From contig JAJDAT010000025.1 in assembly GCA_029261715.1 (NCBI GenBank), forward strand, positions 558,001-622,000: a DNA stretch of 64,000 nucleotides, in the 5' to 3' direction. How positions within the stretch are numbered: position 1 is the stretch's first letter; the number at the start of each line of letters is the position of its first letter. The notes beneath the pieces are model-generated. The model saw only the letters and a list, made by a program, of their open reading frames with translations. It made no database searches and was not told the DNA's origin. A program made the translations under genes and the position numbers. Positions 1-64,000 of the stretch are shown here, piece after piece. The stretch comes from Nitrospinia bacterium (GTDB lineage: Bacteria > Nitrospinota > Nitrospinia > Nitrospinales > JAJDAT01).

Positions 1-1
1 G

Positions 2-232
2 CAAAAAGCGAGAATCAAGAAAAAAGCAAAAATCCGAGATTCTAATTACATTTATTTTAAAGATAACGAAATATTCTTTGGGAATTCTGGCGGCGCTATC
101 GTATCTTGCAACGGCAATTTGGCAGGTATTGTTAGCATGATGGATAGCTATGATAACAGTATGCATAAAGAAGGAATTGGTATAAATTCTATTACTGTAG
201 CACGCTATATAGAGAGGTTACGCTTGAATTAA
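2..232 (+). CDS. C-terminal end of a trypsin-like serine protease (partial)
   Basis: The reading frame is open from the left edge to a TAA at 230-232. It encodes ...YFKDNEIFFGNSGGAIV..., and GNSGG (bases 80-94) is the signature around the nucleophilic serine of S1 (trypsin/DegP-like) proteases. The remaining 45 or so residues (SCNGNLAGIVSMMDSYD... ending in RYIERLRLN) fit the last strands and terminal helix of such a fold. The start and the catalytic His and Asp lie outside the window. No PDZ domain follows the catalytic serine, so it is more like a stand-alone secreted protease than a DegP/HtrA. Family call is from the motif only. Confidence 0.6.
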   Translation, partial: QKARIKKKAKIRDSNYIYFKDNEIFFGNSGGAIVSCNGNLAGIVSMMDSYDNSMHKEGIGINSITVARYIERLRLN

Positions 233-407
233 AAGTTAAGGTGATTTCTTGGTTTTTATGGGATAAGTGTTTGAAATAGTTGATTTATGTCTTTTATTTG
301 GGTTGGGTGGCTAATCAAGGGTATTTCCATTTTGTTGACTGGTAGAGCGATTTCTTAGAGAGTTTGAGCTAGTTATAAGTCTCTATTTAATAAGGGCTTT
401 TTTATCT

Positions 408-436
408 TTGCTGGAAATGAGATTTTGTGGTATCTT
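408..436 (+). promoter_or_regulatory. candidate sigma70 promoter ahead of alaC, within the 233-575 gap
   Basis: TTGCTG (408-413), a 17-nt spacer and TATCTT (431-436) form a plausible promoter about 140 nt upstream of the alaC GTG start. A small hairpin (CCGC-CCTT-GCGG, 510-521) lies in the leader without a following T-run, so it is not an obvious attenuator. Nothing else recognisable is seen in 233-575. Confidence 0.3.
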
Positions 437-575
437 AGCCCCATCTTTTGATTTACCAAGGGCTTTCATGGTTAGAACGCTTTTTTGGTTATCTAAAAAA
501 GCTGGTTTGCCGCCCTTGCGGATTTCCAACCCATCGTTTTATCCTAATTTTTAATCCCAATCTCGCAGTTGGAAA

Positions 576-1775
576 GTGAAAGAATTTTCCAGAATAAAAA
601 GATTACCTCCCTACGTTTTTAATAGCGTCAACGAGCTAAAAGTTGATGCGAGACGCAGGGGCGATGATATATTAGATTTTGGGATGGGCAATCCAGATAT
701 GCCCACGCCTCCCAAAATTGTGGACAAGTTGTGCGAAGCGGTTAAGAAACCACAGAATCACCGCTATTCCCTTTCAAAAGGAATTCCTAAACTTCGTCTT
801 GCTATTACCGATTGGTATAGGCGCAGGTTTGACGTAGATTTAGATCCAGAAAGTGAAGCAATAGCCACTATTGGATCCAAAGAGGGAATATCGCAATTAG
901 CTTTGGCGATTACTAATCCTGGGGATTCCATTTTAGTGCCTACACCAACATATCCTATCCATACCTACGCGTTTATATTGGCAAATGGAGATGTTATTCA
1001 TGTTCCATTATCTCGGGAAGTTGATTTTTTTGAATCCTTATTAAAAGCTTTTAAGCAGAATTGGCCTCGACCTTTTGCTCTCGTTATAAATTTTCCTCAT
1101 AATCCCACCACTGAAGTTGTGGAAATAGATTTTTTTAAGAAAGTGGTGGACTTTGCAAAAGAACACGACCTAATTGTTATTCACGATTTTGCCTACGCTG
1201 ATATTGTGTTTGACGGTTACAGGGCTCCTAGTTTTCTTGAAGTTCCAGGCGCTAAGGATGTGGGTGTTGAAATTTTCACTCTTTCAAAAAGCTATAATAT
1301 GCCTGGTTGGAGAGTGGGATTTGTAGTAGGTAATGCGGAGATTATACATGCTTTGGCGAGGGTGAAAAGTTACCATGATTATGGTATTTTTCAGCCTATA
1401 CAAATCGCTTCTATAATTGCGCTTAATGAATTAGAAGGCTGCGCTCAGGAGATTTGCGACATTTATAAAAACCGCCGAGATGTTTTGTGCGATGGCTTGA
1501 ATCGATTAGGGTGGAAAGTTGAAAAACCAAAAGCTACTATGTTTGTTTGGGCGGAAATTCCCGAACAATTCCAAGCGATGGGATCTTTAGAGTTTGTAAA
1601 GAGATTAATTAAAAAAGCGAAAGTGGCAGTGTCGCCTGGCATTGGCTTTGGTGAAGAAGGCGACCGTTATGTTCGTTTCTCCTTGGTAGAAAACGAGCAC
1701 CGCACACGGCAAGCGATTCGCGGTTTGCGCGAAATTTTTAATAAGCCGGATGAATTTTTAGAGCGATCGGAATAA
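576..1775 (+). CDS. alaC: Alanine-synthesising aminotransferase, class I/II (AlaC-like)
   Basis: PLP-dependent fold-type I aminotransferase of 399 residues. The N-terminus ([18 protein letters not shown], then [12 protein letters not shown]) is typical of AlaC/YfdZ, the glutamate-pyruvate transaminase making alanine. [15 protein letters not shown] carries the Schiff-base lysine (Lys238). The start is GTG at 576, because an in-frame TAA lies at 552-554 and no ATG or TTG occurs between. It is followed after 3 nt by homoserine dehydrogenase and then threonine synthase, an arrangement I associate with delta-proteobacterial genomes. A related aspartate aminotransferase activity cannot be excluded from sequence alone, but the operon fits amino-acid biosynthesis either way. 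Confidence 0.85.
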
Positions 1776-1778
1776 TTT

Positions 1779-3080
1779 ATGAAAATCATAAAGGTGGGGT
1801 TGATTGGGTTTGGTATTGTCGGTTCTGGAGTTGTCAAAATCTTATCCGATAATTCAGACGTGATTTCTCAGCGACTTGGCGCCAAAATTGAGTTGGTTAA
1901 AATCGCCGATTTGGACATTGAAACAGACAGGGGAGTTAAAGTTGAACCTGGAGTTTTAACGAAAGACGTCGACGAAGTTCTTACCAATCCTGAAATTGAC
2001 ATCGTTATCGAGTTGATTGGAGGGACGGAGCCAGCCAAAACTTTCATGATGAAAGCCATGGAAAATGGAAAACGGGTAGTGACTGCAAATAAAGCTCTAT
2101 TAGCGAAACATGGTGATGAAGTTTTTTCTTTAGCTGAGGAAAAAGGATTTGCTCTTGGTTTTGAAGCTGCTGTCGGCGGCTGTATTCCCATTATCCGGTC
2201 ATTGAAAGAATCTTTTGCGGCAACTCAAATAAAATCAATAGTAGGGATTGTTAATGGAACTGCAAATTATATTTTGAGTCAAATGACCGAAAATGGGCGT
2301 GAGTTTGGCGTCGCTTTAAAGGAAGCTCAAGAACTGGGTTTCGCAGAGGCGGATCCAACTTTTGATGTTGAAGGTATTGATACGGCGCATAAAGCTGCGT
2401 TGCTAACTCGACTGGCTTACGGCACTTCTGTAAACTTTGACGAAATTTATATTCAAGGAATTTCCGATATTACTCTAAAGGATATAGATTGCGCTAGGGA
2501 ATTTGGATATAAAATAAAATTACTGGCTATTTCTAAAATGAATGGCGACTCGGTAGAGGTTCGTGTTCACCCCGCTATGATTCCGGAAGATCATTCATTG
2601 GCGCAAATTAATGGCGTATTTAATGCGGTTCAGATCTATGACGATTTGATGGAAAAAAGCGCTTTGATTGGGCATGGGGCTGGTTCGTTACCCACTGCAT
2701 CAGCGGTAATAGGTGATGTTATAGAAATCGCGCGGGATGTTTTATTGGGAGTATCTTCCCGAGTGCCAGTGCAAGCTTTTGATCCAAAAAGTTTCAAAAA
2801 TTTGCCAGTTACGGATATTAGGCAAATTGAAACGGAATATTTTCTCCGGTTTAACGCTTTGGATAAGCCGGGTGTTTTGTCAGTAATTTCGGGTATTTTA
2901 GGAGATCATTCAATCAGTATTAAATCCGTTATCCAACAGGGTAGAGATGAAGGTAAAGGGGTTCCTCTGATTTTGATGACACATCAAGCTAGAGAAGAAA
3001 ATATACAAGACGCTTTAGCAAAATTAAATCATACAGACGTTATTTCTGAAAAACCTATTGTTATACGGTGCGAGAGTTAA
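1779..3080 (+). CDS. hom: Homoserine dehydrogenase
   Basis: NAD(P)-dependent reduction of aspartate semialdehyde to homoserine, the branch point to threonine and methionine. The Rossmann motif GLIGFGIVGSGVV is at residues 7-19. The central catalytic domain contains ANKALLAKHG and VNGTANYILS, and a C-terminal ACT domain (from about residue 350, FNALDKPGVLSVISG) is expected to sense threonine. At 433 aa it is the usual monofunctional ACT-containing form. Spacing is 3 nt from alaC and 3 nt to thrC, so the three are almost certainly co-transcribed and translationally coupled. Confidence 0.95.
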   Translation: MKIIKVGLIGFGIVGSGVVKILSDNSDVISQRLGAKIELVKIADLDIETDRGVKVEPGVLTKDVDEVLTNPEIDIVIELIGGTEPAKTFMMKAMENGKRVVTANKALLAKHGDEVFSLAEEKGFALGFEAAVGGCIPIIRSLKESFAATQIKSIVGIVNGTANYILSQMTENGREFGVALKEAQELGFAEADPTFDVEGIDTAHKAALLTRLAYGTSVNFDEIYIQGISDITLKDIDCAREFGYKIKLLAISKMNGDSVEVRVHPAMIPEDHSLAQINGVFNAVQIYDDLMEKSALIGHGAGSLPTASAVIGDVIEIARDVLLGVSSRVPVQAFDPKSFKNLPVTDIRQIETEYFLRFNALDKPGVLSVISGILGDHSISIKSVIQQGRDEGKGVPLILMTHQAREENIQDALAKLNHTDVISEKPIVIRCES

Positions 3081-3083
3081 ATT

Positions 3084-4412
3084 ATGAATTTTAAAGCCTG
3101 GTTTCAATGTATTAATGGTTGTTCTGGACGTTATGATTTGACCGAAATTATTTATCGTTGCCCAACGTGTGACGATTTATTAGAAGTCATTCATGATATG
3201 GACGAGCTTAAAAAACGTTCGGCTAAAGAATGGAAGGCTTTATTTGACGATCGTTATCGAAAACATGAATGGCCCTATGGAAGTAGCGTTTGGGGTAAAA
3301 AAGAACTTGTTTGCCCAAACTTGGATAACGATAACATTGTTTCGACCTACGAGGGCGGAAGTAATCTTTTTTATGCAGAGCGATTTGGCAAACAAGTAGG
3401 TATTGATGACTTATGGGTCAAACAATGTGGTTTGTCTCACACTGGTTCTTTCAAAGATATAGGAATGACAGTGCTTGTCTCAATGGTTAAACAGATGAGA
3501 AGTGAGGGGAAAAATATTCGGGCGGTTGCCTGCGCTTCTACCGGCGATACTTCTGCGGCTTTAGCAGCTTACTGTGCCGTTGCGGGGATTCCCGCTATTG
3601 TTTTTCTGCCAAAAGATAAAGTTACTTTGACGCAATTGGTTCAACCCATAACTCATGGCGTGATGACAATATCATTAGACACTGATTTTGACGGTTGTAT
3701 GGAACTTGTTAAAGATCTTTGTATGAAAAATGATATTTATTTAGCCAACTCAATGAATTCCTTAAGAATTGAGGGACAGAAAACTATCAGTTTTGAATTA
3801 GTACAACAGTTTGATTGGGAAGTCCCAGATGTTGTTATCGTTCCTGGCGGAAATTTAGGAAATGTTAGCGCGCTAGGTAAAGGGTTTACAATGTTAAAAG
3901 ATCTTGGATTAATCAATAAATTACCAAGGTTAGTTTGCGCTCAGGCCGAAAAAGCGAATCCTTTGGTTAGATGTTTTAAAAATGGATATAAAGATTTTGA
4001 AAATATTCAAGCGGAAGAAACTTTAGCTTCGGCTATCCAGATTGGAGCTCCTGTTAGTATCAAAAAAGCGATTAGAACTTTAAAGGCTTTTGATGGAATT
4101 GCAGAAGACGCTACGGAAGAAGAGTTAGCAAACGTAGCTGGGAGGGCTAATCGAACAGGGCTATTATGTTGTCCGCATACCGCCGTGGCTTTGGCGGTTA
4201 TGGAAAAACTCGTTAAAAGAGGTGATATCAAAAAAAGCGAACGCGTTATCGTAATTTCTACGGCTAATGGTTTGAAGTTTTCAGAATTTTTGAATAATTA
4301 TCATGCTAATAAAATTTCAGGCGTTGAGTCTGAGTTCGTGTATAAACCCCATGAATTAAGCGCAGATTACGATAAAGTACGCGACGCCATCTTTCAAAAC
4401 CTGGAGGGGTGA
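3084..4412 (+). CDS. thrC: Threonine synthase
   Basis: PLP enzyme converting O-phosphohomoserine to threonine, the last step after hom. It opens with a rubredoxin-like cysteine cluster (CINGCSGRYDLTEIIYRCPTC), as in many bacterial and archaeal ThrC. HTGSFKDIGM carries the PLP lysine (Lys124), and VPGGNLGNVSA is the phosphate-binding loop of fold-type II. At 442 aa it is full length. It ends the alaC-hom-thrC block; the FGE-like gene begins 13 nt later with its own weaker initiation region. Confidence 0.95.
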   Translation: MNFKAWFQCINGCSGRYDLTEIIYRCPTCDDLLEVIHDMDELKKRSAKEWKALFDDRYRKHEWPYGSSVWGKKELVCPNLDNDNIVSTYEGGSNLFYAERFGKQVGIDDLWVKQCGLSHTGSFKDIGMTVLVSMVKQMRSEGKNIRAVACASTGDTSAALAAYCAVAGIPAIVFLPKDKVTLTQLVQPITHGVMTISLDTDFDGCMELVKDLCMKNDIYLANSMNSLRIEGQKTISFELVQQFDWEVPDVVIVPGGNLGNVSALGKGFTMLKDLGLINKLPRLVCAQAEKANPLVRCFKNGYKDFENIQAEETLASAIQIGAPVSIKKAIRTLKAFDGIAEDATEEELANVAGRANRTGLLCCPHTAVALAVMEKLVKRGDIKKSERVIVISTANGLKFSEFLNNYHANKISGVESEFVYKPHELSADYDKVRDAIFQNLEG

Positions 4413-4425
4413 ACGGATATAACAT

Positions 4426-5175
4426 ATGCATAAATTTATTGGAATATTGAGCGTTATTTTATGCTTAATGAGTCCCGCTATTGCCCAAGAATCTCCTAAT
4501 TTTGATTGGGAAAATATACCTGGCGGAGAACTAGTTATGGGTGATTCCTTTTGCAATGATGAGCAAGGGAATTCAGACTGGTGTTCTGACGAAACTCCTC
4601 ACAAAGTTCAATTGGATGGATTTTTGATTCTACGTAGTGAAGTTACGAATCAATTATACTACCGTTGTTTTAAGGATGGTTTTTGTGAACCTAATGAATT
4701 ACACGATTCCAGACCAAGAGACTTTTCCAAAAAACAACAGCCTGTTGTTTTTGTTTCATGGAAACAGGCTCATAATTTTTGTAAATGGGCAGGCGGAAGA
4801 CTGCCTACTGAAGCGGAATGGGAAAAGGCGGCTAATAGAGAAAATTTAGGCGGAGCTGTTTTTGGAAAAAAATATGATGTTGGAGCTCCTAATAGAGTTG
4901 GGTCGGTCAAGCCAAATTCCAAAGGTCTTTATGATATGTTGGGTAATGTTTATGAATGGACCCAAGATTGGTACGGGCCTTATGAAACAACCACCCCTCA
5001 GTTAAATCCAAAAGGACCTGGAGAAGGTAAACAAAAAGTTATTAAGGGCGGCGCATGGAACTCTCCAGCGCATTATCTAAGAGTTTCAGACAGAGTAGCG
5101 CGTAATCCTGAGTATCGCTATAGCGATTTGGGGTTTCGTTGCGTGAAATTAAATAATAGAAAGGAAGATTCTTGA
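4426..5175 (+). CDS. Secreted formylglycine-generating-enzyme-like (SUMF1/FGE-sulfatase fold) protein
   Basis: 249 aa with a cleavable signal peptide (MHKFIGILSVILCLMSPAIA). The FGE fold is clear: IPGGELVMGDSF, DETPHKVQLDGFLILRSEVTN, PVVFVSWKQAHNFCKWAGGR followed by LPTEAEWEKAA, YDMLGNVYEWTQDW and a GFRC C-terminus. Family members include sulfatase-activating enzymes but also many secreted C-type-lectin-like or structural proteins. No sulfatase is encoded in the window, so enzyme activity is not implied. The gene overlaps trxB by one base (TGATG), suggesting co-expression with the redox gene. A second FGE-like protein lies at 17.1 kb. Confidence 0.8.
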   Translation: MHKFIGILSVILCLMSPAIAQESPNFDWENIPGGELVMGDSFCNDEQGNSDWCSDETPHKVQLDGFLILRSEVTNQLYYRCFKDGFCEPNELHDSRPRDFSKKQQPVVFVSWKQAHNFCKWAGGRLPTEAEWEKAANRENLGGAVFGKKYDVGAPNRVGSVKPNSKGLYDMLGNVYEWTQDWYGPYETTTPQLNPKGPGEGKQKVIKGGAWNSPAHYLRVSDRVARNPEYRYSDLGFRCVKLNNRKEDS

Positions 5176-6125
5176 TGTCAGAAGTAAAAAAACTTGTGAT
5201 TATTGGTTCGGGACCAGCGGGACATACTGCAGCAATTTATGCGGCGAGAGCTAATCTAGATCCTTTTATGTTTGAGGGATATATGTCGGGTGGACCAGCT
5301 GGCGGCCAATTGACCACAACAACAGATGTCGAAAATTATCCAGGGTTTCCAGAAGGAGTAAATGGTCCAGATTTGATGGAGTTGTTTCGAAAACAGGCTG
5401 AGCGTTTTGGAACTGAAATGTACCGAGAGGATGTATCGGAAGTAGATTTTAGCAAACGGCCTTTTACTATTAAGTCTGAGAAAAGAGAAGTTCAAGCCCA
5501 ATCGGTTATCATCGCTACTGGAGCTACGGCTCGGAGAATGGGCGTGCCGAGTGAAGAGAAAATGTGGAACAATGGTATGTCCGCTTGCGCAGTCTGCGAT
5601 GGCGCGTTACCTTTTTTCAAAAATCAACCCTTGATGGTAATCGGAGGCGGCGATACGGCTGTTGAAGAAGCTTCTTATTTGACCAAATTTGGCACTGTGG
5701 TGTATTTAGTGCATCGTAGAGACGAGCTGCGAGCTTCTAAAATTATGCAAAAACGGGCTTTTGACAATCCTAAGATAGATATTGTTTGGGACTCTGTTTT
5801 CGTAGACGCTCTAGGAGAAGATTTTGTCACTGGCGCTCGCGTTAAAAATATTAAAACTAATGAAGAAAAAGATATTCCATTGGCAGGTATTTTTTACGCG
5901 ATTGGACACACGCCCAATACGTCAGTTTTTAAAGGTCAAATTGATTTAGATGAAACCGGCTATATTAAAGTTAAAAGCGGAACCCAACAAACTAACATTG
6001 AAGGCGTCTTCGCCGCTGGCGACGTTCACGACAAAGTTTATAGACAAGCTGTGACTGCGGCTGGAGCAGGGTGTGCCTCTGCTTTGGAAGCGGAACGTTG
6101 GTTGGCTGAACAAGGTATTGAATAA
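5175..6125 (+). CDS. trxB: Thioredoxin reductase
   Basis: FAD/NADPH-dependent reduction of thioredoxin in the cytoplasm. The FAD-binding motif GSGPAGHTA is near the N-terminus, the NADPH motif GGGDTAVEEA is central, and the redox-active pair is SACAVCDG (Cys138 and Cys141 from this start). The C-terminal FAD motif is GVFAAGDV. I chose ATG 5175 over the in-frame TTG one codon earlier because ATG forms a TGATG overlap with the preceding stop and gives the standard MSEVKKLVIIGSGP start. A strong terminator follows directly. Confidence 0.93.
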   Translation: MSEVKKLVIIGSGPAGHTAAIYAARANLDPFMFEGYMSGGPAGGQLTTTTDVENYPGFPEGVNGPDLMELFRKQAERFGTEMYREDVSEVDFSKRPFTIKSEKREVQAQSVIIATGATARRMGVPSEEKMWNNGMSACAVCDGALPFFKNQPLMVIGGGDTAVEEASYLTKFGTVVYLVHRRDELRASKIMQKRAFDNPKIDIVWDSVFVDALGEDFVTGARVKNIKTNEEKDIPLAGIFYAIGHTPNTSVFKGQIDLDETGYIKVKSGTQQTNIEGVFAAGDVHDKVYRQAVTAAGAGCASALEAERWLAEQGIE

Positions 6126-6133
6126 GTTTAAGG

Positions 6134-6166
6134 CCGGGATTTTCTAATCCCGGTTTAATTTTTTAC
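6134..6166 (+). terminator. Rho-independent terminator after trxB
   Basis: CCGGGATT (6134-6141), loop TTCT, AATCCCGG (6146-6153), followed by TTTAATTTTTT. Perfect 8-bp GC-rich stem with T-run, 8 nt after the trxB stop. Confidence 0.9.
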
Positions 6167-6212
6167 CCCCTCCCTCCTTAATATCCCTTCTTATTTTGGC
6201 TTTCTTGCCTGC

Positions 6213-6241
6213 TTGACAAGCGCAGTATTGAATCTTATTAC
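6213..6241 (+). promoter_or_regulatory. Sigma70-type promoter of clpB
   Basis: TTGACA (6213-6218), a 17-nt spacer and TATTAC (6236-6241), about 46 nt before the clpB ATG. An AGGAG ribosome-binding site is at 6276-6280. No CCCCAT-type heat-shock -10 and no CIRCE inverted repeat is visible, so heat control, if any, works by another route. Confidence 0.65.
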
Positions 6242-6286
6242 AGAATAGGCAGTTAAATTCTTGTTTGTTAAAACCAGGAGCTAGTC

Positions 6287-8908
6287 ATGCGATTCGATAA
6301 GATGACAATTAAGTTGCAAGAAGCTTTAGCGGAAGCTCAATCTTATTGCGAGCGAGAGAAGCAACCGTATATCGAATGTGAGCATTTATTGCTGGAATTG
6401 GTTAAAGATAAAGAAGGTTTAACCTATAGCATTTTGAATAAGTCGGGCGCTAATTCGGAAAATGTTGTTTCACAGCTCCAGTCCCAATGTTCGAAATTCC
6501 CAAAAGTAACTAAAGAAATCCCTCAAATTCATATATCGTTAACGTTTAAATCAGTTTTAAATAAAGCGTTTGAAGAAGCTAACGCAATGAAAGACGAGTT
6601 TCTTAGCGCTGAGCATATTCTATTAGCGATTTGTGAAACTCCAAATTCTAGTGTAGGGCAACTGTTTGTAAAAAACGGAATTAAAAAAGATCATTTATTA
6701 AAAGCGCTTTTTGAGTTACGTGGTAATCAACGCGTTACTGATCAAAACCCAGAAGATAAATATCAAGTTCTTAAGAAATACTGCATAGATGTAACCGAAA
6801 GAGCTCAGGCTGGTAAATTGGATCCTGTAATAGGAAGAGACGAAGAAATTCGTCGAGTGGTCCAAGTATTATCTAGGAGAACCAAGAATAATCCGGTTCT
6901 GATTGGAGAGCCTGGAGTTGGAAAAACTGCTATTGTTGAAGGACTGGCTCAAAGAATTTTTCATGGAGATATTCCAGAAACGCTTAAAGATAAAAGAATT
7001 TTAACCTTAGATTTGGCCGCGTTAGTTGCTGGAACAAAGTATCGAGGTGAATTTGAAGATCGTTTAAAATCTGTTTTAAAAGAGATTGGGGCGGCAGGCG
7101 GAGAAATTGTTTTATTCATAGATGAGCTTCATACCCTTGTGGGAGCTGGTTCGGCAGAAGGTTCAATGGACGCTTCTAATATGTTAAAACCCGCATTGGC
7201 CAGGGGAGAACTTCATTGTGTTGGAGCCACGACCTTAAATGAATTTAAAAAATATATAGAAAAAGACAAAGCCTTAGAAAGGCGATTTCAGCCTGTATTG
7301 GTTGGAGAACCTACAGAGGAAGACGCGATATCAATTTTAAGGGGATTGAAAGAAAAATACGAAGTCCATCATGGCGTGCGAATACAAGACGGAGCGATTG
7401 TGGCTGCGGCAAGACTTTCAAACCGATATATTACGGATAGGTTTTTGCCGGATAAAGCGATTGATCTAATAGACGAAGCCGCTTCAAGGTTGAGAATGCA
7501 AATTGATTCTTTGCCTGTCGAGATTGATCAATTTCAACGAAAAATTACTCAATTAGAAATTGAACGAGAAGCTTTAAAAAAAGAAGAAGACGCTGAATCA
7601 AAAGATCGAACTGAAAAAATAGGAAATGAAATTTCTATTGCTAAAGGCGAGTGCGATGAACTGCGTGAACAATGGGAAGAAGAAAAAAAATCGATTGGAA
7701 AAAAACAGAAAATAAAAGAACAAATTGAACAGATTCGTAGAGAGTCTGAACGGGCCGAAAGAGAAGGGGCTTTAGAAAAAGCGGCTTCTCTAAAATATGG
7801 CGAATTACCTCGTTTGAATAAAGAATTGGAGTTGTTGCAAACGGCTGATGACTCAGATCAAAGTAAGAAAATTTTGAATGAAGAGGTTGGTGAAGAGGAT
7901 ATTGCATTTATAGTTTCTCGCTGGACGGGAATTCCATTGGACAAGATGTTGCAATCCGAAAAAGAGCGCTTAATCCAAATGGAGTCTCATCTAAGAAAAA
8001 AAATTGTAGGTCAGGAAGAAGCTGTTGGCTTAGTCGCAAACGCAATACGCCGAGCACGCGCTGGGTTAGACGATCCAAATAAACCGATAGGTACTTTTCT
8101 ATTTCTAGGTCCCACTGGTGTTGGAAAGACCCAGCTCGCTCGAACTTTAGCCGAGTTTTTATTCGACGATGAGCAAGCGATGGTTCGTATTGATATGTCG
8201 GAATTTATGGAAAAACATTCCGTCTCGCGTTTGTTAGGAGCCCCTCCTGGTTATGTTGGATATGAAGAAGGAGGATATTTAACGGAGCATGTTCGTAGAA
8301 AACCGTATTCTGTTGTTTTGTTTGACGAAATGGAAAAAGCTCATCAAGATGTTTTCAATATTTTTCTTCAAATACTAGACGATGGGCGAATTACAGACGG
8401 GCAGGGAAGAACTGTTGATTTTAAGAATACGATTATTTTAATGACTTCCAATATTGCGGGTCAATTAATTCAAGAAGAGAGTGAGCGAATTAGTAAAAAC
8501 CATACGCAAAATGGTTCTTTTGAAGATGAATGGGAAAAAGTTCGCCAAACAGTGACACAAGAATTGAAAAAATATTTTCGACCTGAATTCCTCAATCGGA
8601 TTGACGATTGCGTAATTTTTCGAAACTTAGGAAAAGACCAAATTAAAAATATTGTCGATATCCAATTAGTTGATCTCCAAAAAAGACTCGGCGAGAGTAG
8701 AATTTCTTTAGATATGGTTGATGAGGCTAAGGAGCTATTAGCTGAAAAAGGTTACGATCCGGTTTATGGAGCAAGGCCGCTAAAAAGAGCCATTCAAAAA
8801 TATATTAAAGATCCTTTAGCTACGCAAATTTTAAACGGAAAGTTTAAAGATGGGGATGGAATAACGGTAAGCGTTGATGAAAAAGGTAATTTTATCTTTA
8901 AAAATTAA
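6287..8908 (+). CDS. clpB: ClpB disaggregase (Hsp100 AAA+ chaperone)
   Basis: 873 aa, close to the usual 860. The order is: Clp N-domain repeats (residues 1-150), first AAA+ module with Walker A GEPGVGKT (about 207) and Walker [11 protein letters not shown], coiled-coil M domain (about 400-540, rich in E, K and R), second AAA+ module with GPTGVGKT (about 608) and [12 protein letters not shown], and a C-terminal D2-small domain. It rescues aggregated proteins together with DnaK. The M domain separates it from ClpA/ClpC. It has its own promoter and an intrinsic terminator, so it is a single-gene unit. Confidence 0.95.
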
Positions 8909-8939
8909 TTTTAGGCAAATAACTTTTTTGAAAGGTTAA

Positions 8940-8975
8940 GAGAATCTTTATTTTATTAAAGGTTCTCTTTTTTTT
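8940..8975 (+). terminator. Terminator of clpB, overlapping the end of the convergent gene
   Basis: GAGAATCTTTA (8940-8950), loop TTTTAT, TAAAGGTTCTC (8957-8967) with one G-U pair, then eight T. The stem covers the last codons and stop of the minus-strand gene, so one hairpin ends clpB and also lies in the coding end of its neighbour. Confidence 0.85.
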
Positions 8976-11014
8976 ATAGAGTTGTTAGATTTAGATAATC
9001 TATTTATAGCTTCTTCCGAAAGTTGAGTGAATTTTTCGTTATTAAACCGACGAAAAAACTCCAAAGCCTTTTTAAAATGGTGAACTGCTTTTTCTTTTTC
9101 TCCAGATTTTTCCATAATCGTAGCCAAATTAAAGTGAGCGTTTGCGAACTCTGGGTTGATTTCTAATGCTTTTTTTAATTTTTCAGACGCTTCCTCAAAA
9201 CGATTTGATTTCATATGCAGGAAGCCTAAATCATTCCACATTACAGCGCCGGTAGGGTAATCTTTTAAAATGCTTTTAAGTTCTGATTGCGCCAACTCTG
9301 TTTGGTTTGTGTCTAAATATTTTTGAGCTAACTCATACTTACGGTCCAGGTCCTTAGGATAATGAACTAATAAACCTTCCAATTTTTTTATTTGCGCAAG
9401 ATTTGAAAGTCTGGCGCTTATATCTTTCTCTTCTAAACTTGTAGAATTTATTTTGTATTTATTTATGTAAGAAGCTATTTCCTTCTCGGCTAGTCCAGCC
9501 ATTAAGCCATTTTTCTTCCTATTGTATAGCTCTTTTGAAATTCTCATGTGGGTTAGGGCCGAATATCCTTTTCCGACACTATTCAAGGCCAACGCTAAAT
9601 TGAAATGTGTGTCGGCAAAGTCTGGCATGATTTTAAGAGCATTTTTAAAGGAAACAATTGCTTCAGGACTTTTACCTGTTTTGTAATGGGTCAAACCAAT
9701 TAGATTATGGCTTTCAAAATTTAATGGATCTAATTCAATAGTTTTTCTAAATGCTTTCAAGGCCTCAGGATATTTTATTAATCCTTGATAGGATATTCCT
9801 AATAAGAAGTATAGTTCCGATCGTTTTGGATTTTGCTCAATTAATTTTTCTATTAACTCTAGGGATTTTTGAAAGTTTCCTCTTTTGATATGATCAAAAG
9901 CATTTTTTTTGTTTTTAATGGCTTCAGCAGAAAGAAAATTTACTTTTCTCTTTGAGACTAAATTATTTAAATCTTTATCAATAAAACTCTTTAAAACTTC
10001 AGCGACAAGCTTATTTCCTTTGGGGGAATAGTGATGAAAGTCTTTTCCATTTTGGTTATACAAAGTGGACAGCTCTTTCTCTGAACCTTTCGCTTTTAAT
10101 ACAAAAGAGTTATTTAAATCTAGAAAAGGCAATTTGGTTTCTTCTAAGAGTTCTTTGAAATCCCTATAGTTTTGGTGGAAACCACTGTCAAAGCTTTGAC
10201 AGTTTTCAGGTTTTCCCTGCCAATAGCAATTAAGCCACTGGCTTCCAATTAAGGAGGGAGATAAAGCAAAAATAGTATCGGCATTTTTATCTTTTCCAAC
10301 ACGGTGAATTTGTTGGAATAGTTTATTAATCGTTAATTTAGCGTTAGAAAAATTAAGCTCTTGGCTTGAACAAAGATAATTTTGAAGTTTAATGGTTGGG
10401 ATTAGACTATTTATCCAACTTCGACTAATGATGTTTTGGCAAGAGAGTCTAGAAATTGATGGGTTTAAGTTTACTAATTTTCCATTCTGTGTTTCAAAAA
10501 GTGGTTTGCTAATTCCAAATAGATTGTCTTTACGAGTATCTGCAAAATCATTCCCCGTATAGATCATGGTTATGATTAATTTGGGCCGGGTTTTATCAAT
10601 GAAATTCTTCAGAGCCAAGTAATATTGTCCGATGCCGTACCCTGAAACCGCTAGGTTTAATACTTGAACGTTTGGGAACTTTTCACTCAAATAGAAGGAC
10701 AAAGTTTCTTGGTCGTTTACTCCTGCGCCATAGGCTACAGAGTCTCCAAGAATTAAAATATGGTCTGCGGCTGGGTTTAAGGACTGAGATCGAAGCCCAA
10801 ACTTGTTAGTGGTGTATGTTCTATTATCAGCGCTGAAAGAGTAGTCGGGTATGTTGACCCAACCTAAATTAGAGTCAAATTGAGTGCCCAGAGCGACTGA
10901 TCGATTCCAATTCTTTAAAACAAAATAACCTTCGACTAAAAGACAAGCGCTTATCAAACTAATTAGCGATACGACTGTGGCAAAAATAAATTCTTTTACT
11001 TTAGTTTGAGGCAA
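8948..11014 (-). CDS. Membrane-anchored SGNH hydrolase with C-terminal TPR repeats
   Basis: 688 aa. Residues 8-33 form a single N-terminal membrane segment. An SGNH/GDSL domain follows: LGDSVAYGAG gives block I with Ser92, and KDFHHYSPKGN (about 325-335) gives the DxxH block V with the catalytic Asp/His. Residues about 370-680 are tandem TPRs (for example FLLGISYQGLIKYPEALKAF). Such proteins usually de- or trans-acetylate cell-surface polysaccharides, as AlgX/AlgJ-like enzymes do. The substrate cannot be read from sequence. It is followed upstream on the same strand, 28 nt away, by a methyltransferase. Confidence 0.75.
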   Translation of the reverse strand: MPQTKVKEFIFATVVSLISLISACLLVEGYFVLKNWNRSVALGTQFDSNLGWVNIPDYSFSADNRTYTTNKFGLRSQSLNPAADHILILGDSVAYGAGVNDQETLSFYLSEKFPNVQVLNLAVSGYGIGQYYLALKNFIDKTRPKLIITMIYTGNDFADTRKDNLFGISKPLFETQNGKLVNLNPSISRLSCQNIISRSWINSLIPTIKLQNYLCSSQELNFSNAKLTINKLFQQIHRVGKDKNADTIFALSPSLIGSQWLNCYWQGKPENCQSFDSGFHQNYRDFKELLEETKLPFLDLNNSFVLKAKGSEKELSTLYNQNGKDFHHYSPKGNKLVAEVLKSFIDKDLNNLVSKRKVNFLSAEAIKNKKNAFDHIKRGNFQKSLELIEKLIEQNPKRSELYFLLGISYQGLIKYPEALKAFRKTIELDPLNFESHNLIGLTHYKTGKSPEAIVSFKNALKIMPDFADTHFNLALALNSVGKGYSALTHMRISKELYNRKKNGLMAGLAEKEIASYINKYKINSTSLEEKDISARLSNLAQIKKLEGLLVHYPKDLDRKYELAQKYLDTNQTELAQSELKSILKDYPTGAVMWNDLGFLHMKSNRFEEASEKLKKALEINPEFANAHFNLATIMEKSGEKEKAVHHFKKALEFFRRFNNEKFTQLSEEAINRLSKSNNSIKKREPLIK

Positions 11015-11042
11015 ATGGAATTCCTGAAAAATGCTTTGGAGG

Positions 11043-11852
11043 TTATTTTTCGGCTAAAACAATGATACTTGAACCAAAAGGGAGGCGAGAACGACTCAAT
11101 ATTCTTGCTTCTATAGACATTACTTTTAAAACGAGTTGATTGATCACTTCGGGAACTTTAAAAACGTTTGAAGAGTTTTCTTTAGTAGGTATTATTTTTT
11201 GAAATAACCGCACCAAGGTTAATAAAGGAAAGGTTGTCGCAAACATATAGCTTGCTCGCAAAACTTTAAAACCCGCTTGTTTCAATTTATGCGTTATTGA
11301 GGTTATCGTGTATCTTTCCCGTGTCATTACGGCTTTATCGTGCGAACTTAGTAAAAAAGGAAATGCAGAATCTGTGATTAATAGTTTTCCGCCTGGTTTT
11401 AATATTCTTGAAATTTCGTTTAAAGCGCAAATATCATCTTTTACCCATTGATGGTAAAGTACGTCTAACAAAACTGCAAAATCAAAAGTTTCGTTTTGTA
11501 GCCCTAATTGATTTAAATCTCCTCGAATTAATCTTTTTATTTCTCTTTTTTGGCAGAAATCTAAAGCGTCTTGAGAAAAATCTAAACTAGTAACGGAACC
11601 ATACTTTTCCAGGAAGATACGGTTTGCTCCCGTCCCACAACCTGGTTCAAATATTTTGATGTTGGAAGTTAATGGAACTTTATTCAAAAAGCTTTCTATG
11701 AACATTCGTTTGGTTTTAAAAAACCAATGCGATTGTTCTTCAATAAACATTTTTTGATACTCTGATTTGATCATTTTTTTAGCAGAAGTGAGTTTAAAGA
11801 CTCTTTGAAAAGGTACGCAAAAAATGATATTCTCTTTCATCATTTTTTTCAA
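11043..11852 (-). CDS. Class I SAM-dependent methyltransferase
   Basis: Up to 269 aa. IKIFEPGCGTGANRIFLEKYG is the SAM-binding motif I, followed by VTSLDFSQDAL and FDFAVLLDVLYH, i.e. the UbiE/Methyltransf_11 type. The substrate is unknown. Two starts are possible: ATG 11852, or ATG 11774, which gives the more usual beginning MIKSEYQKMFIEEQSHWFF. Neither has a good Shine-Dalgarno. The EEQSHWFF opening resembles methyltransferases of surface-glycan clusters. It lies 28 nt before the SGNH-TPR gene and probably shares its transcript. Confidence 0.7.
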   Translation of the reverse strand: MKKMMKENIIFCVPFQRVFKLTSAKKMIKSEYQKMFIEEQSHWFFKTKRMFIESFLNKVPLTSNIKIFEPGCGTGANRIFLEKYGSVTSLDFSQDALDFCQKREIKRLIRGDLNQLGLQNETFDFAVLLDVLYHQWVKDDICALNEISRILKPGGKLLITDSAFPFLLSSHDKAVMTRERYTITSITHKLKQAGFKVLRASYMFATTFPLLTLVRLFQKIIPTKENSSNVFKVPEVINQLVLKVMSIEARILSRSRLPFGSSIIVLAEK

Positions 11853-11977
11853 TTAAATCCCACAATTGGGTTTTATTCCTCGTGGCTTGCCACGTCTTTT
11901 TTAATAAGGCTTTATTTCGGATTCTTTACCCATTTGGGGATAGATATTGTTTTAAAGTCAACTGTATTGGTTACTCT

Positions 11978-12412
11978 ATGTCTGAAGAAGAACGTTTTAT
12001 CGATAATGGCGATGGCACTATAACTGACGTCAAAAAACAAATAATGTGGACTAAAACTGACACCATGAACGATCTTAAAAAATGGTGTTGTTATCAGGAT
12101 TGTCTGGATTTTGTTCGGCATCTCAGAGAAAATAACTTCGCGGGATATGATGATTGGCGTCTTCCAACTCGAGACCAAATGGAATCTTTGTATGACGAAT
12201 CGTTTTCTAACAGAGACGTCTACGGTAAAGAGATTCATATAAGCGATAAATTTGAAAAAGGGGGAGGATTTTCGGTAGTTGCAGAGATTGTTCCTGGACG
12301 AGCGAGATCTTGTGTGTTGAATATTCGTGAAGGAACTTTTACAGATCCTGACGGCTTATGGACTCTATCCGAAGCCTCTCGCGGAGTTCGAGTTATTACC
12401 CCAAAAGAATAA
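11978..12412 (+). CDS. DUF1566 (Lcl C-terminal-like) domain protein
   Basis: 144 aa from ATG 11978. The opening RFIDNGDGTITDVKKQIMWT and the later GYDDWRLPTRDQMESLYD are the characteristic halves of DUF1566, a fold related to FGE and C-type lectins. The frame is open upstream to 11882, but that extension has no family character, so the internal ATG is preferred. It has no signal peptide from this start. It ends 15 nt before acs and probably shares its transcript; the functional link is unknown. Confidence 0.7.
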   Translation: MSEEERFIDNGDGTITDVKKQIMWTKTDTMNDLKKWCCYQDCLDFVRHLRENNFAGYDDWRLPTRDQMESLYDESFSNRDVYGKEIHISDKFEKGGGFSVVAEIVPGRARSCVLNIREGTFTDPDGLWTLSEASRGVRVITPKE

Positions 12413-12427
12413 TAATGGAGTTCTTAT

Positions 12428-14395
12428 ATGTCTGAGATATATAAACCATCTTCAGATTCAAGCCAAAGAGCATGGATTAAATCCATGGACCAATACCGAG
12501 AAATGTATGAACGGTCTATTAACGATCCTGAGGGATTTTGGTCTGAAGAAGCGGAAAAGTTTACCTGGTTTAAAAAATGGGACAAGGTGCGTGATTTTAA
12601 TTACGACGTTCGCGACGGAAAAATTTTTATTGAATGGTTTAAAGGTGGACAAACTAATATAACCGTCAATTGTATTGATCGATATTTAAAAACTAAGGGA
12701 AACCAAACCGCTATTATTTGGGAAGGTAACGAACCCGATGAAAGCTGTAATTTAACGTATAACGAATTACATGAAAAAGTTTGTAAGTTTGCAAATATAT
12801 TAAAAAAACACGGGGCAAAAAAAGGAGATCGGGTGTCAATTTACATGCCAATGATCCCCGAACTAGCTATTGCAATGTTAGCGTGCGCACGAATTGGAGC
12901 GGTTCATTCCATTGTGTTTGGAGGTTTCTCGGCCAACGCTCTAGGCGACCGAATAGCTGATTCCGCTTGTTCTATAGTGGTTACAGCGGATGGGTCCTTT
13001 CGTGGTTCAAAGCCAGTTCCATTAAAAACTGCAGCTGATGAAGCTATTATTATAGCTGAAAAACAGGGAATCAAAGTTCAAGCCTGTATTGTGGCTAAAA
13101 GAGTTGGCGATAAGATACCTGTTGAAATGGTGGATGGAAGAGATTTTTGGTGGGATTCAGAAATGGCAGACGCTAGCGCAATATGCGAACCCGAGCCAAT
13201 GGATGCTGAAGATCCTTTGTTTATCTTATATACCTCTGGGTCTACTGGAAAGCCTAAAGGAGTTCAGCATAATGTGGGCGGGTATATGATCTACGCGGCT
13301 CTAACTCATAAATATATTTTTGATTATCACGATGGCGATATTTGGTGGTGTACGGCAGATATAGGTTGGGTGACGGGGCATTCGTATATTATCTATGGTC
13401 CATTAGGGAATGGCGCGACAACAATTATGTTTGAAGGAGTGCCGACTTACCCAGATGCCGGTCGTTTTTGGGCAACTGTTGAAAAACATAAAGTCACTCA
13501 ATTTTATACCGCTCCAACAGCCATTCGAGCTTTGATGTCTCATGGAGAAGAGTATCCAGCAAAATACGATTTGTCTTCGCTGAAGGTGCTAGGGTCAGTT
13601 GGAGAGCCTATCAATCCTGAAGCTTGGCGTTGGTACCATCAAAATATTGGAAGAGGTAATTGTCCTGTTGTCGATACCTGGTGGCAAACAGAAACGGGAG
13701 GAATATTGATTACTCCTTTCCCTGGTTGTACTCCAGCAAAACCTGGTTCCGCAACCTTGCCATTTTTTGGTATTAAGCCTGTAATTATTGAATCGGAAAC
13801 GGGTAAAGTTGTTGAGGGTAACGGTGTAGAAGGTGTATTGGCTTTATCCGACACTTGGCCCGGTCAAATGAGAACAGTTTACGGCGATCATGAAAGGTTC
13901 GAAGAAACTTATTTTAAAATGTACCCGGGTAACTATTTTACGGGAGACGGATGTCGCCGAGATGAAGATGGATATTATTGGGTGACTGGTAGAGTGGACG
14001 ACGTGATCAATGTTTCCGGGCATCGCATGGGGACTGCGGAAGTCGAGTCTGGATTAGTTTTGCATAAAGCGGTTGCTGAAGCTGCCGTAGTTGGTTTTCC
14101 ACATGAGATTAAAGGGCAGGGTATCTATGCTTATGTCACTTTAATGGAAGGCGAAGAATATAACGAAGAATTGAAAAAAGAACTTATTACCTTTGTTCGT
14201 AAAGAAATTGGCGCTATCGCCGCTCCCGATGTTATTCATTGGGCTCCAGGCTTGCCTAAAACACGATCTGGAAAAATAATGAGGAGAATACTTAGAAAGA
14301 TAGCCGCAGATGAAGCTGATCAATTAGGAGATGTTTCTACTTTGGCAGATCCGACCGTTGTCGAAAACTTGAAGTCAAGTTATAGGAAAGTTTAA
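12428..14395 (+). CDS. acs: Acetyl-CoA synthetase (AMP-forming)
   Basis: Activates acetate to acetyl-AMP and then acetyl-CoA. It has 655 aa, the normal length. Visible signatures are the adenylate motif [15 protein letters not shown], the hinge-region [17 protein letters not shown], and the C-terminal [11 protein letters not shown], whose Lys616 is the residue acetylated to switch the enzyme off in characterised homologues. The N-terminal ACS domain ([19 protein letters not shown]) separates it from other AMP ligases. GGAG lies 8 nt before the ATG. A terminator follows. Confidence 0.95.
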
Positions 14396-14407
14396 AGAAG
14401 GTTAGGG

Positions 14408-14445
14408 TATGGAGTTGAATGCGTCGATTCAACCCCATAATTTTT
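14408..14445 (+). terminator. Terminator after acs
   Basis: TATGGAGTTGAAT (14408-14420), loop GCGTCG, ATTCAACCCCATA (14427-14439) with one mismatch, then A and five T. Confidence 0.75.
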
Positions 14446-14586
14446 ACTAACCGTAAAAAATAGAAAGGTTGCCCCTTCCTCCCCAAAAGTCTAAGCGTTA
14501 TAAAAACCGCCGGTAAAACGGATATACATATTATATAAAAATTTTTCTATTTTTCAAACAATATTTTTGTTTTTATTGAAGTTAGC

Positions 14587-16968
14587 TCATAAAGACTGAC
14601 TATTTAGTATTTGGCCTCCGGATAATTTCTTCCCAACCTCTTTTCTTTTCAACTTTTCTCTTATTGCTAATTGTTTGGCTTGATTTAGGCCATAATGAGC
14701 GGAATTATTTAAAGGTTGTAACCTAATAGCCTTTGAAAAGGCTGCTCTAGACTGAGCTAACTTCTTTAGTTTCAAGTAGCTCCATCCAAGTCCTTCATAA
14801 ATAGAAGTCCAATTGGAGTTATTCCCTAATTCTTCATTAAATACGGAAATAGCTCGATTGTATTGACCTAAATGGAAATAACTCCAGCCCAGTTTTGTTT
14901 GAACGCTGGTTTCGGTGTTATATGGCGCTATAGCTGAACCGTCTTTTACCAATTCTTCAACGGTTTTAAGGTTTTTATTTAAAACCGTACTTTGTTTGAG
15001 GTATAAAATTGCCTTGTTGTAGCTCTTTAACTTATAGTTTGTAAACCCTAGACCTTTAAAGGTTTCTGAGCTATCTGGCTTTCTGTTTAAAGCAACTTGA
15101 AAAATATAGTTGGCCTTATCATAGCGTTCTTGTCTGTAGTAGGCCCATCCAAACTCATTGTATACCTGCCAACCAAATCGCTCTAAATCAAGAACTTTAC
15201 TAAACTCTTCCGTTAGCGCAAAATCTGGATCTAAAGTAATGGCCTTGACAAAAAACTCAACAGCCAAGTCAGGTTTATTGACTGTATAGTATATCCAGCC
15301 CAAACCCATATAGGATGAAGCTCTTAAGGGGTCTCTTTTGATATTTTCTAGAAATATTTCTTTTGCTTCTTGCAGATTATAACTTTGCAATATAGACCAA
15401 TCGAGCTTATATCTTATGTTTTTCCGATTAGGTTTAATAGAGTCAGCTAATTCTAGATATTCTGCAGATTTTTGATAATCTTTTAAATTGTAATGAGAAA
15501 GCCCAAGCCCTAGTGCAGCGTCAAATTGAAATCGGTCATGGTCGATAGCTACTTTGAATTTGCGTATTGCGAGTTCATATTGTTTTTTTCCATAATAACT
15601 CCATCCAAAACCATTGTATGCCTCGGCCAGACTATGTGGAGACTGAAGGGGGTTATCAGTGGAATCGATATGGTCCATGAAATTCCGAGAGGCTTCTATG
15701 AAATTCCCCTTTGATAGTTCTTCGTTTCCCCTGAGAAGCAGTGGCGCAGTTCTCTTATAAATCTCGTTAATTCCTAGCTGAGCCGGTTTATAATTGGGAT
15801 TTATCTCCAAGGCTTTTCTAAAATGAGATTCAGCGTCAGAAAAACGATCTGTTTTTATATCTATGATTCCTAAATTTAAATATGGATATTCCCAATCTGG
15901 ATATTGACCTTTTAGTTGCTTAAATTTGTTTTTAGCGATTATTAATTTATCTAAATTAAAGTAATAATCTGCATAAGCGGCTTTATCCTTTTTGATATTT
16001 TTAACAGCTGATAATCCTTCTTCTGCTCCTGGAAATCCTTTAAATTGCTCCAAAATATCTTTAAAAAGCGCTTCCGCTTCCAGAAACTTGCCATTTTGAA
16101 TATAGCTCCATGCAAGACCGTTGGCAGAATCTAAGTTGCCTCTTTCATATAAACCTTCAAAAGTCTTAAGAGCTTTTTTTACGTTTCCAAATCTCAATAT
16201 CCGCCAGGCTTCATCAAGTTCTGTCGAAGGATTAAAAGGCTGGAAAGCGAGCATAGATCCTCTATAGCGAGGTCGTTCTTCCTTCAATGTGAAAATCTTT
16301 CTGAAGTCTTGTTTAACTATCGAATTAATGTCGTACTCGGCATATGAATTAATAGGGACGGTTTTCCACTTTGTTGAAATGGAGTTAATATCCTCAGGTG
16401 CGTAAAGTTCTGAAAGTTCTTTGCGGGCGTTTTTCAAGTCTAATAATTTTAAATAAGCAAACCCCTTGCCTTTATAGACTATATAGGGATCAGCTTTATA
16501 AAAATTAGCTCTATCAAATTTTTTAAGAGCTGTTTCATAATCTTTAATGGCTAAATAAGACCATCCAAGTCCAATATAAACTTGTGGATCTTTGGGGAAG
16601 AGCGACTTGGCTCGTTGAAAGGAAAGTACGGCTTTATCATATCGGGCTTGAAAGAATTGAGACCAGGCTAAAAACTTTAGAGCTTCTCCGTCTCCAGGTT
16701 GAGCGACTAAAAATTGCTTGAAATAATATTCCGCTTCTTCATAGTTTCTTGCATTGTATTGTCGAACGGCATATTGGCGATCAAAATCGGCCTCTAATTT
16801 ATTTAAACCATAGTTTATTTGGCTTTTAGCTTTAGTTAAAGAATGGTTTAGCGCTGTTTTAGTATTTTCAAAAGATTGGTCTAACGTGGAGCATCCATTA
16901 AAAAGGCCAATTGTTAAGAAAAAGACTATAAAAAATGATACTTGAAATCTATTTTTTTGTAAAAACAT
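14587..16968 (-). CDS. TPR-repeat lipoprotein
   Basis: 793 aa. The lipobox LFNGC (signal MFLQKNRFQVSFFIVFFLTIGLFNGC) predicts lipid anchoring. Almost the whole mature protein is tetratricopeptide repeats, with recurring units such as GLGWSYLAIKDYETALKKF, GLGLSHYNLKDYQKSAEYL and KLGWSYFHLGQYNRAISVF. The phrase G(L/F)GW(S/A)Y recurs at TPR position A-helices throughout, suggesting expansion by duplication. Likely a periplasmic or outer-membrane scaffold; the partner is unknown. It is divergent from the FGE-like lipoprotein 138 bp away. Confidence 0.85.
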   Translation of the reverse strand: MFLQKNRFQVSFFIVFFLTIGLFNGCSTLDQSFENTKTALNHSLTKAKSQINYGLNKLEADFDRQYAVRQYNARNYEEAEYYFKQFLVAQPGDGEALKFLAWSQFFQARYDKAVLSFQRAKSLFPKDPQVYIGLGWSYLAIKDYETALKKFDRANFYKADPYIVYKGKGFAYLKLLDLKNARKELSELYAPEDINSISTKWKTVPINSYAEYDINSIVKQDFRKIFTLKEERPRYRGSMLAFQPFNPSTELDEAWRILRFGNVKKALKTFEGLYERGNLDSANGLAWSYIQNGKFLEAEALFKDILEQFKGFPGAEEGLSAVKNIKKDKAAYADYYFNLDKLIIAKNKFKQLKGQYPDWEYPYLNLGIIDIKTDRFSDAESHFRKALEINPNYKPAQLGINEIYKRTAPLLLRGNEELSKGNFIEASRNFMDHIDSTDNPLQSPHSLAEAYNGFGWSYYGKKQYELAIRKFKVAIDHDRFQFDAALGLGLSHYNLKDYQKSAEYLELADSIKPNRKNIRYKLDWSILQSYNLQEAKEIFLENIKRDPLRASSYMGLGWIYYTVNKPDLAVEFFVKAITLDPDFALTEEFSKVLDLERFGWQVYNEFGWAYYRQERYDKANYIFQVALNRKPDSSETFKGLGFTNYKLKSYNKAILYLKQSTVLNKNLKTVEELVKDGSAIAPYNTETSVQTKLGWSYFHLGQYNRAISVFNEELGNNSNWTSIYEGLGWSYLKLKKLAQSRAAFSKAIRLQPLNNSAHYGLNQAKQLAIREKLKRKEVGKKLSGGQILNSQSL

Positions 16969-17106
16969 TCCAAACCCCTCAATTATTTATAGATGTACAT
17001 TTTTTTATCGGATTTTTTTTGAAAAAGGTTTAGAAAAATTTTATGAAAACTAAAAATAAAATGTTATTATTTTTGACCTTACGCCAATCTTACACGCTGG
17101 AATTAC

Positions 17107-18009
17107 ATGAAACAATTATCCATAATTGCGGGTTTACTACTTATTTTCTCCGGTTGCGGTAGCGAAGAAGCAAAAACGCCAATTCCTGCCAATAAGGCAG
17201 AGGTGGAAAAAGCCGAACCAATTAATGAAACTGCTGTTGGAGACGATAATCCCGACGTTGTGGGCATTGAGCAAGTTAAAATTGCTCCTGAAGATCAAGA
17301 AAAGGTCAATAATGCTCCTGAAGGCATGCTATTTATTAAAGGCGGATGTTTTATTATGGGGAATGATTTTGCTCAGGCGGATGAAAAGCCAGAACATGAA
17401 GTTTGTCTCAACGATTTTTATATGGATAAATATGAAGTGACCCAAGAGAGATGGGAAAAGGTCATGGGATTTAATCCGTCAAAACATATTGGGAAGGATT
17501 TTCCAGTCGAGCAAGTTAATTATTTTGATATTAAAGAATTTATTGAAGCCTCGAACGGTAAATGTCGATTGCCCTCAGAAGCCGAATGGGAATACGCCGC
17601 AGGTTTAGGTATACAGGCAAATTACTACTGGGGAAATATCATGGACCCAGATTATGCCTGGTATGTGGATAATAGCGAAAAGACAACTCATGCTGTTGGG
17701 CAAAAAAAACCGAATCAATTTGGCTTGCATGACATGTTGGGCAGTGTTTGGGAATGGGTTGAGGATTGGTATGAACCCTACTACAGCGCATTAGAGCCAA
17801 ACAATCCAAAAGGGCCGTCAAGTGGAGAATATAAGGTAATACGCGGTGGTGGCTTTGATTCTTCTGCGGGAGCTTTAAGAGTTACTAATCGAATTTGGTT
17901 GCATCCGAAAAACCGAGTTTATTCCAAAGTAAATTTATATGGCGGCGCCGTAAACGAAGTTTATAATTATATTGGATTTCGTTGCGCTCAATCTATTGTA
18001 AGTAAGTGA
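17107..18009 (+). CDS. FGE-like (SUMF1 fold) lipoprotein
   Basis: 300 aa. The signal MKQLSIIAGLLLIFSGCGSEEAK has a lipobox (FSGC). A disordered acidic linker runs to about residue 70. The FGE-sulfatase domain then begins (MLFIKGGCFIMGNDF, DEKPEHEVCLNDFYMDKYEVT, CRLPSEAEWEYAAG, HDMLGSVWEWVEDWY, ending GFRCAQS). This is the second secreted FGE-fold protein in the window. No sulfatase is encoded nearby, so it may serve as a ligand-binding or peptidoglycan-associated domain rather than an enzyme. Confidence 0.8.
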   Translation: MKQLSIIAGLLLIFSGCGSEEAKTPIPANKAEVEKAEPINETAVGDDNPDVVGIEQVKIAPEDQEKVNNAPEGMLFIKGGCFIMGNDFAQADEKPEHEVCLNDFYMDKYEVTQERWEKVMGFNPSKHIGKDFPVEQVNYFDIKEFIEASNGKCRLPSEAEWEYAAGLGIQANYYWGNIMDPDYAWYVDNSEKTTHAVGQKKPNQFGLHDMLGSVWEWVEDWYEPYYSALEPNNPKGPSSGEYKVIRGGGFDSSAGALRVTNRIWLHPKNRVYSKVNLYGGAVNEVYNYIGFRCAQSIVSK

Positions 18010-18081
18010 GCTAGCAGTGGATTCTTAGGTTCCCTATTGGAACTTATTATACGATAGACGTCTACTTAAAAAGGGAAAGGG

Positions 18082-18510
18082 TTATTTGCGGCAGTCGCTG
18101 CAAATTCCGAACATGTCCAGTTTGTGAGAAGTGATGGTAAACCCATTGTTCTCGGCTACTTCTTCCTGAAACTTTTCGATAAGAGGATGGTTGAACTCAA
18201 TAATTTTTCCACATTGAGTGCAAATCATATGGTCGTGGTGGCTGTTTGAGTGATTATGCTCATAACGTTTTTGCCCGTCACCAAAATCCAATTCAATGGC
18301 CAAGCCGCTTTGAGTCAATAAAGCGAGAGTTCGATAAACTGTAGCTAATCCAATTTTTGGCTCTTTAGAAGAAACGGCCCTGTATAACTCTTCCGCGCTA
18401 ACGTGATCTTGGCACTCCAGAAAACATTTAAGAACGGCTCGTCTTTGCCGAGTTACTTTTAAATTATGCTTGGTAATATAATTTTCTAAAACTTCTTGTT
18501 CTGAATCCAT
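18082..18510 (-). CDS. Fur-family metalloregulator
   Basis: 142 aa from ATG 18510; an in-frame GTG 9 nt upstream is an alternative. GAGG sits just before the ATG. An N-terminal winged helix (TRQRRAVLKCFLECQDHVSAEELY, GLATVYRTLALLTQSGL) is followed by the metal-binding HHDHMICTQCGKI and a second CxxC (CSDC), so a structural zinc site is present. This could be Fur, PerR or Zur; the histidine/cysteine pattern alone does not decide. It is the last gene of a minus-strand run fbp-hisS-fur. Confidence 0.88.
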   Translation of the reverse strand: MDSEQEVLENYITKHNLKVTRQRRAVLKCFLECQDHVSAEELYRAVSSKEPKIGLATVYRTLALLTQSGLAIELDFGDGQKRYEHNHSNSHHDHMICTQCGKIIEFNHPLIEKFQEEVAENNGFTITSHKLDMFGICSDCRK

Positions 18511-18537
18511 AATCCTCACCGTATATTTTGGTTAATC

Positions 18538-18547
18538 TACCATGGTA
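18538..18547. promoter_or_regulatory. Palindrome upstream of the Fur-family gene
   Basis: TACCATGGTA is a perfect 10-bp palindrome 28 bp upstream of the regulator start, in the hisS-fur interval. It is a candidate autoregulatory operator, although it is not a canonical 19-bp Fur box. Confidence 0.3.
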
Positions 18548-18619
18548 AAACCGCTTGGTCAATGGAAGGATTCTCAATTAAGCTACTTTATTGAGTGTGG
18601 GAAATTTAACTTCTAAAAC

Positions 18620-19888
18620 TTATGTCGGGGAGATTAAAACGCTCTTAGCGTCGGCTAATAAAGTTTCTAGTGAGATATCTTTTTGTTCTCCATCGGACAT
18701 ATTTTTGAGAGGACATGTTCTTGAGTTAAGTTCGTTCTCACCTAGAATCAGAACAAAAGCGGCTCCAGACTTATCGGCTTTTCTCATTTGACTTTTCATA
18801 CTGGTGGATTCGTAACCTCTATCAACGGAAACTCCTTGTTTCCTTAAGTTTTGAGTGATTTTAAAGGTTTCTTTTTCGGCGGCTTCGCCTAAAGCGACGA
18901 TAAACAAGTCGGGCTTCCGAAAGATTTCAGGATTGTCGTCTGTAGAAATTAATGAGACCAGCCTGTCTAAACCAATGGCAAAACCAAAACAAGGCGTTGC
19001 AGGGCCGTCAAACTCTTCCACTAATTGATCGTAACGGCCTCCGCCGCAAACGGCGCTTTGTGCTCCTAAATCAGATGAAACTATTTCAAAAGCGGTTTTT
19101 GAATAATAATCTAAACCTCTGACGAGTTTAAAGTTGATGGTGAAATCTGTATTTGCCGATGTTAAAAGTTCTTTTACTAAACTAAACTCTTGGTCGCATT
19201 TTTCGCATAAATGTTCAGCTGTTTTAGGTAATTCTTGCGCTATTTCCGAACACGTTTCCACTTTGCAGTCGAGTAATCTTAGAGGATTCCGGTCAAGCCT
19301 TTGTTGGCAGTTATTGCATAATTCTTCAAACTTTTCTCTTCCCGATTTTTTTAATAGTTCACGGTATTGAGGCCTGCATTCAGGACAGCCCAAACTGTTA
19401 ATTTGAAGTTCTGTGTTTTTTAAACCAAGCCGTTTCAATAACTCACTAACCATACAAATAACTTCTGCGTCGACTGATGGCGATTGAGATCCCATAGCCT
19501 CGACGCCAATTTGGTAAAACTGTCGAAAGCGACCTGCCTGGGGTCTTTCGTATCGAAACATCGGACCAATGTAGTAAAGTTTGGTAAGGGATGGAGGATT
19601 GTATAATTTGTTTTCGACGTAGGCTCTTGCAACTGAAGCGGTGCCTTCAGGGCGTAAAGTGATCATCTCTCCGCCTTTATCTTCGAATGTATACATTTCT
19701 TTTTCGACAATATCCGTTGTTTCGCCAATTCCTCTAGAAAATAGTTTTGTATACTCAAAAATGGGTACGCGAATTTCTTTGAAACCATAATTGGAGAATA
19801 CCGAGTGGGTTATGGATTCCACCCACTGCCATTTTTCAATTTCACCTGGAAGGATATCTTTAACGCCGCGAACTTTTTTAATTTTCAT
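18620..19888 (-). CDS. hisS: Histidyl-tRNA synthetase
   Basis: Class II aminoacyl-tRNA synthetase of 422 aa. The N-terminus RGVKDILPGEIEKW and motif 2 (YIGPMFRYERPQAGRFRQF) are clear. The HisA-type motif LVRGLDYYSKTAFE and motif 3 (FGFAIGLDRLVSL) follow, with a C-terminal anticodon-binding domain (LFIVALGEAAEKE). The insertion with four cysteine pairs (CPECRP, CNNCQQR, CEKCDQ) is the bacterial HisRS zinc-like region. Downstream of fbp on the same strand. Confidence 0.95.
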   Translation of the reverse strand: MKIKKVRGVKDILPGEIEKWQWVESITHSVFSNYGFKEIRVPIFEYTKLFSRGIGETTDIVEKEMYTFEDKGGEMITLRPEGTASVARAYVENKLYNPPSLTKLYYIGPMFRYERPQAGRFRQFYQIGVEAMGSQSPSVDAEVICMVSELLKRLGLKNTELQINSLGCPECRPQYRELLKKSGREKFEELCNNCQQRLDRNPLRLLDCKVETCSEIAQELPKTAEHLCEKCDQEFSLVKELLTSANTDFTINFKLVRGLDYYSKTAFEIVSSDLGAQSAVCGGGRYDQLVEEFDGPATPCFGFAIGLDRLVSLISTDDNPEIFRKPDLFIVALGEAAEKETFKITQNLRKQGVSVDRGYESTSMKSQMRKADKSGAAFVLILGENELNSRTCPLKNMSDGEQKDISLETLLADAKSVLISPT

Positions 19889-19950
19889 GAAAGTTTTAAA
19901 GAGAAGTAAGAATAGAAAACTATTCTAAAAAAATGAATGGAAAGTTCTTA

Positions 19951-20946
19951 TTATCGCAATTTGCTTTCGGCTAATTCAACGTCTTCTTTACTGCCGATAA
20001 AAAGAGGAATTCTTTGATGAAGCTCAGTTGGTGATTGAGTATAGATGTTGGATTTTCCATCGCTTGCTTTGCCGCCTGCTTGTTCAACAATAAAAGCTAA
20101 AGGAGCCGCTTCAAAAGCAAACCTTAATTTCCCATTTGGATTTTTACAATCACCGGGATACATAAAAATGCCTCCCTTGAGCAAAGTGCGATGAAAATCA
20201 GATACCAGTGTTCCGATATACCGCAATCTATAAGGTCTTCCAGTTTCTTCATCCGTTTCTTTAAAGTATTGAACTAAGGATTTTTGTTTATCATTCCATA
20301 AAGAAACGCTACCTTCATTAATACTATAATAAGGGCCTCTAGAGGGAATTTTTAAGTCAGGATGAGAAAGATAAAATTCACCGATAGCGGGATCAAGTGT
20401 AAAACCATGAACTCCATTACCTGTAGTATAAACAAACATAGTGCTGGAGCCGTACAATATGTAGCCCGCTCCAACTTGCCGATCTGCTTTTTGCAATAAA
20501 TCTTCGTCAGTTACGGTATCCCCAGAACTTATTTTTTTATAAACGGCAAAAATCGTTCCGATGCCCACGTTCACATCAATATTGGAAGAACCATCTAGCG
20601 GGTCCATCATAAATACATATTTACCGCTGGTTTGTTGTTCCTTAGGGACCAAAACGGCTGTTTCGTTTTCTTCTGAGCCTATAGCGCAAACTTTGCCAGA
20701 TTGTGAAAGTATTTTTATAAAAGTTTCGTTCGCGTAGTGGTCTAGTTTCTGTACCTCTTCTCCTTGAACGTTGACTTCACCAGTTAGGCCAATAATGTCC
20801 TCACCGATACCGGCACGGTTAACTTCTCGTGAAACCAGTTTCGCCGCGACTAAAACTTCATTCATTAAACTGGAGAATTCGCCGGTAGCTCCCGGAGTGA
20901 TATTTTCTTGTGCGCGAAGATATTGAACTAAAGTAATTCCAGACAT
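19951..20946 (-). CDS. fbp: Fructose-1,6-bisphosphatase class I
   Basis: 331 aa (E. coli Fbp is 332). The metal and substrate site MDPLDGSSNIDVNVGIGTIF is diagnostic of class I, as are the N-terminal TLVQYLRAQE and the C-terminal GGIFMYPGDCKNPNGKLR. The enzyme hydrolyses fructose-1,6-bisphosphate in gluconeogenesis or a carbon-fixation cycle, fitting with acs nearby. No second-copy or RuBisCO gene is in view. Confidence 0.95.
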   Translation of the reverse strand: MSGITLVQYLRAQENITPGATGEFSSLMNEVLVAAKLVSREVNRAGIGEDIIGLTGEVNVQGEEVQKLDHYANETFIKILSQSGKVCAIGSEENETAVLVPKEQQTSGKYVFMMDPLDGSSNIDVNVGIGTIFAVYKKISSGDTVTDEDLLQKADRQVGAGYILYGSSTMFVYTTGNGVHGFTLDPAIGEFYLSHPDLKIPSRGPYYSINEGSVSLWNDKQKSLVQYFKETDEETGRPYRLRYIGTLVSDFHRTLLKGGIFMYPGDCKNPNGKLRFAFEAAPLAFIVEQAGGKASDGKSNIYTQSPTELHQRIPLFIGSKEDVELAESKLR

Positions 20947-21048
20947 AGTGCGAGACCCTAAAAACCTTTCAACAAAATAGTGCGGATAAAAACTTCAGAT
21001 TCTAACGTATTTCTCAATTTTTCTCAAATTGAAAGGAAGGTTGTTAGA

Positions 21049-21080
21049 CTGTAAAAAACAATGTTTTTACAGTTCTTTTG
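21049..21080 (+). other. Terminator-like hairpin in the fbp/21.4 kb divergent region
   Basis: CTGTAAAAA (21049-21057), six-base loop, TTTTTACAG (21064-21072), then TTCTTTTG. It looks like an intrinsic terminator but is not directly behind any plus-strand gene. It could insulate the downstream gene or be part of the fbp leader on the other strand. The rest of 20947-21447 is AT-rich with no ORF. Confidence 0.4.
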
Positions 21081-21187
21081 TTATCAAAAAGTTTATTTTT
21101 TAGTTTTGTTACAAATAATTTTGCAAGTGTAAATCTATGAAGGTAAACGAATTGTTTTTGGAGGGGGAAAAATGTTGGTAAAATTTT

Positions 21188-21215
21188 TTGACTTTAGAAT
21201 TTATTTTTTTACAAT
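21188..21215 (+). promoter_or_regulatory. Candidate promoter of the toroid-collagen-kelch gene
   Basis: TTGACT (21188-21193), a 16-nt spacer and TACAAT (21210-21215). It would give a transcript leader of about 225 nt before ATG 21448. Confidence 0.45.
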
Positions 21216-21447
21216 AAGCTATTCTTAATTTCCGTAAGTTGAAATTATAGTCCTTTATATTATTTAATTTTTTGCGTTCTAAAAGTCTCAGTATTTAAAG
21301 TATTTTAGTTCAATATTAAAATAGTTTTAAAAAGACATTAAATTTAGTCAATATGCTAAAATTTCGTAGTTCTGAAATTGCGCGTTGTCCTGTAAGAGGA
21401 AGTAGATAATCCGTTCTTAAACCAAAGTCGGTATCAAGAGAAAAATT

Positions 21448-24012
21448 ATGAAAAATATTAAATCCTTTGTTGTTGGTTCTCTTTTTTTATGTCTAACGGT
21501 AATTCCTTCCATTTCTTGGTCGGGGCCTTATCAAGTAGATATGAATGCAGGATGGAATTGGTTGATAAGCCAGCAAAATGACGATGGCAGTTGGGGAGAC
21601 CAAACTGGACTTAAATTTATTTATACGTCTGAAGTTGTTAAAACTTTGCACGGCTCTTTGTCCGGAAATCAAGCGTATCTAAAGGGAATAGCGTGGTTGG
21701 AAAACCATTTTACTGATTCTTTGGATTTACGGGCCAGAAGAGTTAGCGCCATCATTGCTCATGGCGACGATGTCGCTTCAGAGATTTCGACGATAGCGGC
21801 CGCCCAAAGTGATAGTGGCGGCTGGGGATTGAGCGAGGTTTATGAAGGTTCTCCCTTAGATACTTCCTTAATTTTATTGTCGGCTGGTAAATTGATCGAC
21901 TCAACCAAGGTAAGCGCGGCTATTAGTTTTCTTGATTCAAAAAAATTGACAGGAGGTGGTTGGGCTTCTTTATCTAGTGGTACTGATTTAGATCCGATTG
22001 CAACCTCTTGGGCAATAAGAGCATTGGACGGTTTAGAATCGCAACATCCAACCGCTACGCCATTAATCAGCTCAGCCGTTACGGCTTTAGACAACGCTGT
22101 CGACACAGGAACTTCGGATACGATCAAAGCGAACGCAGCGTTGGCTTTGCTAACGCGCGATGTGGCATCCATAAAAGGATTGCAATTATTAGGAGAACTT
22201 GTCGCTTCCCAGGGGCCAGACGGTAGCTGGGGACAAAATGTATTGATCGCCTCTCTAGCTTCTAAAACCATGTCTGTCGTTGAAATGTCCGGGCAAGCGG
22301 ACCCCGAAGCTATCGTTAATTTTGTCGATCCTAAACTTCCGGTTTTTTTAAACAATCAATTGGGTAAAAACCAATTTGATGTCATTCGAGCCAAAGAATT
22401 ATTACTGTTCGATGTACTGAACCTAACAGGCGTCGGTGTAACCAGTTTAGTTGGGTTAGAAGGCGCCGTTAATTTGGCTTCTTTAACTTTGGATATGAAT
22501 GCTGGCGATTATCAAGGATTGGACCCAAATAATTTATACGTGGATCTTATGGGCGATCTACAAACGCTATCGGGCAATCTCGATAATTTGAATATCAATT
22601 TATACGAACCTGGTCCGGCAGGGCCTCAAGGACCGGCGGGACCATTGGGACCAACTGGGCCCGTTGGTCCCGATGGACCCGCAGGAATACAAGGGATTCA
22701 AGGAGTTCAGGGGGCATTGGGGCCTCAAGGCAACCAAGGAATTCAAGGCATTCAAGGACCATCGGGAGAAGGAGATGATAATTCAGATGGCGTTGAGATT
22801 ACTATCGCGATGGAAACGACCTATGATCTTTTGGGCGATGGTGTTCTCGTTCCCGCGCTGGATCTTAATGGAACGGGTATCTACTCGGGAGCAGATAACC
22901 CAACGGTTACCCTTTCTGGAGTTCCTCTAAACGTTCTTGCGTTAAGCGACTTAGGAAATCCTCTCAAACAAGTGATTGTGGATTTACCGGCAGACTTACC
23001 GCTTGGAACTTATAAAGTAGTCTTAACCAATACAAATGGGTCTTCAAGGTTTCCCGTTACTTTAGGAGCGGCTTTAGCTTCAAATACCACCCCTGATCCC
23101 GACCCAAGTCCAGATCCTGATCCTAACCCAAGTCCAGACCCTGATCCTCCTCCAGCAAGCTCAGGACATAGCGGAGAGAATTGGGAGCTAGTAGTGGCAA
23201 CCGCTTCTTGGCCTGGTCGTATGTTTCAAGCGTCGACAGTTTTCGACAACAAAATGTGGATGTCGTCTGGGAATACTCCGTCAGGTAATTTAGACGATAT
23301 TTGGTATTCGGCTGACGGATTAAATTGGACAGAAGCTACTGGCGGTACACGTCCTTCAGCAAGGAGTGGACACGCCATGGCATCGTACAATGGCAAAATA
23401 TATATATTGGGTGGAAGTAACAAAAATGATGTGTGGTCTTCTGCTGATGGTATTAATTGGATTCAAGAGACTGCAAATGCAGGTTGGTCGGCTCGTAGTA
23501 GTCACCAAGCCGTTGTTCATGATGGGAAAATATGGATTTTGGGAGGTAGTAACAAAAACGATGTATGGTACTCGACAGACGGAGCAAATTGGACTGAAGC
23601 CACCAGTTCGGCTGCGTGGTCGGGAAGATCTAATCACGCTGCTTTGGTCCATGATGGGAAAATGTGGGTAATAAATGGGGTTAGTAAAACGGATGTTTGG
23701 TATTCGACTGATGGAATTAATTGGACTGAAGCTACTTCCGATGCTGGTTTAGGCAATGGAGGTCTTTACTCAGCAGGGGCAGTAACTTTTGATAATAAAA
23801 TGTGGGTTATGGCGGGTTATGCACTCAACGTGGGGCATCGCGATGAAGTTTATAGTAGTTCCGATGGAGTCACTTGGGATCTAGTTACCGATGCGCCAGG
23901 TTGGACGCCCAGGTATAGTCCCATGGCTTTTTCCTTATTGGACCGGTTATGGTTCATGGGCGGTTATGTAGGGCCAAGAAGCCAAGAAGTTTGGGGTTCC
24001 ATCGAGCCTTAA
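21448..24012 (+). CDS. Secreted toroid / collagen-like / kelch mosaic protein
   Basis: 854 aa with signal peptide (cut near SWSG, about residue 26). Residues about 30-300 form a prenyltransferase/squalene-cyclase-like alpha-alpha toroid, with QW-type repeats: [27 protein letters not shown] and GPDGSWGQN. Residues 388-441 are Gly-X-Y collagen-like triplets ([20 protein letters not shown] and so on). Then come an IPT/TIG-like stretch and a Pro-Asp linker (about 547-571). About 578-851 are five or six kelch-type propeller blades ([33 protein letters not shown]). It is probably an extracellular surface or adhesive protein. No catalytic DxDD or other cyclase motif is seen, so it is unlikely to be an enzyme. 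Confidence 0.75.
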
Positions 24013-24049
24013 ACGGGTAGGCTGTGGAACAGTCTAGAAGAGAAGAATT

Positions 24050-24510
24050 TGAGTGTTGTTTTTTTATTTTAGAGGAGTGTTTTTTACCTAGGTTTTTCCT
24101 CGCACTTAGCGCTCGTCCAGAATGACGGGGAGATGGTCGTTATTGGGAGAGCGATATTTTTTTGAAGAGAAACGGTTTGTCGCCGTCATCCTAGAGCGAA
24201 AAGAATGCAAAGCATTCTTGAAGAGAAGGATCTGGATTAATAATTTTCCTTTTTAGAGTAGTGTTTTTTACCTAGGTTCTTCCTCGCACTTAGCGCTCGT
24301 CCAGAATGACGGGGAGAGGGTCGTTATTGGGGAAGCGATATTGTTTTGAAGAGAAACGGTTTTGTTTTGGCCGTCATCCTTGAGCGAAAAGAATGCAAAG
24401 CATTCTTGAAGAGAAGGATCTAGGTTGATAATGTTCCTTTTTAGAGGAGTGGTTTTATCTAGGTTCTTCCTCGCACTTTGTGCTCGTCCAGAATGACGGG
24501 GCGCGAGGTA
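24050..24510. repeat. REP-like palindromic repeat array, about 185-bp tandem period
   Basis: Two and a half copies of a unit made of arm A (ACCTAGGTTCTTCC ... CCAGAATGACGG) and inverted arm B (CCGTCATCCTAGAG ... GAAGGATCTAGG). A arms: 24086-24140, 24270-24315, 24457-24501. B arms: 24183-24235, 24371-24425. Period is about 184-187 bp. Arm B encloses a smaller palindrome (GAATGC aaa GCATTC). No open frame of interest. The same arms recur through the window. Confidence 0.85.
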
Positions 24511-24600
24511 ATATTGGTGAAGAGAAGTTGATAATGGTTTGTACGTTCAACTGTTTAAAACGAAGTAGCGCAAAGCGGTTTAACAAAAACGGTAGGCCAA

Positions 24601-24679
24601 CCGTCATCCTAGAGTCGTTCCGTAGGAACGATGAAGGATCTAGGTAATTTTTCCTTTTAGAAAAGTGAAGGATCTAGGT
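24601..24679. repeat. REP-like arm B plus a partial copy before the coiled-coil gene
   Basis: CCGTCATCCTAGAG through GAAGGATCTAGGT (24601-24645), then GTGAAGGATCTAGGTC again at 24665-24680. The second copy supplies a GTG that artificially lengthens the frame of the next gene. Confidence 0.8.
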
Positions 24680-24709
24680 CAAAAATTTCACACTTTTAAA
24701 AAAGTAATT

Positions 24710-25570
24710 ATGAACAATAAAATCACAATCGTTGTTATTGGTTGCCTAATCCTTCTGCTTGCGCCATTCAATTTTTTATCCGCTCAAGAAAACTCAGGAG
24801 TGTCGGTAGACAAACCCGTTCCCCTGCAATCGGACGAAATTCGAAAAATTCAAAAACTCGGAAAAGCTGTTCTGCGAGCGCGTAATCAAGGTCGCGATAA
24901 AAATAAATTTGAAAGAGATAGAGCGGCTCTCAAAACATTAAGAAAAGAATTGCGCAAACTCAAACGCGACTTACAATTTCCAGATGGAGAAAATTTTACT
25001 GTTCAGGCCGTTCCCGCAGGAACTCCCCAATTATCGGATGAAGAAAAAGCCGCGAAAAAAGCCGCCAGAAAAAAGGAGCGCAAAGAAAAGCGAAGGGCCA
25101 GACTCAACGAATCGGTTGGAAAGCTACGGAGCATGGAACTCGACCACAGAGCGCGTAAGGTCGAATCTAAGATCCGCAAAGTTAAACGAAAGCTCGACCG
25201 AGTCAAGCAAAAGCCAGGAGGCGGCAACCCAACACGAATTGCTAAGCTGGATAAGCGATTGGCCAAGTTAGAAAAAAAGCAAAAGCGTTTGCAGAAAAAA
25301 AAAGAGAAACGTCTCAATCGCAAGCAAAAGAAGAAAAATCCCAAACCCATCAACCCTGATACGCAAGAAGATTTAGAAGAAGCGTCGCGCATATCGCAAT
25401 TGGCTAATGAACTAGCGGCCTTACAAGGCAAACCCGAAAGCGAACAAACGGATAAAGTCAATGAGTTGTTGCGTCGGAGTGGCGATACTGAAGGACCGAC
25501 AACGCCAAAACCAATTACTAGAGAACCCGGTTTCAGAACGAAGGCTCATCACCGCTATCCCATTCAGTAA
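24710..25570 (+). CDS. Secreted, very basic coiled-coil protein of unknown function
   Basis: 286 aa from ATG 24710, which begins a good signal peptide (MNNKITIVVIGCLILLLAPF, then NFLSAQ). The in-frame GTG at 24665 lies inside the repeat and is rejected. The mature part is dominated by Lys, Arg, Glu and Leu, with heptad-like spacing (KLDKRLAKLEKKQKRLQKK) from about 60 to 245, predicting long helices or a coiled coil. A short Pro-rich tail ends in HHRYPIQ. It resembles no family I know. It sits between two REP-like copies and may bind acidic polymers on the envelope; that role is a guess from charge alone. Confidence 0.6.
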   Translation: MNNKITIVVIGCLILLLAPFNFLSAQENSGVSVDKPVPLQSDEIRKIQKLGKAVLRARNQGRDKNKFERDRAALKTLRKELRKLKRDLQFPDGENFTVQAVPAGTPQLSDEEKAAKKAARKKERKEKRRARLNESVGKLRSMELDHRARKVESKIRKVKRKLDRVKQKPGGGNPTRIAKLDKRLAKLEKKQKRLQKKKEKRLNRKQKKKNPKPINPDTQEDLEEASRISQLANELAALQGKPESEQTDKVNELLRRSGDTEGPTTPKPITREPGFRTKAHHRYPIQ

Positions 25571-25589
25571 AGGAAAAGGCAAGGCTTAA

Positions 25590-25627
25590 AAACAGCCACA
25601 GAAAGCACAGAAAAACACAGAAGAATG
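25590..25627. repeat. CACAGAAA-type dispersed repeat
   Basis: CCACAGAAAGCACAGAAAAACACAGAAG-like stretch (25596-25624). The inverse recurs at 26127-26160 (TTCTGTGAAATTCTGTGG, then CTCTGTGGCC), and a degenerate copy is inside the giant gene at 26628-26650. Confidence 0.5.
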
Positions 25628-25644
25628 AGCGAAGGTGTTGTTCG

Positions 25645-25689
25645 CCGTCATCCTAGAGGAGCCCTGAAAGGGTGACGAAGGATCTAGGT
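25645..25689. repeat. REP-like arm B, left side of the GIY-YIG gene
   Basis: CCGTCATCCTAGAGG ... GACGAAGGATCTAGGT. With the A-type copy at 26012-26056 it forms an inverted pair around the nuclease gene. Confidence 0.8.
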
Positions 25690-25698
25690 CAAAAAATA

Positions 25699-25989
25699 AT
25701 GAAGACTTTTTACGTTTACATAATGGCAAACGAGTATCGGACGCTTTACACAGGAGTGAAAAACGATTTGAATCGTCGAGTGTATGAGCATAAACAAAAA
25801 TTGATTGATGGGTTTACTTCTCAATACAACCTTACAAATCTTGTTTATTTAGAAGAACACCAAAGCATTCGTTGGGCAATTCAAAGAGAAAAACAAATTA
25901 AGGGTTGGCTGAGGGCAAAGAAAATTGAATTGATTGAGACTATGAATAGCGATTGGAAAGATTTAAGCGAAGGTTGGTATAGAGGTTAG
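25699..25989 (+). CDS. GIY-YIG nuclease-superfamily protein (COG2827 type)
   Basis: 96 aa from ATG 25699. The frame extends upstream to 25672 only through REP-like sequence, so that start is rejected. FYVYIMANEYRTLYTGV carries the GIY and YIG half-motifs (here VYI and YTG). NDLNRRVYEHK supplies the conserved Arg and the Tyr/His, and QREKQIKGWLRAKKIELIE is the C-terminal helix with the conserved Glu. This small single-domain class is common in bacteria and has no settled role. Inverted REP-like copies on both sides (25645-25689, 26012-26056) make it look like cargo of, or partner to, the repeat. Confidence 0.85.
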   Translation: MKTFYVYIMANEYRTLYTGVKNDLNRRVYEHKQKLIDGFTSQYNLTNLVYLEEHQSIRWAIQREKQIKGWLRAKKIELIETMNSDWKDLSEGWYRG

Positions 25990-26011
25990 ACCCTTTTAGA
26001 GGAGTGATTTT

Positions 26012-26107
26012 ACCTAGGTTCTTCCTCGCACTTTGTGCTCGTCCAGAATGACGGGGAGAAGGACGTTATTGGGAAAGCAATATTGTTTTGAAGAGAAGGA
26101 TCTGGGT
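26012..26107. repeat. REP-like arm A and partial arm B, right side of the GIY-YIG gene
   Basis: ACCTAGGTTCTTCC ... CCAGAATGACGG (26012-26056), then GAAGAGAAGGATCTGGG (26089-26106). Same layout as the array at 24.1-24.5 kb. Confidence 0.8.
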
Positions 26108-26179
26108 ATTAATTCAGTATTTTTCTGTGAAATTCTGTGGCTAAAAGCGCCTCTGTGGCCAATAAAAGGAGAACGAAAC

Positions 26180-29100
26180 GTGTTTCAAGTAAAGCGAACT
26201 TTGCTTTGGTTTAATATCATAATTTTAACGATCTCTTTGGTCTTACCTCAAATTGTTGACGCTGCGCCACAAGAGTTCCGCAATACCGTCTGGCAAGATG
26301 ATAAAACCTTAGAAGGAAGGAATTACCTAGATCCTTCGCCCTTTGGGCTCAAGGATGACGGAGAGAGTGGCGGTTCTGAGAATGGACAAGGTTCTACCGC
26401 GAAGCATGTACCTTCAGCAACCAAAGTTCGTATACAAAACGCCTATGGCAAACTTCCGTTACGTTTTGAAAAAAACGAAGGCCAAACCGATTCCAAAGTA
26501 AAGTTCTTGTCGCGAGGCAACGGATATAGTTTATTCCTAACGCCAACGGAATCTGTTCTGACCTTAACCAAACCCAGAGAGGGCAAAGAAGGCTACTTCG
26601 ACAAGATCAGTACAGGCTCCGAATTTCACAGAAAAACAAAGAAAATTCAAAACCGCCTCGCTCGCTGTCATCCTAGAACGAACGGATTGTGCAACAATCC
26701 TGAAGTGAAGGATCTAGGTAATTCACTTCCTTTGAAAAAGTTCCGCAATACAGCGTGGAACAACAATGAAGTTGAAGAAAACCAAAATAATGTCACCTTG
26801 AACCCAAAAAATGTCACGGTGAGGCTCTCGAACCGCGACCACAACTCCCAAGAAGAGCAAACGCCATCTTACGAAACCATCGCCATATCCATGAAAGTGG
26901 TGGGAGCCAACCCAAACGCGAAGGTAGCGGGACAAGAAGAACTCCCAGGTAAAACCAATTACCTCATTGGTAAAGACCAATCGAAATGGCGTACAGGCGT
27001 ATCCAATTACAAAAAGGTAAAATATGAAGAGGTGTATCCGGGAATCGATCTAGTCTATTACGGCAACCAAAGAAAACTGGAATACGACTTTGTAGTCAAA
27101 CCCGGCGTCGACCTTAAAGTCATCGCGCTAAAGTTTGACGGTATAGACGGTATGACTTTGGACGATGAAGGCAACCTTGTCTTGCAAACAGGCAATGGCG
27201 AAGTAATCCAACAAAAACCCATCATTTATCAAGAAGTCCACGGACAACGCCAACCGATAGAAGGTAAGTATTCCATCCAGGAAGACAACCGCGTTGCATT
27301 TCTAGTTAGTGACTACGATAAAAATAAAAACCTTGTCATCGATCCTATTCTTCAGTATTCAACCTATTTAGGAGGGACCGATAGTGAGTTTGGTCGAGGT
27401 ATTGCCGTAGATAATTCAGGAAATATTTATGTTGTCGGAGATACTAAATCTACTGGGTTTCCAACAATATCTGGAGCATATCAAACAAATAAAACAGATA
27501 GTTCTTTTGATGTTTTCGTTGTTAAGTTGAATTCCACAGGATCTGCTCTAGTTTACTCTACTTATATTGGAGGTAATGATCAAGATAGAGGTTATGGAAT
27601 AGCAATAGACAATTCTGGAAATGCATATATTACGGGGCTAACTGTTATTGATTTCCCAACAACTGCGGGTGCATTTTTAGAAAATCCATTAAATAATTTT
27701 GCTGGTTTTGTGGCTAAACTGAACCCATCCGGCTCTGATTTAATTTATTCAACCTATCTGGGAGGCACATCTGGAGACAATGATGCTAGAAGTATTGCTG
27801 TCGACGATTCGGGAAATGCCTATGTGACTGGAGTAACATTTGCTTCAAATTTTCCTACGACTTCAGGAGGATTTCAAACGACTAATAATGGATCCGGAGA
27901 TGTGTTTATTATTAAATTAAACTCTACTGGCTCTGGATTAATTTATTCTACTCTTGCAGGGGGTGTTGGCGAGGATAGAGCTTTTGGGATCGATCTAGGC
28001 ACTTCTGGAAATGCATATGTTACGGGGTATACAAAATCAACCGATTTTCCGGTAACTTCAGGAGCATATCAAACAACTTTCGGAAATGGACCTCAAGATG
28101 CGTTTATTTTAAGGTTGAATAGTGATGGTTCAAACTTGGTCTATTCTACCTATGTCGGAGGGCATGCTGATGAAGTCGGAACTGGTATTGCTGTTGACAA
28201 TTCGGAAAATGCCTATATAACAGGTTTTACTCAAGGCGCATATCCAATAACATCTGGGGTGTTTCAATCAATTTCAGCGGGACCAAAAGAAAGTTTTGTT
28301 ACAAAAATTAATTCTTCCGGGTCGAGTCTAATTTACTCAACTTATATAGGAGGAATTAATGGTGATTTCGCGCGCGCTATTGAATTAGACAATTTGGGTA
28401 ATGCATATATTACAGGAGAAACATGGTCTTATGACAGTTATCCTACTACCCCAGGAGCGTTTGCGACAGCGGTTCCAGGAGTAAGTTCTTTTTTATCGAA
28501 ATTAAATACAGATGGTTCCTCTTTATTGTATTCCACTTATGTGTCAGGAGGAGGGTTTGTATATGGAACTGGTATTGCCGTAGATAGTCTTGAGAACGCT
28601 TATATTGTTGGTCATACCTCATCAAATAGTTTCCCCACGACAGAAGGAGCTTTTCAGGAAAGTAAGGCAGGCTCAGATGATGCAATTATTTATAAAGTAA
28701 ACTTTAACCAACCTATTGTAACTGCTCCCGGTAACATCATACTCGAAGCGACAGGACCAACAACATCAGTTGATTTAGGAATTGCCTCAGCAATAGATCC
28801 GCAAGAAGGTGACTTAACCCCTACATCAAACATGATTGGTCCTTTTGCGGTCGGAATTCATACGGTGACTTGGTCGGTGACGGATTCAGATGGGAATATA
28901 GACAGCGCGCCCCAAATAGTTACTATAACCGATACAACTGCCCCAACGGTGAATCCTCCTGAAGATATCACCGTGTTTTCCGCAAGTCAAACCACGTTAG
29001 TAACATTAGGTACGGCGACTGCAACGGATGTCGTTGATGGAGCTTTAACTCCAACAGCTGATAACACCGGACCTTTTACGATTGGCGTACATACAGTCAC

Positions 29101-32100
29101 TTGGTCGACAATAGATTCAGCTGGTAATATTGGAACGGCCTATCAAACAGTAATCATAAATGCTGGGTACCCGCCAGTTGTTACGCCTCCACTTGACGTT
29201 ACTGTCGAAGCAACAGGACCGACATCATTAGTTACGTTAGGAACCGCAGTGGCGACCGACCAGGAAGATGGGGTATTAATTCCTACAGTTGATAATTCTG
29301 GTCCTTTTGCGATCGGAGTTCATACGGTGACTTGGTCGGTGACGGATTCAGATGGGAATACGGGATCGGCCACGCAGACAGTAACTATTACGGATTCTAC
29401 TATTCCTACAGTGATTCCTCCGGCTGACGTGACTTTAGAAGCGACGGGACCGACCACTTCGGTAAATATAGGATTAGCGGTTGCGACCGATCCTATAGAC
29501 GGAAACTTAATTCCTACAGCGGATAACCTGGGGCCGTTTGCCGTTGGAACTCATACCATCACTTGGACGGCCACAGATCCCAGCGGGAATTCCGGAATGG
29601 CGACTCAAACTTTAACCATTATCGATACTATTCCCCCGATAATAAATCCCCCTACAGATATTCTTGTCGTAACAATGGAGTCAGCTATATCAGTGAATCT
29701 TGGGACTGCCACCGCGACAGATATTGTAGACGGAACGTTAACTCCAATTGTAGATAATATCGGGCCTTTTGCGATAGGAGTTTATACGATAACCTGGTCT
29801 GCAACCGATACAAATAACAATACGGGAACAGCCACTCAAACGGTTACGGTGTCGCTCCCAAGCGATCTTGGGGAAACCTCCGAGATTCAATTTACGTCAG
29901 ATTCGGCGCAAAAGCTCAGAGACAAAGCCAATGAACTGGGTTCGGCCGTCAAAATTTATGAATACGTTCGTAATAACTACGAGTATCAGCTTTATCACGG
30001 TTCTATCAGCGGCTCGATCAATTCGTTTTTAGCCAAACGAGGTAACGATGTCGATTTAGCCACTACACTCATTGCTATGTTGAGATCACAAGGCATTCCT
30101 GCGCGCTATGCCGTAGGCAACGTGACACTAAAAAAAGAAGATTTGATGAATTGGCTCAACGTCAAAAACTTCGATTTGGCGGTTTCCATTTTACGCGATC
30201 AGGGGATTCAAGGTCCGGGATCGATTGGACCGGAGGTGAGCGCAGATGGCAATAGCGTGACCTTCGAACGAATTTGGGTGCAAGCATTGGTTTCGTACGA
30301 GGATTATCGCGGTATTGGATCCGATGAATCTTTGGATTGCGCAGGGACTTTTATTCCTGATCCCTGTTTGTGGGTTGATTTAGATCCGGCATTTAAATTA
30401 CGAAAATATCACAATCAGAGAATCGATATTTACGGTCAAGTGCAATTCGATTACGATCGCTATTTTCACGCCATTCGTAATAACGATATTGAATATAAAG
30501 ATAAAAATCCATTGGAGATTTACAAACAGGAAATTCTGGAATATTTACGTATCCATCACCCTGGTAAAACTCTGGAAGACGTCAAAGATCCTGGCTTAAT
30601 AATAAAAGAAGAATTGGAGCTCCTGCCAGCGTCATTACCGTTTGAAACCGTTGGCGAAGTTAAAACCTACGATTCGACAGAAGAACATGATTTAGATTTC
30701 TCTGTTTCCAATCCTGCTGGACTTAAAAAATGGCAAAAAAAACTAAAATTCAAGTTAAAATTTGAAGCAATAGATATAAATCTCCCTTGGGAGATATTAT
30801 TATCTGATGCATCTTACCAAAAGTTATCGCTTTCATTTGTTTCATCATTGCCTGGTTCTCAAAGTGTGGTTGCTAGATTTAATGGAATTGACGCCGTTTC
30901 TCCTTATGTAATAAATATTAATATTAATGGTCAGCCAGTTGTTCAAGACGGGGCTATTTTTAATTTGCAATTGGAAATGGATGGTCCACCAGCTATAGAA
31001 GCTGGTGGGATCGATGATGTTTTTACATCAGAGAATGAAGGTTTAATAGTGGGTGGGTATTATCATATATCTACGGGAGGATATAGTTCGAATTGGTCGC
31101 AAGTTCATCGGGCAACTGAACAACTTTTAACCGCTAACGACCAGTACCCTATTTTAAACGATGCGTCTGATATCCCATATGTTGATGAAAATGAAAATAA
31201 AATTATAGATCCTGGAGAATTACCTCTCCTGGATCATGATGAAGCCCAAGAAGCGCTTACGGGTGGTTTGCTGTATGTTGCCGGAATGCAGTTTTGGGCG
31301 GATTTTTATGAAAAAATTCAAGAGTTGGGAGCGATCGACTATGTTATTTCGCCTATTAGAGGTTTTGCTGGGATTGTTAGCTCTACAAACGAAGTGGAAT
31401 ATTTAGACGGCACTACTTTTGCCATTATGCCCGGTGGGTTATTGGTGGATATGTCTAGTTATTCAAATGGCGATTGGAGAATTAATGAACCTGAAAAAAT
31501 AGCTGGTTTGACCAATGATTTACAAGCTCACATAGGGTCTTCTTTGGAGCATGAAGTGTGGCAACAAATGACGGGTTACGACGCCGTTTCTACCGTTCGT
31601 GGGATCCAAATGGCGTTGGCTCAGGATTTGGATAACGACGGACAGTTTGACGCAAGGCTTCTACATCTCAAAAAAACCGCGACGGAAGACACGTTTCCCG
31701 CAGCAGCTCCTCATTTAGGATTCACTTCTCAGGCTCCACCAAATTTCGAGAGGGCGGATCGTTTTGTTTTTTCCACACGTCCGTCTACTTGGTCATGGGA
31801 ACCCAATCCAGATGAAAGTCATATCTTCTTAACTTTTAAATCAACTATTGACTCTTCAGATAGCGATATAAGGCGTTTGTATGTGAATTACTTTAGTGAA
31901 GCAGGAGATAGCGTTTTTCCGACTGTTGGAATAGTTCCTTGTTTTGACTATCAGGAAGATTTAATTACATCTTTTTCACCTGGTAGCACGGTAACCGGAA
32001 ATTATTGCGGTGGAGAAGACATTGGTGGCGTGAGTAGAGAACAAACGTTGATTCGATTGGAAGAAATTTATACTGATTATACAGGTGGAGCTCCTCAGTT

Positions 32101-35100
32101 TGAATATTTTGATCGTTCGCAAGGTTTCGTCCCCAGTGAAAACGTTTATCGACTTTCCGACGAAGAACTCCCTAGCGATTATTTTCCCTCTGAAGATGTC
32201 ATGAATTTTCATTACTCAATTTATCCTAAAGATCCTCCCGATTACCGATTGGAATTCGTTATCCCTTCTCGTCTTACGGTCGGCCCGACTTACCGTTTTA
32301 AGGTATTTAATGGGAGACAATTTAATTCTAACGATGAATTAACTGGTTGGAGCATGTCCATCTCTAATATGAGTTTTACCGCTAATGGCGGTTATGTGGC
32401 GGCGGAAGAGGAATTGAAACCGGAGGAGGACACCACTGGTCAGCTTTTCGATAACGAACTTTTCAACAACGAAACCTTTGTCGGTTTGGTCAATAACGAC
32501 GAGATCCGCACGCCTTCAACCGTCGATCCGGTTAGTACCGTCACCGGCAATATGTACCTTGACGAAACTGATATAGCCATCAAGGGACGCGGTCTCAATG
32601 TCGGATTCACCCGCACCTACAATTCCGGACAAATCGATCTTGGCGACGGCAAACCGTTCAGCAAAGGTTGGACCCATTCCTACAATATGAAATTGAGATC
32701 CAACGATTTTGGGCAACATCCGAATTATCCCGTCGAGTTGGCTTCGGAAAATGAAAACAATTTAACTTCCTCTATCACCTACACAAACGAACGTGGCGGC
32801 GAAGCGAATTATCTGGTCAACGATTTGGGGAGTTATGCAGTGACGCCGCCAAAAGGATTCTTTGACGACTTGCAATTGGATACGCCCAGCATGGGTTATC
32901 ACACGTTGACCTTTCGCAACGGTACCAAATACGTTTTTTACAGTGGCAATAATATGCGGTCGCCAGGGCAAACGGCGCGCCTAGACCGCATTGAAGATCC
33001 GTATGGCAATCAACTGAGTTTTCAATACGATGGTTCCGGCAATTTAACAGCGATAACCGACAACCTCAATATCGCCGGACGTACAGGACTCTCCTTAACG
33101 TATTCCGGCGACCGGTTGGCGTCCATTACGGATTGGACGGGGCGTGAATGGACCTATGACTACGACGCTCAGAGTCGATTGAGTTCCATAACTGATCCGC
33201 TTGGCAATATTAAAACTTACTCCTACGATGGCGATAGTAATTTTTTAAATGAAGAGGAATATCCGGCGGACCGCAACGGCGAGAAAGCGAAAACGAACTA
33301 TACCTATTACGAAAACGGCAAAACCTTCAACAATGCTAACGCGTTAGGGCAGGGCGAGACTATCGATTACGACCTGTATCGAAAATCTACTCGCGTTACC
33401 GACGCCGACGGCTTTGTGCGTACCTATCGCTACGACCAGAACGGCGCCTTGCTTCAGTTGGAGGAGCCCGACGGCGGTATTTTATTTTTTGACAATAGCG
33501 AAGACAGCCTGCGTTATCAAAAAACCGATGCCCTGGGGTTTGTCACCCAATATTCGTATCGATCCAGTGGCAACGCGGGAACTCAAGCGAGTGATAACTT
33601 TGGTCGAGTGAGTCGGGAAATAGATCCCCTGGGATTTTCGACCCAATTTGAATATGGATTGTTCGATCAACCTTCTCACGTTGTCAATAAGCGTGGTCAT
33701 GCCAGTGTTTTGACTTATTTTGAAACCACGGACTCAAGCCTGGGAGCCGTGGCGGGCAAACTGCAACGGGAAGAAATCCTTTTCGAAGATCCAAACGCTG
33801 AACCCGTTGAAACCAATAACGGCAATTATACCGATGACGATACGGTGTTGATGCTGCATTTTGACGAACTAAACGGAACGTTCGTCGATTCTAGCCCGTC
33901 CGAGCATGTTATTACTGCCGTAAATGGAGCCACTACCGTGAACGCTCCAGACAATCCACTTAATCCTGGTAGCAATGCAGGTTCTTTCGATGGTATTGAT
34001 GATGGCCTTACCATCCCTGATTCCGAAGATTGGGAGTTTGGAAACGGAGATTTTACGATTGAATTATGGTTCCGGTTAAATGAAACGTCTCCAGGATCTG
34101 GGGTTGTTAAAAATAGTGGAAGTTTTTTCTCGCAAGGTCCAAACGCTTCAGTAGGCTATTTTGATTTTGGGTATGACGGTCAAGGCAATACGATATCATT
34201 TTATGACCAACCGGGTAATACGTTTAGCCTTACCATAGGCGCCGTCTTTGCCCCTAATACTTGGTATCATATGGCTCTTGTTCGTGATGGTATTATTTTT
34301 AGATATTTTCTTGATGGAATCGAACAAGGAACTAAAATCAGTAACGCAACTTTACTGGATCATACTGGGCCAGTATCGATAGGAAAAAGAAGTTATCAAA
34401 CCAACTATAGTCAAATAAATGGTCAAATAGAAGAGTTTAGAGTTTCGAAAGGAGTCGCTAGATGGACGTCAGACTTTACGTCGCCCACTACGCCTTATAC
34501 AGCTCCGCCGCCGCCATCGGGAATCAACACGGTTTTGGCGGAATACACGTACACTCCCGGCGGTAATTTAGAAACCAAAACGGACTTTTACGATCCGGCA
34601 AATCCCAATAAAAAAAGGGTAACGACTTATACTTACGACGCCGACGATTTCAATCCGACACAAGTGACGGTTACAGGTTATCCGGAAGGGGAAACCGTTA
34701 CCGTCGACACCACATACGACGCTCTGGGTCGAAAACTAACGGAGAGGCTCAACCGGCGCAACTCTTATGCAGACGAGACTCTACTACAGTTAACGTCGAC
34801 TTTTGAATACGATGCACTGGGGCGCGTTATAGCCGTTACCGATACACTCGGCAATGTAGCGCGTACGGTTTACGATGCCAACGGTCAGGTAACTCAGGAG
34901 TCGGTGGATTACAAACAGACTGACGCCAGTTTTGTGACTCGTATTTTTAAGACTTACGAATATGATGTTGCCGAACGTCTCATCAAAGAAACGGATATCG
35001 ATGGCAACTCGACTCAATATGCTTATGACGCGCGTGGCAATGTAATCTCGGCAACCGACGCAAATGGCAACGTGACGCGATTTGAATACGACGCGATGAA

Positions 35101-37630
35101 CCGGCAAACGGTTGTTATCGACGCTAACGGAGCGCGCCGACAAACCGTGTACGATTTGAACGGTCGCGTAACGCAAACTGTCGACGGTAATGGAACCGCT
35201 ATTTCGTTTGAGTACGATGGAGTAGGGCAGACCACTAAAATAATTACCGCTTTAAATAATCAAACGCAAATGGAATATGACGGTAACGGTAACCTGACTA
35301 AAACTACAGACGCCGAGGGACGTATTACGACACATGAGTATGACGAATTAAACCGGCGTATTAAAACCACCGACGCCAACAATGGGATTACGGCTTTTAC
35401 TTACGATTTGCAGGGCAACCGCACTTCTTTGACAGACGCCGAAGGGCACACCACTTCATTTGTTTACGATGGTTTAGGCCGATTGACCGAGGTCAAAGAT
35501 CCACTGGAGGAAGACCCGGAAGATAAATCCACGGTGTTTACCTATGATGAAGCGGGTAATGTGTTGACCGCCAAAGACCGTAATGGTAACGAAGTTGGTT
35601 TTGCTTACGATACGTTGAACCGGTTATTTGCGACGGTTTTTGTCAACGATAACGCGCAGGAATTACGTACCTACGACAGTTTTGGGAATTTAAAGCAAGT
35701 CGCTAACGAAGACATTATTTATTCGTTCACTTACGATCAACAGAATCGATTGATTTCCAAAACCGACGAAAGGCTTGATCATAACGGAGCATCAACCAAT
35801 AAAATCCTAAGTTGGAGCTATGACAAAGTGGGGAACGTCGTTACCAAAACCGATTATCAAGGCAAAACGACTAACTACCAGTACAACGCCGCCAATCGAT
35901 TGATCGCGCAGAGTAATTCGGACCACGTACAAGTTTCTTATTATTATGACGAAGCGGGTCGATTGGTGAATCGTATTTTATCCAACGACGTGAAGAGTTT
36001 TTATCAATATGATGCAGACAATCGATTGACGTCATTGATCAACCAGGGTGTTGGCGGAGTTGAGATAAGTAGAACATTATACACCTACGACAAAGTGGGC
36101 AATATCAAAACTGTATCGGTAGGGGCGCAGGGGGCGGAACAGACCACGGTTTATACTTACGACAACTTAAATCGTTTGTTAGGAGTTGACGCGCCCAATA
36201 CGGCAAACGATCATACTTACGTCTACGATAAAGTAGGAAATCGATTAACTCACAACCAGGATGGCGTTGCTCATGCTTACGCCTACAATGTGAATAATCA
36301 ATTGATAGAAGTTCGGCAGGGCAGTATGGCGGGTCCCGTTGTTTATACATATACCTACGATTCTAATGGCAACCGGTTAACCAAGCGCAATGTCGACGAT
36401 ACGACTCTGCAAAGTTTTGTTTATGATCAGAAGAATCGGGTGACGGGGATGTCGGTTCCGGATAAGTCGTTTTATTTTAAGTACGATCCGAGCGATTACC
36501 GGATCAAAAACGACCCTTCGACAGGCTCAGGGCAGGTTAGTGCGGGAGGGACGCGAAATTACTATTTAGAAGGTGAGCATTTAGAAGCGATTTATGATCG
36601 TAACTTTCAATTACAGGACCAATATTTTCGTGGCGTGGTGGTGGACGAGGTAGTTCATGGACTCCATTACGATGCTGATGGCAACGAAAGCGGAACAACA
36701 TATCATCACGACCATTTACGGTCGGTCACTTCGACGGTTGGCTCGTTAGGGAGTACCTCATCAACGATGCAATACGGACCGTTTGGCGAGTTGATAACAG
36801 AAACCGGCAACGACAACGGCAACCGATTGCATTACACCGGACGTGAGTTGGACGATTCCGGGTTATACTACTACCGAGCCCGCTATTACGATCCAGAGGT
36901 TGGACGTTTTACGACGGAAGATCCCATTGGGTTTAAAGGTGGAATTAATAAGTATGCTTACGTTGGAAATAATCCAATTAACGGAAATGATCCGAGCGGT
37001 CAAGCGAGAGTTGAATTAATTGAACGACCTATAGATAATTCCCCAACTGGTAATCATGCTGTGATAGTTGTGACAGATCTGGATGGATCCAAAACTTTAT
37101 ATGAAGGTTTTCCCGAAGCACAATTAAATAATAATCAAACCCCAACTAATCTTTTTGGGGATTTGACTGCTGTGGTAAACCAAACAAATCCAAAGGATTT
37201 AGCTGGGCTGCCAAGTCAAGTTTTAGTGGATGACAATTTGCCCGGAAACGTTTATACGGGACAATTTAACGTTTATAACCAGCAAATCAATCAATCAAAT
37301 ATTAGTTACAACCCCTTAAGTACTAATAGCAATGCTTATGCATTTTCAGCTGTGGAACAAGTATTGGGCGTTAGACCTAATTCGCAAACTTTTTCTCCGG
37401 GAAGTACCCTTTCGTTATCAAACCAAATTCCCTTCAACAATGGTTTGCAATCTCCTCAATTCTCCAGTGGAGCTGAAGGTTTTTTTGATGGTGTTTCCAA
37501 TTTTTTTCAAGGTTTGTTAGGACTTAGTTCTAGTTCTTCTAGTTCAGGGGGAAATGGCGCTGGAGGAGGATTTGTTATTTATCCTAATAAGCCAAATAAT
37601 AATTTTATGGAATCTGTTTATTCTAAATAA
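26180..37630 (+). CDS. Giant secreted RHS-repeat mosaic protein with a variable C-terminal tip
   Basis: 3,816 aa from GTG 26180, which has AAAGGAG 8 nt upstream; the open frame back to 26033 is repeat sequence. Domains by residue: signal peptide 1-28; DUF7948-like domain about 74-389 (GKLPLRFEKNEGQTDSKVKF); SBBP propeller 389-844 (YSTYLGG, IAVDNSGNAYVTG); five HYR domains 845-1224; transglutaminase-like domain about 1236-1334 (RSQGIPARYAVG) lacking the usual nucleophilic Cys (GNDVDLATT); DUF6531-like start of the RHS part about 2113 (STVDPVSTVTGNMYLDETD); YD repeats to about 3450 with a LamG domain inserted at 2553-2771; RHS core 3461-3609 ending DPIGFKGG...NDPSG; tip 3610-3816. The tip (HAVIVVTDLDGSKTLYEGFP, YNPLSTNSNAYA) is not a family I can name. 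It ends in the tail [14 protein letters not shown] shared with the cassettes downstream. Probably a surface-exposed or delivered polymorphic effector. Confidence 0.85.
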   Translation: MFQVKRTLLWFNIIILTISLVLPQIVDAAPQEFRNTVWQDDKTLEGRNYLDPSPFGLKDDGESGGSENGQGSTAKHVPSATKVRIQNAYGKLPLRFEKNEGQTDSKVKFLSRGNGYSLFLTPTESVLTLTKPREGKEGYFDKISTGSEFHRKTKKIQNRLARCHPRTNGLCNNPEVKDLGNSLPLKKFRNTAWNNNEVEENQNNVTLNPKNVTVRLSNRDHNSQEEQTPSYETIAISMKVVGANPNAKVAGQEELPGKTNYLIGKDQSKWRTGVSNYKKVKYEEVYPGIDLVYYGNQRKLEYDFVVKPGVDLKVIALKFDGIDGMTLDDEGNLVLQTGNGEVIQQKPIIYQEVHGQRQPIEGKYSIQEDNRVAFLVSDYDKNKNLVIDPILQYSTYLGGTDSEFGRGIAVDNSGNIYVVGDTKSTGFPTISGAYQTNKTDSSFDVFVVKLNSTGSALVYSTYIGGNDQDRGYGIAIDNSGNAYITGLTVIDFPTTAGAFLENPLNNFAGFVAKLNPSGSDLIYSTYLGGTSGDNDARSIAVDDSGNAYVTGVTFASNFPTTSGGFQTTNNGSGDVFIIKLNSTGSGLIYSTLAGGVGEDRAFGIDLGTSGNAYVTGYTKSTDFPVTSGAYQTTFGNGPQDAFILRLNSDGSNLVYSTYVGGHADEVGTGIAVDNSENAYITGFTQGAYPITSGVFQSISAGPKESFVTKINSSGSSLIYSTYIGGINGDFARAIELDNLGNAYITGETWSYDSYPTTPGAFATAVPGVSSFLSKLNTDGSSLLYSTYVSGGGFVYGTGIAVDSLENAYIVGHTSSNSFPTTEGAFQESKAGSDDAIIYKVNFNQPIVTAPGNIILEATGPTTSVDLGIASAIDPQEGDLTPTSNMIGPFAVGIHTVTWSVTDSDGNIDSAPQIVTITDTTAPTVNPPEDITVFSASQTTLVTLGTATATDVVDGALTPTADNTGPFTIGVHTVTWSTIDSAGNIGTAYQTVIINAGYPPVVTPPLDVTVEATGPTSLVTLGTAVATDQEDGVLIPTVDNSGPFAIGVHTVTWSVTDSDGNTGSATQTVTITDSTIPTVIPPADVTLEATGPTTSVNIGLAVATDPIDGNLIPTADNLGPFAVGTHTITWTATDPSGNSGMATQTLTIIDTIPPIINPPTDILVVTMESAISVNLGTATATDIVDGTLTPIVDNIGPFAIGVYTITWSATDTNNNTGTATQTVTVSLPSDLGETSEIQFTSDSAQKLRDKANELGSAVKIYEYVRNNYEYQLYHGSISGSINSFLAKRGNDVDLATTLIAMLRSQGIPARYAVGNVTLKKEDLMNWLNVKNFDLAVSILRDQGIQGPGSIGPEVSADGNSVTFERIWVQALVSYEDYRGIGSDESLDCAGTFIPDPCLWVDLDPAFKLRKYHNQRIDIYGQVQFDYDRYFHAIRNNDIEYKDKNPLEIYKQEILEYLRIHHPGKTLEDVKDPGLIIKEELELLPASLPFETVGEVKTYDSTEEHDLDFSVSNPAGLKKWQKKLKFKLKFEAIDINLPWEILLSDASYQKLSLSFVSSLPGSQSVVARFNGIDAVSPYVINININGQPVVQDGAIFNLQLEMDGPPAIEAGGIDDVFTSENEGLIVGGYYHISTGGYSSNWSQVHRATEQLLTANDQYPILNDASDIPYVDENENKIIDPGELPLLDHDEAQEALTGGLLYVAGMQFWADFYEKIQELGAIDYVISPIRGFAGIVSSTNEVEYLDGTTFAIMPGGLLVDMSSYSNGDWRINEPEKIAGLTNDLQAHIGSSLEHEVWQQMTGYDAVSTVRGIQMALAQDLDNDGQFDARLLHLKKTATEDTFPAAAPHLGFTSQAPPNFERADRFVFSTRPSTWSWEPNPDESHIFLTFKSTIDSSDSDIRRLYVNYFSEAGDSVFPTVGIVPCFDYQEDLITSFSPGSTVTGNYCGGEDIGGVSREQTLIRLEEIYTDYTGGAPQFEYFDRSQGFVPSENVYRLSDEELPSDYFPSEDVMNFHYSIYPKDPPDYRLEFVIPSRLTVGPTYRFKVFNGRQFNSNDELTGWSMSISNMSFTANGGYVAAEEELKPEEDTTGQLFDNELFNNETFVGLVNNDEIRTPSTVDPVSTVTGNMYLDETDIAIKGRGLNVGFTRTYNSGQIDLGDGKPFSKGWTHSYNMKLRSNDFGQHPNYPVELASENENNLTSSITYTNERGGEANYLVNDLGSYAVTPPKGFFDDLQLDTPSMGYHTLTFRNGTKYVFYSGNNMRSPGQTARLDRIEDPYGNQLSFQYDGSGNLTAITDNLNIAGRTGLSLTYSGDRLASITDWTGREWTYDYDAQSRLSSITDPLGNIKTYSYDGDSNFLNEEEYPADRNGEKAKTNYTYYENGKTFNNANALGQGETIDYDLYRKSTRVTDADGFVRTYRYDQNGALLQLEEPDGGILFFDNSEDSLRYQKTDALGFVTQYSYRSSGNAGTQASDNFGRVSREIDPLGFSTQFEYGLFDQPSHVVNKRGHASVLTYFETTDSSLGAVAGKLQREEILFEDPNAEPVETNNGNYTDDDTVLMLHFDELNGTFVDSSPSEHVITAVNGATTVNAPDNPLNPGSNAGSFDGIDDGLTIPDSEDWEFGNGDFTIELWFRLNETSPGSGVVKNSGSFFSQGPNASVGYFDFGYDGQGNTISFYDQPGNTFSLTIGAVFAPNTWYHMALVRDGIIFRYFLDGIEQGTKISNATLLDHTGPVSIGKRSYQTNYSQINGQIEEFRVSKGVARWTSDFTSPTTPYTAPPPPSGINTVLAEYTYTPGGNLETKTDFYDPANPNKKRVTTYTYDADDFNPTQVTVTGYPEGETVTVDTTYDALGRKLTERLNRRNSYADETLLQLTSTFEYDALGRVIAVTDTLGNVARTVYDANGQVTQESVDYKQTDASFVTRIFKTYEYDVAERLIKETDIDGNSTQYAYDARGNVISATDANGNVTRFEYDAMNRQTVVIDANGARRQTVYDLNGRVTQTVDGNGTAISFEYDGVGQTTKIITALNNQTQMEYDGNGNLTKTTDAEGRITTHEYDELNRRIKTTDANNGITAFTYDLQGNRTSLTDAEGHTTSFVYDGLGRLTEVKDPLEEDPEDKSTVFTYDEAGNVLTAKDRNGNEVGFAYDTLNRLFATVFVNDNAQELRTYDSFGNLKQVANEDIIYSFTYDQQNRLISKTDERLDHNGASTNKILSWSYDKVGNVVTKTDYQGKTTNYQYNAANRLIAQSNSDHVQVSYYYDEAGRLVNRILSNDVKSFYQYDADNRLTSLINQGVGGVEISRTLYTYDKVGNIKTVSVGAQGAEQTTVYTYDNLNRLLGVDAPNTANDHTYVYDKVGNRLTHNQDGVAHAYAYNVNNQLIEVRQGSMAGPVVYTYTYDSNGNRLTKRNVDDTTLQSFVYDQKNRVTGMSVPDKSFYFKYDPSDYRIKNDPSTGSGQVSAGGTRNYYLEGEHLEAIYDRNFQLQDQYFRGVVVDEVVHGLHYDADGNESGTTYHHDHLRSVTSTVGSLGSTSSTMQYGPFGELITETGNDNGNRLHYTGRELDDSGLYYYRARYYDPEVGRFTTEDPIGFKGGINKYAYVGNNPINGNDPSGQARVELIERPIDNSPTGNHAVIVVTDLDGSKTLYEGFPEAQLNNNQTPTNLFGDLTAVVNQTNPKDLAGLPSQVLVDDNLPGNVYTGQFNVYNQQINQSNISYNPLSTNSNAYAFSAVEQVLGVRPNSQTFSPGSTLSLSNQIPFNNGLQSPQFSSGAEGFFDGVSNFFQGLLGLSSSSSSSGGNGAGGGFVIYPNKPNNNFMESVYSK
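26325..26361. repeat. REP-like copy embedded in frame in the giant gene
   Basis: ACCTAGATCCTTCG ... CAAGGATGACGG lies inside the coding sequence and is read as YLDPSPFGLKDDG, between the signal peptide and the first domain. Confidence 0.8.
26667..26719. repeat. Second in-frame REP-like copy, inverted
   Basis: GTCATCCTAGAACG ... GAAGGATCTAGGT, read as CHPRTNGLCNNPEVKDLG. It sits in an insertion that splits the DUF7948-like domain. With the copy at 26325 it forms an inverted pair. Confidence 0.8.
36511..36540. repeat. In-frame CCCTTCGACAGG-type palindromic repeat in the RHS part
   Basis: CCCTTCGACAGG followed by CTCAGGGCAGG (36514-36536) is a different, widely distributed palindromic repeat. 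It is translated as DPSTGSGQ within the last YD repeat, where related RHS proteins run directly from the YD repeat into NYYLEGEHL. Confidence 0.7.
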
Positions 37631-37658
37631 ATTAAAAGAATTTTGTTTATAGAAAAAA

Positions 37659-38033
37659 ATGATCTTTTCTGAGCCAATAATTAAATTGAAAAAAAATAAT
37701 TTAAGCAAAATGTTTTTGTTTGCTTGGATGGTGTTTTGCCTTTTTTTTTCGGGTTGTATTAAGGTAGATAGGAATAAAGTAATTCAAAAAGTGAGACAAG
37801 ATTTACCTATTGGATCGCCATTTGAAAAAATCGAAACTTATTTATCTAATAAAAAACATATGAATCGATTCAGATATCACCCCGATAAAGATATGTTTGA
37901 GTCTTTCATATATCCACTTGACTATGGCTATTCTTTATATGCTCCCTCTGCGATTTTTGAATTCAAATTAGATCGTAATAAGAATCTTAAGAATATTATT
38001 TATCGAATAAAACCTTTCCCAGGTTGGCGATGA
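37659..38033 (+). CDS. Small lipoprotein, candidate immunity protein of the giant RHS tip
   Basis: 124 aa. A hydrophobic segment followed by a lipobox (FLFAWMVFCLFFSGC) predicts a lipoprotein; ATG 37710 is an alternative start just before it. The mature part is basic (VRQDLPIGSPFEKIETYLSNKK, YRIKPFPGWR) and has no named domain. It starts 28 nt after the giant gene and overlaps the next gene by 4 nt (ATGA). Position directly behind the active tip suggests immunity, with an envelope location matching a tip acting outside the cytoplasm. Inferred from position only. Confidence 0.5.
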   Translation: MIFSEPIIKLKKNNLSKMFLFAWMVFCLFFSGCIKVDRNKVIQKVRQDLPIGSPFEKIETYLSNKKHMNRFRYHPDKDMFESFIYPLDYGYSLYAPSAIFEFKLDRNKNLKNIIYRIKPFPGWR

Positions 38034-38599
38034 CTCAGACTTTCACAAAACTCTTCGGAATTATTACACTAAAAGAGTGGACGGTTGGCCCAAAGCACCA
38101 AATAGCCAATCGTTTCTTTTGGTTATTCTTAATCGCTGGCTTTTCGAATTTTAACTTTTTTGGAGTTTTAGGAGAATTCCCGACCGACAATGTTTTTGTT
38201 GGATTTCTTTTACTGGGTGCCCCCGCTATATTATTTGCTGTGGCTGGAATCGCATTCTTGAATTTAAAAATAGCCGCTTTAATAGGTATTTTTTTATTAT
38301 TTCCAAATTTGATTTGGGATGCACAGAATATAAAAGAAATTTTGAGTCTTATTTTAAACTTTGGCTCCATGATACACTTTTTGTTCGCCATTTTTCTTTT
38401 ACCTTCAATATTCATTACCCCAGTTGCGTTCTTGATGTCGTTTTCGATCTTATTAGCAAAAGATTTGTCCTATTCGATGAATTTAGAATTTTGTTTTAAT
38501 AAGCACTTAATTGCTGGTTTGATTCCACCTCTATTGACTTTAGTTTTTCTTTATAAAATTCTTTCCCAAGGTTTTCCAGGAACCCTGTTTTATGAGTAA
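38030..38599 (+). CDS. Polytopic membrane protein, partner of the lipoprotein upstream
   Basis: 189 aa from ATG 38030, coupled by an ATGA overlap to the lipoprotein. About five hydrophobic segments are visible (FFWLFLIAGFSNFNFFGVLG, VGFLLLGAPAILFAVAGIAF, IAALIGIFLLFPNLIW, FLFAIFLLPSIFITPVAFLM, LIAGLIPPLLTLVFLY). No known family is recognised. Likely part of the same protective or accessory pair behind the active tip. Confidence 0.55.
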   Translation: MTQTFTKLFGIITLKEWTVGPKHQIANRFFWLFLIAGFSNFNFFGVLGEFPTDNVFVGFLLLGAPAILFAVAGIAFLNLKIAALIGIFLLFPNLIWDAQNIKEILSLILNFGSMIHFLFAIFLLPSIFITPVAFLMSFSILLAKDLSYSMNLEFCFNKHLIAGLIPPLLTLVFLYKILSQGFPGTLFYE

Positions 38600-38671
38600 A
38601 AGAAGTACTAATTAAAGATTTCTGTCAATTCAAACGATTACTTCCCTAATATTTCTTCTAAGTGAAGAATT

Positions 38672-38728
38672 ATGATTTATCTCAATAAACCTAATCTAAA
38701 CATGATGCAGAGGGTTTATGAAAAATAA
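38672..38728 (+). pseudogene. Remnant of an RHS tip C-terminal tail
   Basis: Reads MIYLNKPNLNMMQRVYEK then TAA, matching the shared tail ([17 protein letters not shown]) of the cassettes. No matching RHS core or tip precedes it, so it is what is left of a lost cassette. Confidence 0.7.
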
Positions 38729-38804
38729 AATTATTTCTCCTCTACTTGATTTATTTCCGTACCTAAAAATTAAGCCAAAAGCCACTTTTGAGTAAGTGGG
38801 AAAA

Positions 38805-38905
38805 TTAATTTCAAAACCGCGTCTGGGTCAAAATTTTAGATCGTCGTTTTTCTTGAAAAAATTGATTTGTAACTGATTGGAAGCTTTGAGGTAATTTGAT
38901 TTTAA
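38805..38905 (+). repeat. Cassette leader repeat L1
   Basis: Non-coding block starting ATTAATTTCAAAACCGCG and ending GATTGGAAGCTTTGAGG then TAATTTGATTTTAA. It precedes orphan tip 2. Copies L2-L4 occur at the same place before the other tips. A partial extra start (TTAAGCCAAAAGCC) is at 38770-38784. Confidence 0.8.
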
Positions 38906-38930
38906 TGGTCGGCGTCCTTCTGACTGCATA

Positions 38931-39719
38931 TATTACTACCGAGCCCGCTATTACGATCCCGAAGTAGGGCGGTTCCTCACGGAAGACCCTTTAGGTTTTG
39001 AAGCTGGCGTTAACTTTTACGCTTATGTGAGCAACAATCCTATTATTTCCAATGATCCAAGTGGATTGATTGAAAATAATCCGGGTCGAAGTCTTTATCA
39101 GCTCACAGAAAGCAAAGCTAAAGCAACAATTCAAACTTCTTTCGGAAAGCTTTACCAAAATGCCACTACTGGAGAATGGTGGAGTAAAGACCAATCTAAG
39201 CACGCTGCATTTAAAGTGCATAAACAAACTTCTAAGGGATTTGAAGTTATTAGGGAAGCAAATAAATACGGCGATTTTATTGATAAACATAAAAGCAATA
39301 TAGGGAAGTTTATTCCTAATAGTCAAACTTGGGGGTTTAATGCTAATCCAAAATTTTCAGGTGGCGGGATTGGGAAAGCATTACAGGGAGCTGCGAAAGG
39401 AGCGGCAAAAACTGGGCTCAAAGGAATTCCAATAGTTGGCGTTGTTGTTGACTTACTTACTCCAAATGAGGCGGGAGCGGGCTCAACAACTTTTCCTGAA
39501 ATTCCAAGTGGAGCCGAATATGCTTTTAGTTTATTAAGAAATAATCCTCATTCTATCGTTCGTGCCTTGGCAGCCAAGCATTTGCAACGTAATTTTTCTG
39601 GCTTCTATTCTGCTATTAATATTGGTTCTTTTGGAAATTTAACAGGAGCTAGAGGAGGATTTGTTATTTACCCAAATAAGATTAACAATAATATGATGAA
39701 GCGAGTTTATAGTAAATGA
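38931..39719 (+). CDS. Orphan RHS tip cassette 2 (predicted nuclease-type toxin tip, no own start)
   Basis: In frame from the core anchor [21 protein letters not shown] to the tail ending NNNMMKRVYSK; open back to 38895 but with no ATG, first possible start GTG 39027. After NDPSG the tip reads WWSKDQSKHAAFKVHK then ANKYGDFIDKHKSNIGKFIP. I recognise this as a toxin-tip type found in many RHS and contact-dependent effectors, probably an RNase; the exact Ntox number is not certain. Residues after about 135 (IPSGAEYAFSLLRNNPH, AAKHLQRNFSGF) are shared with cassettes 3 and 4. It needs recombination into the main gene for delivery. The HEAT-like gene downstream is its likely immunity. Confidence 0.65.
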   Translation, partial: YYYRARYYDPEVGRFLTEDPLGFEAGVNFYAYVSNNPIISNDPSGLIENNPGRSLYQLTESKAKATIQTSFGKLYQNATTGEWWSKDQSKHAAFKVHKQTSKGFEVIREANKYGDFIDKHKSNIGKFIPNSQTWGFNANPKFSGGGIGKALQGAAKGAAKTGLKGIPIVGVVVDLLTPNEAGAGSTTFPEIPSGAEYAFSLLRNNPHSIVRALAAKHLQRNFSGFYSAINIGSFGNLTGARGGFVIYPNKINNNMMKRVYSK

Positions 39720-39870
39720 GGTTTTATTGAGAGTGATCGATGATAATTATAGAGTACCCAATTACGCATATTCTCACCACCGTATAGAGATTAAAAAATT
39801 TTCTTGTTTAAAAATGTTATCTAATTTTGCATAGAACTTATCTTTTTATTTTGACATTGGAATAAAATGA

Positions 39871-40278
39871 ATGATCAATTCTGCTGATGAATATAAACGG
39901 CTGAGAGAGAGCGATAAAGAAGAAGAGTGCGATAGAGTTGTTTATGAAGAGGCTCCTATTGAAGTATGGAAAGATATAATTAATCGGTTTCCTGACGCAA
40001 GAGAATGGGTTGCTCATAATAAAACTGTACCATTGGAAATTTTATCCATCCTTTCCAAAGATGATAATCCTGAGGTACGATATATGGTGGCCATGAAAAG
40101 AAAGTTGTCTAAGGAATTATTTGATTTGCTCAGTAAAGATAAAGATGAATCTGTCAGGATGAGGATAGCTTGTAATGCTAAAACACCTCGCGAAATTCTT
40201 GAAAAGATGAAAGAAGATGAAGTTATTGAAATTGTTAATTGGGTTACTGAGCGACTAGAAAACTTCGATTATAAATAG
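39871..40278 (+). CDS. HEAT-like repeat protein, probable immunity protein of tip 2
   Basis: 135 aa, soluble, with three alpha-alpha repeats (EWVAHNKTVPLEILSILSKD, RYMVAMKRKLSKELFDLLSK, RMRIACNAKTPREILEKMKE). Proteins with this RESDKEEE...VWKDIINRFPDAREWVAHNKT pattern are frequent directly behind polymorphic toxin tips, and I know of no other role. Its gene is 150 bp after cassette 2 and has its own ATG. It should work in the cytoplasm, matching a nuclease tip. Confidence 0.7.
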   Translation: MINSADEYKRLRESDKEEECDRVVYEEAPIEVWKDIINRFPDAREWVAHNKTVPLEILSILSKDDNPEVRYMVAMKRKLSKELFDLLSKDKDESVRMRIACNAKTPREILEKMKEDEVIEIVNWVTERLENFDYK

Positions 40279-40340
40279 TTGTATCCTTCCTTTTTAATTT
40301 GAAAGATTAAGCCGAAAATCTTTTCTAATTCTATAAAAAA

Positions 40341-40471
40341 ATTAATTCCAAAACCCGCATTGGGGTATTTTTACCTAGATCCTTCGCTTCGCTCGAGGAT
40401 GACAGGTATTGAGTTTTATTGGGAAAATTGGTTTGTAACCGATTGGAAGCATTAGGATAATTTGATTTTAA
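40341..40471 (+). repeat. Cassette leader repeat L2, interrupted by a REP-like copy
   Basis: Starts ATTAATTCCAAAACCCGCAT then TGGGGT, ends GATTGGAAGCATTAGGA then TAATTTGATTTTAA. Between the two ends, where L1 and L3 have an AAAATTTTAGAT segment, it has a REP-like copy (ACCTAGATCCTTCG ... CGAGGATGACA, 40373-40414). Confidence 0.8.
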
Positions 40472-40545
40472 GGTATGACGCTCGGCCTTCGAGAGCCTCA
40501 GGCGGACACTTTTTTGAAATCTGCTTAAAGGAATGAGCCTCCGTA

Positions 40546-41382
40546 TACTACTACCGAGCACGCTATTACGATCCAGAGGTTGGAAGGTTTTTAACCGAAG
40601 ATCCACTTGGTTTCGCTGCTGGAATAAATTTTTATGCTTATGTTAGTAACAACCCAATTAATGCTAGCGATCCCACTGGGTTACAAGAATTTGAATTTTT
40701 AGACAATGTTGCAAAGCAGGGAAGAGTAAACCTTGAAAACATTGTCCAGTCAGCACAGCAACCTGCAAAGGGTGATGGTTTATTAACTAATGCGGGAAGG
40801 TCTCTTCAGAAAAAAGCTGGTCGTGGTGGATCAGCATTTCCAAATGTTTCAGGAAACGACGCAAAAAATCGAGCTGGTCAAAATATACTGAATGAGATAA
40901 TTAGAGATCCAAATTCAGTTGTTAGAAATAAAGGTGGTGGAGTTACAGAAGTTTTTGATTCTAACGGTAGAGGGTTTGCGGTAAAAGCCGGCGCTTTTGA
41001 TGGATTTCGAGAACTACCAAAGAGTTTCGACTTATCCAAAACAATTTTAAAATTAACAGGTAGAGTTTCTTTAGGATTGACTGGCGGAATAGTTGGTTTG
41101 GGCGTGACTGTATTGGATGGAATACTAGGAGCGGCCGAAGCTGGAACAGGTTCTGATCTGCAAATTCCGCAGGGAGCCGACTTTGCGTTTGATTTGTTAA
41201 AGAATAATCCTCATCAAAGAGTTCGAGCTCTTGCCTCAAGGCATTTGCAACGTAATTTCCCTGACTTTTTTACTGGTATTCAGATTGGTGCATTTGGAAA
41301 TGTCGCACAAGCTAATGGAGGATTTGTATTATATCCCAATAAGATTAACAATAATATGATGCAGAGGGTTTATTCAAAATAG
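40546..41382 (+). CDS. Orphan RHS tip cassette 3 (no start codon upstream of 41077)
   Basis: Open frame from [21 protein letters not shown] to the stop after [15 protein letters not shown] at 40534-40536 closes it upstream. No ATG, GTG or TTG occurs until TTG 41077, so it cannot be translated as a toxin by itself. After ASDPTG the tip reads GRSLQKKAGRGGSAFPN ... [19 protein letters not shown], like the GRALQKH...GRGARF...FIGF nuclease-type tips known from many RHS proteins. A hydrophobic glycine-rich stretch ([20 protein letters not shown]) and the shared tail follow. Nearly the same tip as cassette 4, about 15% different in the first half and almost identical after. Confidence 0.65.
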   Translation, partial: YYYRARYYDPEVGRFLTEDPLGFAAGINFYAYVSNNPINASDPTGLQEFEFLDNVAKQGRVNLENIVQSAQQPAKGDGLLTNAGRSLQKKAGRGGSAFPNVSGNDAKNRAGQNILNEIIRDPNSVVRNKGGGVTEVFDSNGRGFAVKAGAFDGFRELPKSFDLSKTILKLTGRVSLGLTGGIVGLGVTVLDGILGAAEAGTGSDLQIPQGADFAFDLLKNNPHQRVRALASRHLQRNFPDFFTGIQIGAFGNVAQANGGFVLYPNKINNNMMQRVYSK

Positions 41383-41461
41383 TTTTAAATATTTTTTGTT
41401 CTTTGGGATTCTTACGTTTTAGTGAGTTTGCTTACCTAAATTTTTCGGAAAAAATGAGATA

Positions 41462-41884
41462 GTGAATACTTTTAATTTGGAAAGAGTTGAAAGAAAGAAA
41501 GGAAAAGGTCAAACCGGCTGTCAATATTTTGAATATATTATAAATGGCAAGCCTCTTTTAAATTTTTTTGAGGGAATTGTTGAGATTGGAGTGCTTGGTA
41601 GTTTTGGAGAAAAAAATGATAATGACGCAGCCCTTCAATTGTTAAAAATGAAGCCATCGGAATTAGACACGGATAGGGTTCCGTTATATATCTGTCCAGA
41701 ATGTGGTGACCTTGGATGTGGAGCTGTTACCGTAAAAGTATTAATAAAAGAGAATTGTTTTACTTGGTCCGACTTTGGATATGAAAATAACAACGAGGAG
41801 GGACTATTAGAATCCTATAATATTGGTCCTTTTTATTTTGATAAGGATGAATACCAACTTATATTGAATAAATTTCTAACCTAA
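41462..41884 (+). CDS. Probable immunity protein of tip 3
   Basis: 140 aa, GTG start at 41462, 79 bp after cassette 3. It contains a zinc-ribbon-like pair YICPECGDLGCGAVTVKV and then WSDFGYENNNEE. I recall similar small proteins behind RHS and CDI tips, but no named family. Soluble and acidic, consistent with binding a cytoplasmic nuclease tip. It is unrelated to the gene behind the closely similar cassette 4. Confidence 0.55.
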   Translation: MNTFNLERVERKKGKGQTGCQYFEYIINGKPLLNFFEGIVEIGVLGSFGEKNDNDAALQLLKMKPSELDTDRVPLYICPECGDLGCGAVTVKVLIKENCFTWSDFGYENNNEEGLLESYNIGPFYFDKDEYQLILNKFLT

Positions 41885-41909
41885 AACCATGACTGGATCG
41901 GTAGAAAAA

Positions 41910-42010
41910 CTAAGCCAAAAACCGCATTGGGGTTAAAATTTTAGATTGGCGCTTTTATTAGGGAAATTGGTTTGTAACTGATTGGTAGCTTTGGGGTAAT
42001 TTGATTTTAA
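41910..42010 (+). repeat. Cassette leader repeat L3
   Basis: AAGCCAAAAACCGCATTGGG ... AAAATTTTAGATTGG ... GGGAAATTGGTTTGTAAC ... TAATTTGATTTTAA. Without a REP-like insert, like L1. Confidence 0.8.
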
Positions 42011-42038
42011 CTTACGGCGCTCTTCTGCCTCCGTAAAT

Positions 42039-42875
42039 TACTACAGAGCACGCTATTACGATCCAGAGGTTGGTAGGTTCCTAACTGAGGATCCCATAGG
42101 TTTTGATGCTGGAATTAATTTTTATGCATACGTGAGTAATAACCCTATCAACGCTAGCGATCCGACTGGGTTGCAGGAATTTGAGTTTTTAGACAGCGTT
42201 GCAAAACAAGGAAAAATAAACCTTGAAAACGTCATTCAATCAGCGCAAAAACCTGCAAAAGGGGATGGATTATTGACAGAAGCAGGGAGGTCTCTCCAGA
42301 AAAAATCAGCAAATCGCGGTAGCTCAGCATTTCCCAATCTATCAGGAAACGACGCAAAAAATAAGGCTGGTCAAAATATACTGAATGAAATTATTAGAGA
42401 TCCCAATGCGGTTGTTAGAAATAAAGGTGGCGGAATTACGGAAGTTTTTGATTCTAACGGCAGAGGGTTTGCGGTCAAAGGTGGAGTTTTTAATGGATTT
42501 CGAGAATTACCTGAGAGTTTTGATTTATCCAAACAAATTTTAAAATTAACAGGTAGAGTTTCTTTGGGATTGACTGGCGGTATAGTTGGTTTGGGCGTGA
42601 CTGTATTGGATGGAATACTAGGAGCGGCCGAAGCCGGAACAGGTTCTGATTTGCAAATTCCGCAAGGGGCCGACTTTGCGTTTGATTTGTTAAAGAATAA
42701 TCCTCATCAAAGAGTTCGAGCTCTGGCCTCAAGGCATTTGCAACGTAATTTCCCTGACTTTTTTACTGGTATTCAGATTGGGGCATTTGGAAATGTCGCA
42801 CAAGCTAACGGAGGATTTGTAATATATCCTAATAAGATTAACAATAATATGATGCAGAGAGTTTATTCAAAGTAA
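42039..42875 (+). CDS. Orphan RHS tip cassette 4
   Basis: Anchor [22 protein letters not shown], tip [18 protein letters not shown] ... [19 protein letters not shown], hydrophobic stretch and shared tail [11 protein letters not shown]. The first possible start is GTG 42132, inside the anchor, so a free product is doubtful. It has one extra residue and about 20 substitutions relative to cassette 3 in the tip and is almost identical from the hydrophobic stretch to the stop. Probably a nuclease-type tip. The gene 42888-43430 begins 12 nt after its stop. Confidence 0.65.
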
Positions 42876-42887
42876 AGTGGAAGTAAT

Positions 42888-43430
42888 ATGTTAAACGGCT
42901 CAAATATAGAAGAAAAGTTCTGGAATAAATTCAAAGAGATGGTCCTAGAGGACGATGATATAGATTTATTTGAGATTTGGATTTTCTATCCTTTACTTAA
43001 TGATCTCGAACGAATTCTTAATATATTTCAAAATGAAAACGTTCCCATATTCGATTTTGAGATTGATGGTTATCCTATAGATGAGAATAATTCTTCATTT
43101 GGAATTAAAGAAGTACAAAAATTTTTAAAGGCTGGTCAAGAAGGTTCTTATTTAGATTTCAAGTGCAAAATTGTTTCACACTACCATTGTTCTATTCATT
43201 TTGCGTTTTATAAAAAAGAGCAGAAAATGATAATTGAAATAGTTTTTGCTGGACGTGAAAATTTTCAAAGAAGTTTTTCAGAAGAAGAACATAAACGCAC
43301 CTTGAGTCGCTATATTGATTTCGCGAATAAAATCCGAGGAAATAATAGTGAAATAAAATGTATGTTTTTAAGTGAAACAACAAGCTCTCCAGAAGAAATG
43401 ATAGATAGCGAAAATGCTCTTGTTTGGTGA
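42888..43430 (+). CDS. Candidate immunity protein of tip 4
   Basis: 180 aa, soluble, acidic and aromatic-rich (DIDLFEIWIFYPLLNDLERIL, YLDFKCKIVSHYHCSIHFAF). It starts 12 nt after cassette 4. Not a family I recognise; assigned only from position. It has no visible similarity to the gene behind cassette 3 despite the near-identical tips. Confidence 0.5.
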   Translation: MLNGSNIEEKFWNKFKEMVLEDDDIDLFEIWIFYPLLNDLERILNIFQNENVPIFDFEIDGYPIDENNSSFGIKEVQKFLKAGQEGSYLDFKCKIVSHYHCSIHFAFYKKEQKMIIEIVFAGRENFQRSFSEEEHKRTLSRYIDFANKIRGNNSEIKCMFLSETTSSPEEMIDSENALVW

Positions 43431-43520
43431 TGGCCAATTTTTTCTATAGGTCACATTTTTTCTTAAAATAATATTATCTCCCTCCTGGATTAATCTTCAT
43501 AGGTTTACTGACAGTCAAAA

Positions 43521-44345
43521 ATGCTTATTGACCATACAGGCATGACCATAAAAAAATCTAAAAGTCCTATTAATTATAAGACTGAAGGAGGTGAAGGTTA
43601 TGACATATGGGATAGATTTGTAACGCTTGATGGAGCAAATGTATTTCATATTGGGAATATTTGCGAAACATGTGAATTTTTTTTCGAACGATTGCAAAGC
43701 CCACCACCTCAAAAAAAACTTCAACAAGTAGTAGGATCTCTAAAAGAAGGCGTAAATAATTTAGGATCTGAAATTCTTGATCCTATTGGACAAATTTTAC
43801 CTAACGGAGATTATGAAATATTGCTTAAAGAGATTCATCCAAAATTAATTGAGCTTTCAGGAAAAGAAGATTACTTTTTTGAAGAACAAATGCGCACATG
43901 GGATCCTAGGGAATTCGATGAAATTGATGAAATGCCATGGAATCCTAAAACCTCTTACTACAGAGCAAGCACATTAGAATTAGAGAATGAAGAATGTTTG
44001 TTTGAATTCGTGATTCCTTTTTACGAAAATTCCCATTTAGACGACGATACTCTCTTGGAGTATTCAAGAGTTCTATCAGACGGGAATAAACCTACTGCTT
44101 TGGCACTTTCATTTTTGGATATTAAAAGCCCAATCCAATGGGAGGAAGACTTCAAACCTGAGTATAAAGTTCATTGGTGCTTAGCTCATTATTTAATTGA
44201 CGGTCATCATAAGGTTCACGCAGCGTTTCAAACTGGTAGACCTCTAACTTTAATTTCTTTTTTGAATAAGAGAGGAGGCACTGCTTCGGAAGATGGGATT
44301 ACTCAAGTGATAAAACGGTTGAAAAATTCTAATCAGGTTTCATAA
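43521..44345 (+). CDS. Unknown soluble protein in the tip array
   Basis: 274 aa. An N-terminal FHIGNICETCEFFFERL has a CxxC pair, and a later HYLIDGHHKVHAAFQTGRP is His-rich. ICETC...FFFER occurs in uncharacterised proteins of several phyla. It lies between cassette 4 with its candidate immunity gene and broken cassette 5, 90 bp downstream of 43430. It may be an orphan immunity protein left from a cassette whose tip was lost, or an unrelated cargo gene. Confidence 0.5.
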   Translation: MLIDHTGMTIKKSKSPINYKTEGGEGYDIWDRFVTLDGANVFHIGNICETCEFFFERLQSPPPQKKLQQVVGSLKEGVNNLGSEILDPIGQILPNGDYEILLKEIHPKLIELSGKEDYFFEEQMRTWDPREFDEIDEMPWNPKTSYYRASTLELENEECLFEFVIPFYENSHLDDDTLLEYSRVLSDGNKPTALALSFLDIKSPIQWEEDFKPEYKVHWCLAHYLIDGHHKVHAAFQTGRPLTLISFLNKRGGTASEDGITQVIKRLKNSNQVS

Positions 44346-44389
44346 TTTTTGCTTTAACTCTACACGTTGTCTAAAAAATTGATAAAGGT

Positions 44390-44507
44390 TAAGCCAAAAA
44401 CCGTATTGGGGTAGATCCTTCGCTGCGCTCGAGGATGACATGACTTGAGTTTTATTGGGGGAATTGGTTTATAACTGATTGGAAGCATTAGGATAATTTG
44501 ATTTTAA
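44390..44507 (+). repeat. Cassette leader repeat L4, with REP-like insert
   Basis: AAGCCAAAAACCGTATTGGG, then a REP-like core GATCCTTCGCTGCGCTCGAG ... GATGACA (44414-44440), then TTTATTGGGGGAATTGG ... TAATTTGATTTTAA. From 44508 to about 44613 it matches 40472-40577 base for base as far as I can read. Confidence 0.8.
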
Positions 44508-44581
44508 GGTATGACGCTCGGCCTTCGAGAGCCTCAGGCGGACACTTTTTTGAAATCTGCTTAAAGGAATGAGCCTCCGTA

Positions 44582-44638
44582 TACTACTACCGAGCACGCT
44601 ATTACGATCCAGACGTAGTTTCTATATTAATGCTTTAA
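44582..44638 (+). pseudogene. Broken tip cassette 5: RHS anchor only
   Basis: Reads [18 protein letters not shown] then stop. The anchor is cut after DPD, and the following bases are already the end of higA on the other strand (stop at 44622-44624). The rest of the tip has been replaced by the toxin-antitoxin pair. Confidence 0.75.
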
Positions 44639-44918
44639 CTTTAATTACAGAAACAGAACGATGGTCACGGATACTATGCCAAAGATCCCAATCTCTTTGG
44701 AGGTTTAACCAAAACTCTGGACCCGTTTCGAAAGCTTCTCCCAATGATAATGCTGAATCTGGAGAGACTCCCCGTTTTTTATTTATGATTTCATTGAGTC
44801 TTGCATAAGGCCAGTTAAGATGTTTGGCCAAATCCATTTGGGATAGCTGCATAGGTTCCAAAAATTCTTTCAAAAGCATTTCACCTGGATGAGTCGGTGG
44901 CCTTTTCTTAGGTAACAT
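44622..44918 (-). CDS. higA: HigA-type antitoxin (XRE helix-turn-helix)
   Basis: 98 aa. PTHPGEMLLKEFLEPMQLSQ, then AKHLNWPYARLNEIINKKRG, is the typical HigA/VapI opening with the HTH, and LSLGEAFETGPEFWLNLQ follows. It binds the toxin and represses the operon. It sits 8 nt downstream of higB (toxin-first order, as usual for higBA). Its last codons run into the broken RHS anchor. Confidence 0.9.
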   Translation of the reverse strand: MLPKKRPPTHPGEMLLKEFLEPMQLSQMDLAKHLNWPYARLNEIINKKRGVSPDSALSLGEAFETGPEFWLNLQRDWDLWHSIRDHRSVSVIKVKALI

Positions 44919-44926
44919 AAATTCTC

Positions 44927-45217
44927 CTAATGGTAATCTACAATATCGACGTCTAAAGCGTTATTTTCTTCCCAACGGAAAACAATCCGCCATTGATTAT
45001 TGATCCTTAAACTCCAAAAAGTTTCTAAATCGCCTCTTAATTTTTCAAGGCGATTGCTTGGAGGTTTTCTAAGCGTATTTATTGATGTGGTCGCATTAAT
45101 TTGATCAAATAAACGTCTCGTTTTATTTTGGATTGCTACCGGGAGTTTTCTAGCGCTTTTGCTGTTAATGCCATCGTAAATATCTTGGGCAGTATTAGAT
45201 TTAAAATTTTTAATCAC
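44927..45217 (-). CDS. higB: HigB-type RelE-family toxin
   Basis: 96 aa. The ending WSLRINNQWRIVFRWEENNALDVDIVDYH is the RelE/HigB ribosome-dependent mRNA interferase signature, with LEKLRGDLETF upstream. Inhibits translation until neutralised by HigA. First gene of the operon; promoter-operator just upstream. Confidence 0.9.
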   Translation of the reverse strand: MIKNFKSNTAQDIYDGINSKSARKLPVAIQNKTRRLFDQINATTSINTLRKPPSNRLEKLRGDLETFWSLRINNQWRIVFRWEENNALDVDIVDYH

Positions 45218-45231
45218 GATTCAATATAGCA

Positions 45232-45250
45232 TATATCGATTGTCGATATA
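45232..45250 (-). promoter_or_regulatory. Operator of higBA
   Basis: TATATCGA-TTG-TCGATATA, a perfect 8-bp inverted repeat with 3-nt spacer, 15 bp upstream of higB. It overlaps TATA-rich -10-like sequence on the minus strand. A likely HigA autorepression site. Confidence 0.6.
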
Positions 45251-45303
45251 ATTAAAAACCATAAATAGCAATTTAAATCTATGGTTACGATTCTAACAGT
45301 AAT

Positions 45304-45372
45304 CACACGGGACGCGAGTTGGACGATTCCGGGTTATACTACTACCGAGCCCGCTATTACGATCTAGTTTGA
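45304..45372 (+). pseudogene. Broken tip cassette 6: longer RHS core anchor
   Basis: [22 protein letters not shown] then TGA. It matches the main gene (bases about 36837-36895) over nearly 60 bp, including the RELDDSGL part that the other cassettes lack. No tip follows; a parDE remnant comes next. Confidence 0.75.
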
Positions 45373-45411
45373 AGAATAATAAATGTGATTTTGAAATAGG
45401 AGTGGTTAACT

Positions 45412-45690
45412 TTATTCGTCAAACAGAGCTTCCTGATCTCTTGTGCCATGAACAACGCGGATAATAATATTTTTTTTATCCGTGACTTTGTAATAAATCG
45501 CGTAGTCTTTGTAAAAATGCGCTCTTAAGCCTGGAGTAAGATAATCTCTTTTGGGGCTGATATCAGGATGTTCAAGAAGTGGGTCAAATTGTTTTTCGAG
45601 CTTTTGGATAAAAGTCGTCGCGGCTTCAGGGGAGTCTTCTGCTATAAAAGCCCAAATTTCTGCAAGATCATTTTACGCTTTGTCAGTTAT
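45412..45690 (-). pseudogene. parE-like toxin gene, frameshifted near its start
   Basis: The minus-strand frame from NDLAEIWAFIAEDSPEAATT to the stop (…RVVHGTRDQEALFDE) is a complete RelE/ParE C-terminal part. The expected beginning (LTKR) is in another frame, and an in-frame TAA precedes NDLAEIW. A short deletion around 45668-45675 explains this. It directly overlaps the end of parD, the normal parDE arrangement. Unless a sequencing error is present, the toxin is inactive. Confidence 0.7.
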
Positions 45691-45974
45691 ATGGAGGATG
45701 CGCGGCTGGCTAATCGTTTTTTCCCTTTTTTGATAATCCGGTTTGAATCAAATTTTATTGTTCTTCCGGCTTTTTCGTCTGCGAGCCCTTCTTTAACATC
45801 GTTGCGTAATACTTCCAATTGACGATCTCGAAGCATGTTTTTATGTGTCCAATCTCTTAGAGCCTCGCGAATAATTTCGCTATTGGAAGCATATTTGCCT
45901 GTTTCCATAGCCGCACGCACGGTCTCAGCCATTTCCGAGGTCAAAGTGATTGTTATTCGTTCGACAGCGCTCAT
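45687..45974 (-). CDS. parD: ParD-type antitoxin (ribbon-helix-helix)
   Basis: 95 aa. ERITITLTSEMAETVRAAME and YASNSEIIREALRDW form the RHH DNA-binding domain; the C-terminal part (KEGLADEKAGRTIKFDSN) is the toxin-binding tail. The partner toxin gene is frameshifted. Two direct GTATGAT repeats (complement at 45997-46003 and 46007-46013) lie 23 bp upstream and are likely operator half-sites. Confidence 0.85.
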   Translation of the reverse strand: MSAVERITITLTSEMAETVRAAMETGKYASNSEIIREALRDWTHKNMLRDRQLEVLRNDVKEGLADEKAGRTIKFDSNRIIKKGKKRLASRASSI

Positions 45975-45996
45975 AAATTATTCCTATTTCATTTTA

Positions 45997-46013
45997 ATCA
46001 TACTTTATCATAC
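45997..46013 (-). promoter_or_regulatory. Direct repeats, probable ParD operator
   Basis: ATCATAC at 45997 and again at 46007, i.e. one DNA turn apart, just upstream of parD. Reads as GTATGAT twice on the minus strand and may also serve as -10. Confidence 0.45.
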
Positions 46014-46020
46014 TAATTAG

Positions 46021-46430
46021 GGTGGGACAATGCATACGCAATTTTCAATAACCTAAAAGGACGTTATGCTACCTTAAAACGATTATTGACCGGAGATTGC
46101 GGAAGGACCGCTTCAAATACCTTCTTAATAATGAGATGTGTCGAGTTTTTTTTGGAGAATTTACCTAGATCCTTCGTCGCCCTTTCAGTGCTCCTCGAGG
46201 ATGACGGCGAATTAGGGGATAACTTAGCGCAAGGTTTTACTTCGAGCAGTTCCTTAATCAATCAACCCAGGCCGCCGGTCTGGGGCTGACGCTCACCGTG
46301 ACAATTTTTCTAGCGAGCCTTGGGCTGGTTACGTGAATAGGTATCCGTATACTGCTACCGACTCTGACGGTGATTTGTTGGACTATAAGGGGGGAGAGGC
46401 GGAATATAATGTTCTTATTCCATCTATATG
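46021..46430. other. End of the cassette array: remnants and a REP-like copy
   Basis: No intact gene. A REP-like copy (ACCTAGATCCTTCG ... CTCGAGGATGACGG) is at 46163-46206. GTATCCGTATACTGCTACCGA (46341-46361) resembles the DNA just before and in the YYYRA anchor of cassettes 3 and 5 and may be a decayed anchor. A short frame after it (DGDLLDYKGGEAEYNVLIP) is unexplained. Confidence 0.4.
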
Positions 46431-46456
46431 ATCTGGAAATAGTTACGTATTTTCCA

Positions 46457-46484
46457 AAAAAAGGGGCCTTGAAGAAGGCCCCGA
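46457..46484 (-). terminator. Terminator of the outer-membrane protein gene
   Basis: On the minus strand GGGGCCTT-CTTC-AAGGCCCC followed by seven or more T. Perfect 8-bp stem, 30 nt after the stop. Confidence 0.92.
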
Positions 46485-46513
46485 TAGGCCTGATTGGTGT
46501 GGAAGCTAACTAA

Positions 46514-47455
46514 CTAAAAAGAGTAAGTTAAAGCGAATGTCGCTCCGTATCTTTGAGCTTCATAATCTTGTCCATCGACAATTACGGAAGTGGTTCCATC
46601 ACTAGCAAAAATAAGCGCGTCACCATCTTCTCTGAAATACCAGTGGTGGTAACCTACTTTAAAATTTAACTGTTCCATTATGTCGTAGTTCAGATTCATT
46701 TCGAAATCGACCCCGTCACCAATTCCTTCATCTCTAAAAGAAGTGCCTTCTGATAAATCAGTTCTTAAGTGATGGTCGTCTTCGTTTTCGAAGTCGGTAT
46801 GAGGTATCCAGGCTGTTTTAATATTAAGTCCACATTTTTCGCTGAACTTATAATCGCCTTCGACACCTACGCGTAATGAATCCCAACGCGTTTCCCAGGT
46901 TATTACGTTTGCATTTTGGCCTATGCCGGAAATTGCGGTAACGTCCACTCCAAATAATATGCTTTCGTTAAGTCCCTTAGCAACGAGTTTTTCTTCTAAA
47001 TGCTGATAACCTAAAAAACCGCGTAATTTAAACTTTTTGTCTTGAGATTCGAAAAGTTCCCGACCCACGTCTATGTTTATGTACCACATTTTATCGTCGG
47101 TTACGTTATGATTGGTTTTTGAAAATTCGGTACCGTCGGTTAAATAATCTCTATCGTTAAAGTCGCCTTGGTCAATAATTCCGTATCCGTAAACACCTTT
47201 AACAAAAAATTTGTTTGGAAATATAATTTCTCCATCTAGCTGGATGACTTTACTGTTTACATTTTCCCACTCTAAATTGGAAACCCTCGTGCCTGCAGTA
47301 TTTAAAAAATCCTGTTGGATTTTACCAGCGCTTAACCAGGTAGAAATTCCGCCTTTGTATTTGGCCCCTTCTAATGGATGAAAAATTTCATCTGAATAAG
47401 CCTGCCCAGAAAACAGGAAGAAAGTTGCTAAAACTATTAACCCTAAACCCCTCAT
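46514..47455 (-). CDS. Omptin-like outer-membrane beta-barrel protein
   Basis: 313 aa. Signal peptide MRGLGLIVLATFFLFSGQAYS. The mature part has alternating aromatic/hydrophobic strands (KFFVKGVYGYGIID, KFKLRGFLGYQHLEEKL, WDSLRVGVEGDYKF, LNFKVGYHHWYFRE) and ends in ALTYSF with terminal Phe, the outer-membrane sorting signature. The strand order and WDSLRVGVEG resemble the omptin/Pom-type fold. I see no clear omptin catalytic Asp-Asp/Asp-His set, so a porin or adhesin-like role is as likely. Strong GGAGGAG ribosome site. Confidence 0.75.
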   Translation of the reverse strand: MRGLGLIVLATFFLFSGQAYSDEIFHPLEGAKYKGGISTWLSAGKIQQDFLNTAGTRVSNLEWENVNSKVIQLDGEIIFPNKFFVKGVYGYGIIDQGDFNDRDYLTDGTEFSKTNHNVTDDKMWYINIDVGRELFESQDKKFKLRGFLGYQHLEEKLVAKGLNESILFGVDVTAISGIGQNANVITWETRWDSLRVGVEGDYKFSEKCGLNIKTAWIPHTDFENEDDHHLRTDLSEGTSFRDEGIGDGVDFEMNLNYDIMEQLNFKVGYHHWYFREDGDALIFASDGTTSVIVDGQDYEAQRYGATFALTYSF

Positions 47456-47982
47456 TTTTTCTCCTCCAATATTTTACGCAAAACATAAGTTTGGCTTATG
47501 AAACAAGGTTAAATTAACAAAACTGTAACAAAAAAACAAGTTTTTTTATCATTTGTCGGATAAGAAAAGTATGGTTTTTCGGTAGACGGTATAAGCTTGT
47601 AAGGGTTTTAAGATAAGCATGGATCGTCACACAAAAAGTTTATTGAATAGAGTTCCATTTAACTTATTGAAAATAAATTAAATACTTAATATTTTCTGAA
47701 TTAATTTATGAATCCGCAATATTTTATACAATCCATATTCATATTTTAAGAGTATCTCTAAAGCTTTTATTGGCTTTAAATGAATGTATCCTTGAAATAT
47801 TAATATTCGAGCTCAACTTATCCTTTAACTCGTTATCAATGTTTTTACTTGTGGCAACTCGCAAGTCCTTATTTCATAAGGCTAACTCGTAGCCAAAAAC
47901 AGTTTTTATAAGTTCCCTTAATATGTTGTAGAATTGACTCGATTTTTAAACGTTATCATTGTTGAGAAAGTGAATCCTGTTT
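47456..47982. other. Divergent intergenic region with two small palindromes
   Basis: AT-rich, no gene. CATAAG-TTTGG-CTTATG (47484-47500) lies 30 bp upstream of the outer-membrane gene, and CCTTAT-TTC-ATAAGG (about 47867-47881) about 100 bp upstream of the sugar operon. Both share a CTTAT/ATAAG half-site, so one regulator could bind both. A TTGACT at 47934 has no good -10 at normal spacing. Confidence 0.35.
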
Positions 47983-49209
47983 ATGGATAAACCTTTGGTT
48001 GTTGGCGCGCAATCGTTTTATTTTTCCCAATTCATACATGAAGGGATTGATAACGCGCTAAAAAATATGATCGATAACGGTGGCGTTAATACTTTATTGC
48101 TGGCTTCGCACATTGATTTTCAATCGACTAAAACCTGGGGACCTTTACCCAACTCCACGGATGAAAATTATGATTGCGATGGATTCAACTGCGATCCTTG
48201 TCCTGAGTTTTACGAAACAACCCTGATTAAACCTGTTAAAACCACGATCCCCGTCCTTCAAGAAAGAGATCTATTTCGCGAGATAGCGGAAGCCTGTAAG
48301 AAGTTTGATATTCAGGTCTACGCTTTGATTTTGCATCGTTTTCCTGAGGTGGATAGATATCCGGGATTAAATATGAAGACGGTTAATGGTCAAAGCGTTC
48401 CTAAAACCCTTTGCCATAACCAACCCGACGTTATCAATTTTTACGATAGTTTAATAGATCACCTAGACGCTAAGTATGAATTAGACGGTTACTGCTTTGC
48501 TTTATTGGATCATTATTCTCTGTTTGGATTTCAAAGCTTAACTGACGAACTTGCCGATACTCTTGGAATCGCTAGTTTTTCCAATCCCGAAATGGGATTG
48601 AGCTGCTTTTGCGCAGTTTGTGTTGCTGAAGCTGAAGCGAAAGGAATTGATGTAGATATAGTAAAAAAAGGATTACTTAAGGGAATTGATCTTGGTTTTA
48701 TTCCTCACAAAGTAGAGAAGATGAAATCTGCCGACGAAGCTATTCGTTTTCTTTTATCAGTCCCTGAGTATTTAGATTGGTTACGTTTTCGGTCTTCTAT
48801 TATGACGCGATTGCATAAAAGACTTTACGAGAGGATAAAGTCAAAACAGCGTGATTATAAGGTCGGGCTTGATATTTATGGAGCTAAGGACGACTGGAAA
48901 TATCAAACTCAATTTAGCGAACTTTCTAAATACTGCGATTGGATCAAACCCATGTTTTACTCCTGTACTTACGATGAACCGTTAAGTCCGGAAGAAATAG
49001 GAGAGGGTGTTAAACTTGCTAGAGAATTATCGGGTAAACCTATTTACCCTGGGATTAATTGTTTACCTACAGAGTCGGAAGAGAAAATACGTAGGGGAGT
49101 TCAATGCGCCATGGAAAATGGAGCGGAGGGGGCTATTCTTTCATGGGATTATTGTTTGACGCCTTTTAAAAACATGCTTGCCGCTAAAAACGAATTGTTC
49201 AAAGATTAG
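47983..49209 (+). CDS. Putative TIM-barrel glycosidase-like protein of the amino-sugar operon
   Basis: 408 aa, no signal peptide. Barrel-like strands (LVVGAQSFYFSQF, VNTLLLASHIDF, QVYALILHRFPEV, LDGYCFALLDHYS, WIKPMFYSCTYDEP, PIYPGINCLPTE, GAEGAILSWDY) are spaced as in GH-A type barrels. SCFCAVCVAEAEAKG contains Cys208, Cys210 and Cys213, a possible metal site seen in putative glycosyl-hydrolase-like proteins. First gene of a six-gene run. Probably acts in the cytoplasm on the imported sugar, or on a derivative, but the reaction is unknown. Confidence 0.55.
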   Translation: MDKPLVVGAQSFYFSQFIHEGIDNALKNMIDNGGVNTLLLASHIDFQSTKTWGPLPNSTDENYDCDGFNCDPCPEFYETTLIKPVKTTIPVLQERDLFREIAEACKKFDIQVYALILHRFPEVDRYPGLNMKTVNGQSVPKTLCHNQPDVINFYDSLIDHLDAKYELDGYCFALLDHYSLFGFQSLTDELADTLGIASFSNPEMGLSCFCAVCVAEAEAKGIDVDIVKKGLLKGIDLGFIPHKVEKMKSADEAIRFLLSVPEYLDWLRFRSSIMTRLHKRLYERIKSKQRDYKVGLDIYGAKDDWKYQTQFSELSKYCDWIKPMFYSCTYDEPLSPEEIGEGVKLARELSGKPIYPGINCLPTESEEKIRRGVQCAMENGAEGAILSWDYCLTPFKNMLAAKNELFKD

Positions 49210-49230
49210 GGTTATCATGATTCTCAAAAC

Positions 49231-50187
49231 ATGAAGAATTTGCCCATTGCCATAGTAACTCTGATTTTTTTATTTGCGCTGATCTTTTGGACAAAACCTT
49301 CCAGTAATTCCAATAAATCAAAATTTCAAGTTGCCGTTCTAATTCCTGGAACCGTCGAGTTTTTTGCCGTTCAAAAAAGAGGCTTGAACGAGGCGGCAAA
49401 ACAATACGACCTGAACTTGATTTACGCTGATGCAGAATGGGAACCTGCAAAACAATTAGCTCAAGTCGAAAACTTTATCGCTCGTAAAGTCGACCTTATA
49501 CTTTTGTGTTCGGTGGATAATCTAGCTTTACAAAGAGCAGTTCCTTTAACCAAAAAGGCGGGTATTCCATTGATGACTTTTTCCAATACAATTGGAGAAG
49601 ACCCTCATGGATTGTATGAAGGCGTTGTCGCTCATATTGGACGAGACGAAGTTAAAAGCGGAGTTATGTTAGGCAAAATGGTTGAAAGTTTGACAAAAGA
49701 TAAATCCATTAAAATTGTTTTAGTGCAAGGAGCGCCAGGAACATCGGCTCAAAGAATGCGTGAAAAAGGATTTAAAAGCATTTTAGAAAATCACAACAAT
49801 TGGGAGATAATTTTTAATCATTTTGTTCCGGGATGGACGAAAGAAGGAGCCTTAAATGGCGTTCAGGACTTTTTACAAACAGGGAAAAAGATGGATGTGG
49901 TTGTAGCGCAATGGTGGACAGGGGCGATAGCGGCGGCGATGGCTTTAAAAGAAAAAAAGTCAGTCGGAGTTAACGTTGTAGGATTAGAGTATTCAAAAGA
50001 ATTAATACCTTATTTAAAATCGGGTGAAGTTGCAATGTCCACTTATTTTTCAATTAAAGAAGAAGGTTATAAGACGGTGGAAACGGCTGGACTTTTTCTC
50101 AATAAAAGAGAAATACCAAAATTTGTTGAAATTGTTCCAACCATTGTAAATAGCCAAAACGTTGATCGTTATAAAGCGGAATTATAG
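49231..50187 (+). CDS. Sugar ABC transporter substrate-binding protein (Peripla_BP_4)
   Basis: 318 aa. An N-terminal signal or anchor (LPIAIVTLIFLFALIFWTK) is followed by the RbsB-like fold: KFQVAVLIPGTVEFFAVQKR, LAQVENFIARKVDLILLCSV, HIGRDEVKSGVMLGKMV, VVAQWWTGAIAAAMALKE. No lipobox, so it is either cleaved or stays membrane-anchored. The ATPase begins at the base after its stop. Confidence 0.85.
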   Translation: MKNLPIAIVTLIFLFALIFWTKPSSNSNKSKFQVAVLIPGTVEFFAVQKRGLNEAAKQYDLNLIYADAEWEPAKQLAQVENFIARKVDLILLCSVDNLALQRAVPLTKKAGIPLMTFSNTIGEDPHGLYEGVVAHIGRDEVKSGVMLGKMVESLTKDKSIKIVLVQGAPGTSAQRMREKGFKSILENHNNWEIIFNHFVPGWTKEGALNGVQDFLQTGKKMDVVVAQWWTGAIAAAMALKEKKSVGVNVVGLEYSKELIPYLKSGEVAMSTYFSIKEEGYKTVETAGLFLNKREIPKFVEIVPTIVNSQNVDRYKAEL

Positions 50188-51696
50188 ATGGACGGTTTAA
50201 ATATTTTAGAGATTAAAAAGGTTTCTAAATCTTTTATTGGGATCGACGCTTTAAAACAAGTTGATTTGACGATACGACACGGAGAAACTCTTGCTCTTTT
50301 AGGAGAGAATGGAGCGGGAAAATCTACTCTGATCAAAATCATATTGGGAGTTGAACAGGCGAGTTCTGGTGACGTTTGGTTTGACGGCAATTTGAAAAAT
50401 TATTCATCTCCAAACGACGCTTATAAAGACGGGATTTCCGCAATGTTTCAAGAGACGAGCCTGGTTCCACAATTAACTGTTTTACAAAACGTATTTTTAG
50501 GAGCCGAGATCTTAAAATTTTTTGGTCAATTAGACGAGGAAACCATGTTGCAAAGATTTGAAAATACTTGCAAAGACATGGGCCTGCAATTAGACCCGCA
50601 CGCATTAGTTGAATCCTTAAGCGCGGCGAACCAAAAACTTATCGAAATAGTTAAAGCTTTAACAAAAAAGTCGCGTTTTATTGTGATGGACGAACCTACT
50701 GACTCGTTATCTCCAGCGGATACAGAACGCTTGCTCAACATTATTCAAAACCTAAAATCACAAAACGTAGGTGTTCTATATATATCGCATAAATTGGAAG
50801 AAGTGTTTAAAGTTGCAGATAGAATAACTGTTTTAAGGGACGGTCAAAACGTTTCTACCGTCGACACGTCTAAGTGCACGATAGCAGAGGTTATCACTAG
50901 TATGGTTGGAGAGTCTGTAGAAACGAATGTTATTGAGAAGGACGAGATAATATCTAATCTTCCACTATTAAAACTTTCAAAACTGAGCGTTGGCGAAACG
51001 TTAAATGAAATCTCTTTGGAAGTATGTCCTGGAGAAGTAGTGGGTATGACAGGATTGATCGGCTCTGGTAAAACGAAATTGGCCAAAACACTATTTGGGT
51101 TATCGCATTATGACGCGGGTGAATTAGTTTTTAATGGAAAAGACTATAAACCAGAAAATCCTAAAGACGCTATTAAAGAGGGGGTTTATTTAGCGCCTGA
51201 GGACCGTAAGACTCAAGGTCTCTATCTTGATTTTGAAATTTATAAAAATATTACGATAACCAACTTGCCTGACTTTCTTGGTGTTTATGGATTGATTCAA
51301 AGTAAAGAAATTACCGCTTCGGAACAACTTTTATCGAGTATGAGTTTTCGAGGTGGAACTCCCACCAAACGGGTTCGTAAGCTTAGCGGTGGTAATCAGC
51401 AAAAAATCGTTGTTTCAAAGTGGCTGCACCGTCAACCTAAACTACTCATTCTTGATGAACCAACTAAAGGAATGGATGTAAAGGCTAGACAAGAAATAAT
51501 GAATATTGTTAGAAAGTTAGCGAAAAATGATTGCGCTGTTTTATATTTAACTTCTGATTTTAATGAAGCGAAGCAGGTATCTGACAGAGTTTTGTTATTA
51601 CATGAGGGACGATTGGTAGGGGAGGTTGAACCTACTGAAAGCGTCGAAAATATGATGCAATTAATTTTTAATTCTGAAACAGTCGAGAAATCTTAG
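50188..51696 (+). CDS. Sugar ABC transporter ATPase, RbsA/XylG type with two nucleotide-binding domains
   Basis: 502 aa. Domain 1 has Walker A GENGAGKSTL and Walker B FIVMDEPTDS; its signature region reads LSAANQKL. Domain 2 has the degenerate Walker A GLIGSGKTKL, signature LSGGNQQK and LLILDEPTKG. This is the usual asymmetric RbsA arrangement energising ribose-type importers. Starts directly after the binding-protein stop, 17 nt before the permease start. Confidence 0.93.
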   Translation: MDGLNILEIKKVSKSFIGIDALKQVDLTIRHGETLALLGENGAGKSTLIKIILGVEQASSGDVWFDGNLKNYSSPNDAYKDGISAMFQETSLVPQLTVLQNVFLGAEILKFFGQLDEETMLQRFENTCKDMGLQLDPHALVESLSAANQKLIEIVKALTKKSRFIVMDEPTDSLSPADTERLLNIIQNLKSQNVGVLYISHKLEEVFKVADRITVLRDGQNVSTVDTSKCTIAEVITSMVGESVETNVIEKDEIISNLPLLKLSKLSVGETLNEISLEVCPGEVVGMTGLIGSGKTKLAKTLFGLSHYDAGELVFNGKDYKPENPKDAIKEGVYLAPEDRKTQGLYLDFEIYKNITITNLPDFLGVYGLIQSKEITASEQLLSSMSFRGGTPTKRVRKLSGGNQQKIVVSKWLHRQPKLLILDEPTKGMDVKARQEIMNIVRKLAKNDCAVLYLTSDFNEAKQVSDRVLLLHEGRLVGEVEPTESVENMMQLIFNSETVEKS

Positions 51697-51713
51697 TAGG
51701 AATCCATTAGAAG

Positions 51714-52658
51714 TTGAAATTTTTTTTGAATGAAGTATTAGAAAACCATCTGATCCTGGCTATATTTATTGTCTTTTGTGCCGGGTTATCGTTGATGACG
51801 CCTAACTTTTTGTCGACTGAAAATATTTTTAATATTTTACGACAAAGTTCGATTATTGGGATCATAGCTGTAGGGGCGACTTTTGTCATTATAGGAGCGG
51901 GTTTTGATATTTCTGTGGGTTCCGTCCTAGCCTTATGCGGCGCTCTAACCCTGGGATTGCAGTACTCAATGCATTGGGCTTTAGCCTGCGTTATTGTATT
52001 GGCCGTTGGTTCTGTTATTGGTTTATGTAATGGAATATTGTCCGTAACTATTGGGATACCTTCGATCATTGTTACGCTGGCTATGATGAGTGTTGTTCGC
52101 GGTTTGGTCTATTTATATTCGGATGGTTATCCTTTTACTTTGGTCGAAGGCGCTTCAGAAGGATTTACGTTTATTGGGCAGGGAGATGTTGGTTTTATAC
52201 CATTTCCAGTTATTCTATTATTTGTTGTCGTAATAGTTGGGCAATGGTTTTTAGTTAAAACTCGTCATGGTCGTTATATTTGTGCAATTGGCGGGAATAA
52301 AGAAGCTGCCCGTTATTCCGGTATCGCTGTCGATAAATATCAAGTTCTAACGTTTGTTATCGGTGGCGTTCTAGCTGCAATTGCCGGTATTGTTTACGCA
52401 TCTCGATTATTGTCGGTTTCTCCATTAGCTGGCCAGGGCTATGAATTGGACGCCATTGCGGCGGTAGTTATTGGCGGTACCAGCGTTTCTGGAGGTCAAG
52501 GATCGGTTTTAAAAACATTAGTTGGCGTTTTACTTCTTGCTGTTATTGGCAACACTTTCAATTTAATGGGAATTCCGGTTTACTCTCAGTTGATCATAAA
52601 AGGCGTGATTATTCTAGTGGCGGTAGGATTAGATTCTTATGCTAGAAAAAGACGTTGA
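51714..52658 (+). CDS. Sugar ABC transporter permease, RbsC type
   Basis: 314 aa, TTG start at 51714 (no earlier ATG in frame). About nine membrane segments. Signature stretches are GFDISVGSVLALCGALTLGL, GNKEAARYSGIAVDKYQV and AIAAVVIGGTSVSGGQGSVL, typical of the BPD_transp_2/RbsC family. A single permease gene suggests a homodimeric channel. Confidence 0.93.
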   Translation: MKFFLNEVLENHLILAIFIVFCAGLSLMTPNFLSTENIFNILRQSSIIGIIAVGATFVIIGAGFDISVGSVLALCGALTLGLQYSMHWALACVIVLAVGSVIGLCNGILSVTIGIPSIIVTLAMMSVVRGLVYLYSDGYPFTLVEGASEGFTFIGQGDVGFIPFPVILLFVVVIVGQWFLVKTRHGRYICAIGGNKEAARYSGIAVDKYQVLTFVIGGVLAAIAGIVYASRLLSVSPLAGQGYELDAIAAVVIGGTSVSGGQGSVLKTLVGVLLLAVIGNTFNLMGIPVYSQLIIKGVIILVAVGLDSYARKRR

Positions 52659-52696
52659 GTTTAGGGAATAATAAATAAGCCCTGCTTTTAAAATTT

Positions 52697-53611
52697 ATGG
52701 AAAATTATACGATAGGTATAGATGTTGGTGGCACTAAAACATTGTTAGTCGTTTTGGATGCAAATCTGAATAGCGTCTATGAAAAAAAAGTTCCTTCATC
52801 AAAAGACTGGGAATATTTAGTGGAACTTATTAAAGAAGCTCTCAACGAATTAAAAATTACCGACAATGATGTGGGTGGCATGGGGATAGGAGTGGCTAGC
52901 GCCATTGAACCTTCCACAAACAAAGTAGTTGATGCGCCAGCCTTAGGGTGGAAACAGTTTGATTTGGTATCTAACTTAAAACCTGAATTTTCCTTCCCTA
53001 TAATAATTGAAAACGATGTCAACTGCGCTTTAATTGCCGAGAATAAAATAGGAGTCGTTCAAGACTGTAATCCTGTTCTTTATATTTCGATAGGGACAGG
53101 TTTAGGAGGGGCTTTGATGTTAGGAGGCAAAATAATTCATGGCGCTAATAATATGGCTGGCGAAATAGGTTATCAATTGGATAAAGAAGATTATAAAAAA
53201 GGCGGCGTTAATCTCCCAGGGCAATTTGGAGCGGCTGAAAATAAAATATCTGGAACGACTTTGGGAAATCGGTTTTCTTCATCTGAGAATTTCTTTGAAA
53301 ATCTTAGAAAGAATGATCCAAAGGCTTTAGAGTTATTTGAAGAATTATTAATTGATCTGTCGGTTTTAATTGCCAACTGCGTCGGTTTATTAAATCCTGA
53401 GAAAGTTGTTTTAGGCGGTGGTTTAGCCAAACCTTTAGAACCTTATTTAGAAGCGATTCAAGAAAAAATAAAGGCGATGACACCCATTCCTGCTCAAATT
53501 GAGTTTTCCAAATTAAGTGAAAGCTCAGGCGCTTTAGGGGCGGCAGTTATGTCGTCAGAAAATAGAATGTTGGATAATTTGAAAAACTTAGGAGGTTTTC
53601 TAAATACATAA
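52697..53611 (+). CDS. ROK-family sugar kinase
   Basis: 304 aa. GIDVGGTKTLLVVLD is the phosphate-1 motif, IENDVNCALIAE holds the catalytic Asp, and SIGTGLGGALMLGGKI the adenosine/phosphate-2 region. The usual zinc-binding CxCGxxGCxE is absent; in its place stands NLPGQFGAAENKISG, so it is a zinc-free variant. With NagB next to it, the likely substrate is glucosamine or N-acetylglucosamine, giving the 6-phosphate. The substrate is inferred from context. Confidence 0.8.
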   Translation: MENYTIGIDVGGTKTLLVVLDANLNSVYEKKVPSSKDWEYLVELIKEALNELKITDNDVGGMGIGVASAIEPSTNKVVDAPALGWKQFDLVSNLKPEFSFPIIIENDVNCALIAENKIGVVQDCNPVLYISIGTGLGGALMLGGKIIHGANNMAGEIGYQLDKEDYKKGGVNLPGQFGAAENKISGTTLGNRFSSSENFFENLRKNDPKALELFEELLIDLSVLIANCVGLLNPEKVVLGGGLAKPLEPYLEAIQEKIKAMTPIPAQIEFSKLSESSGALGAAVMSSENRMLDNLKNLGGFLNT

Positions 53612-53613
53612 GC

Positions 53614-54324
53614 ATGCAAATTAACGTTTCTAAAAATTACGAAGAACTTTGCAAAGAAGTCGCTAATTTTATTGTCGATGAAATTAAAGAACTATCGTCC
53701 CCGTTATTATGTCTTGCTGGTGGTGACACTCCCCTCGGGGTCTATAAAAACTTTGTAGAGAGTAGGGCAGATTTTAAAAACGCAATGTTTATAGGTCTAG
53801 ATGAATGGGTAGGATTAGATGGCGCGGATTCTGGTAGCTGTCGTTTTACTTTAGACCAAAGTTTGTACCTACCTTTGGCAATTGAAGAATCCAAGATTCA
53901 GTTTTTTGATGGGAAGGCAACAGATCTCTCGCGACAATGCAACGAAACAAACCAGCTTTTAGAAACCAATGGTCCAATAGATTTGGTTCTTTTGGGAATT
54001 GGAATGAATGGTCATGTTGGGTTTAACGAACCCGGTTCTTCTTTGGATTCTATATGCAGAGTCGTTTCGCTAGACGAAACAACTCAAACCGTCGGACAAA
54101 AATATTTTGAAACACAGCAAGAGCTCAAGCAAGGAATCACTTTAGGTTTGAAGCAGGTTTTAGATACGCGAACCGTTATTTTAATCGTGTCAGGAGAGAA
54201 AAAAAGGTCTATCGTAAAAAAGTTGTTGGAAGATGAAAAAATTGACCCATCCATTCCCGTTTCTTCATTATGGCAACATCCCAATTGTCATTTGTTCGTG
54301 GATGAGGTCGCTTACTCAGAATAG
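53614..54324 (+). CDS. nagB: Glucosamine-6-phosphate deaminase/isomerase (NagB family)
   Basis: 236 aa. LAGGDTPLGVYKNF, GLDEWVGL (catalytic Asp) and LLGIGMNGHVGFNEPGSSL are diagnostic, the last carrying the His and Glu of the catalytic relay. Converts glucosamine-6-phosphate to fructose-6-phosphate and ammonia. Begins 2 nt after the kinase stop. No NagA deacetylase is present, so either the imported sugar is not acetylated or the barrel protein at the operon start removes the group. A related 6-phosphogluconolactonase is less likely given GFNEP. Confidence 0.85.
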   Translation: MQINVSKNYEELCKEVANFIVDEIKELSSPLLCLAGGDTPLGVYKNFVESRADFKNAMFIGLDEWVGLDGADSGSCRFTLDQSLYLPLAIEESKIQFFDGKATDLSRQCNETNQLLETNGPIDLVLLGIGMNGHVGFNEPGSSLDSICRVVSLDETTQTVGQKYFETQQELKQGITLGLKQVLDTRTVILIVSGEKKRSIVKKLLEDEKIDPSIPVSSLWQHPNCHLFVDEVAYSE

Positions 54325-54429
54325 CCCGAAAATGGAATGAATGAAGGATTTAACTCAAAAATTGGCGCCCTGAGCGACTAACCTACTTTGTGTGTATGAA
54401 TAAAAAAACGGATATTGCACAGTTCCCAT

Positions 54430-54481
54430 GACTTGTCATCCAGAAGCTATACGAAGTATAGGTGAAGGATCTCGCCTCGAT
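54430..54481. repeat. REP-like copy, left partner of a 20-nt inverted repeat
   Basis: TTGTCATCCAGAAG ... then GTGAAGGATCTCGCCTCGAT (54462-54481). The last 20 bases occur exactly inverted at 58326-58345. Confidence 0.8.
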
Positions 54482-54508
54482 CTAAATAAATCTCCTCAAA
54501 AAAACCCG

Positions 54509-56524
54509 TTATTCTTTCTTTTTTTCCTCTTTCAATTCTTCAAGTATTTTTTCCCGTTCAGTTTCGCATTTTTTTATTGGTAGTGGTTTTATACCTGCAT
54601 CTAAAAAATATTTCTGTCCACTATGGCATATATTAATATTTTTATCTTTCATTTCTGGCAAAGTCGTTTCTTTATAATTCTGCCCTCGCATTCGAATAAG
54701 AAATTTGTTTTTTGAATTGAATTCAATAAAACCAGGGTTTGTTTCTGGTAATTCTTTGCTCCATTCCAACAATTCATTGGCGGTGAATTTAATTTTTTCT
54801 AATGATGACTTTGTAAAATTTGTAAAATTTAAATTTGATTCATTAATTTCTGTTCCTTGTAAGTTAGCGGCATCCATGTTTGCGCCTTGTAAATTTGTCA
54901 ATCTTAAATATGTGCCTTGTAAGTCGGCATTTTGCATATCGGCACCTTGTAATTCAGAACTATATATGTATGCTCCCTTTAAGTTTACTTCTTCCATGAT
55001 TGCGCCTTTTAATTTGGCATGAGAAATTTCTGTCCCTTGCAAATTGGCACGGGACAATTGGGTATTTTTTAGATTGGTATCGTAAATGAATGCACCTGGT
55101 TGGTATGTGGATCTCATGTCAGCATTTTCCAGATTAGTGGCAAATATGAATGCGCCTTTTAAGTTAGCCGAATTTAGAATTACTCCTTTTAAATTGGCGG
55201 AATAAATATTTGAACCCTGTAAGTTTACTATTGCCATGTTTGCGCCTTCCAGGTTGGCATTTGACAAATCTGCACCCTGGAGGTCAGCTGTCATCATTTT
55301 TGCTTCTTGTAAGTTCGCTTTCTGCAAATTTATAAATTTTGCAGAAGTTTTATCGGGTAATAAATCACGAATATCGGATTTCTCCCAATTCTGAGTATTA
55401 ACAGAAAATTGTACTCTTTGATTATCTCTGCCCTTTCTAAAATAATCGTAAGGTTCCCATCTTGTGTTTTGTAAATTGGTTCTTCTAAAATTCACATAAT
55501 CCAGTATTGCTCCACTGAAATCCGCCTTAGTTAGATCTGCACCTTCAAAATTTGCAAATCTTAAATTTCTTTTTGTTAAATTCAAGGTGACATAAAATTT
55601 CAACAATTTTTTTCTATTTTTTTTTTCATGAAACTTAGCCAATATTTCTGGAGCAGGTTTTAAAGTTAATTGTTTTCCCGATAGATTTAAATTACGCGCC
55701 ACAAAGTCCTCAATTTTAGAGCATTTTTTATTGCTTGATGGTTTTATAATGGACGATTTAGACAAAATATTAAATGGGATGGGAAGACATGCTTCATTTT
55801 CTTCAGGAGTTTCAGGAATGGTTAGAACTGTCCAACAAAACAAAGGAATTAACGTAAAAGTAACTAAAAAGAAACAAACCCTTAAAGTAGCCATAGAGTA
55901 ATTAAAAAAGGATCTTTCTTTTTGATTTATATTTTTTATTTCAAAGAAAAAGAATGCTATCAATAAAAATGAAATTGATACGCAGACTTGATGAAGCCCT
56001 GTTATCAATTCGCTGTGATACGGTAAAAAATTCCATTGTAATCTAAGTAATAGGAAAGGGACGAGGCACCAATAAGATATAAAAGCGATGCCATGCATTA
56101 GGAAATAGGCATATCGGTTTAAATTCGGAGGTTGTAATAATACCGAAGTTAGTAGAGTGGGTAGTACTAAATTTCTCCAGTCTTCTTTTTTTTTTGAGTT
56201 TCCTATGGCAACTTTAAAGGGAGATCGTTTTGCAAAATTGGAAAAACTGTTTGACAATTGAAGGACTTGAAGCAGTAACTGGGTGTGAAGGAAGAGCAAG
56301 AAAATTGGAGCGGCTATATAAAAGCTTAATACTGGAATTGATGAACCTATAACAGGTATAGCTATGCTAATTTCTGGGTTTAACAATTGCTCGTGAGTAG
56401 TACCCTCCACGATAATTCCAACAAACCCTAAGGCCGCCAGATAAAAAATTGTTAGACTTCGGTGGGTAACTGCGCTGGAATCCCACGAATTGAGTAACCG
56501 TTCTGAAAGAATTGGCTGAGCCAT
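54509..56524 (-). CDS. Membrane protein with pentapeptide repeats
   Basis: 671 aa. About six hydrophobic segments fall within residues 25-250 (FYLAALGFVGIIV, VLSFYIAAPIFLLFLHTQLL, YFLMHGIAFISYWCLVPFLL, VSISFLLIAFFFFEI, LRVCFFLVTFTLIPLFCW). A long run of A(N/D)LxG pentapeptides follows from about 330 to 590 (ANLQGAN, ADLSNANLEGAN), predicted to form a right-handed quadrilateral beta-helix. The C-terminal tail is charged. This membrane-plus-pentapeptide type is known, but its role is not. Rich in Asn, Leu and Ala with low-complexity DNA (AAGTT and GGCAC patterns). Confidence 0.85.
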   Translation of the reverse strand: MAQPILSERLLNSWDSSAVTHRSLTIFYLAALGFVGIIVEGTTHEQLLNPEISIAIPVIGSSIPVLSFYIAAPIFLLFLHTQLLLQVLQLSNSFSNFAKRSPFKVAIGNSKKKEDWRNLVLPTLLTSVLLQPPNLNRYAYFLMHGIAFISYWCLVPFLLLRLQWNFLPYHSELITGLHQVCVSISFLLIAFFFFEIKNINQKERSFFNYSMATLRVCFFLVTFTLIPLFCWTVLTIPETPEENEACLPIPFNILSKSSIIKPSSNKKCSKIEDFVARNLNLSGKQLTLKPAPEILAKFHEKKNRKKLLKFYVTLNLTKRNLRFANFEGADLTKADFSGAILDYVNFRRTNLQNTRWEPYDYFRKGRDNQRVQFSVNTQNWEKSDIRDLLPDKTSAKFINLQKANLQEAKMMTADLQGADLSNANLEGANMAIVNLQGSNIYSANLKGVILNSANLKGAFIFATNLENADMRSTYQPGAFIYDTNLKNTQLSRANLQGTEISHAKLKGAIMEEVNLKGAYIYSSELQGADMQNADLQGTYLRLTNLQGANMDAANLQGTEINESNLNFTNFTKSSLEKIKFTANELLEWSKELPETNPGFIEFNSKNKFLIRMRGQNYKETTLPEMKDKNINICHSGQKYFLDAGIKPLPIKKCETEREKILEELKEEKKKE

Positions 56525-56685
56525 AGTTTTTACCGTAAATCCGATAAATTTTGGAGTTTGTTATGCCATATATATAGGAAATGAAAAAAATTAGCAAAAA
56601 ATGGTTGTTAGCCCATAAAACCACTTAATCGTTTGATATCCTGTAGACTGAATTGCAAGCTTGGATACTAAATGGAGAGAATTGA

Positions 56686-57411
56686 ATGAGTGAAGATAAA
56701 AATCTGCCGGGACCCGAAGATTCGCTTAGTTTAGGCGATGAGGATGCAACAATTAAGGTGCTTGAAGACTCGGTAATGAGGTTATGGGATGTTGTTAATA
56801 ATTTAACGCGTCTTAAACCAACCAATCGAGGAGAATTTCACGTTACTATTTTTGGTTCGGCGAGAATTCAACCAGAGCATTGGGTTTATGAAGCGGTGCG
56901 AGATTTAGCCGCAGAATTAGCGCGTATGGGCTGCGGTATCGTTACTGGTGGTGGACCTGGTTTAATGCAGGCCGCTAACGAAGGAGCTGCCATGGCAGGA
57001 CCCGAAGCTAAAGAACGGTCTATGGGGATACGAGTTCATCTTCCTTTCGAACAGGGGACCAATCCATTTGTAGGGCAGGTTTTTGAACATCGTACATTCT
57101 TTTCGCGTCTTCACCATTTTGTTTTGGTATCCGAAGCGTTTGTAGTATTGCCTGGTGGGATTGGAACGACTATGGAACTTATGATGGTCTGGCAGCTTTT
57201 ACAAGTCCGTAAGATTCAAAAAATACCTCTAATTTTATTAGGAGATATGTGGGAAGAACTTGTGGAATGGTCAAAAAAATATATGTTACAGCCCGAATTT
57301 GAAATGGCTAATAAAGAAGATTTGCTCATTCCACAATGCGTAAAAACTGCCGAAGAAACTATAGGATTGATTCGCTCAGCCCATGAAGAGTGGCTTAAAT
57401 CAAAAAATTAG
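56686..57411 (+). CDS. LOG-family (TIGR00730 Rossmann fold) protein
   Basis: 241 aa. GIVTGGGPGLMQAANEGA and PGGIGTTMELM are the nucleotide-phosphate binding signatures of the LOG/lysine-decarboxylase-like family, which includes cytokinin-activating phosphoribohydrolases and nucleotide 5'-monophosphate nucleosidases (PpnN). The longer N-terminal part (SEDKNLPGPEDSLSLGDEDA) is specific to the YgdH-like bacterial form. Probably a purine/pyrimidine nucleotide hydrolase. Confidence 0.8.
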   Translation: MSEDKNLPGPEDSLSLGDEDATIKVLEDSVMRLWDVVNNLTRLKPTNRGEFHVTIFGSARIQPEHWVYEAVRDLAAELARMGCGIVTGGGPGLMQAANEGAAMAGPEAKERSMGIRVHLPFEQGTNPFVGQVFEHRTFFSRLHHFVLVSEAFVVLPGGIGTTMELMMVWQLLQVRKIQKIPLILLGDMWEELVEWSKKYMLQPEFEMANKEDLLIPQCVKTAEETIGLIRSAHEEWLKSKN

Positions 57412-57458
57412 TGGAAAGTAAATTCCTAATAATTTAATTTTGATTTAATAGGTGATTT

Positions 57459-58097
57459 TTACTTTGTTCGAGTATAAGCAATATCGAGCATTAGAAATTC
57501 TTTTCCATTTTGATCGTTGATATAAATCTTATAAGAGTAATGATCGTTGTCGATGAACTTAGTAGCCGCTCGATAGTCCATTTGACCTGCAATCGGGTCA
57601 GAAAGATGTCCTTTATCGTTTAATTCTTTTTCAGCAGAGTCGTAGGTTCCTTTTCCTATCATCATGCCCGTTCCCATATTGTCCATCCATATTGTTTGAT
57701 ATCTTTTTTGAGAGTTATCAAACCCGGCGATTCCAATTCCCTCAAAAGGTTGTCCCATAGAGACTCCTTTGACGAGTTGTTGTAAGTAACGGCCTCCTAA
57801 TATCCATTGGGATTGAGTTGTTCCTGTTGATATTTCAGGTTTGCTATTTGGGGCCATCCAATATTTCAGGTTATGATTCCAATTGCCCACTAAAACATCT
57901 AATACTTTGTGGTTTTCATTTGGAGAAGCGTATTCTTGGAATTTAGCCATCATGGCTTGCATTTGAGGGTCCATTGCTGTTTTTGAGCCTTCTTCTTTAT
58001 TGCTTTCTGATGCAATTACAGAATTTACTAAAAATATGCTAAAAACAAAAGTGAATACGAACCAAAAACTCATCTTATTAAAACTGTAAACTTGCAT
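57459..58097 (-). CDS. Secreted DUF1579-family protein
   Basis: 212 aa. A signal peptide (MSFWFVFTFVFSIFLVNSVIA, preceded by seven residues) leads into VLVGNWNHNLKYWM, QWILGGRYLQQLVKG, FEGIGIAGFDNSQKRYQTIW and MDNMGTGMMIGKGTYD, the DUF1579 (lipocalin-like) pattern. Function unknown in the family; probably a small periplasmic ligand-binding barrel. Convergent with the LOG gene, 47 bp away. Confidence 0.75.
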   Translation of the reverse strand: MQVYSFNKMSFWFVFTFVFSIFLVNSVIASESNKEEGSKTAMDPQMQAMMAKFQEYASPNENHKVLDVLVGNWNHNLKYWMAPNSKPEISTGTTQSQWILGGRYLQQLVKGVSMGQPFEGIGIAGFDNSQKRYQTIWMDNMGTGMMIGKGTYDSAEKELNDKGHLSDPIAGQMDYRAATKFIDNDHYSYKIYINDQNGKEFLMLDIAYTRTK

Positions 58098-58325
58098 AGC
58101 TATTTAGTCCTCTTTTCAAAGTAAAGTTTAATCTAAATTATATCATTTATTTTATTCTGGGTTATATCTCGATCATAAGCTTTCCCATTTATTTAAACTT
58201 GTGGATACCTTGTTCCTAAATCATTGATAATTAAATCATTTTTGCTATTATGAGATAATGCTCTTTTAGTGGTTTTTATATTAAGAATTGAAAAAACTGT
58301 CTGAATTAAAGTGGGCATTTATTGA

Positions 58326-58375
58326 ATCGAGGCGAGATCCTTCACCAAACTAAAGGTTTACTTCAGGATGGCACG
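58326..58375. repeat. REP-like copy, right partner of the 20-nt inverted repeat
   Basis: ATCGAGGCGAGATCCTTCAC (58326-58345) is the exact inverse of 54462-54481; TTCAGGATGGCACG follows at 58361-58374. It lies about 65 bp before the Xer recombinase start. Confidence 0.8.
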
Positions 58376-58440
58376 CAAGAGGGGTTTTGCGAATTAGCCT
58401 CAAATTTTTGCATAAGTATCTGTTATAGACGAGGCAAAAG

Positions 58441-59319
58441 TTGGATCATTATATTAGAGAATTTGTCGATTATCTTTCGATTGAAAAGCGGCGCTCGCCA
58501 AACACTGCCGAGGCTTATGGCAGGGATATGGGGAAATTCTCCGCAGAATTTCAAAAAACTCCTCTAGAAGACATCTCCACCAACCAAATTCGTGATTTTT
58601 TATTAAAACTTCGAAAAAACGGCTTATCCGCTCGGTCAATTGCCAGGTTACAGTCGTCCATTAGATCGTTTTATGCATTTTTGATAGAAGAAAAAATTAC
58701 CGATAAAAATCCCGCTGAATTACTAGAAACTCCTAAAATTTGGCAAAAACTACCGGGAGTTTTGAGTTTTGAAGAAGTTGATCGATTAATTAGCGCCCCA
58801 GATCCTAAAACACCTGAAGGGCTAAGAGATAAAGCTATGCTAGAAGTTCTTTATGCCGCTGGAGTCCGGGTTTCAGAGTTAATTAATCTTGAAGCCGCCA
58901 AAGTTAACTTAGAGATGGGTTTTATTTTAGCTTTTGGGAAAGGTTCTAAAGAACGACTGATACCCATAGGCGATGCAGCAAAGCAAGCGATTGAAGATTA
59001 TATGTTAATAGCGCGTCCTGGATTTGCAAAAGGACGAAATATTGCTCCATTATTTTTAACTCGTAGGGGTGGGGCAATGACTCGCCAGGGATTTTGGAAG
59101 ATCATTAAACGCTATACATTAATACAAGGAATTAATAAGCCTGTTTCTCCACATACGCTTCGCCACGCTTTTGCGACTCATTTATTAGAAGGCGGAGCCG
59201 ATTTGAGGTCGGTTCAGCAAATGTTAGGACATTCGGACATTTCAACCACTCAAATATACACACATGTCATGCAAACACGCCTTCGTGAAATTCATGAAAA
59301 ATATCATCCACGCCCTTAA
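58441..59319 (+). CDS. Tyrosine recombinase XerC/XerD
   Basis: 292 aa from TTG 58441 with GAGG 6 nt upstream. The N-terminal SAM-like core-binding domain (FVDYLSIEKRRSPNTAEAY) is followed by the catalytic domain with the Arg of AAGVRVSELINL, Lys of GKGSKERLIP, HTLRHAFATHLLEGG, LGHSDISTTQIYTHV (His and nucleophilic Tyr). Length and sequence fit a chromosomal dimer-resolving Xer, closer to XerD. It is unlikely to be an integron integrase because it lacks the extra patch near the second box. A bidirectional terminator follows. Confidence 0.88.
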   Translation: MDHYIREFVDYLSIEKRRSPNTAEAYGRDMGKFSAEFQKTPLEDISTNQIRDFLLKLRKNGLSARSIARLQSSIRSFYAFLIEEKITDKNPAELLETPKIWQKLPGVLSFEEVDRLISAPDPKTPEGLRDKAMLEVLYAAGVRVSELINLEAAKVNLEMGFILAFGKGSKERLIPIGDAAKQAIEDYMLIARPGFAKGRNIAPLFLTRRGGAMTRQGFWKIIKRYTLIQGINKPVSPHTLRHAFATHLLEGGADLRSVQQMLGHSDISTTQIYTHVMQTRLREIHEKYHPRP

Positions 59320-59409
59320 ATCGAGTCATTTAGAGTTCGCTTTTCTTAAACGTTGGGTAAATCTGGATGACTAGGATGAAACTGCCACAAGTCTACCAAC
59401 GCATACAAT

Positions 59410-59447
59410 AAAAAACGCTTCTTGGAAATAATCCAAGAAGCGTTTTT
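59410..59447. terminator. Bidirectional terminator between xer and the LamG gene
   Basis: AAAAACGCTTCTTGGA (59411-59426), 5-nt loop, TCCAAGAAGCGTTTTT (59432-59447). Perfect stem of 13 GC/AT pairs with an A-run on one side and T-run on the other; serves both convergent genes. Confidence 0.92.
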
Positions 59448-59471
59448 CGATTTACTGATAAAGATCAAAAT

Positions 59472-61739
59472 TTAATTATGTGGTTCTGTTGGACGAGTAA
59501 AGTTTGCTGTCCACCGAGCAATACCTTTGCTGATGCGAAACTCTTCTAGTTTTCCTTTCAAAAATGTTGTGCTGATATTATTTCGATGTCCTATTATAAA
59601 GTTTTCTAAAAAGTTCCCCCAACCGTCTGAATCTGTAGTCGTACCAATCGAAGTACCATCAATAAAAGAAGTAAAGGTATCTCCCGATCTCACTACAGCG
59701 ACATGATACCAAGTGTTAAATGAAGGACTCCAAGTGAGTGAATGTTGTACAGAGAAATTGTTTAAGAACAAACGTAATTTGTTGGCATTAAGATCTATGT
59801 CCAAAAAGTTTGCCATGTTTTCGTTTGTTCCTTGCCAAAAGATAGTATTGTCGCCAGTGGCGCCGCTATCTAGCCGAACCCAAAAATCAATGGTGAAATC
59901 GCCTGTGCCCATATCCCAGTCGTTGGAATCTGGAATACTCAAACTGTCGTTAATGCCATCAAACGATGCTATATCGCTATCTGGTATTAATGGGCTATCT
60001 GGTGTACTTGCTAATCCAATATTTGAGGCTATAGCGTGGACGGAATTAGAAGAGTCTTTAAAATCGCCGTCAAAATGCAGTAAAAGTTTAGTGAACTCAT
60101 CGCTACTGCCATTTCCTGCGCCAGTTAGATTAACCCAATTCGTCCCGTCGCAAACAAATAGTTTTTTGCTGTCGCTATTATAATAAACAGCTCCTTCCTG
60201 CTTGGTATCACAAGTAGCTTCACGTCGAGGTATGGTTTGTATTGTGCCGTTTACTGAAAGTTTAGCATGAGGCTCGCTTGTCCCAATGCCTACACTGATC
60301 GGAATATCATATTTTTCGCTTAAATATTCTTCAACCAGGCTTTGCTCCTCATCTGTTAATGCTCGATCATAAATTATCACCTCCGCAATATCTCCACCAA
60401 AATTATCCCCGACAAGTCCAGTGTATATACCTCCAATCCCAATCGCATTAGTTGAAGTTACATCGGTAGACACTGTATTGCGTGCTAACGTCACGCCATC
60501 GCCAAATAAGTCGTGAATACCGTCTTTACGTTCCGAAAATAATATGTGAGGAGTAGCATCGTCAACGGGAACAAAAATTCCATTGGGAGTTTCGGCTTCC
60601 TGGATTCCGCCTCCCCAAGAGCTTACTTGGTCGCCGTCTCTCCCTAACCAGAAACCGTCGTCTAATTTATGGTCAACCAATCGTTCGAAGTTTGTATTGG
60701 AGAAGGTAATAGGTTCTGTTGGGCGAGTAAAATTTGTTGTCCATCGAGCAATACCTTTGCTGATGCGAAACTCTTCAAGCTTTCCTTTCAAAAATGTATG
60801 GCTGAAGTTGTTTCGGTGTCCAATTATAAAGTTTTGTGAAAAATTTCCCCACCCATCGGAATCGGTTGTCGATCCAATTGAAACACCATCAATAAAGGAG
60901 GTAAAGGTGTTTCCCGATCTCACCACAGCGACATGGTACCAAGTATTAAATGAAGGATTCCAGGTAAGTACATGTTGCACAGTGAAATTGTTTAAGTTCA
61001 AACGTAGTTTACTGGCGGAAAGATCAATATCCATGAAGTTTGCATTATTTTCGTTGGTTCCCTGCCAAAAGATAGTATTGTCGCCAGTGGCGCCGCTATC
61101 TAGCCGAACCCAAAAATCAATTGTAAAATCACCTGTTCCCATATCCCAGTCGTCAGAATCTGGGATACTCAAGCTGTCATTACCGTCCAAGGACGCTACA
61201 TCGCTGTCTGGAGTTAATGGGCTATCTGGCGTAGAATCTGTACCCACCCCACTTGAAGTTATAGTATGGACAGAATCGGAGGAATCGGTGAAATTACCAT
61301 CAAAACTTAACAATAACTTTGTGAACTCGTCTGGGCCTACTCCGTTATTATCTTGATATGCAACGAAAATAGAATGATCGCCAAAGGAGAAAGAATCATT
61401 AGAAGTGAAGATATCGTTTGCTCCGTCGAACCTTACTGCTGGTTTATTATTTAGCGTCGAAACGCTGGAAATATAAGTTGGTTGATTGGCTGCCGTTGAT
61501 TGAGAAAAATCATGGTTACTAGAAGAACTATCTCCCCAAAACCCGAATTGTTCTTCATCGTTAATTCCCGTTATAGAATCAGCTTTTAGCCAAATAGATA
61601 AACCAGATATATCATTTGGTTCAAATTCCAAAGCATAAACAAATTTAAAATTGAACAAGAAAAATAACATCATGGAAAGAAAAGCCCAAACTTTGAACTT
61701 GTTAAGTCCTCTCGTTTGAGAAAAAGAAGTTTTATTCAT
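59472..61739 (-). CDS. Secreted protein with duplicated LamG domains
   Basis: 755 aa. A long N-terminal signal (about 1-36) precedes a domain ISGLSIWLKADSITG (46-135) that is interrupted by LamG domain 1 (137-342). The host domain then resumes (RLVDHKLDDGFWLGRDGDQV, VIIYDRALTDEEQSLVEEYL). Next come GIGTSEPHAKLSVNGTI and SDSKKLFVCDGTNWVNL, typical of secreted fibre-like proteins, and LamG domain 2 (547-755). The two LamG copies share most residues (GTGDFTIDFWVRLDSGATGD, EEFRISKGIARWT). Concanavalin-like carbohydrate or surface binding is likely. The same LamG type is inside the giant RHS protein. Confidence 0.75.
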   Translation of the reverse strand: MNKTSFSQTRGLNKFKVWAFLSMMLFFLFNFKFVYALEFEPNDISGLSIWLKADSITGINDEEQFGFWGDSSSSNHDFSQSTAANQPTYISSVSTLNNKPAVRFDGANDIFTSNDSFSFGDHSIFVAYQDNNGVGPDEFTKLLLSFDGNFTDSSDSVHTITSSGVGTDSTPDSPLTPDSDVASLDGNDSLSIPDSDDWDMGTGDFTIDFWVRLDSGATGDNTIFWQGTNENNANFMDIDLSASKLRLNLNNFTVQHVLTWNPSFNTWYHVAVVRSGNTFTSFIDGVSIGSTTDSDGWGNFSQNFIIGHRNNFSHTFLKGKLEEFRISKGIARWTTNFTRPTEPITFSNTNFERLVDHKLDDGFWLGRDGDQVSSWGGGIQEAETPNGIFVPVDDATPHILFSERKDGIHDLFGDGVTLARNTVSTDVTSTNAIGIGGIYTGLVGDNFGGDIAEVIIYDRALTDEEQSLVEEYLSEKYDIPISVGIGTSEPHAKLSVNGTIQTIPRREATCDTKQEGAVYYNSDSKKLFVCDGTNWVNLTGAGNGSSDEFTKLLLHFDGDFKDSSNSVHAIASNIGLASTPDSPLIPDSDIASFDGINDSLSIPDSNDWDMGTGDFTIDFWVRLDSGATGDNTIFWQGTNENMANFLDIDLNANKLRLFLNNFSVQHSLTWSPSFNTWYHVAVVRSGDTFTSFIDGTSIGTTTDSDGWGNFLENFIIGHRNNISTTFLKGKLEEFRISKGIARWTANFTRPTEPHN

Positions 61740-62314
61740 TATTGGATCCGTTCTAAATTGTTAAAAAAATGAAAATCATAAAGTATGTTTTTGTGGTTTC
61801 GTATTTACGAAAAAAATAGCGCCCTAAATTCAAGGTTTTGCGGATGAATTTATACGTTGACATATTTTCTAAAATAGCTTCCAATTTATTTTGATAAGTT
61901 TCCTTTGCGGTGAAAAACTTTATCTTTTACTTATAATTAAACAGAAAATGAGAAAAAGAATTTGGTGGAAATTATCAAAAATGGATCGGCGATAGCTTGG
62001 CAATACCTCAATTTATAAGAAGAGGGCGTTTTTTTTTGAAGAAAACTTGAGAGATTTTATTGAATAAAAGCTTCCGTATTATTACAATTTCGAGTGTATT
62101 AAAACGAGAGGAGAAAAGTTTAACGAAGGACAATGAATTGAAACATCTCCCTCAAATTACTCGCTTTTCTGAAACGTATAAAGGTCATCTCTAACCTACT
62201 TATTTTATTAAAGTAATTGGCTTGACTCGAATAGGCTAAATAGATAAAATAAAAATTTGCCTACCAGGTAATTTCTAGGTTTTTGGGCTTTAATCATCTT
62301 TCCTCAATGTAATC
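61740..62314. other. Intergenic region before yceD-rpmF-plsX
   Basis: 575 bp without a recognisable gene, RNA or repeat apart from the promoter given separately near its right end. Confidence 0.5.
62222..62250 (+). promoter_or_regulatory. Sigma70 promoter of yceD-rpmF-plsX
   Basis: TTGACT (62222-62227), a 17-nt spacer and TAAAAT (62245-62250), 65 nt before the YceD ATG. Confidence 0.65.
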
Positions 62315-62860
62315 ATGGAATTTGAGATAGATCGGATTCCAAGCAATGGGTTGGATTTCGATATTTCCGTAAATGCGGATGAATTTGAAATTAAGCAAGA
62401 TGATTGCTTTTTGGAAAAGCCCGTCGCTGTAAAAGGCGAGATAAAGCTTTTAAAAAAAGAAGTTTATTTTAAAGGGAAAGCAAAAGCAGATTTAAAGTTA
62501 ATTTGCTCCCGTTGCCTGGCCCCGTTTCCATTTTTAGCGGAAACCAATGTTTCTGCTAGATTCATTCCGAAGCCTAAATCAGATGATTTAGAAATGGAAA
62601 GGCAGATGCTAGAGGAAGAAATTGACGCAGAGTTTTATTTGCATTCTAAGGTCAATTTAACCACTTCGGTTCGTGACGCTATTTTGCTGACTTTGCCAAT
62701 GATGCAATTATGTAAAAAAGAATGTCAAGGGTTGTGTTCTGAATGCGGTCAAAACTTAAACGAATCTCAATGCAAATGCGGCGATAATGCCGCCATTGAT
62801 CCAAGATTTGAAAAATTGAAACAACTGAAAGAAAAATTGCAAGATAAGGAGAATAATTAA
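62315..62860 (+). CDS. yceD: YceD/DUF177 family protein
   Basis: 181 aa. The pair LICSRCLAPFPF and the C-terminal cysteine cluster CKKECQGLCSECGQNLNESQ (then CKCG) are the DUF177 pattern. Homologues are linked to 23S rRNA accumulation and nearly always precede rpmF, as here: rpmF starts at the base after its stop. A cytosolic accessory of ribosome or lipid synthesis. Confidence 0.9.
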   Translation: MEFEIDRIPSNGLDFDISVNADEFEIKQDDCFLEKPVAVKGEIKLLKKEVYFKGKAKADLKLICSRCLAPFPFLAETNVSARFIPKPKSDDLEMERQMLEEEIDAEFYLHSKVNLTTSVRDAILLTLPMMQLCKKECQGLCSECGQNLNESQCKCGDNAAIDPRFEKLKQLKEKLQDKENN

Positions 62861-63043
62861 ATGCCAGTTCCTAAGAAAAGGACTTCTAAATCTAAAAAAG
62901 GAATGAGACGGTCGCATCACGCTTTATCCGTTCCAGCTTTTTCTGAGTGTCCAGAATGTTCTGAAATGAAGCGACCTCATATGGTATGTCCTGAATGTGG
63001 ACATTATAAAGACAAAGAAATTTTGGAGATTGACGACGCATAA
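62861..63043 (+). CDS. rpmF: 50S ribosomal protein L32
   Basis: 60 aa. MPVPKKRTSKSKKGMRRSHH is the canonical L32 start, and the zinc-type CPECSEMKRPHMVCPECG is intact (C+ paralogue, all four Cys). Length is normal. Upstream and downstream neighbours yceD and plsX are the usual ones. Confidence 0.97.
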   Translation: MPVPKKRTSKSKKGMRRSHHALSVPAFSECPECSEMKRPHMVCPECGHYKDKEILEIDDA

Positions 63044-63181
63044 GGTTCCTGCCCAACTTCCTACCTATATTGGAGTTGATGGCTTGTTTGATATGGCCAA
63101 AGTGAAACTTCTTGCAAGAGAATGCCTTACTCTCCAGCTCTATTCGATATTTATGATAAATTTTATTGGTTTTGGTGACGG

Positions 63182-64000
63182 ATGAAAATAGTCGTTGACG
63201 CAATGGGCGGAGACCACGCTCCAGGTGCGATTGTCGAAGGCGCCGTTTTAGCCGCTAAAGAGGATGGAACAGGGATTATCCTTGTTGGTATTAAGGATTT
63301 AATCGATAAAGAGCTGCAAAAATTCCCCGCGAACGAACGCATTAATATTGAAGTCGTTCACGCCGACGAAGTTGTTACGATGGAGGATTCTCCAAGTAAA
63401 GCTTTGAGAGGTAAACGTAAGTCCTCCATGAAGATTGGTTTGGATTTAGTTAAAAAAGGGGAAGCGGGGGCTTTTGTAAGCGCTGGTAATACTGGCGCTG
63501 TTTTGGCTTATTCTACTTTCATCTTAAGACCGCTCAAGGGTGTTGACCGACCGGCTATAGCTGTTCAGCTTCCTACTTTAAAAGGCACTGCTATTTTATT
63601 AGACGCTGGCGCCAATGTGGATTGTAAAGCTGCGCAGTTATTTCAATTTGCAATCATGGGGCATGTTTACGCTAAACATATTATTGGCAATCAAAAGCCT
63701 GAGGTTGGGCTGTTGAGTATTGGAGAAGAAGACTCTAAGGGTAATGAAATAACCAAAGAAGTTTTCCAAATGCTCAAAAAGAGCCATATCAATTTTATTG
63801 GAAATATTGAAGGAAAAGAAGTCTATAAGGGAAATGCCGACGTAATCGTATGCGATGGTTTTTTGGGTAATGTGGCGCTGAAAATAAGCGAAAGTTTGGC
63901 CCATATGATAGGCGTTAGTCTGAAAAAGATTTTTATGACTAACTGGATTAGTAAATTTGCGGCCTTATTGTTAAAACCTTATTTGGAAACCTTTAAACGG
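63182..64000 (+). CDS. plsX: Phosphate acyltransferase PlsX (partial, runs off the window)
   Basis: 273 residues seen, about 60-70 missing at the C-terminus. MKIVVDAMGGDHAPGAIVEG, then EVVTMEDSPSKALRGKRKSS and VSAGNTGAVLAYSTFILRPL are diagnostic of PlsX, which makes acyl-phosphate from acyl-ACP for phospholipid synthesis. It begins 138 bp after rpmF; fab genes are expected beyond the window. Confidence 0.95.
   Translation, partial: MKIVVDAMGGDHAPGAIVEGAVLAAKEDGTGIILVGIKDLIDKELQKFPANERINIEVVHADEVVTMEDSPSKALRGKRKSSMKIGLDLVKKGEAGAFVSAGNTGAVLAYSTFILRPLKGVDRPAIAVQLPTLKGTAILLDAGANVDCKAAQLFQFAIMGHVYAKHIIGNQKPEVGLLSIGEEDSKGNEITKEVFQMLKKSHINFIGNIEGKEVYKGNADVIVCDGFLGNVALKISESLAHMIGVSLKKIFMTNWISKFAALLLKPYLETFKR

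Follow-up and report, generated by a model that had tools for sequence, protein, structure and literature searches.

The gene lies on the forward (+) strand at positions 21448-24012 of the window (the whole 64,000-nucleotide stretch of DNA analysed here, from a genome in Nitrospinota), and its ATG-initiated frame is open and intact and codes for a protein of 854 residues. A Sec signal peptide is predicted from the sequence at residues 1-25 (21448..21522, +), with a hydropathy maximum of 1.93 at residue 4 and no lipobox; the sole cysteine of the whole protein falls within it, which leaves a cysteine-free mature chain of 86.8 kDa with a pI of 4.25. A motif scan of the 854 residues found neither LPXTG nor a lipobox, and no anchor or outer-membrane route was identified for this protein. 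A GspD-type secretin is encoded in the genome, and no link between it and the protein was found.

The neighbouring genes, as we read them from their translations, presumably include fur, hisS and a fructose bisphosphatase. Downstream (26033-37630) is encoded a 3865-residue protein with SBBP propeller repeats, HYR/Ig domains, a transglutaminase-like core, a laminin-G domain and RHS repeats. GC3 ranges from 0.25 to 0.38 across the parts of the gene, as against 0.48-0.51 in the flanking housekeeping genes and 0.39 in the RHS gene. Four copies of a 90-nt repeat, which have GTCATCC/GAATGACGG-like ends and share 72-94% identity with the reference copy, lie in the intergenic regions at 24060-24550 and 26008-26097, around a KR-rich ORF and a small GIY-YIG ORF (25672-25989). 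An exact match to an 18-nt core of the repeat occurs only 4 times in the genome, each time at this locus. There was no Rfam match at the gathering threshold in 20900-26100, and a scan for promoters and terminators did no better than on shuffled sequence.

Domain architecture of the exported protein

The mature chain begins with an α/α toroid (residues 26-282; 21523..22293, +), recognised by an AlphaFold model, structure comparison, profile matches to cyclases in the PDB and a motif scan. The model, built on an alignment of only 4 rows, contains 12 helices over residues 25-282 with block pLDDT mostly 70-94, and the remainder of the stretch modelled with it stays below 50. Its closest structure is squalene-hopene cyclase (2sqc; Z 24.9, 2.7 Å, 251 residues aligned), and terpene cyclases make up the first 22 rows of the structure matches (Z 21.8-24.9). 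Other toroid folds, such as the GH76 mannanases, epimerases and AprG (Z about 19-21) and also complement C3d, are matched more weakly. As several toroid families are recovered, the fold alone names no function. A profile of the window sequence and one relative detects PDB cyclases with E-values down to 1.7e-15, and the two Pfam models of the family, SQHop_cyclase_C (15.1 bits; cut-off 26.1) and SQHop_cyclase_N (12.6 bits; cut-off 26.2), both score below threshold. Four QW-like motifs are present in the toroid, at residues 43, 120, 166 and 255. The DxDD, DCTA and QDC patterns, which are motifs of the cyclases, find no match anywhere in the 854-residue protein. When the profile alignment to drimenyl diphosphate synthase is inspected by eye, the window has SPLDT opposite DVEDT, with a Leu facing the position that we take to be the catalytic acid mutated in D303E. 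A cyclase function is rejected on the basis of the absent motif patterns, the Pfam scores below cut-off, and the Leu opposite the presumed catalytic acid. The protein shares the toroid fold and the QW-like motifs with squalene-hopene cyclase and the type II terpene cyclases in general, but differs from them in having a single, exported toroid that lacks DxDD and falls far under the Pfam cut-off.

The toroid is followed by a weak internalin-like segment, resembling the cap or the first leucine-rich repeat of those proteins, at about residues 283-362 (22294..22533, +). It was detected by phmmer, with weak matches of about residues 288-360 to 4ezg (E 0.0011) and internalin K (E 0.0078); it has no Pfam match, does not model (AlphaFold pLDDT < 50), and has no relatives in any of the 76 other genomes of the phylum. 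Residues 317-337 reach a hydropathy of 1.68, the highest after the signal peptide and borderline for a membrane segment. We take this stretch to be the putative core of the internalin-like part; it could also be a membrane segment, in which case the topology would change.

Residues 363-388 (22534..22611, +) show a heptad-like pattern with hydrophobic residues at 6 of 7 a/d positions, to which we give modest weight, since 201 of 5000 shuffles were equally good. This segment is a possible short coiled coil, which might nucleate a collagen triple helix. For comparison, we gathered 47 distinct collagen ORFs from Nitrospinota, namely those of the fetched loci (L217-L252 and L058-L071) plus the window (one identical copy among an initial 48 was removed); they are a subset of all collagen matches in the phylum, and several are cut by contig or stretch ends. 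In 23 of the 47 an LQxQIxxIEL-type coil directly precedes the Gly-X-Y run, and is perhaps a coiled-coil trimer nucleus; the window protein does not match this pattern. By eye its pre-collagen segment resembles the coils of the relatives well, but the profile score was only 1.5 bits and 71 of 1000 shuffles did as well, and the likeness was therefore set aside as not significant.

The collagen-like rod itself (residues 389-442; 22612..22773, +) consists of 18 uninterrupted Gly-X-Y triplets and passes the Pfam Collagen cut-off (30.2 bits; cut-off 27.2). The longest Gly-X-Y run in shuffled sequence was 8 when the whole protein was shuffled (5000 shuffles) and 9 for the segment (20000 shuffles), which rules out an artefact of low complexity. 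The tract is flanked on both sides by non-collagenous domains, in a protein with a signal peptide. Proline occupies X in 10 of the 18 triplets and Y in none; because the rod is short and lacks proline at Y, its stability is uncertain. Its length is nevertheless unexceptional, as the longest run is of 18 triplets or fewer in 13 of the 47 gathered ORFs, the window included.

An alignment with relatives delineates the next domain (residues 444-540; 22777..23067, +), which is best named IPT/TIG-like because the domain aligned with it scores above the Pfam TIG cut-off of 20.9 bits in two relatives (L062, 23.7 bits; L061, 21.4 bits); the window copy has no TIG match of its own. Its AlphaFold model is of low confidence (block pLDDT 28-62), and a structure search with the IPT and propeller model gave a list filled by the propeller, with no match of the IPT part's own among those listed. 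It is connected to the C-terminal domain by a Pro-Asp-rich linker evident from the sequence (residues 546-573; 23083..23166, +), which is in part encoded by a 24-nt tandem repeat (23091-23148).

The C-terminal domain (residues 574-854; 23167..24009, +) is a six-bladed kelch propeller by Pfam, model and structure match. It passes the cut-offs of Pfam kelch families, among them PF24681 (63.5 bits; cut-off 50), and falls just short of that of Kelch_4, described as a galactose oxidase central domain (20.9 bits; cut-off 21.6); neither NanM nor an oxidase family is among the 8 NCBIfam rows with E-values of at most 1. AlphaFold gives six four-stranded blades (counted by eye from the strand list), the last closed by an N-terminal strand, with block pLDDT mostly above 90 and up to 98, and the model superimposes on the kelch domain of LZTR1 (9mez) with Z 33.0 (2.5 Å, 276 residues). 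An ungapped comparison gives 48-57% identity among the blades at residues 618, 662 and 706, and 25-36% identity of the blade at residue 750 to these three.

The original prediction had read positions 21448-24012 as a toroid, a collagen-like stretch, a Pro-Asp linker and a propeller, and all four are indeed found there in that order. Its N-terminal repeats model as a 12-helix toroid, devoid of the cyclase catalytic motifs as it had proposed, and its "about 18" triplets number exactly 18 and are unbroken. Its inventory of the parts was incomplete, in that it passed over the internalin-like cap and the IPT/TIG-like domain.

Distribution and probable shuffling of the domains

The phyletic distribution of the parts was studied in 60 order-mates, a set without any genome of the window's own family, and in 76 other genomes of the phylum (77 with the window's own). 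The toroid is found in none of the 60 order-mates, and in only one of the 76 other genomes (G062), where its relative is 29% identical and is accompanied by neither collagen nor kelch. The scan of named genomes was made with the toroid query and gave 6 loci; the search for the full domain order covered Nitrospinota. L072 (Nitrospinota record JACRGO010000006.1), which has a twin, L063, in G062, resembles the window protein in placing an N-terminal toroid after a signal-like stretch, but the toroid, 28% identical to that of the window, is followed there by CARDB, Ig-like and FG-GAP parts, and the twin of L072 has no collagen run. A gammaproteobacterial protein (L073) also starts with a toroid after a signal-like stretch, 25% identical to that of the window; by eye its later parts are similar to those of L072 and include no collagen run. 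A long FG-GAP-like module in the later part of the L073 protein (584-5947 of its locus) is, by eye, apparently repeated twice. None of 30 candidate stretches from IMG/VR contains the toroid, and plasmids yielded one weak partial match only (in Spartinivicinus, covering 68% of the query at 25% identity).

The IPT-kelch unit has 15 matches above 320 bits in 6 of the 77 genomes. The window's own genome accounts for ten of these, of which one is partial (positions 2-326 of 387). A collagen run directly precedes the unit in 4 of the 15, namely in the window, G007, G024 and G051, and is lacking in the paralogs of the window's genome and in G052 and G054. Paralogs of the unit are clustered in the window's genome (L053, 9351-12842; L052, 3763-15368; L054, 3571-6294), and two of these paralogs carry two units in a single protein. 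The proteins of G007, G024 and G051 (L058, L059 and L060, respectively) have a signal-like N-terminus and the collagen run, IPT-like domain and kelch propeller in the same order as the window protein, with IPT-kelch parts 41-45% identical to its own. They differ in that their collagen runs extend to 28 or 56 triplets at the longest, and in having no Pro-Asp linker and other N-termini instead of the toroid: a CBM96 domain in L058, and, by eye, a CBM96-like domain in L060 and a coiled coil in L059.

Collagen matches (E up to 1e-6) occur in 24 of the 77 genomes, the window's own included. The partner domains among the 47 gathered ORFs are kelch (4), TSP1 (3), laminin-G (2), β-helix (2), S74 chaperone (2) and collar (1). 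In the FastTree tree of kelch domains the window's copy joins a paralog from its own genome (support 0.999), whereas in the IPT tree its IPT domain lies apart from that of this sister paralog, and the four collagen-IPT-kelch copies form a single group in neither tree. Both trees agree with domain exchange, although trees built on short repeats carry little weight as evidence. Beyond Nitrospinota, this type of kelch is found in 14 Leptospira plasmid records. It is also frequent in viral contigs (IMG/VR L084-L151), many of which encode it in proteins of about 800 residues with a similar N-terminus that we take to be P22 gp10-like tail hub proteins.

The protein is based on a collagen-IPT-kelch arrangement that recurs, and among bacterial collagen proteins it represents an unusual form of an established kind. 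Within the searches made, the full toroid-collagen-IPT-kelch order is confined to one genome, and the toroid is its odd part. The earlier suggestion that no described protein has this order holds for the toroid in front, which was unique in these searches; it does not extend to the collagen-IPT-kelch part, which is present in three order-mates. No toroid-collagen-kelch or collagen-kelch protein appeared in titles or abstracts among the open-licence literature matches listed, a weak negative.

A probable double-ended fibre and the alternatives

Varied domains flank the collagen regions of bacterial proteins (PMC8968730, section 9), and the words kelch, propeller and toroid do not occur in the main text of that review. 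EPclA of E. coli prophages is reported to be a trimeric dumbbell with a coiled coil and a collagen stalk (PMC3368898). Its group, EPclA-D of the E. coli O157:H7 prophages, resembles the window protein in the succession of globular domain, coiled coil, collagen rod and globular domain, but has phage-fibre end domains, with no kelch or propeller in the text examined, and its members are likely side-tail proteins (PMC3368898). EPclA may be the nearest experimental precedent for the window protein, whose own trimeric state would follow by analogy. The streptococcal adhesins Scl1 and Scl2 also combine a collagen stalk with an N-terminal globular domain, but they are LPXTG-anchored, to judge from NCBIfam names, and the NCBIfam Scl match of the window protein is limited to the collagen segment (37.9 of 325 bits). 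Scl1 and Scl2 are not known to contain a kelch domain or a toroid.

We regard it as rather probable that the protein is a secreted, trimeric, double-ended fibre of the adhesin type assembled by domain shuffling. The original prediction envisaged a three-headed fibre; as the rod has globular domains on either side, a double-ended dumbbell fits better. Such a protein would be exported by the Sec system through its predicted signal peptide, and three chains would wind together at the 18-triplet rod, for which the rise per residue given in textbooks predicts a length of about 15 nm. That the chains trimerise through this rod is proposed by analogy alone, and the short coiled coil ahead of the rod would perhaps start the winding. 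At one end, each of the three chains would hold out a kelch propeller on its IPT domain and flexible Pro-Asp linker; the fold of the propellers, and the presence of this type of kelch in proteins of viral contigs and of bacteria, suggest that they might bind ligand multivalently. The three toroids at the other end, which lack the cyclase acid motif, would serve as a binding or docking module and not as an enzyme. Both ends would bind ligands, and the protein would act as an adhesin, perhaps located at the cell surface. The gene might have originated by placement of a toroid and an internalin-like piece before the collagen-IPT-kelch arrangement, which order-mates carry with other N-termini (CBM96-type or coiled coil). 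As a more specific version, to which we give little credence, the fibre would be a bivalent crosslinker drawn from a collagen/IPT/kelch shuffling pool of Nitrospinota, with three non-catalytic toroids binding a lipid, polymer or partner protein, a collagen rod, and three lectin-like kelch heads.

That the toroid and the internalin part are leftovers on a collagen-kelch gene, in a dispensable or decaying fusion with no combined function, appears unlikely to us. The full order in one genome only, and an internalin part that is a stub and does not model, would agree with it, as would a whole-gene GC3 below that of the flanking housekeeping genes, though this is near that of the RHS gene. On the other hand, a frame of 2.6 kb remains free of stops, the 12 helices of the toroid and the six blades are complete, and GC3 is alike in the toroid and the kelch (0.38 in both, with no sharp difference).

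Kelch folds include enzymes, such as the NanM mutarotase and galactose oxidase. The protein might accordingly be a periplasmic or secreted enzyme, with a catalytic toroid or propeller (a terpene-type cyclase, a glycan-active enzyme or a sugar mutarotase) that the collagen merely clusters. The resemblance of the toroid to the GH76 mannanases, epimerases and AprG and the near-threshold Kelch_4 score speak for such a role; the missing DxDD and DCTA, the Leu seen by eye opposite the presumed catalytic acid, and the lack of NanM or oxidase families in the NCBIfam rows speak against it, and we judge it distinctly unlikely.

A chromosomally resident tail-fibre protein, of a phage or a tailocin, is very improbable, and a phage origin was rejected: 25 PHROG families match the protein, 18 of them in the tail category, and 76 IMG/VR loci (several of them near-identical contigs) contain its type of kelch, but all 25 PHROG matches have their best stretch on the collagen segment, 50,697 phage records contain no match at E 1e-5, the viral kelch ORFs have neither a collagen run nor an IPT match, and the gene codes for a signal peptide and has the neighbours that we read as fur, hisS and fructose bisphosphatase, as well as the RHS protein.

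If the double-ended adhesin-type fibre is the correct reading, a ring of the terpene-cyclase type would have been taken over to form one exported end of a collagen fibre. Natural collagen rods that are short and bear defined end-pieces might also be of use in materials work. Nitrospinota would possess a collagen-IPT-kelch family with apparently swapped heads and N-termini, undescribed among the literature matches listed, and the attachment of these bacteria to particles, to cells or to one another could be tested through it.

What the first reader, a model, noticed from the sequence alone, without database searches (positions are those of the whole stretch)
38805..44507. A roughly 100-bp non-coding leader repeated before four tip cassettes
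L1 38805-38905, L2 40341-40471, L3 41910-42010 and L4 44390-44507 share CCAAAA.CCGCATTGGGGT, GGTTTGTAACTGATTGG and TAATTTGATTTTAA in the same order and position, 25-75 bp before the core anchor. It is not part of the RHS coding sequence and does not occur before the active gene's core. It could be the fossil of an ancestral unit boundary, a promoter or terminator for the preceding immunity gene, or a recombination site.
Basis: seen in the sequence. Interest (0 to 1): 0.72.

Follow-up and report, generated by a model that had tools for sequence, protein, structure and literature searches.

The report
Conserved spacer at RHS tip joints
Between the stacked spare toxin-tip units behind a large bacterial RHS (contact-toxin-like) gene, the same short non-coding stretch recurs four times; it is probably the inherited seam left each time a new tip displaced an old one, and its 46-base heart is conserved better than the coding DNA beside it for a reason not yet known.

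Summary
Four related non-coding copies lie between successive units of a displaced RHS tip array. Each sits after the preceding unit's genes and 25-75 bp before the next core fragment. None precedes the active gene's core, and no copy was found elsewhere in the 5.3-Mb genome or in 76 other genomes of the phylum. Copies 2 and 4 also carry two extra stretches of dispersed-repeat-like sequence.

What persists is a 46-bp block (87-96% identical), flanked by diverged sequence (48-72%, apart from the near-identical L2/L4 pair). Third codon positions of the adjacent core fragments are 35-53% identical, so the block is better conserved than neutral drift of old joints would give. The core anchor after the leader ([10 protein letters not shown]) is also unusually uniform in codon use. 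The displaced tips have no start codon at the joint and look silent.

Best reading: an inherited unit joint of an array built by C-terminal displacement, the process Jackson et al. (2009) described, with a small conserved element inside. RNA structure, an intrinsic terminator, a decayed coding frame and a mobile repeat were tested and not supported. A promoter or a recombination arm stays open. Similarly placed repeats in a relative are a different, dispersed terminator element. This is a modest new variant of a known kind.

The parts
38801..38930 (+). Leader copy L1 (46-bp block 38860-38905); the related sequence may extend upstream to about 38765
40345..40545 (+). Leader copy L2 (block 40426-40471), with two extra stretches
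41911..42035 (+). Leader copy L3 (block 41965-42010), without the extra stretches
44393..44581 (+). Leader copy L4 (block 44462-44507), with the same two extra stretches as L2
40376..40405 (.). Extra stretch 1 in L2 (TAGATCCTTCGC...CGAGGATGACAGG); the same at about 44412-44439 in L4; where L1/L3 have about 20 bp of other sequence
   Evidence: alignment; similar short matches elsewhere in the window
40485..40535 (.). Extra stretch 2 in L2 (GGCCTTCGAGAGCCTCAGGCGGACAC...); the same at about 44520-44571 in L4
   Evidence: alignment; matches on four other contigs
36869..36901 (+). Core anchor [11 protein letters not shown] of the active RHS gene (no leader before it)
38934..39719 (+). Displaced tip 1: core fragment plus C-terminal region, no start codon at the joint (first in-frame ATG/GTG/TTG is GTG 39027)
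   Evidence: TIGR03696 E=3e-17; start-codon check
40549..41382 (+). Displaced tip 2, no ATG/GTG/TTG in frame until 41077
42039..42875 (+). Displaced tip 3; 92% aa identical to tip 2 over the aligned fragment, dN/dS about 0.08
44582..44616 (+). Truncated core anchor after L4 (fossil joint)
   Evidence: (D9: 40376-40580 and 44412-44616, 96%)
26033..37630 (+). Active RHS gene carrying the attached tip
   Evidence: RHS_repeat and RHS core domains
37659..38599 (+). Two ORFs after the active tip (37659-38033, 38024-38599), candidate immunity genes
   Evidence: position only; no Pfam or NCBIfam match
39871..40278 (+). ORF after tip 1, candidate immunity gene; only weak HEAT/LRV-like matches below cut-off
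41462..41884 (+). ORF after tip 2, candidate immunity gene, no significant similarity to the other candidates
42888..44345 (+). Two ORFs after tip 3 (42888-43430, 43521-44345), candidate immunity genes
38658..38727 (+). Decayed remnant of the shared tip tail ([20 protein letters not shown]) just before L1: trace of a lost unit
   Evidence: D8

Best explanation
The leader is the inherited joint of a C-terminal displacement array, and it contains a small conserved element. Shown: the order is active RHS gene - candidate immunity ORFs - L1 - core fragment/tip 1 - ORF - L2 - tip 2 - ORF - L3 - tip 3 - ORFs - L4 - truncated core; the leader and the start of the core fragment meet at the same codons ([10 protein letters not shown]) in all four; none lies before the active core. 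Inferred: recombination inside the short anchor, by an excised circle (the published Jackson model) or by duplication followed by replacement of unit interiors, repeatedly put a new tip and its immunity gene onto the active gene and pushed the old core fragment downstream with the same non-coding joint in front of it. The tips therefore read as silent stored cassettes. Because the 46-bp block is conserved beyond its flanks and beyond core third positions, part of the joint probably has, or recently had, a function. My first choice is a cis-acting transcription signal for the start-less tip/immunity unit downstream, my second a short homology arm; neither is shown.
For: Four joints, four copies, none before the active core and none elsewhere in the genome. 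A fixed leader/anchor boundary in all copies, with no in-frame ATG/GTG/TTG between the last stop and the anchor in any of the three tips. L2 and L4 are 96% identical through leader plus anchor, and the match stops about 35 bp into the core, so leader and anchor travel as one piece (D9). Anchor codons are identical in 47 of 60 synonymous comparisons against 67 of 163 in the rest of the core fragment, as expected if recombination passes through the anchor. Block identity is 87-96% against 35-53% for core third positions (nominal p from 3e-4 to 2e-8) and 48-72% for leader flanks outside the L2/L4 pair (nominal p 1e-4 to 6e-3; the block was picked after seeing the alignment). Tip 2/tip 3 dN/dS about 0.08: the silent tips are not drifting freely. 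Published precedent: Jackson et al. 2009 (PMC2935791) describe displaced tip arrays, mostly without start sites in their Serratia example, and propose circular intermediates; Koskiniemi et al. 2014 (PMC3967940) show an orphan tip recombining onto the main gene.
Against: Relatedness does not run evenly along a unit: L2 and L4 are near-identical but tips 1 and 3 are not, while tips 2 and 3 are close but L3 and L4 are not. A single whole-unit circle per insertion is therefore too simple; further conversion or interior swapping is needed. Core fragments here are diverged from the active core (72-75% nt identity, third positions 43-55%), unlike the near-identical fragments reported by Jackson et al. 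No relative carries the leader, so constraint rests on four copies in one genome. The promoter-like match is not better than random pieces of the window.
Confidence: 0.6

Rival explanations
1. The 46-bp block is a promoter that keeps each displaced unit's immunity gene transcribed while its toxin tip stays untranslated for want of a start codon.
For: TTGTAA-17-GRTAAT recurs at the same place in the four blocks (TTATAA in L4), the best aligned promoter-like pair in them; two listed hits fall in the blocks of L2 and L4. The tips lack a start at the joint but the ORFs behind them are open.
Against: 22-68% of random window pieces of the same length score as well; in L1 and L3 the second hexamer is GGTAAT and fails the scan's rule. 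Whole-block conservation, spacer included, is more than a promoter needs. In Salmonella the ancestral strain was inferred not to express the orphan immunity gene in the laboratory (PMC3967940).
Confidence: 0.25
2. The block is a 3' homology arm (or a recombinase site) and the core anchor the 5' arm, so that unit interiors are swapped between the two.
For: Both arms are uniform while the interior is variable; leader, tail and core give different groupings of the units, as interior swapping would produce.
Against: The shared runs in the block are short for RecA-type recombination; outside the L2/L4 pair the stretch between block and anchor is only 48-72% identical, so it was not homogenised; the small inverted repeat in the block is what chance gives (30% of shuffles); no hairpin like an integron attC. 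A linked recombinase was not searched for systematically.
Confidence: 0.2
3. Neutral fossil: one chance joint was copied by tandem duplication and the apparent conservation only reflects recent copying or gene conversion.
For: L2 and L4 do look recently copied (90-96%); tails of tips 2 and 3 are also recently shared (third positions 90%).
Against: L1-L3 and L1-L2 are old by their flanks and by their core third positions, yet the block stays at 93% and 87%. Conversion would have to stop at both ends of the block.
Confidence: 0.3
4. Transcription terminator or 3' end signal of the preceding immunity gene.
For: Position after the immunity ORF; in relative G002 an 84-bp repeat with a clear intrinsic terminator sits at the same kind of joint (L088 7507-7590 and 9308-9391).
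Against: No hairpin plus T run on the + strand in any leader copy; folding energies are no better than shuffles (z 0.6 to 1.1). The G002 repeat is unrelated in sequence and is a dispersed element with 15 matches in that genome, mostly not at RHS joints.
Confidence: 0.1
5. Decayed RHS or other coding sequence, or a dispersed repeat.
For: One forward frame gives similar peptides in the four copies (NWFVTDWK..NLIL-like).
Against: That frame is broken by stops, and the substitutions in the block show no codon periodicity (read from the four block sequences). The leader is absent from the other RHS genes and the rest of the genome, from phages and plasmids, and has no Rfam match.
Confidence: 0.04

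Closest known systems
Displaced ('dissociated') Rhs tip arrays, C-terminal displacement model (Jackson et al. 2009, PMC2935791)
   Same: Full-length RHS gene followed by start-less fragments made of a core piece and a C-terminal tip; displacement by recombination in the core explains why joints exist only downstream.
   Different: Here all core fragments begin at the same codons and are diverged from the active core, and a conserved locus-specific non-coding element precedes each. The passages retrieved from that paper do not mention such an element; the whole paper was not read.
Vibrio cholerae T6SS effector-immunity displacement arrays (Kirchberger et al. 2017, PMC5361080)
   Same: Old effector-immunity units displaced downstream; [quoted passage not shown]
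   Different: Different effector type; that conserved region was not compared in sequence here.
Silent mafB-CT cassettes of Neisseria (PMC4287609)
   Same: Start-less C-terminal cassettes, each followed by at least one immunity gene, downstream of the full gene.
   Different: Not homologous; the passages read describe no conserved leader.
Integron cassette arrays (attC)
   Same: New units enter at one end and push older ones down, with a repeated joint between units.
   Different: The leader does not fold into a stable hairpin, and an integrase was not tested for. An analogy only.

Membership tests
Displaced Rhs tip array | Full-length RHS gene immediately upstream | tested here: met
   RHS_repeat and Rhs_assc_core in the 26033-37630 gene
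Displaced Rhs tip array | Downstream fragments with RHS core piece plus tip | tested here: met
   TIGR03696 positions 32-76 in tips 1-3, E 3e-17 to 5e-18
Displaced Rhs tip array | Fragments lack a proper translation start | tested here: met
   no ATG/GTG/TTG between last stop and anchor; first candidates are 31 to 176 codons inside
Displaced Rhs tip array | Tips of one locus are non-homologous | tested here: inconclusive
   tip 1 and active tip differ, but tips 2 and 3 are 92% identical and a tail is shared
Displaced Rhs tip array | Core fragments near-identical to the attached core and of varying length | tested here: not met
   72-75% nt identity to the active core, third positions 43-55%; all fragments start at the same codons. 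So filed as a variant, not a typical member
Displaced Rhs tip array | Functional toxin and cognate immunity pair in each unit | not testable with these tools
   tips and ORFs have no toxin or immunity family match
Intrinsic transcription terminator | G+C-rich hairpin followed by a T run | tested here: not met
   none on the + strand in any leader copy; no excess fold stability
Sigma-70 promoter | -35 and -10 hexamers scoring above background | tested here: inconclusive
   aligned TTGTAA-17-GRTAAT, but not above random window pieces
Integron attC / structured recombination site | Conserved folded single strand | tested here: not met
   z-scores +0.6 to +1.1 (four copies on the + strand, two on the - strand)
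Integron attC / structured recombination site | Linked recombinase | not tested
   no systematic integrase search was made
Dispersed repeat | Copies at unrelated loci | tested here: not met
   only four copies in 5.3 Mb; matches with up to 3 mismatches outside the array are about as frequent as the reversed-pattern control
Known structured RNA | Rfam match | tested here: not met
   no match up to E=1 in window 36000-47000

The most novel reading that the evidence does not exclude
The 46-bp block together with the anchor is a dedicated, sequence-specific joint through which RHS tip units are swapped or stored, so that RHS arrays of some lineages behave as an organised cassette system and not as passive debris.
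Probability: 0.1. Interest if true: 0.7.

Novelty: new variant of a known kind. Interest (0 to 1): 0.35.

Why it matters
How displaced toxin-tip arrays are built and whether the stored units stay useful (immunity expressed, tips recoverable) is largely inferred. A joint with a short element conserved beyond neutral drift gives a concrete target: it can be tested for transcription starts and for recombination breakpoints. If it is a promoter, it would explain how orphan immunity genes are kept expressed without expressing the toxins; if it is a recombination arm, it would show how units are exchanged.

Tried and rejected
RNA structure (no better than shuffles) and Rfam (none). Intrinsic terminator (none on the leader strand). 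Promoter scoring (ordinary). Leader elsewhere in the genome (no). Leader at the other RHS genes of the genome (no). Leader in the phylum: 64 genomes of the order gave two 15-17 bit matches (G011, G063), and 77 genomes of the phylum gave none outside this genome at E<=0.001; over 40 genomes the tool scores only the best candidates with stricter filters, so weak relatives could be missed. Direct search of 27 loci around relatives' RHS cores found no leader. A 19-base pattern in public genomes and viral contigs gave 5 and 2 loci; the model scores there were at most 16 bits, read as chance. Tip 3 gave no relative in the public genome collection; the shared tip tail is confined to this locus apart from one weak match. 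Phages and plasmids: none. Relatives: G002 looked at first like an independent case of native 3' trailers (so my notebook entry), but its 84-bp terminator repeat is dispersed with 15 matches; the G007 flanking repeats are also dispersed (50 matches); arrays of G072, G076 and a second G002 array show no separate repeated joint, apart from one diverged copy of the dispersed element in the second G002 array. These relatives therefore show that joints differ between lineages, not that the leader is general. Reading the leader as a 3' trailer of the preceding unit was also considered: L2/L4 versus tips 1/3 do not group together, so linkage to the downstream anchor is better supported.
Full report
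Observation. A 25-base piece, AATTGGTTTGTAACTGATTGGAAGC, with up to three mismatches is found exactly four times in the window against none in 100 shuffles. A model built from the four copies finds only them in the window and in four other RHS loci of the genome. BLAST of the whole genome with L2 or L3 finds only the array, the RHS core, and short dispersed-repeat pieces carried by L2. Of the three motifs listed, TAATTTGATTTTAA is exact in all copies, the middle motif has at most one mismatch, and the first is clearly diverged in L1.

Anatomy. The active RHS gene (26033-37630) is followed by candidate immunity ORFs, then L1, tip 1 and an ORF, L2, tip 2 and an ORF, L3, tip 3 and two ORFs, and L4 with only about 35 bp of core behind it. 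A decayed piece of the shared tip tail (38658-38727) lies just before L1. The tips carry the end of the Rhs-associated core domain (TIGR03696) and then regions with no family match. No ATG, GTG or TTG lies in frame between the last stop and the core anchor; the first candidates are 31 codons inside tips 1 and 3 and 176 codons inside tip 2. The displaced tips therefore look silent. That the ORFs behind them are immunity genes is inferred from position only.

Conservation profile. In the alignment of leader plus core a 46-bp block (L1 38860-38905, L2 40426-40471, L3 41965-42010, L4 44462-44507) is 87-96% identical in all pairs. Outside the L2/L4 pair, the sequence before it is 49-70% identical and the 25 bp after it 48-72%. 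The L2/L4 pair is 96% identical over 205 ungapped bases from leader into anchor, and stops about 35 bp into the core (D9). L2 and L4 also share two stretches that L1 and L3 lack; parts of them recur elsewhere in the window and on four other contigs. Third codon positions of the core fragments past the anchor are only 35-53% identical between units, significantly below the block (nominal p 3e-4 to 2e-8). The block was chosen after seeing the alignment, so the comparison with the flanks (p 1e-4 to 6e-3) is weaker than the comparison with the core. The first ten codons of the core ([10 protein letters not shown]) use the same codon in 47 of 60 comparisons against 67 of 163 further on.

Mosaic history. 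Tips 2 and 3 are 92% identical in protein with dN/dS about 0.08, and their tails agree at 90% of third positions, while tip 1 agrees with them at 67%. Leaders group differently (L2 with L4). Leader, core and tail therefore do not share one history, which points to recombination inside units and not only insertion of whole units.

What it is not. It has no fold beyond chance on either strand tried, no Rfam match, and no intrinsic terminator on its strand. The best promoter-like pair, TTGTAA-17-GRTAAT, sits at the same place in the four blocks, but 22-68% of random pieces of the window score as well. The small inverted repeat in the block is what shuffles give. The forward frame with similar peptides is interrupted by stops, and the eight variable positions of the block fall on all three codon positions (read from the sequences printed).

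Relatives. No other genome of the phylum (77 searched, including this one) gave a leader match at E<=0.001; the order-level search gave two very weak matches judged chance. The search tool scores only the best candidates in large searches, so absence is not absolute, but the RHS loci of relatives were also searched directly without result. In relative G002 an 84-bp repeat with an intrinsic terminator stands at the same kind of joint, but it is a dispersed element with 15 matches in that genome. In G007 the repeats that flank an orphan unit are dispersed as well. Other arrays (G072, G076, a second G002 array) have core fragments close behind the preceding ORF, mostly without a separate repeated joint. 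Joints therefore differ between lineages and the leader is, as far as could be searched, private to this locus.

Interpretation. Jackson et al. (PMC2935791) explain displaced tips by recombination of circular intermediates with the core of the active gene. That model predicts a joint in front of every displaced core fragment and none in front of the active core, which is what is seen. It does not by itself explain the conserved 46-bp block, nor the different groupings of leader, core and tail; conversion or interior swapping between the anchor and the leader would explain the groupings. I commit to an inherited displacement joint that contains a small functional or recently functional element. 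A cis-acting transcription signal for the downstream unit is my first guess and a homology arm my second; both are inference.

Limits. Four copies in one genome carry the argument for constraint. Immunity and toxin functions were not tested.

Noticed in passing
window 44622-45217 (-) and 45687-45974 (-): A HigBA-like toxin-antitoxin pair (HigB-like toxin E=2e-20; HTH_3 match just below its cut-off) directly follows the truncated core after L4, and a ParD-like antitoxin lies further on; a second core fragment between them (45302-45366) also breaks off right after YYYRARYYD, and both breaks are followed by TAGTTT.
   Followed up: partly
window 37560-37629, 39649-39718, 41312-41381, 42805-42874: Active and displaced tips share a C-terminal tail ([17 protein letters not shown]), so the variable part of the tips is enclosed between a conserved core and a conserved tail; the tail was not found elsewhere in the phylum apart from one weak match.
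   Followed up: partly
window 41462-41884 versus 42888-44345: Tips 2 and 3 are 92% identical in protein but the ORFs behind them show no similarity to each other, unexpected if each is the cognate immunity gene of nearly the same toxin.
   Followed up: no
L088 7507-7590 and 9308-9391 (genome G002): An approximately 86-bp element with an intrinsic terminator, 15 matches in that genome; several lie just after an ORF, and some directly before RHS core fragments or IS-like ORFs.
   Followed up: partly
L029 4572-4796 and 7725-7949 (own genome, about C25:630.6 and 633.7 kb): A 225-bp direct repeat (83%) near another RHS gene of the same genome, not identified.
   Followed up: no
window 26033-37630: The active RHS ORF is very large (3865 aa) and includes two sets of tandem repeats in its first half (units of about 195 bp and 231 bp).
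   Followed up: no
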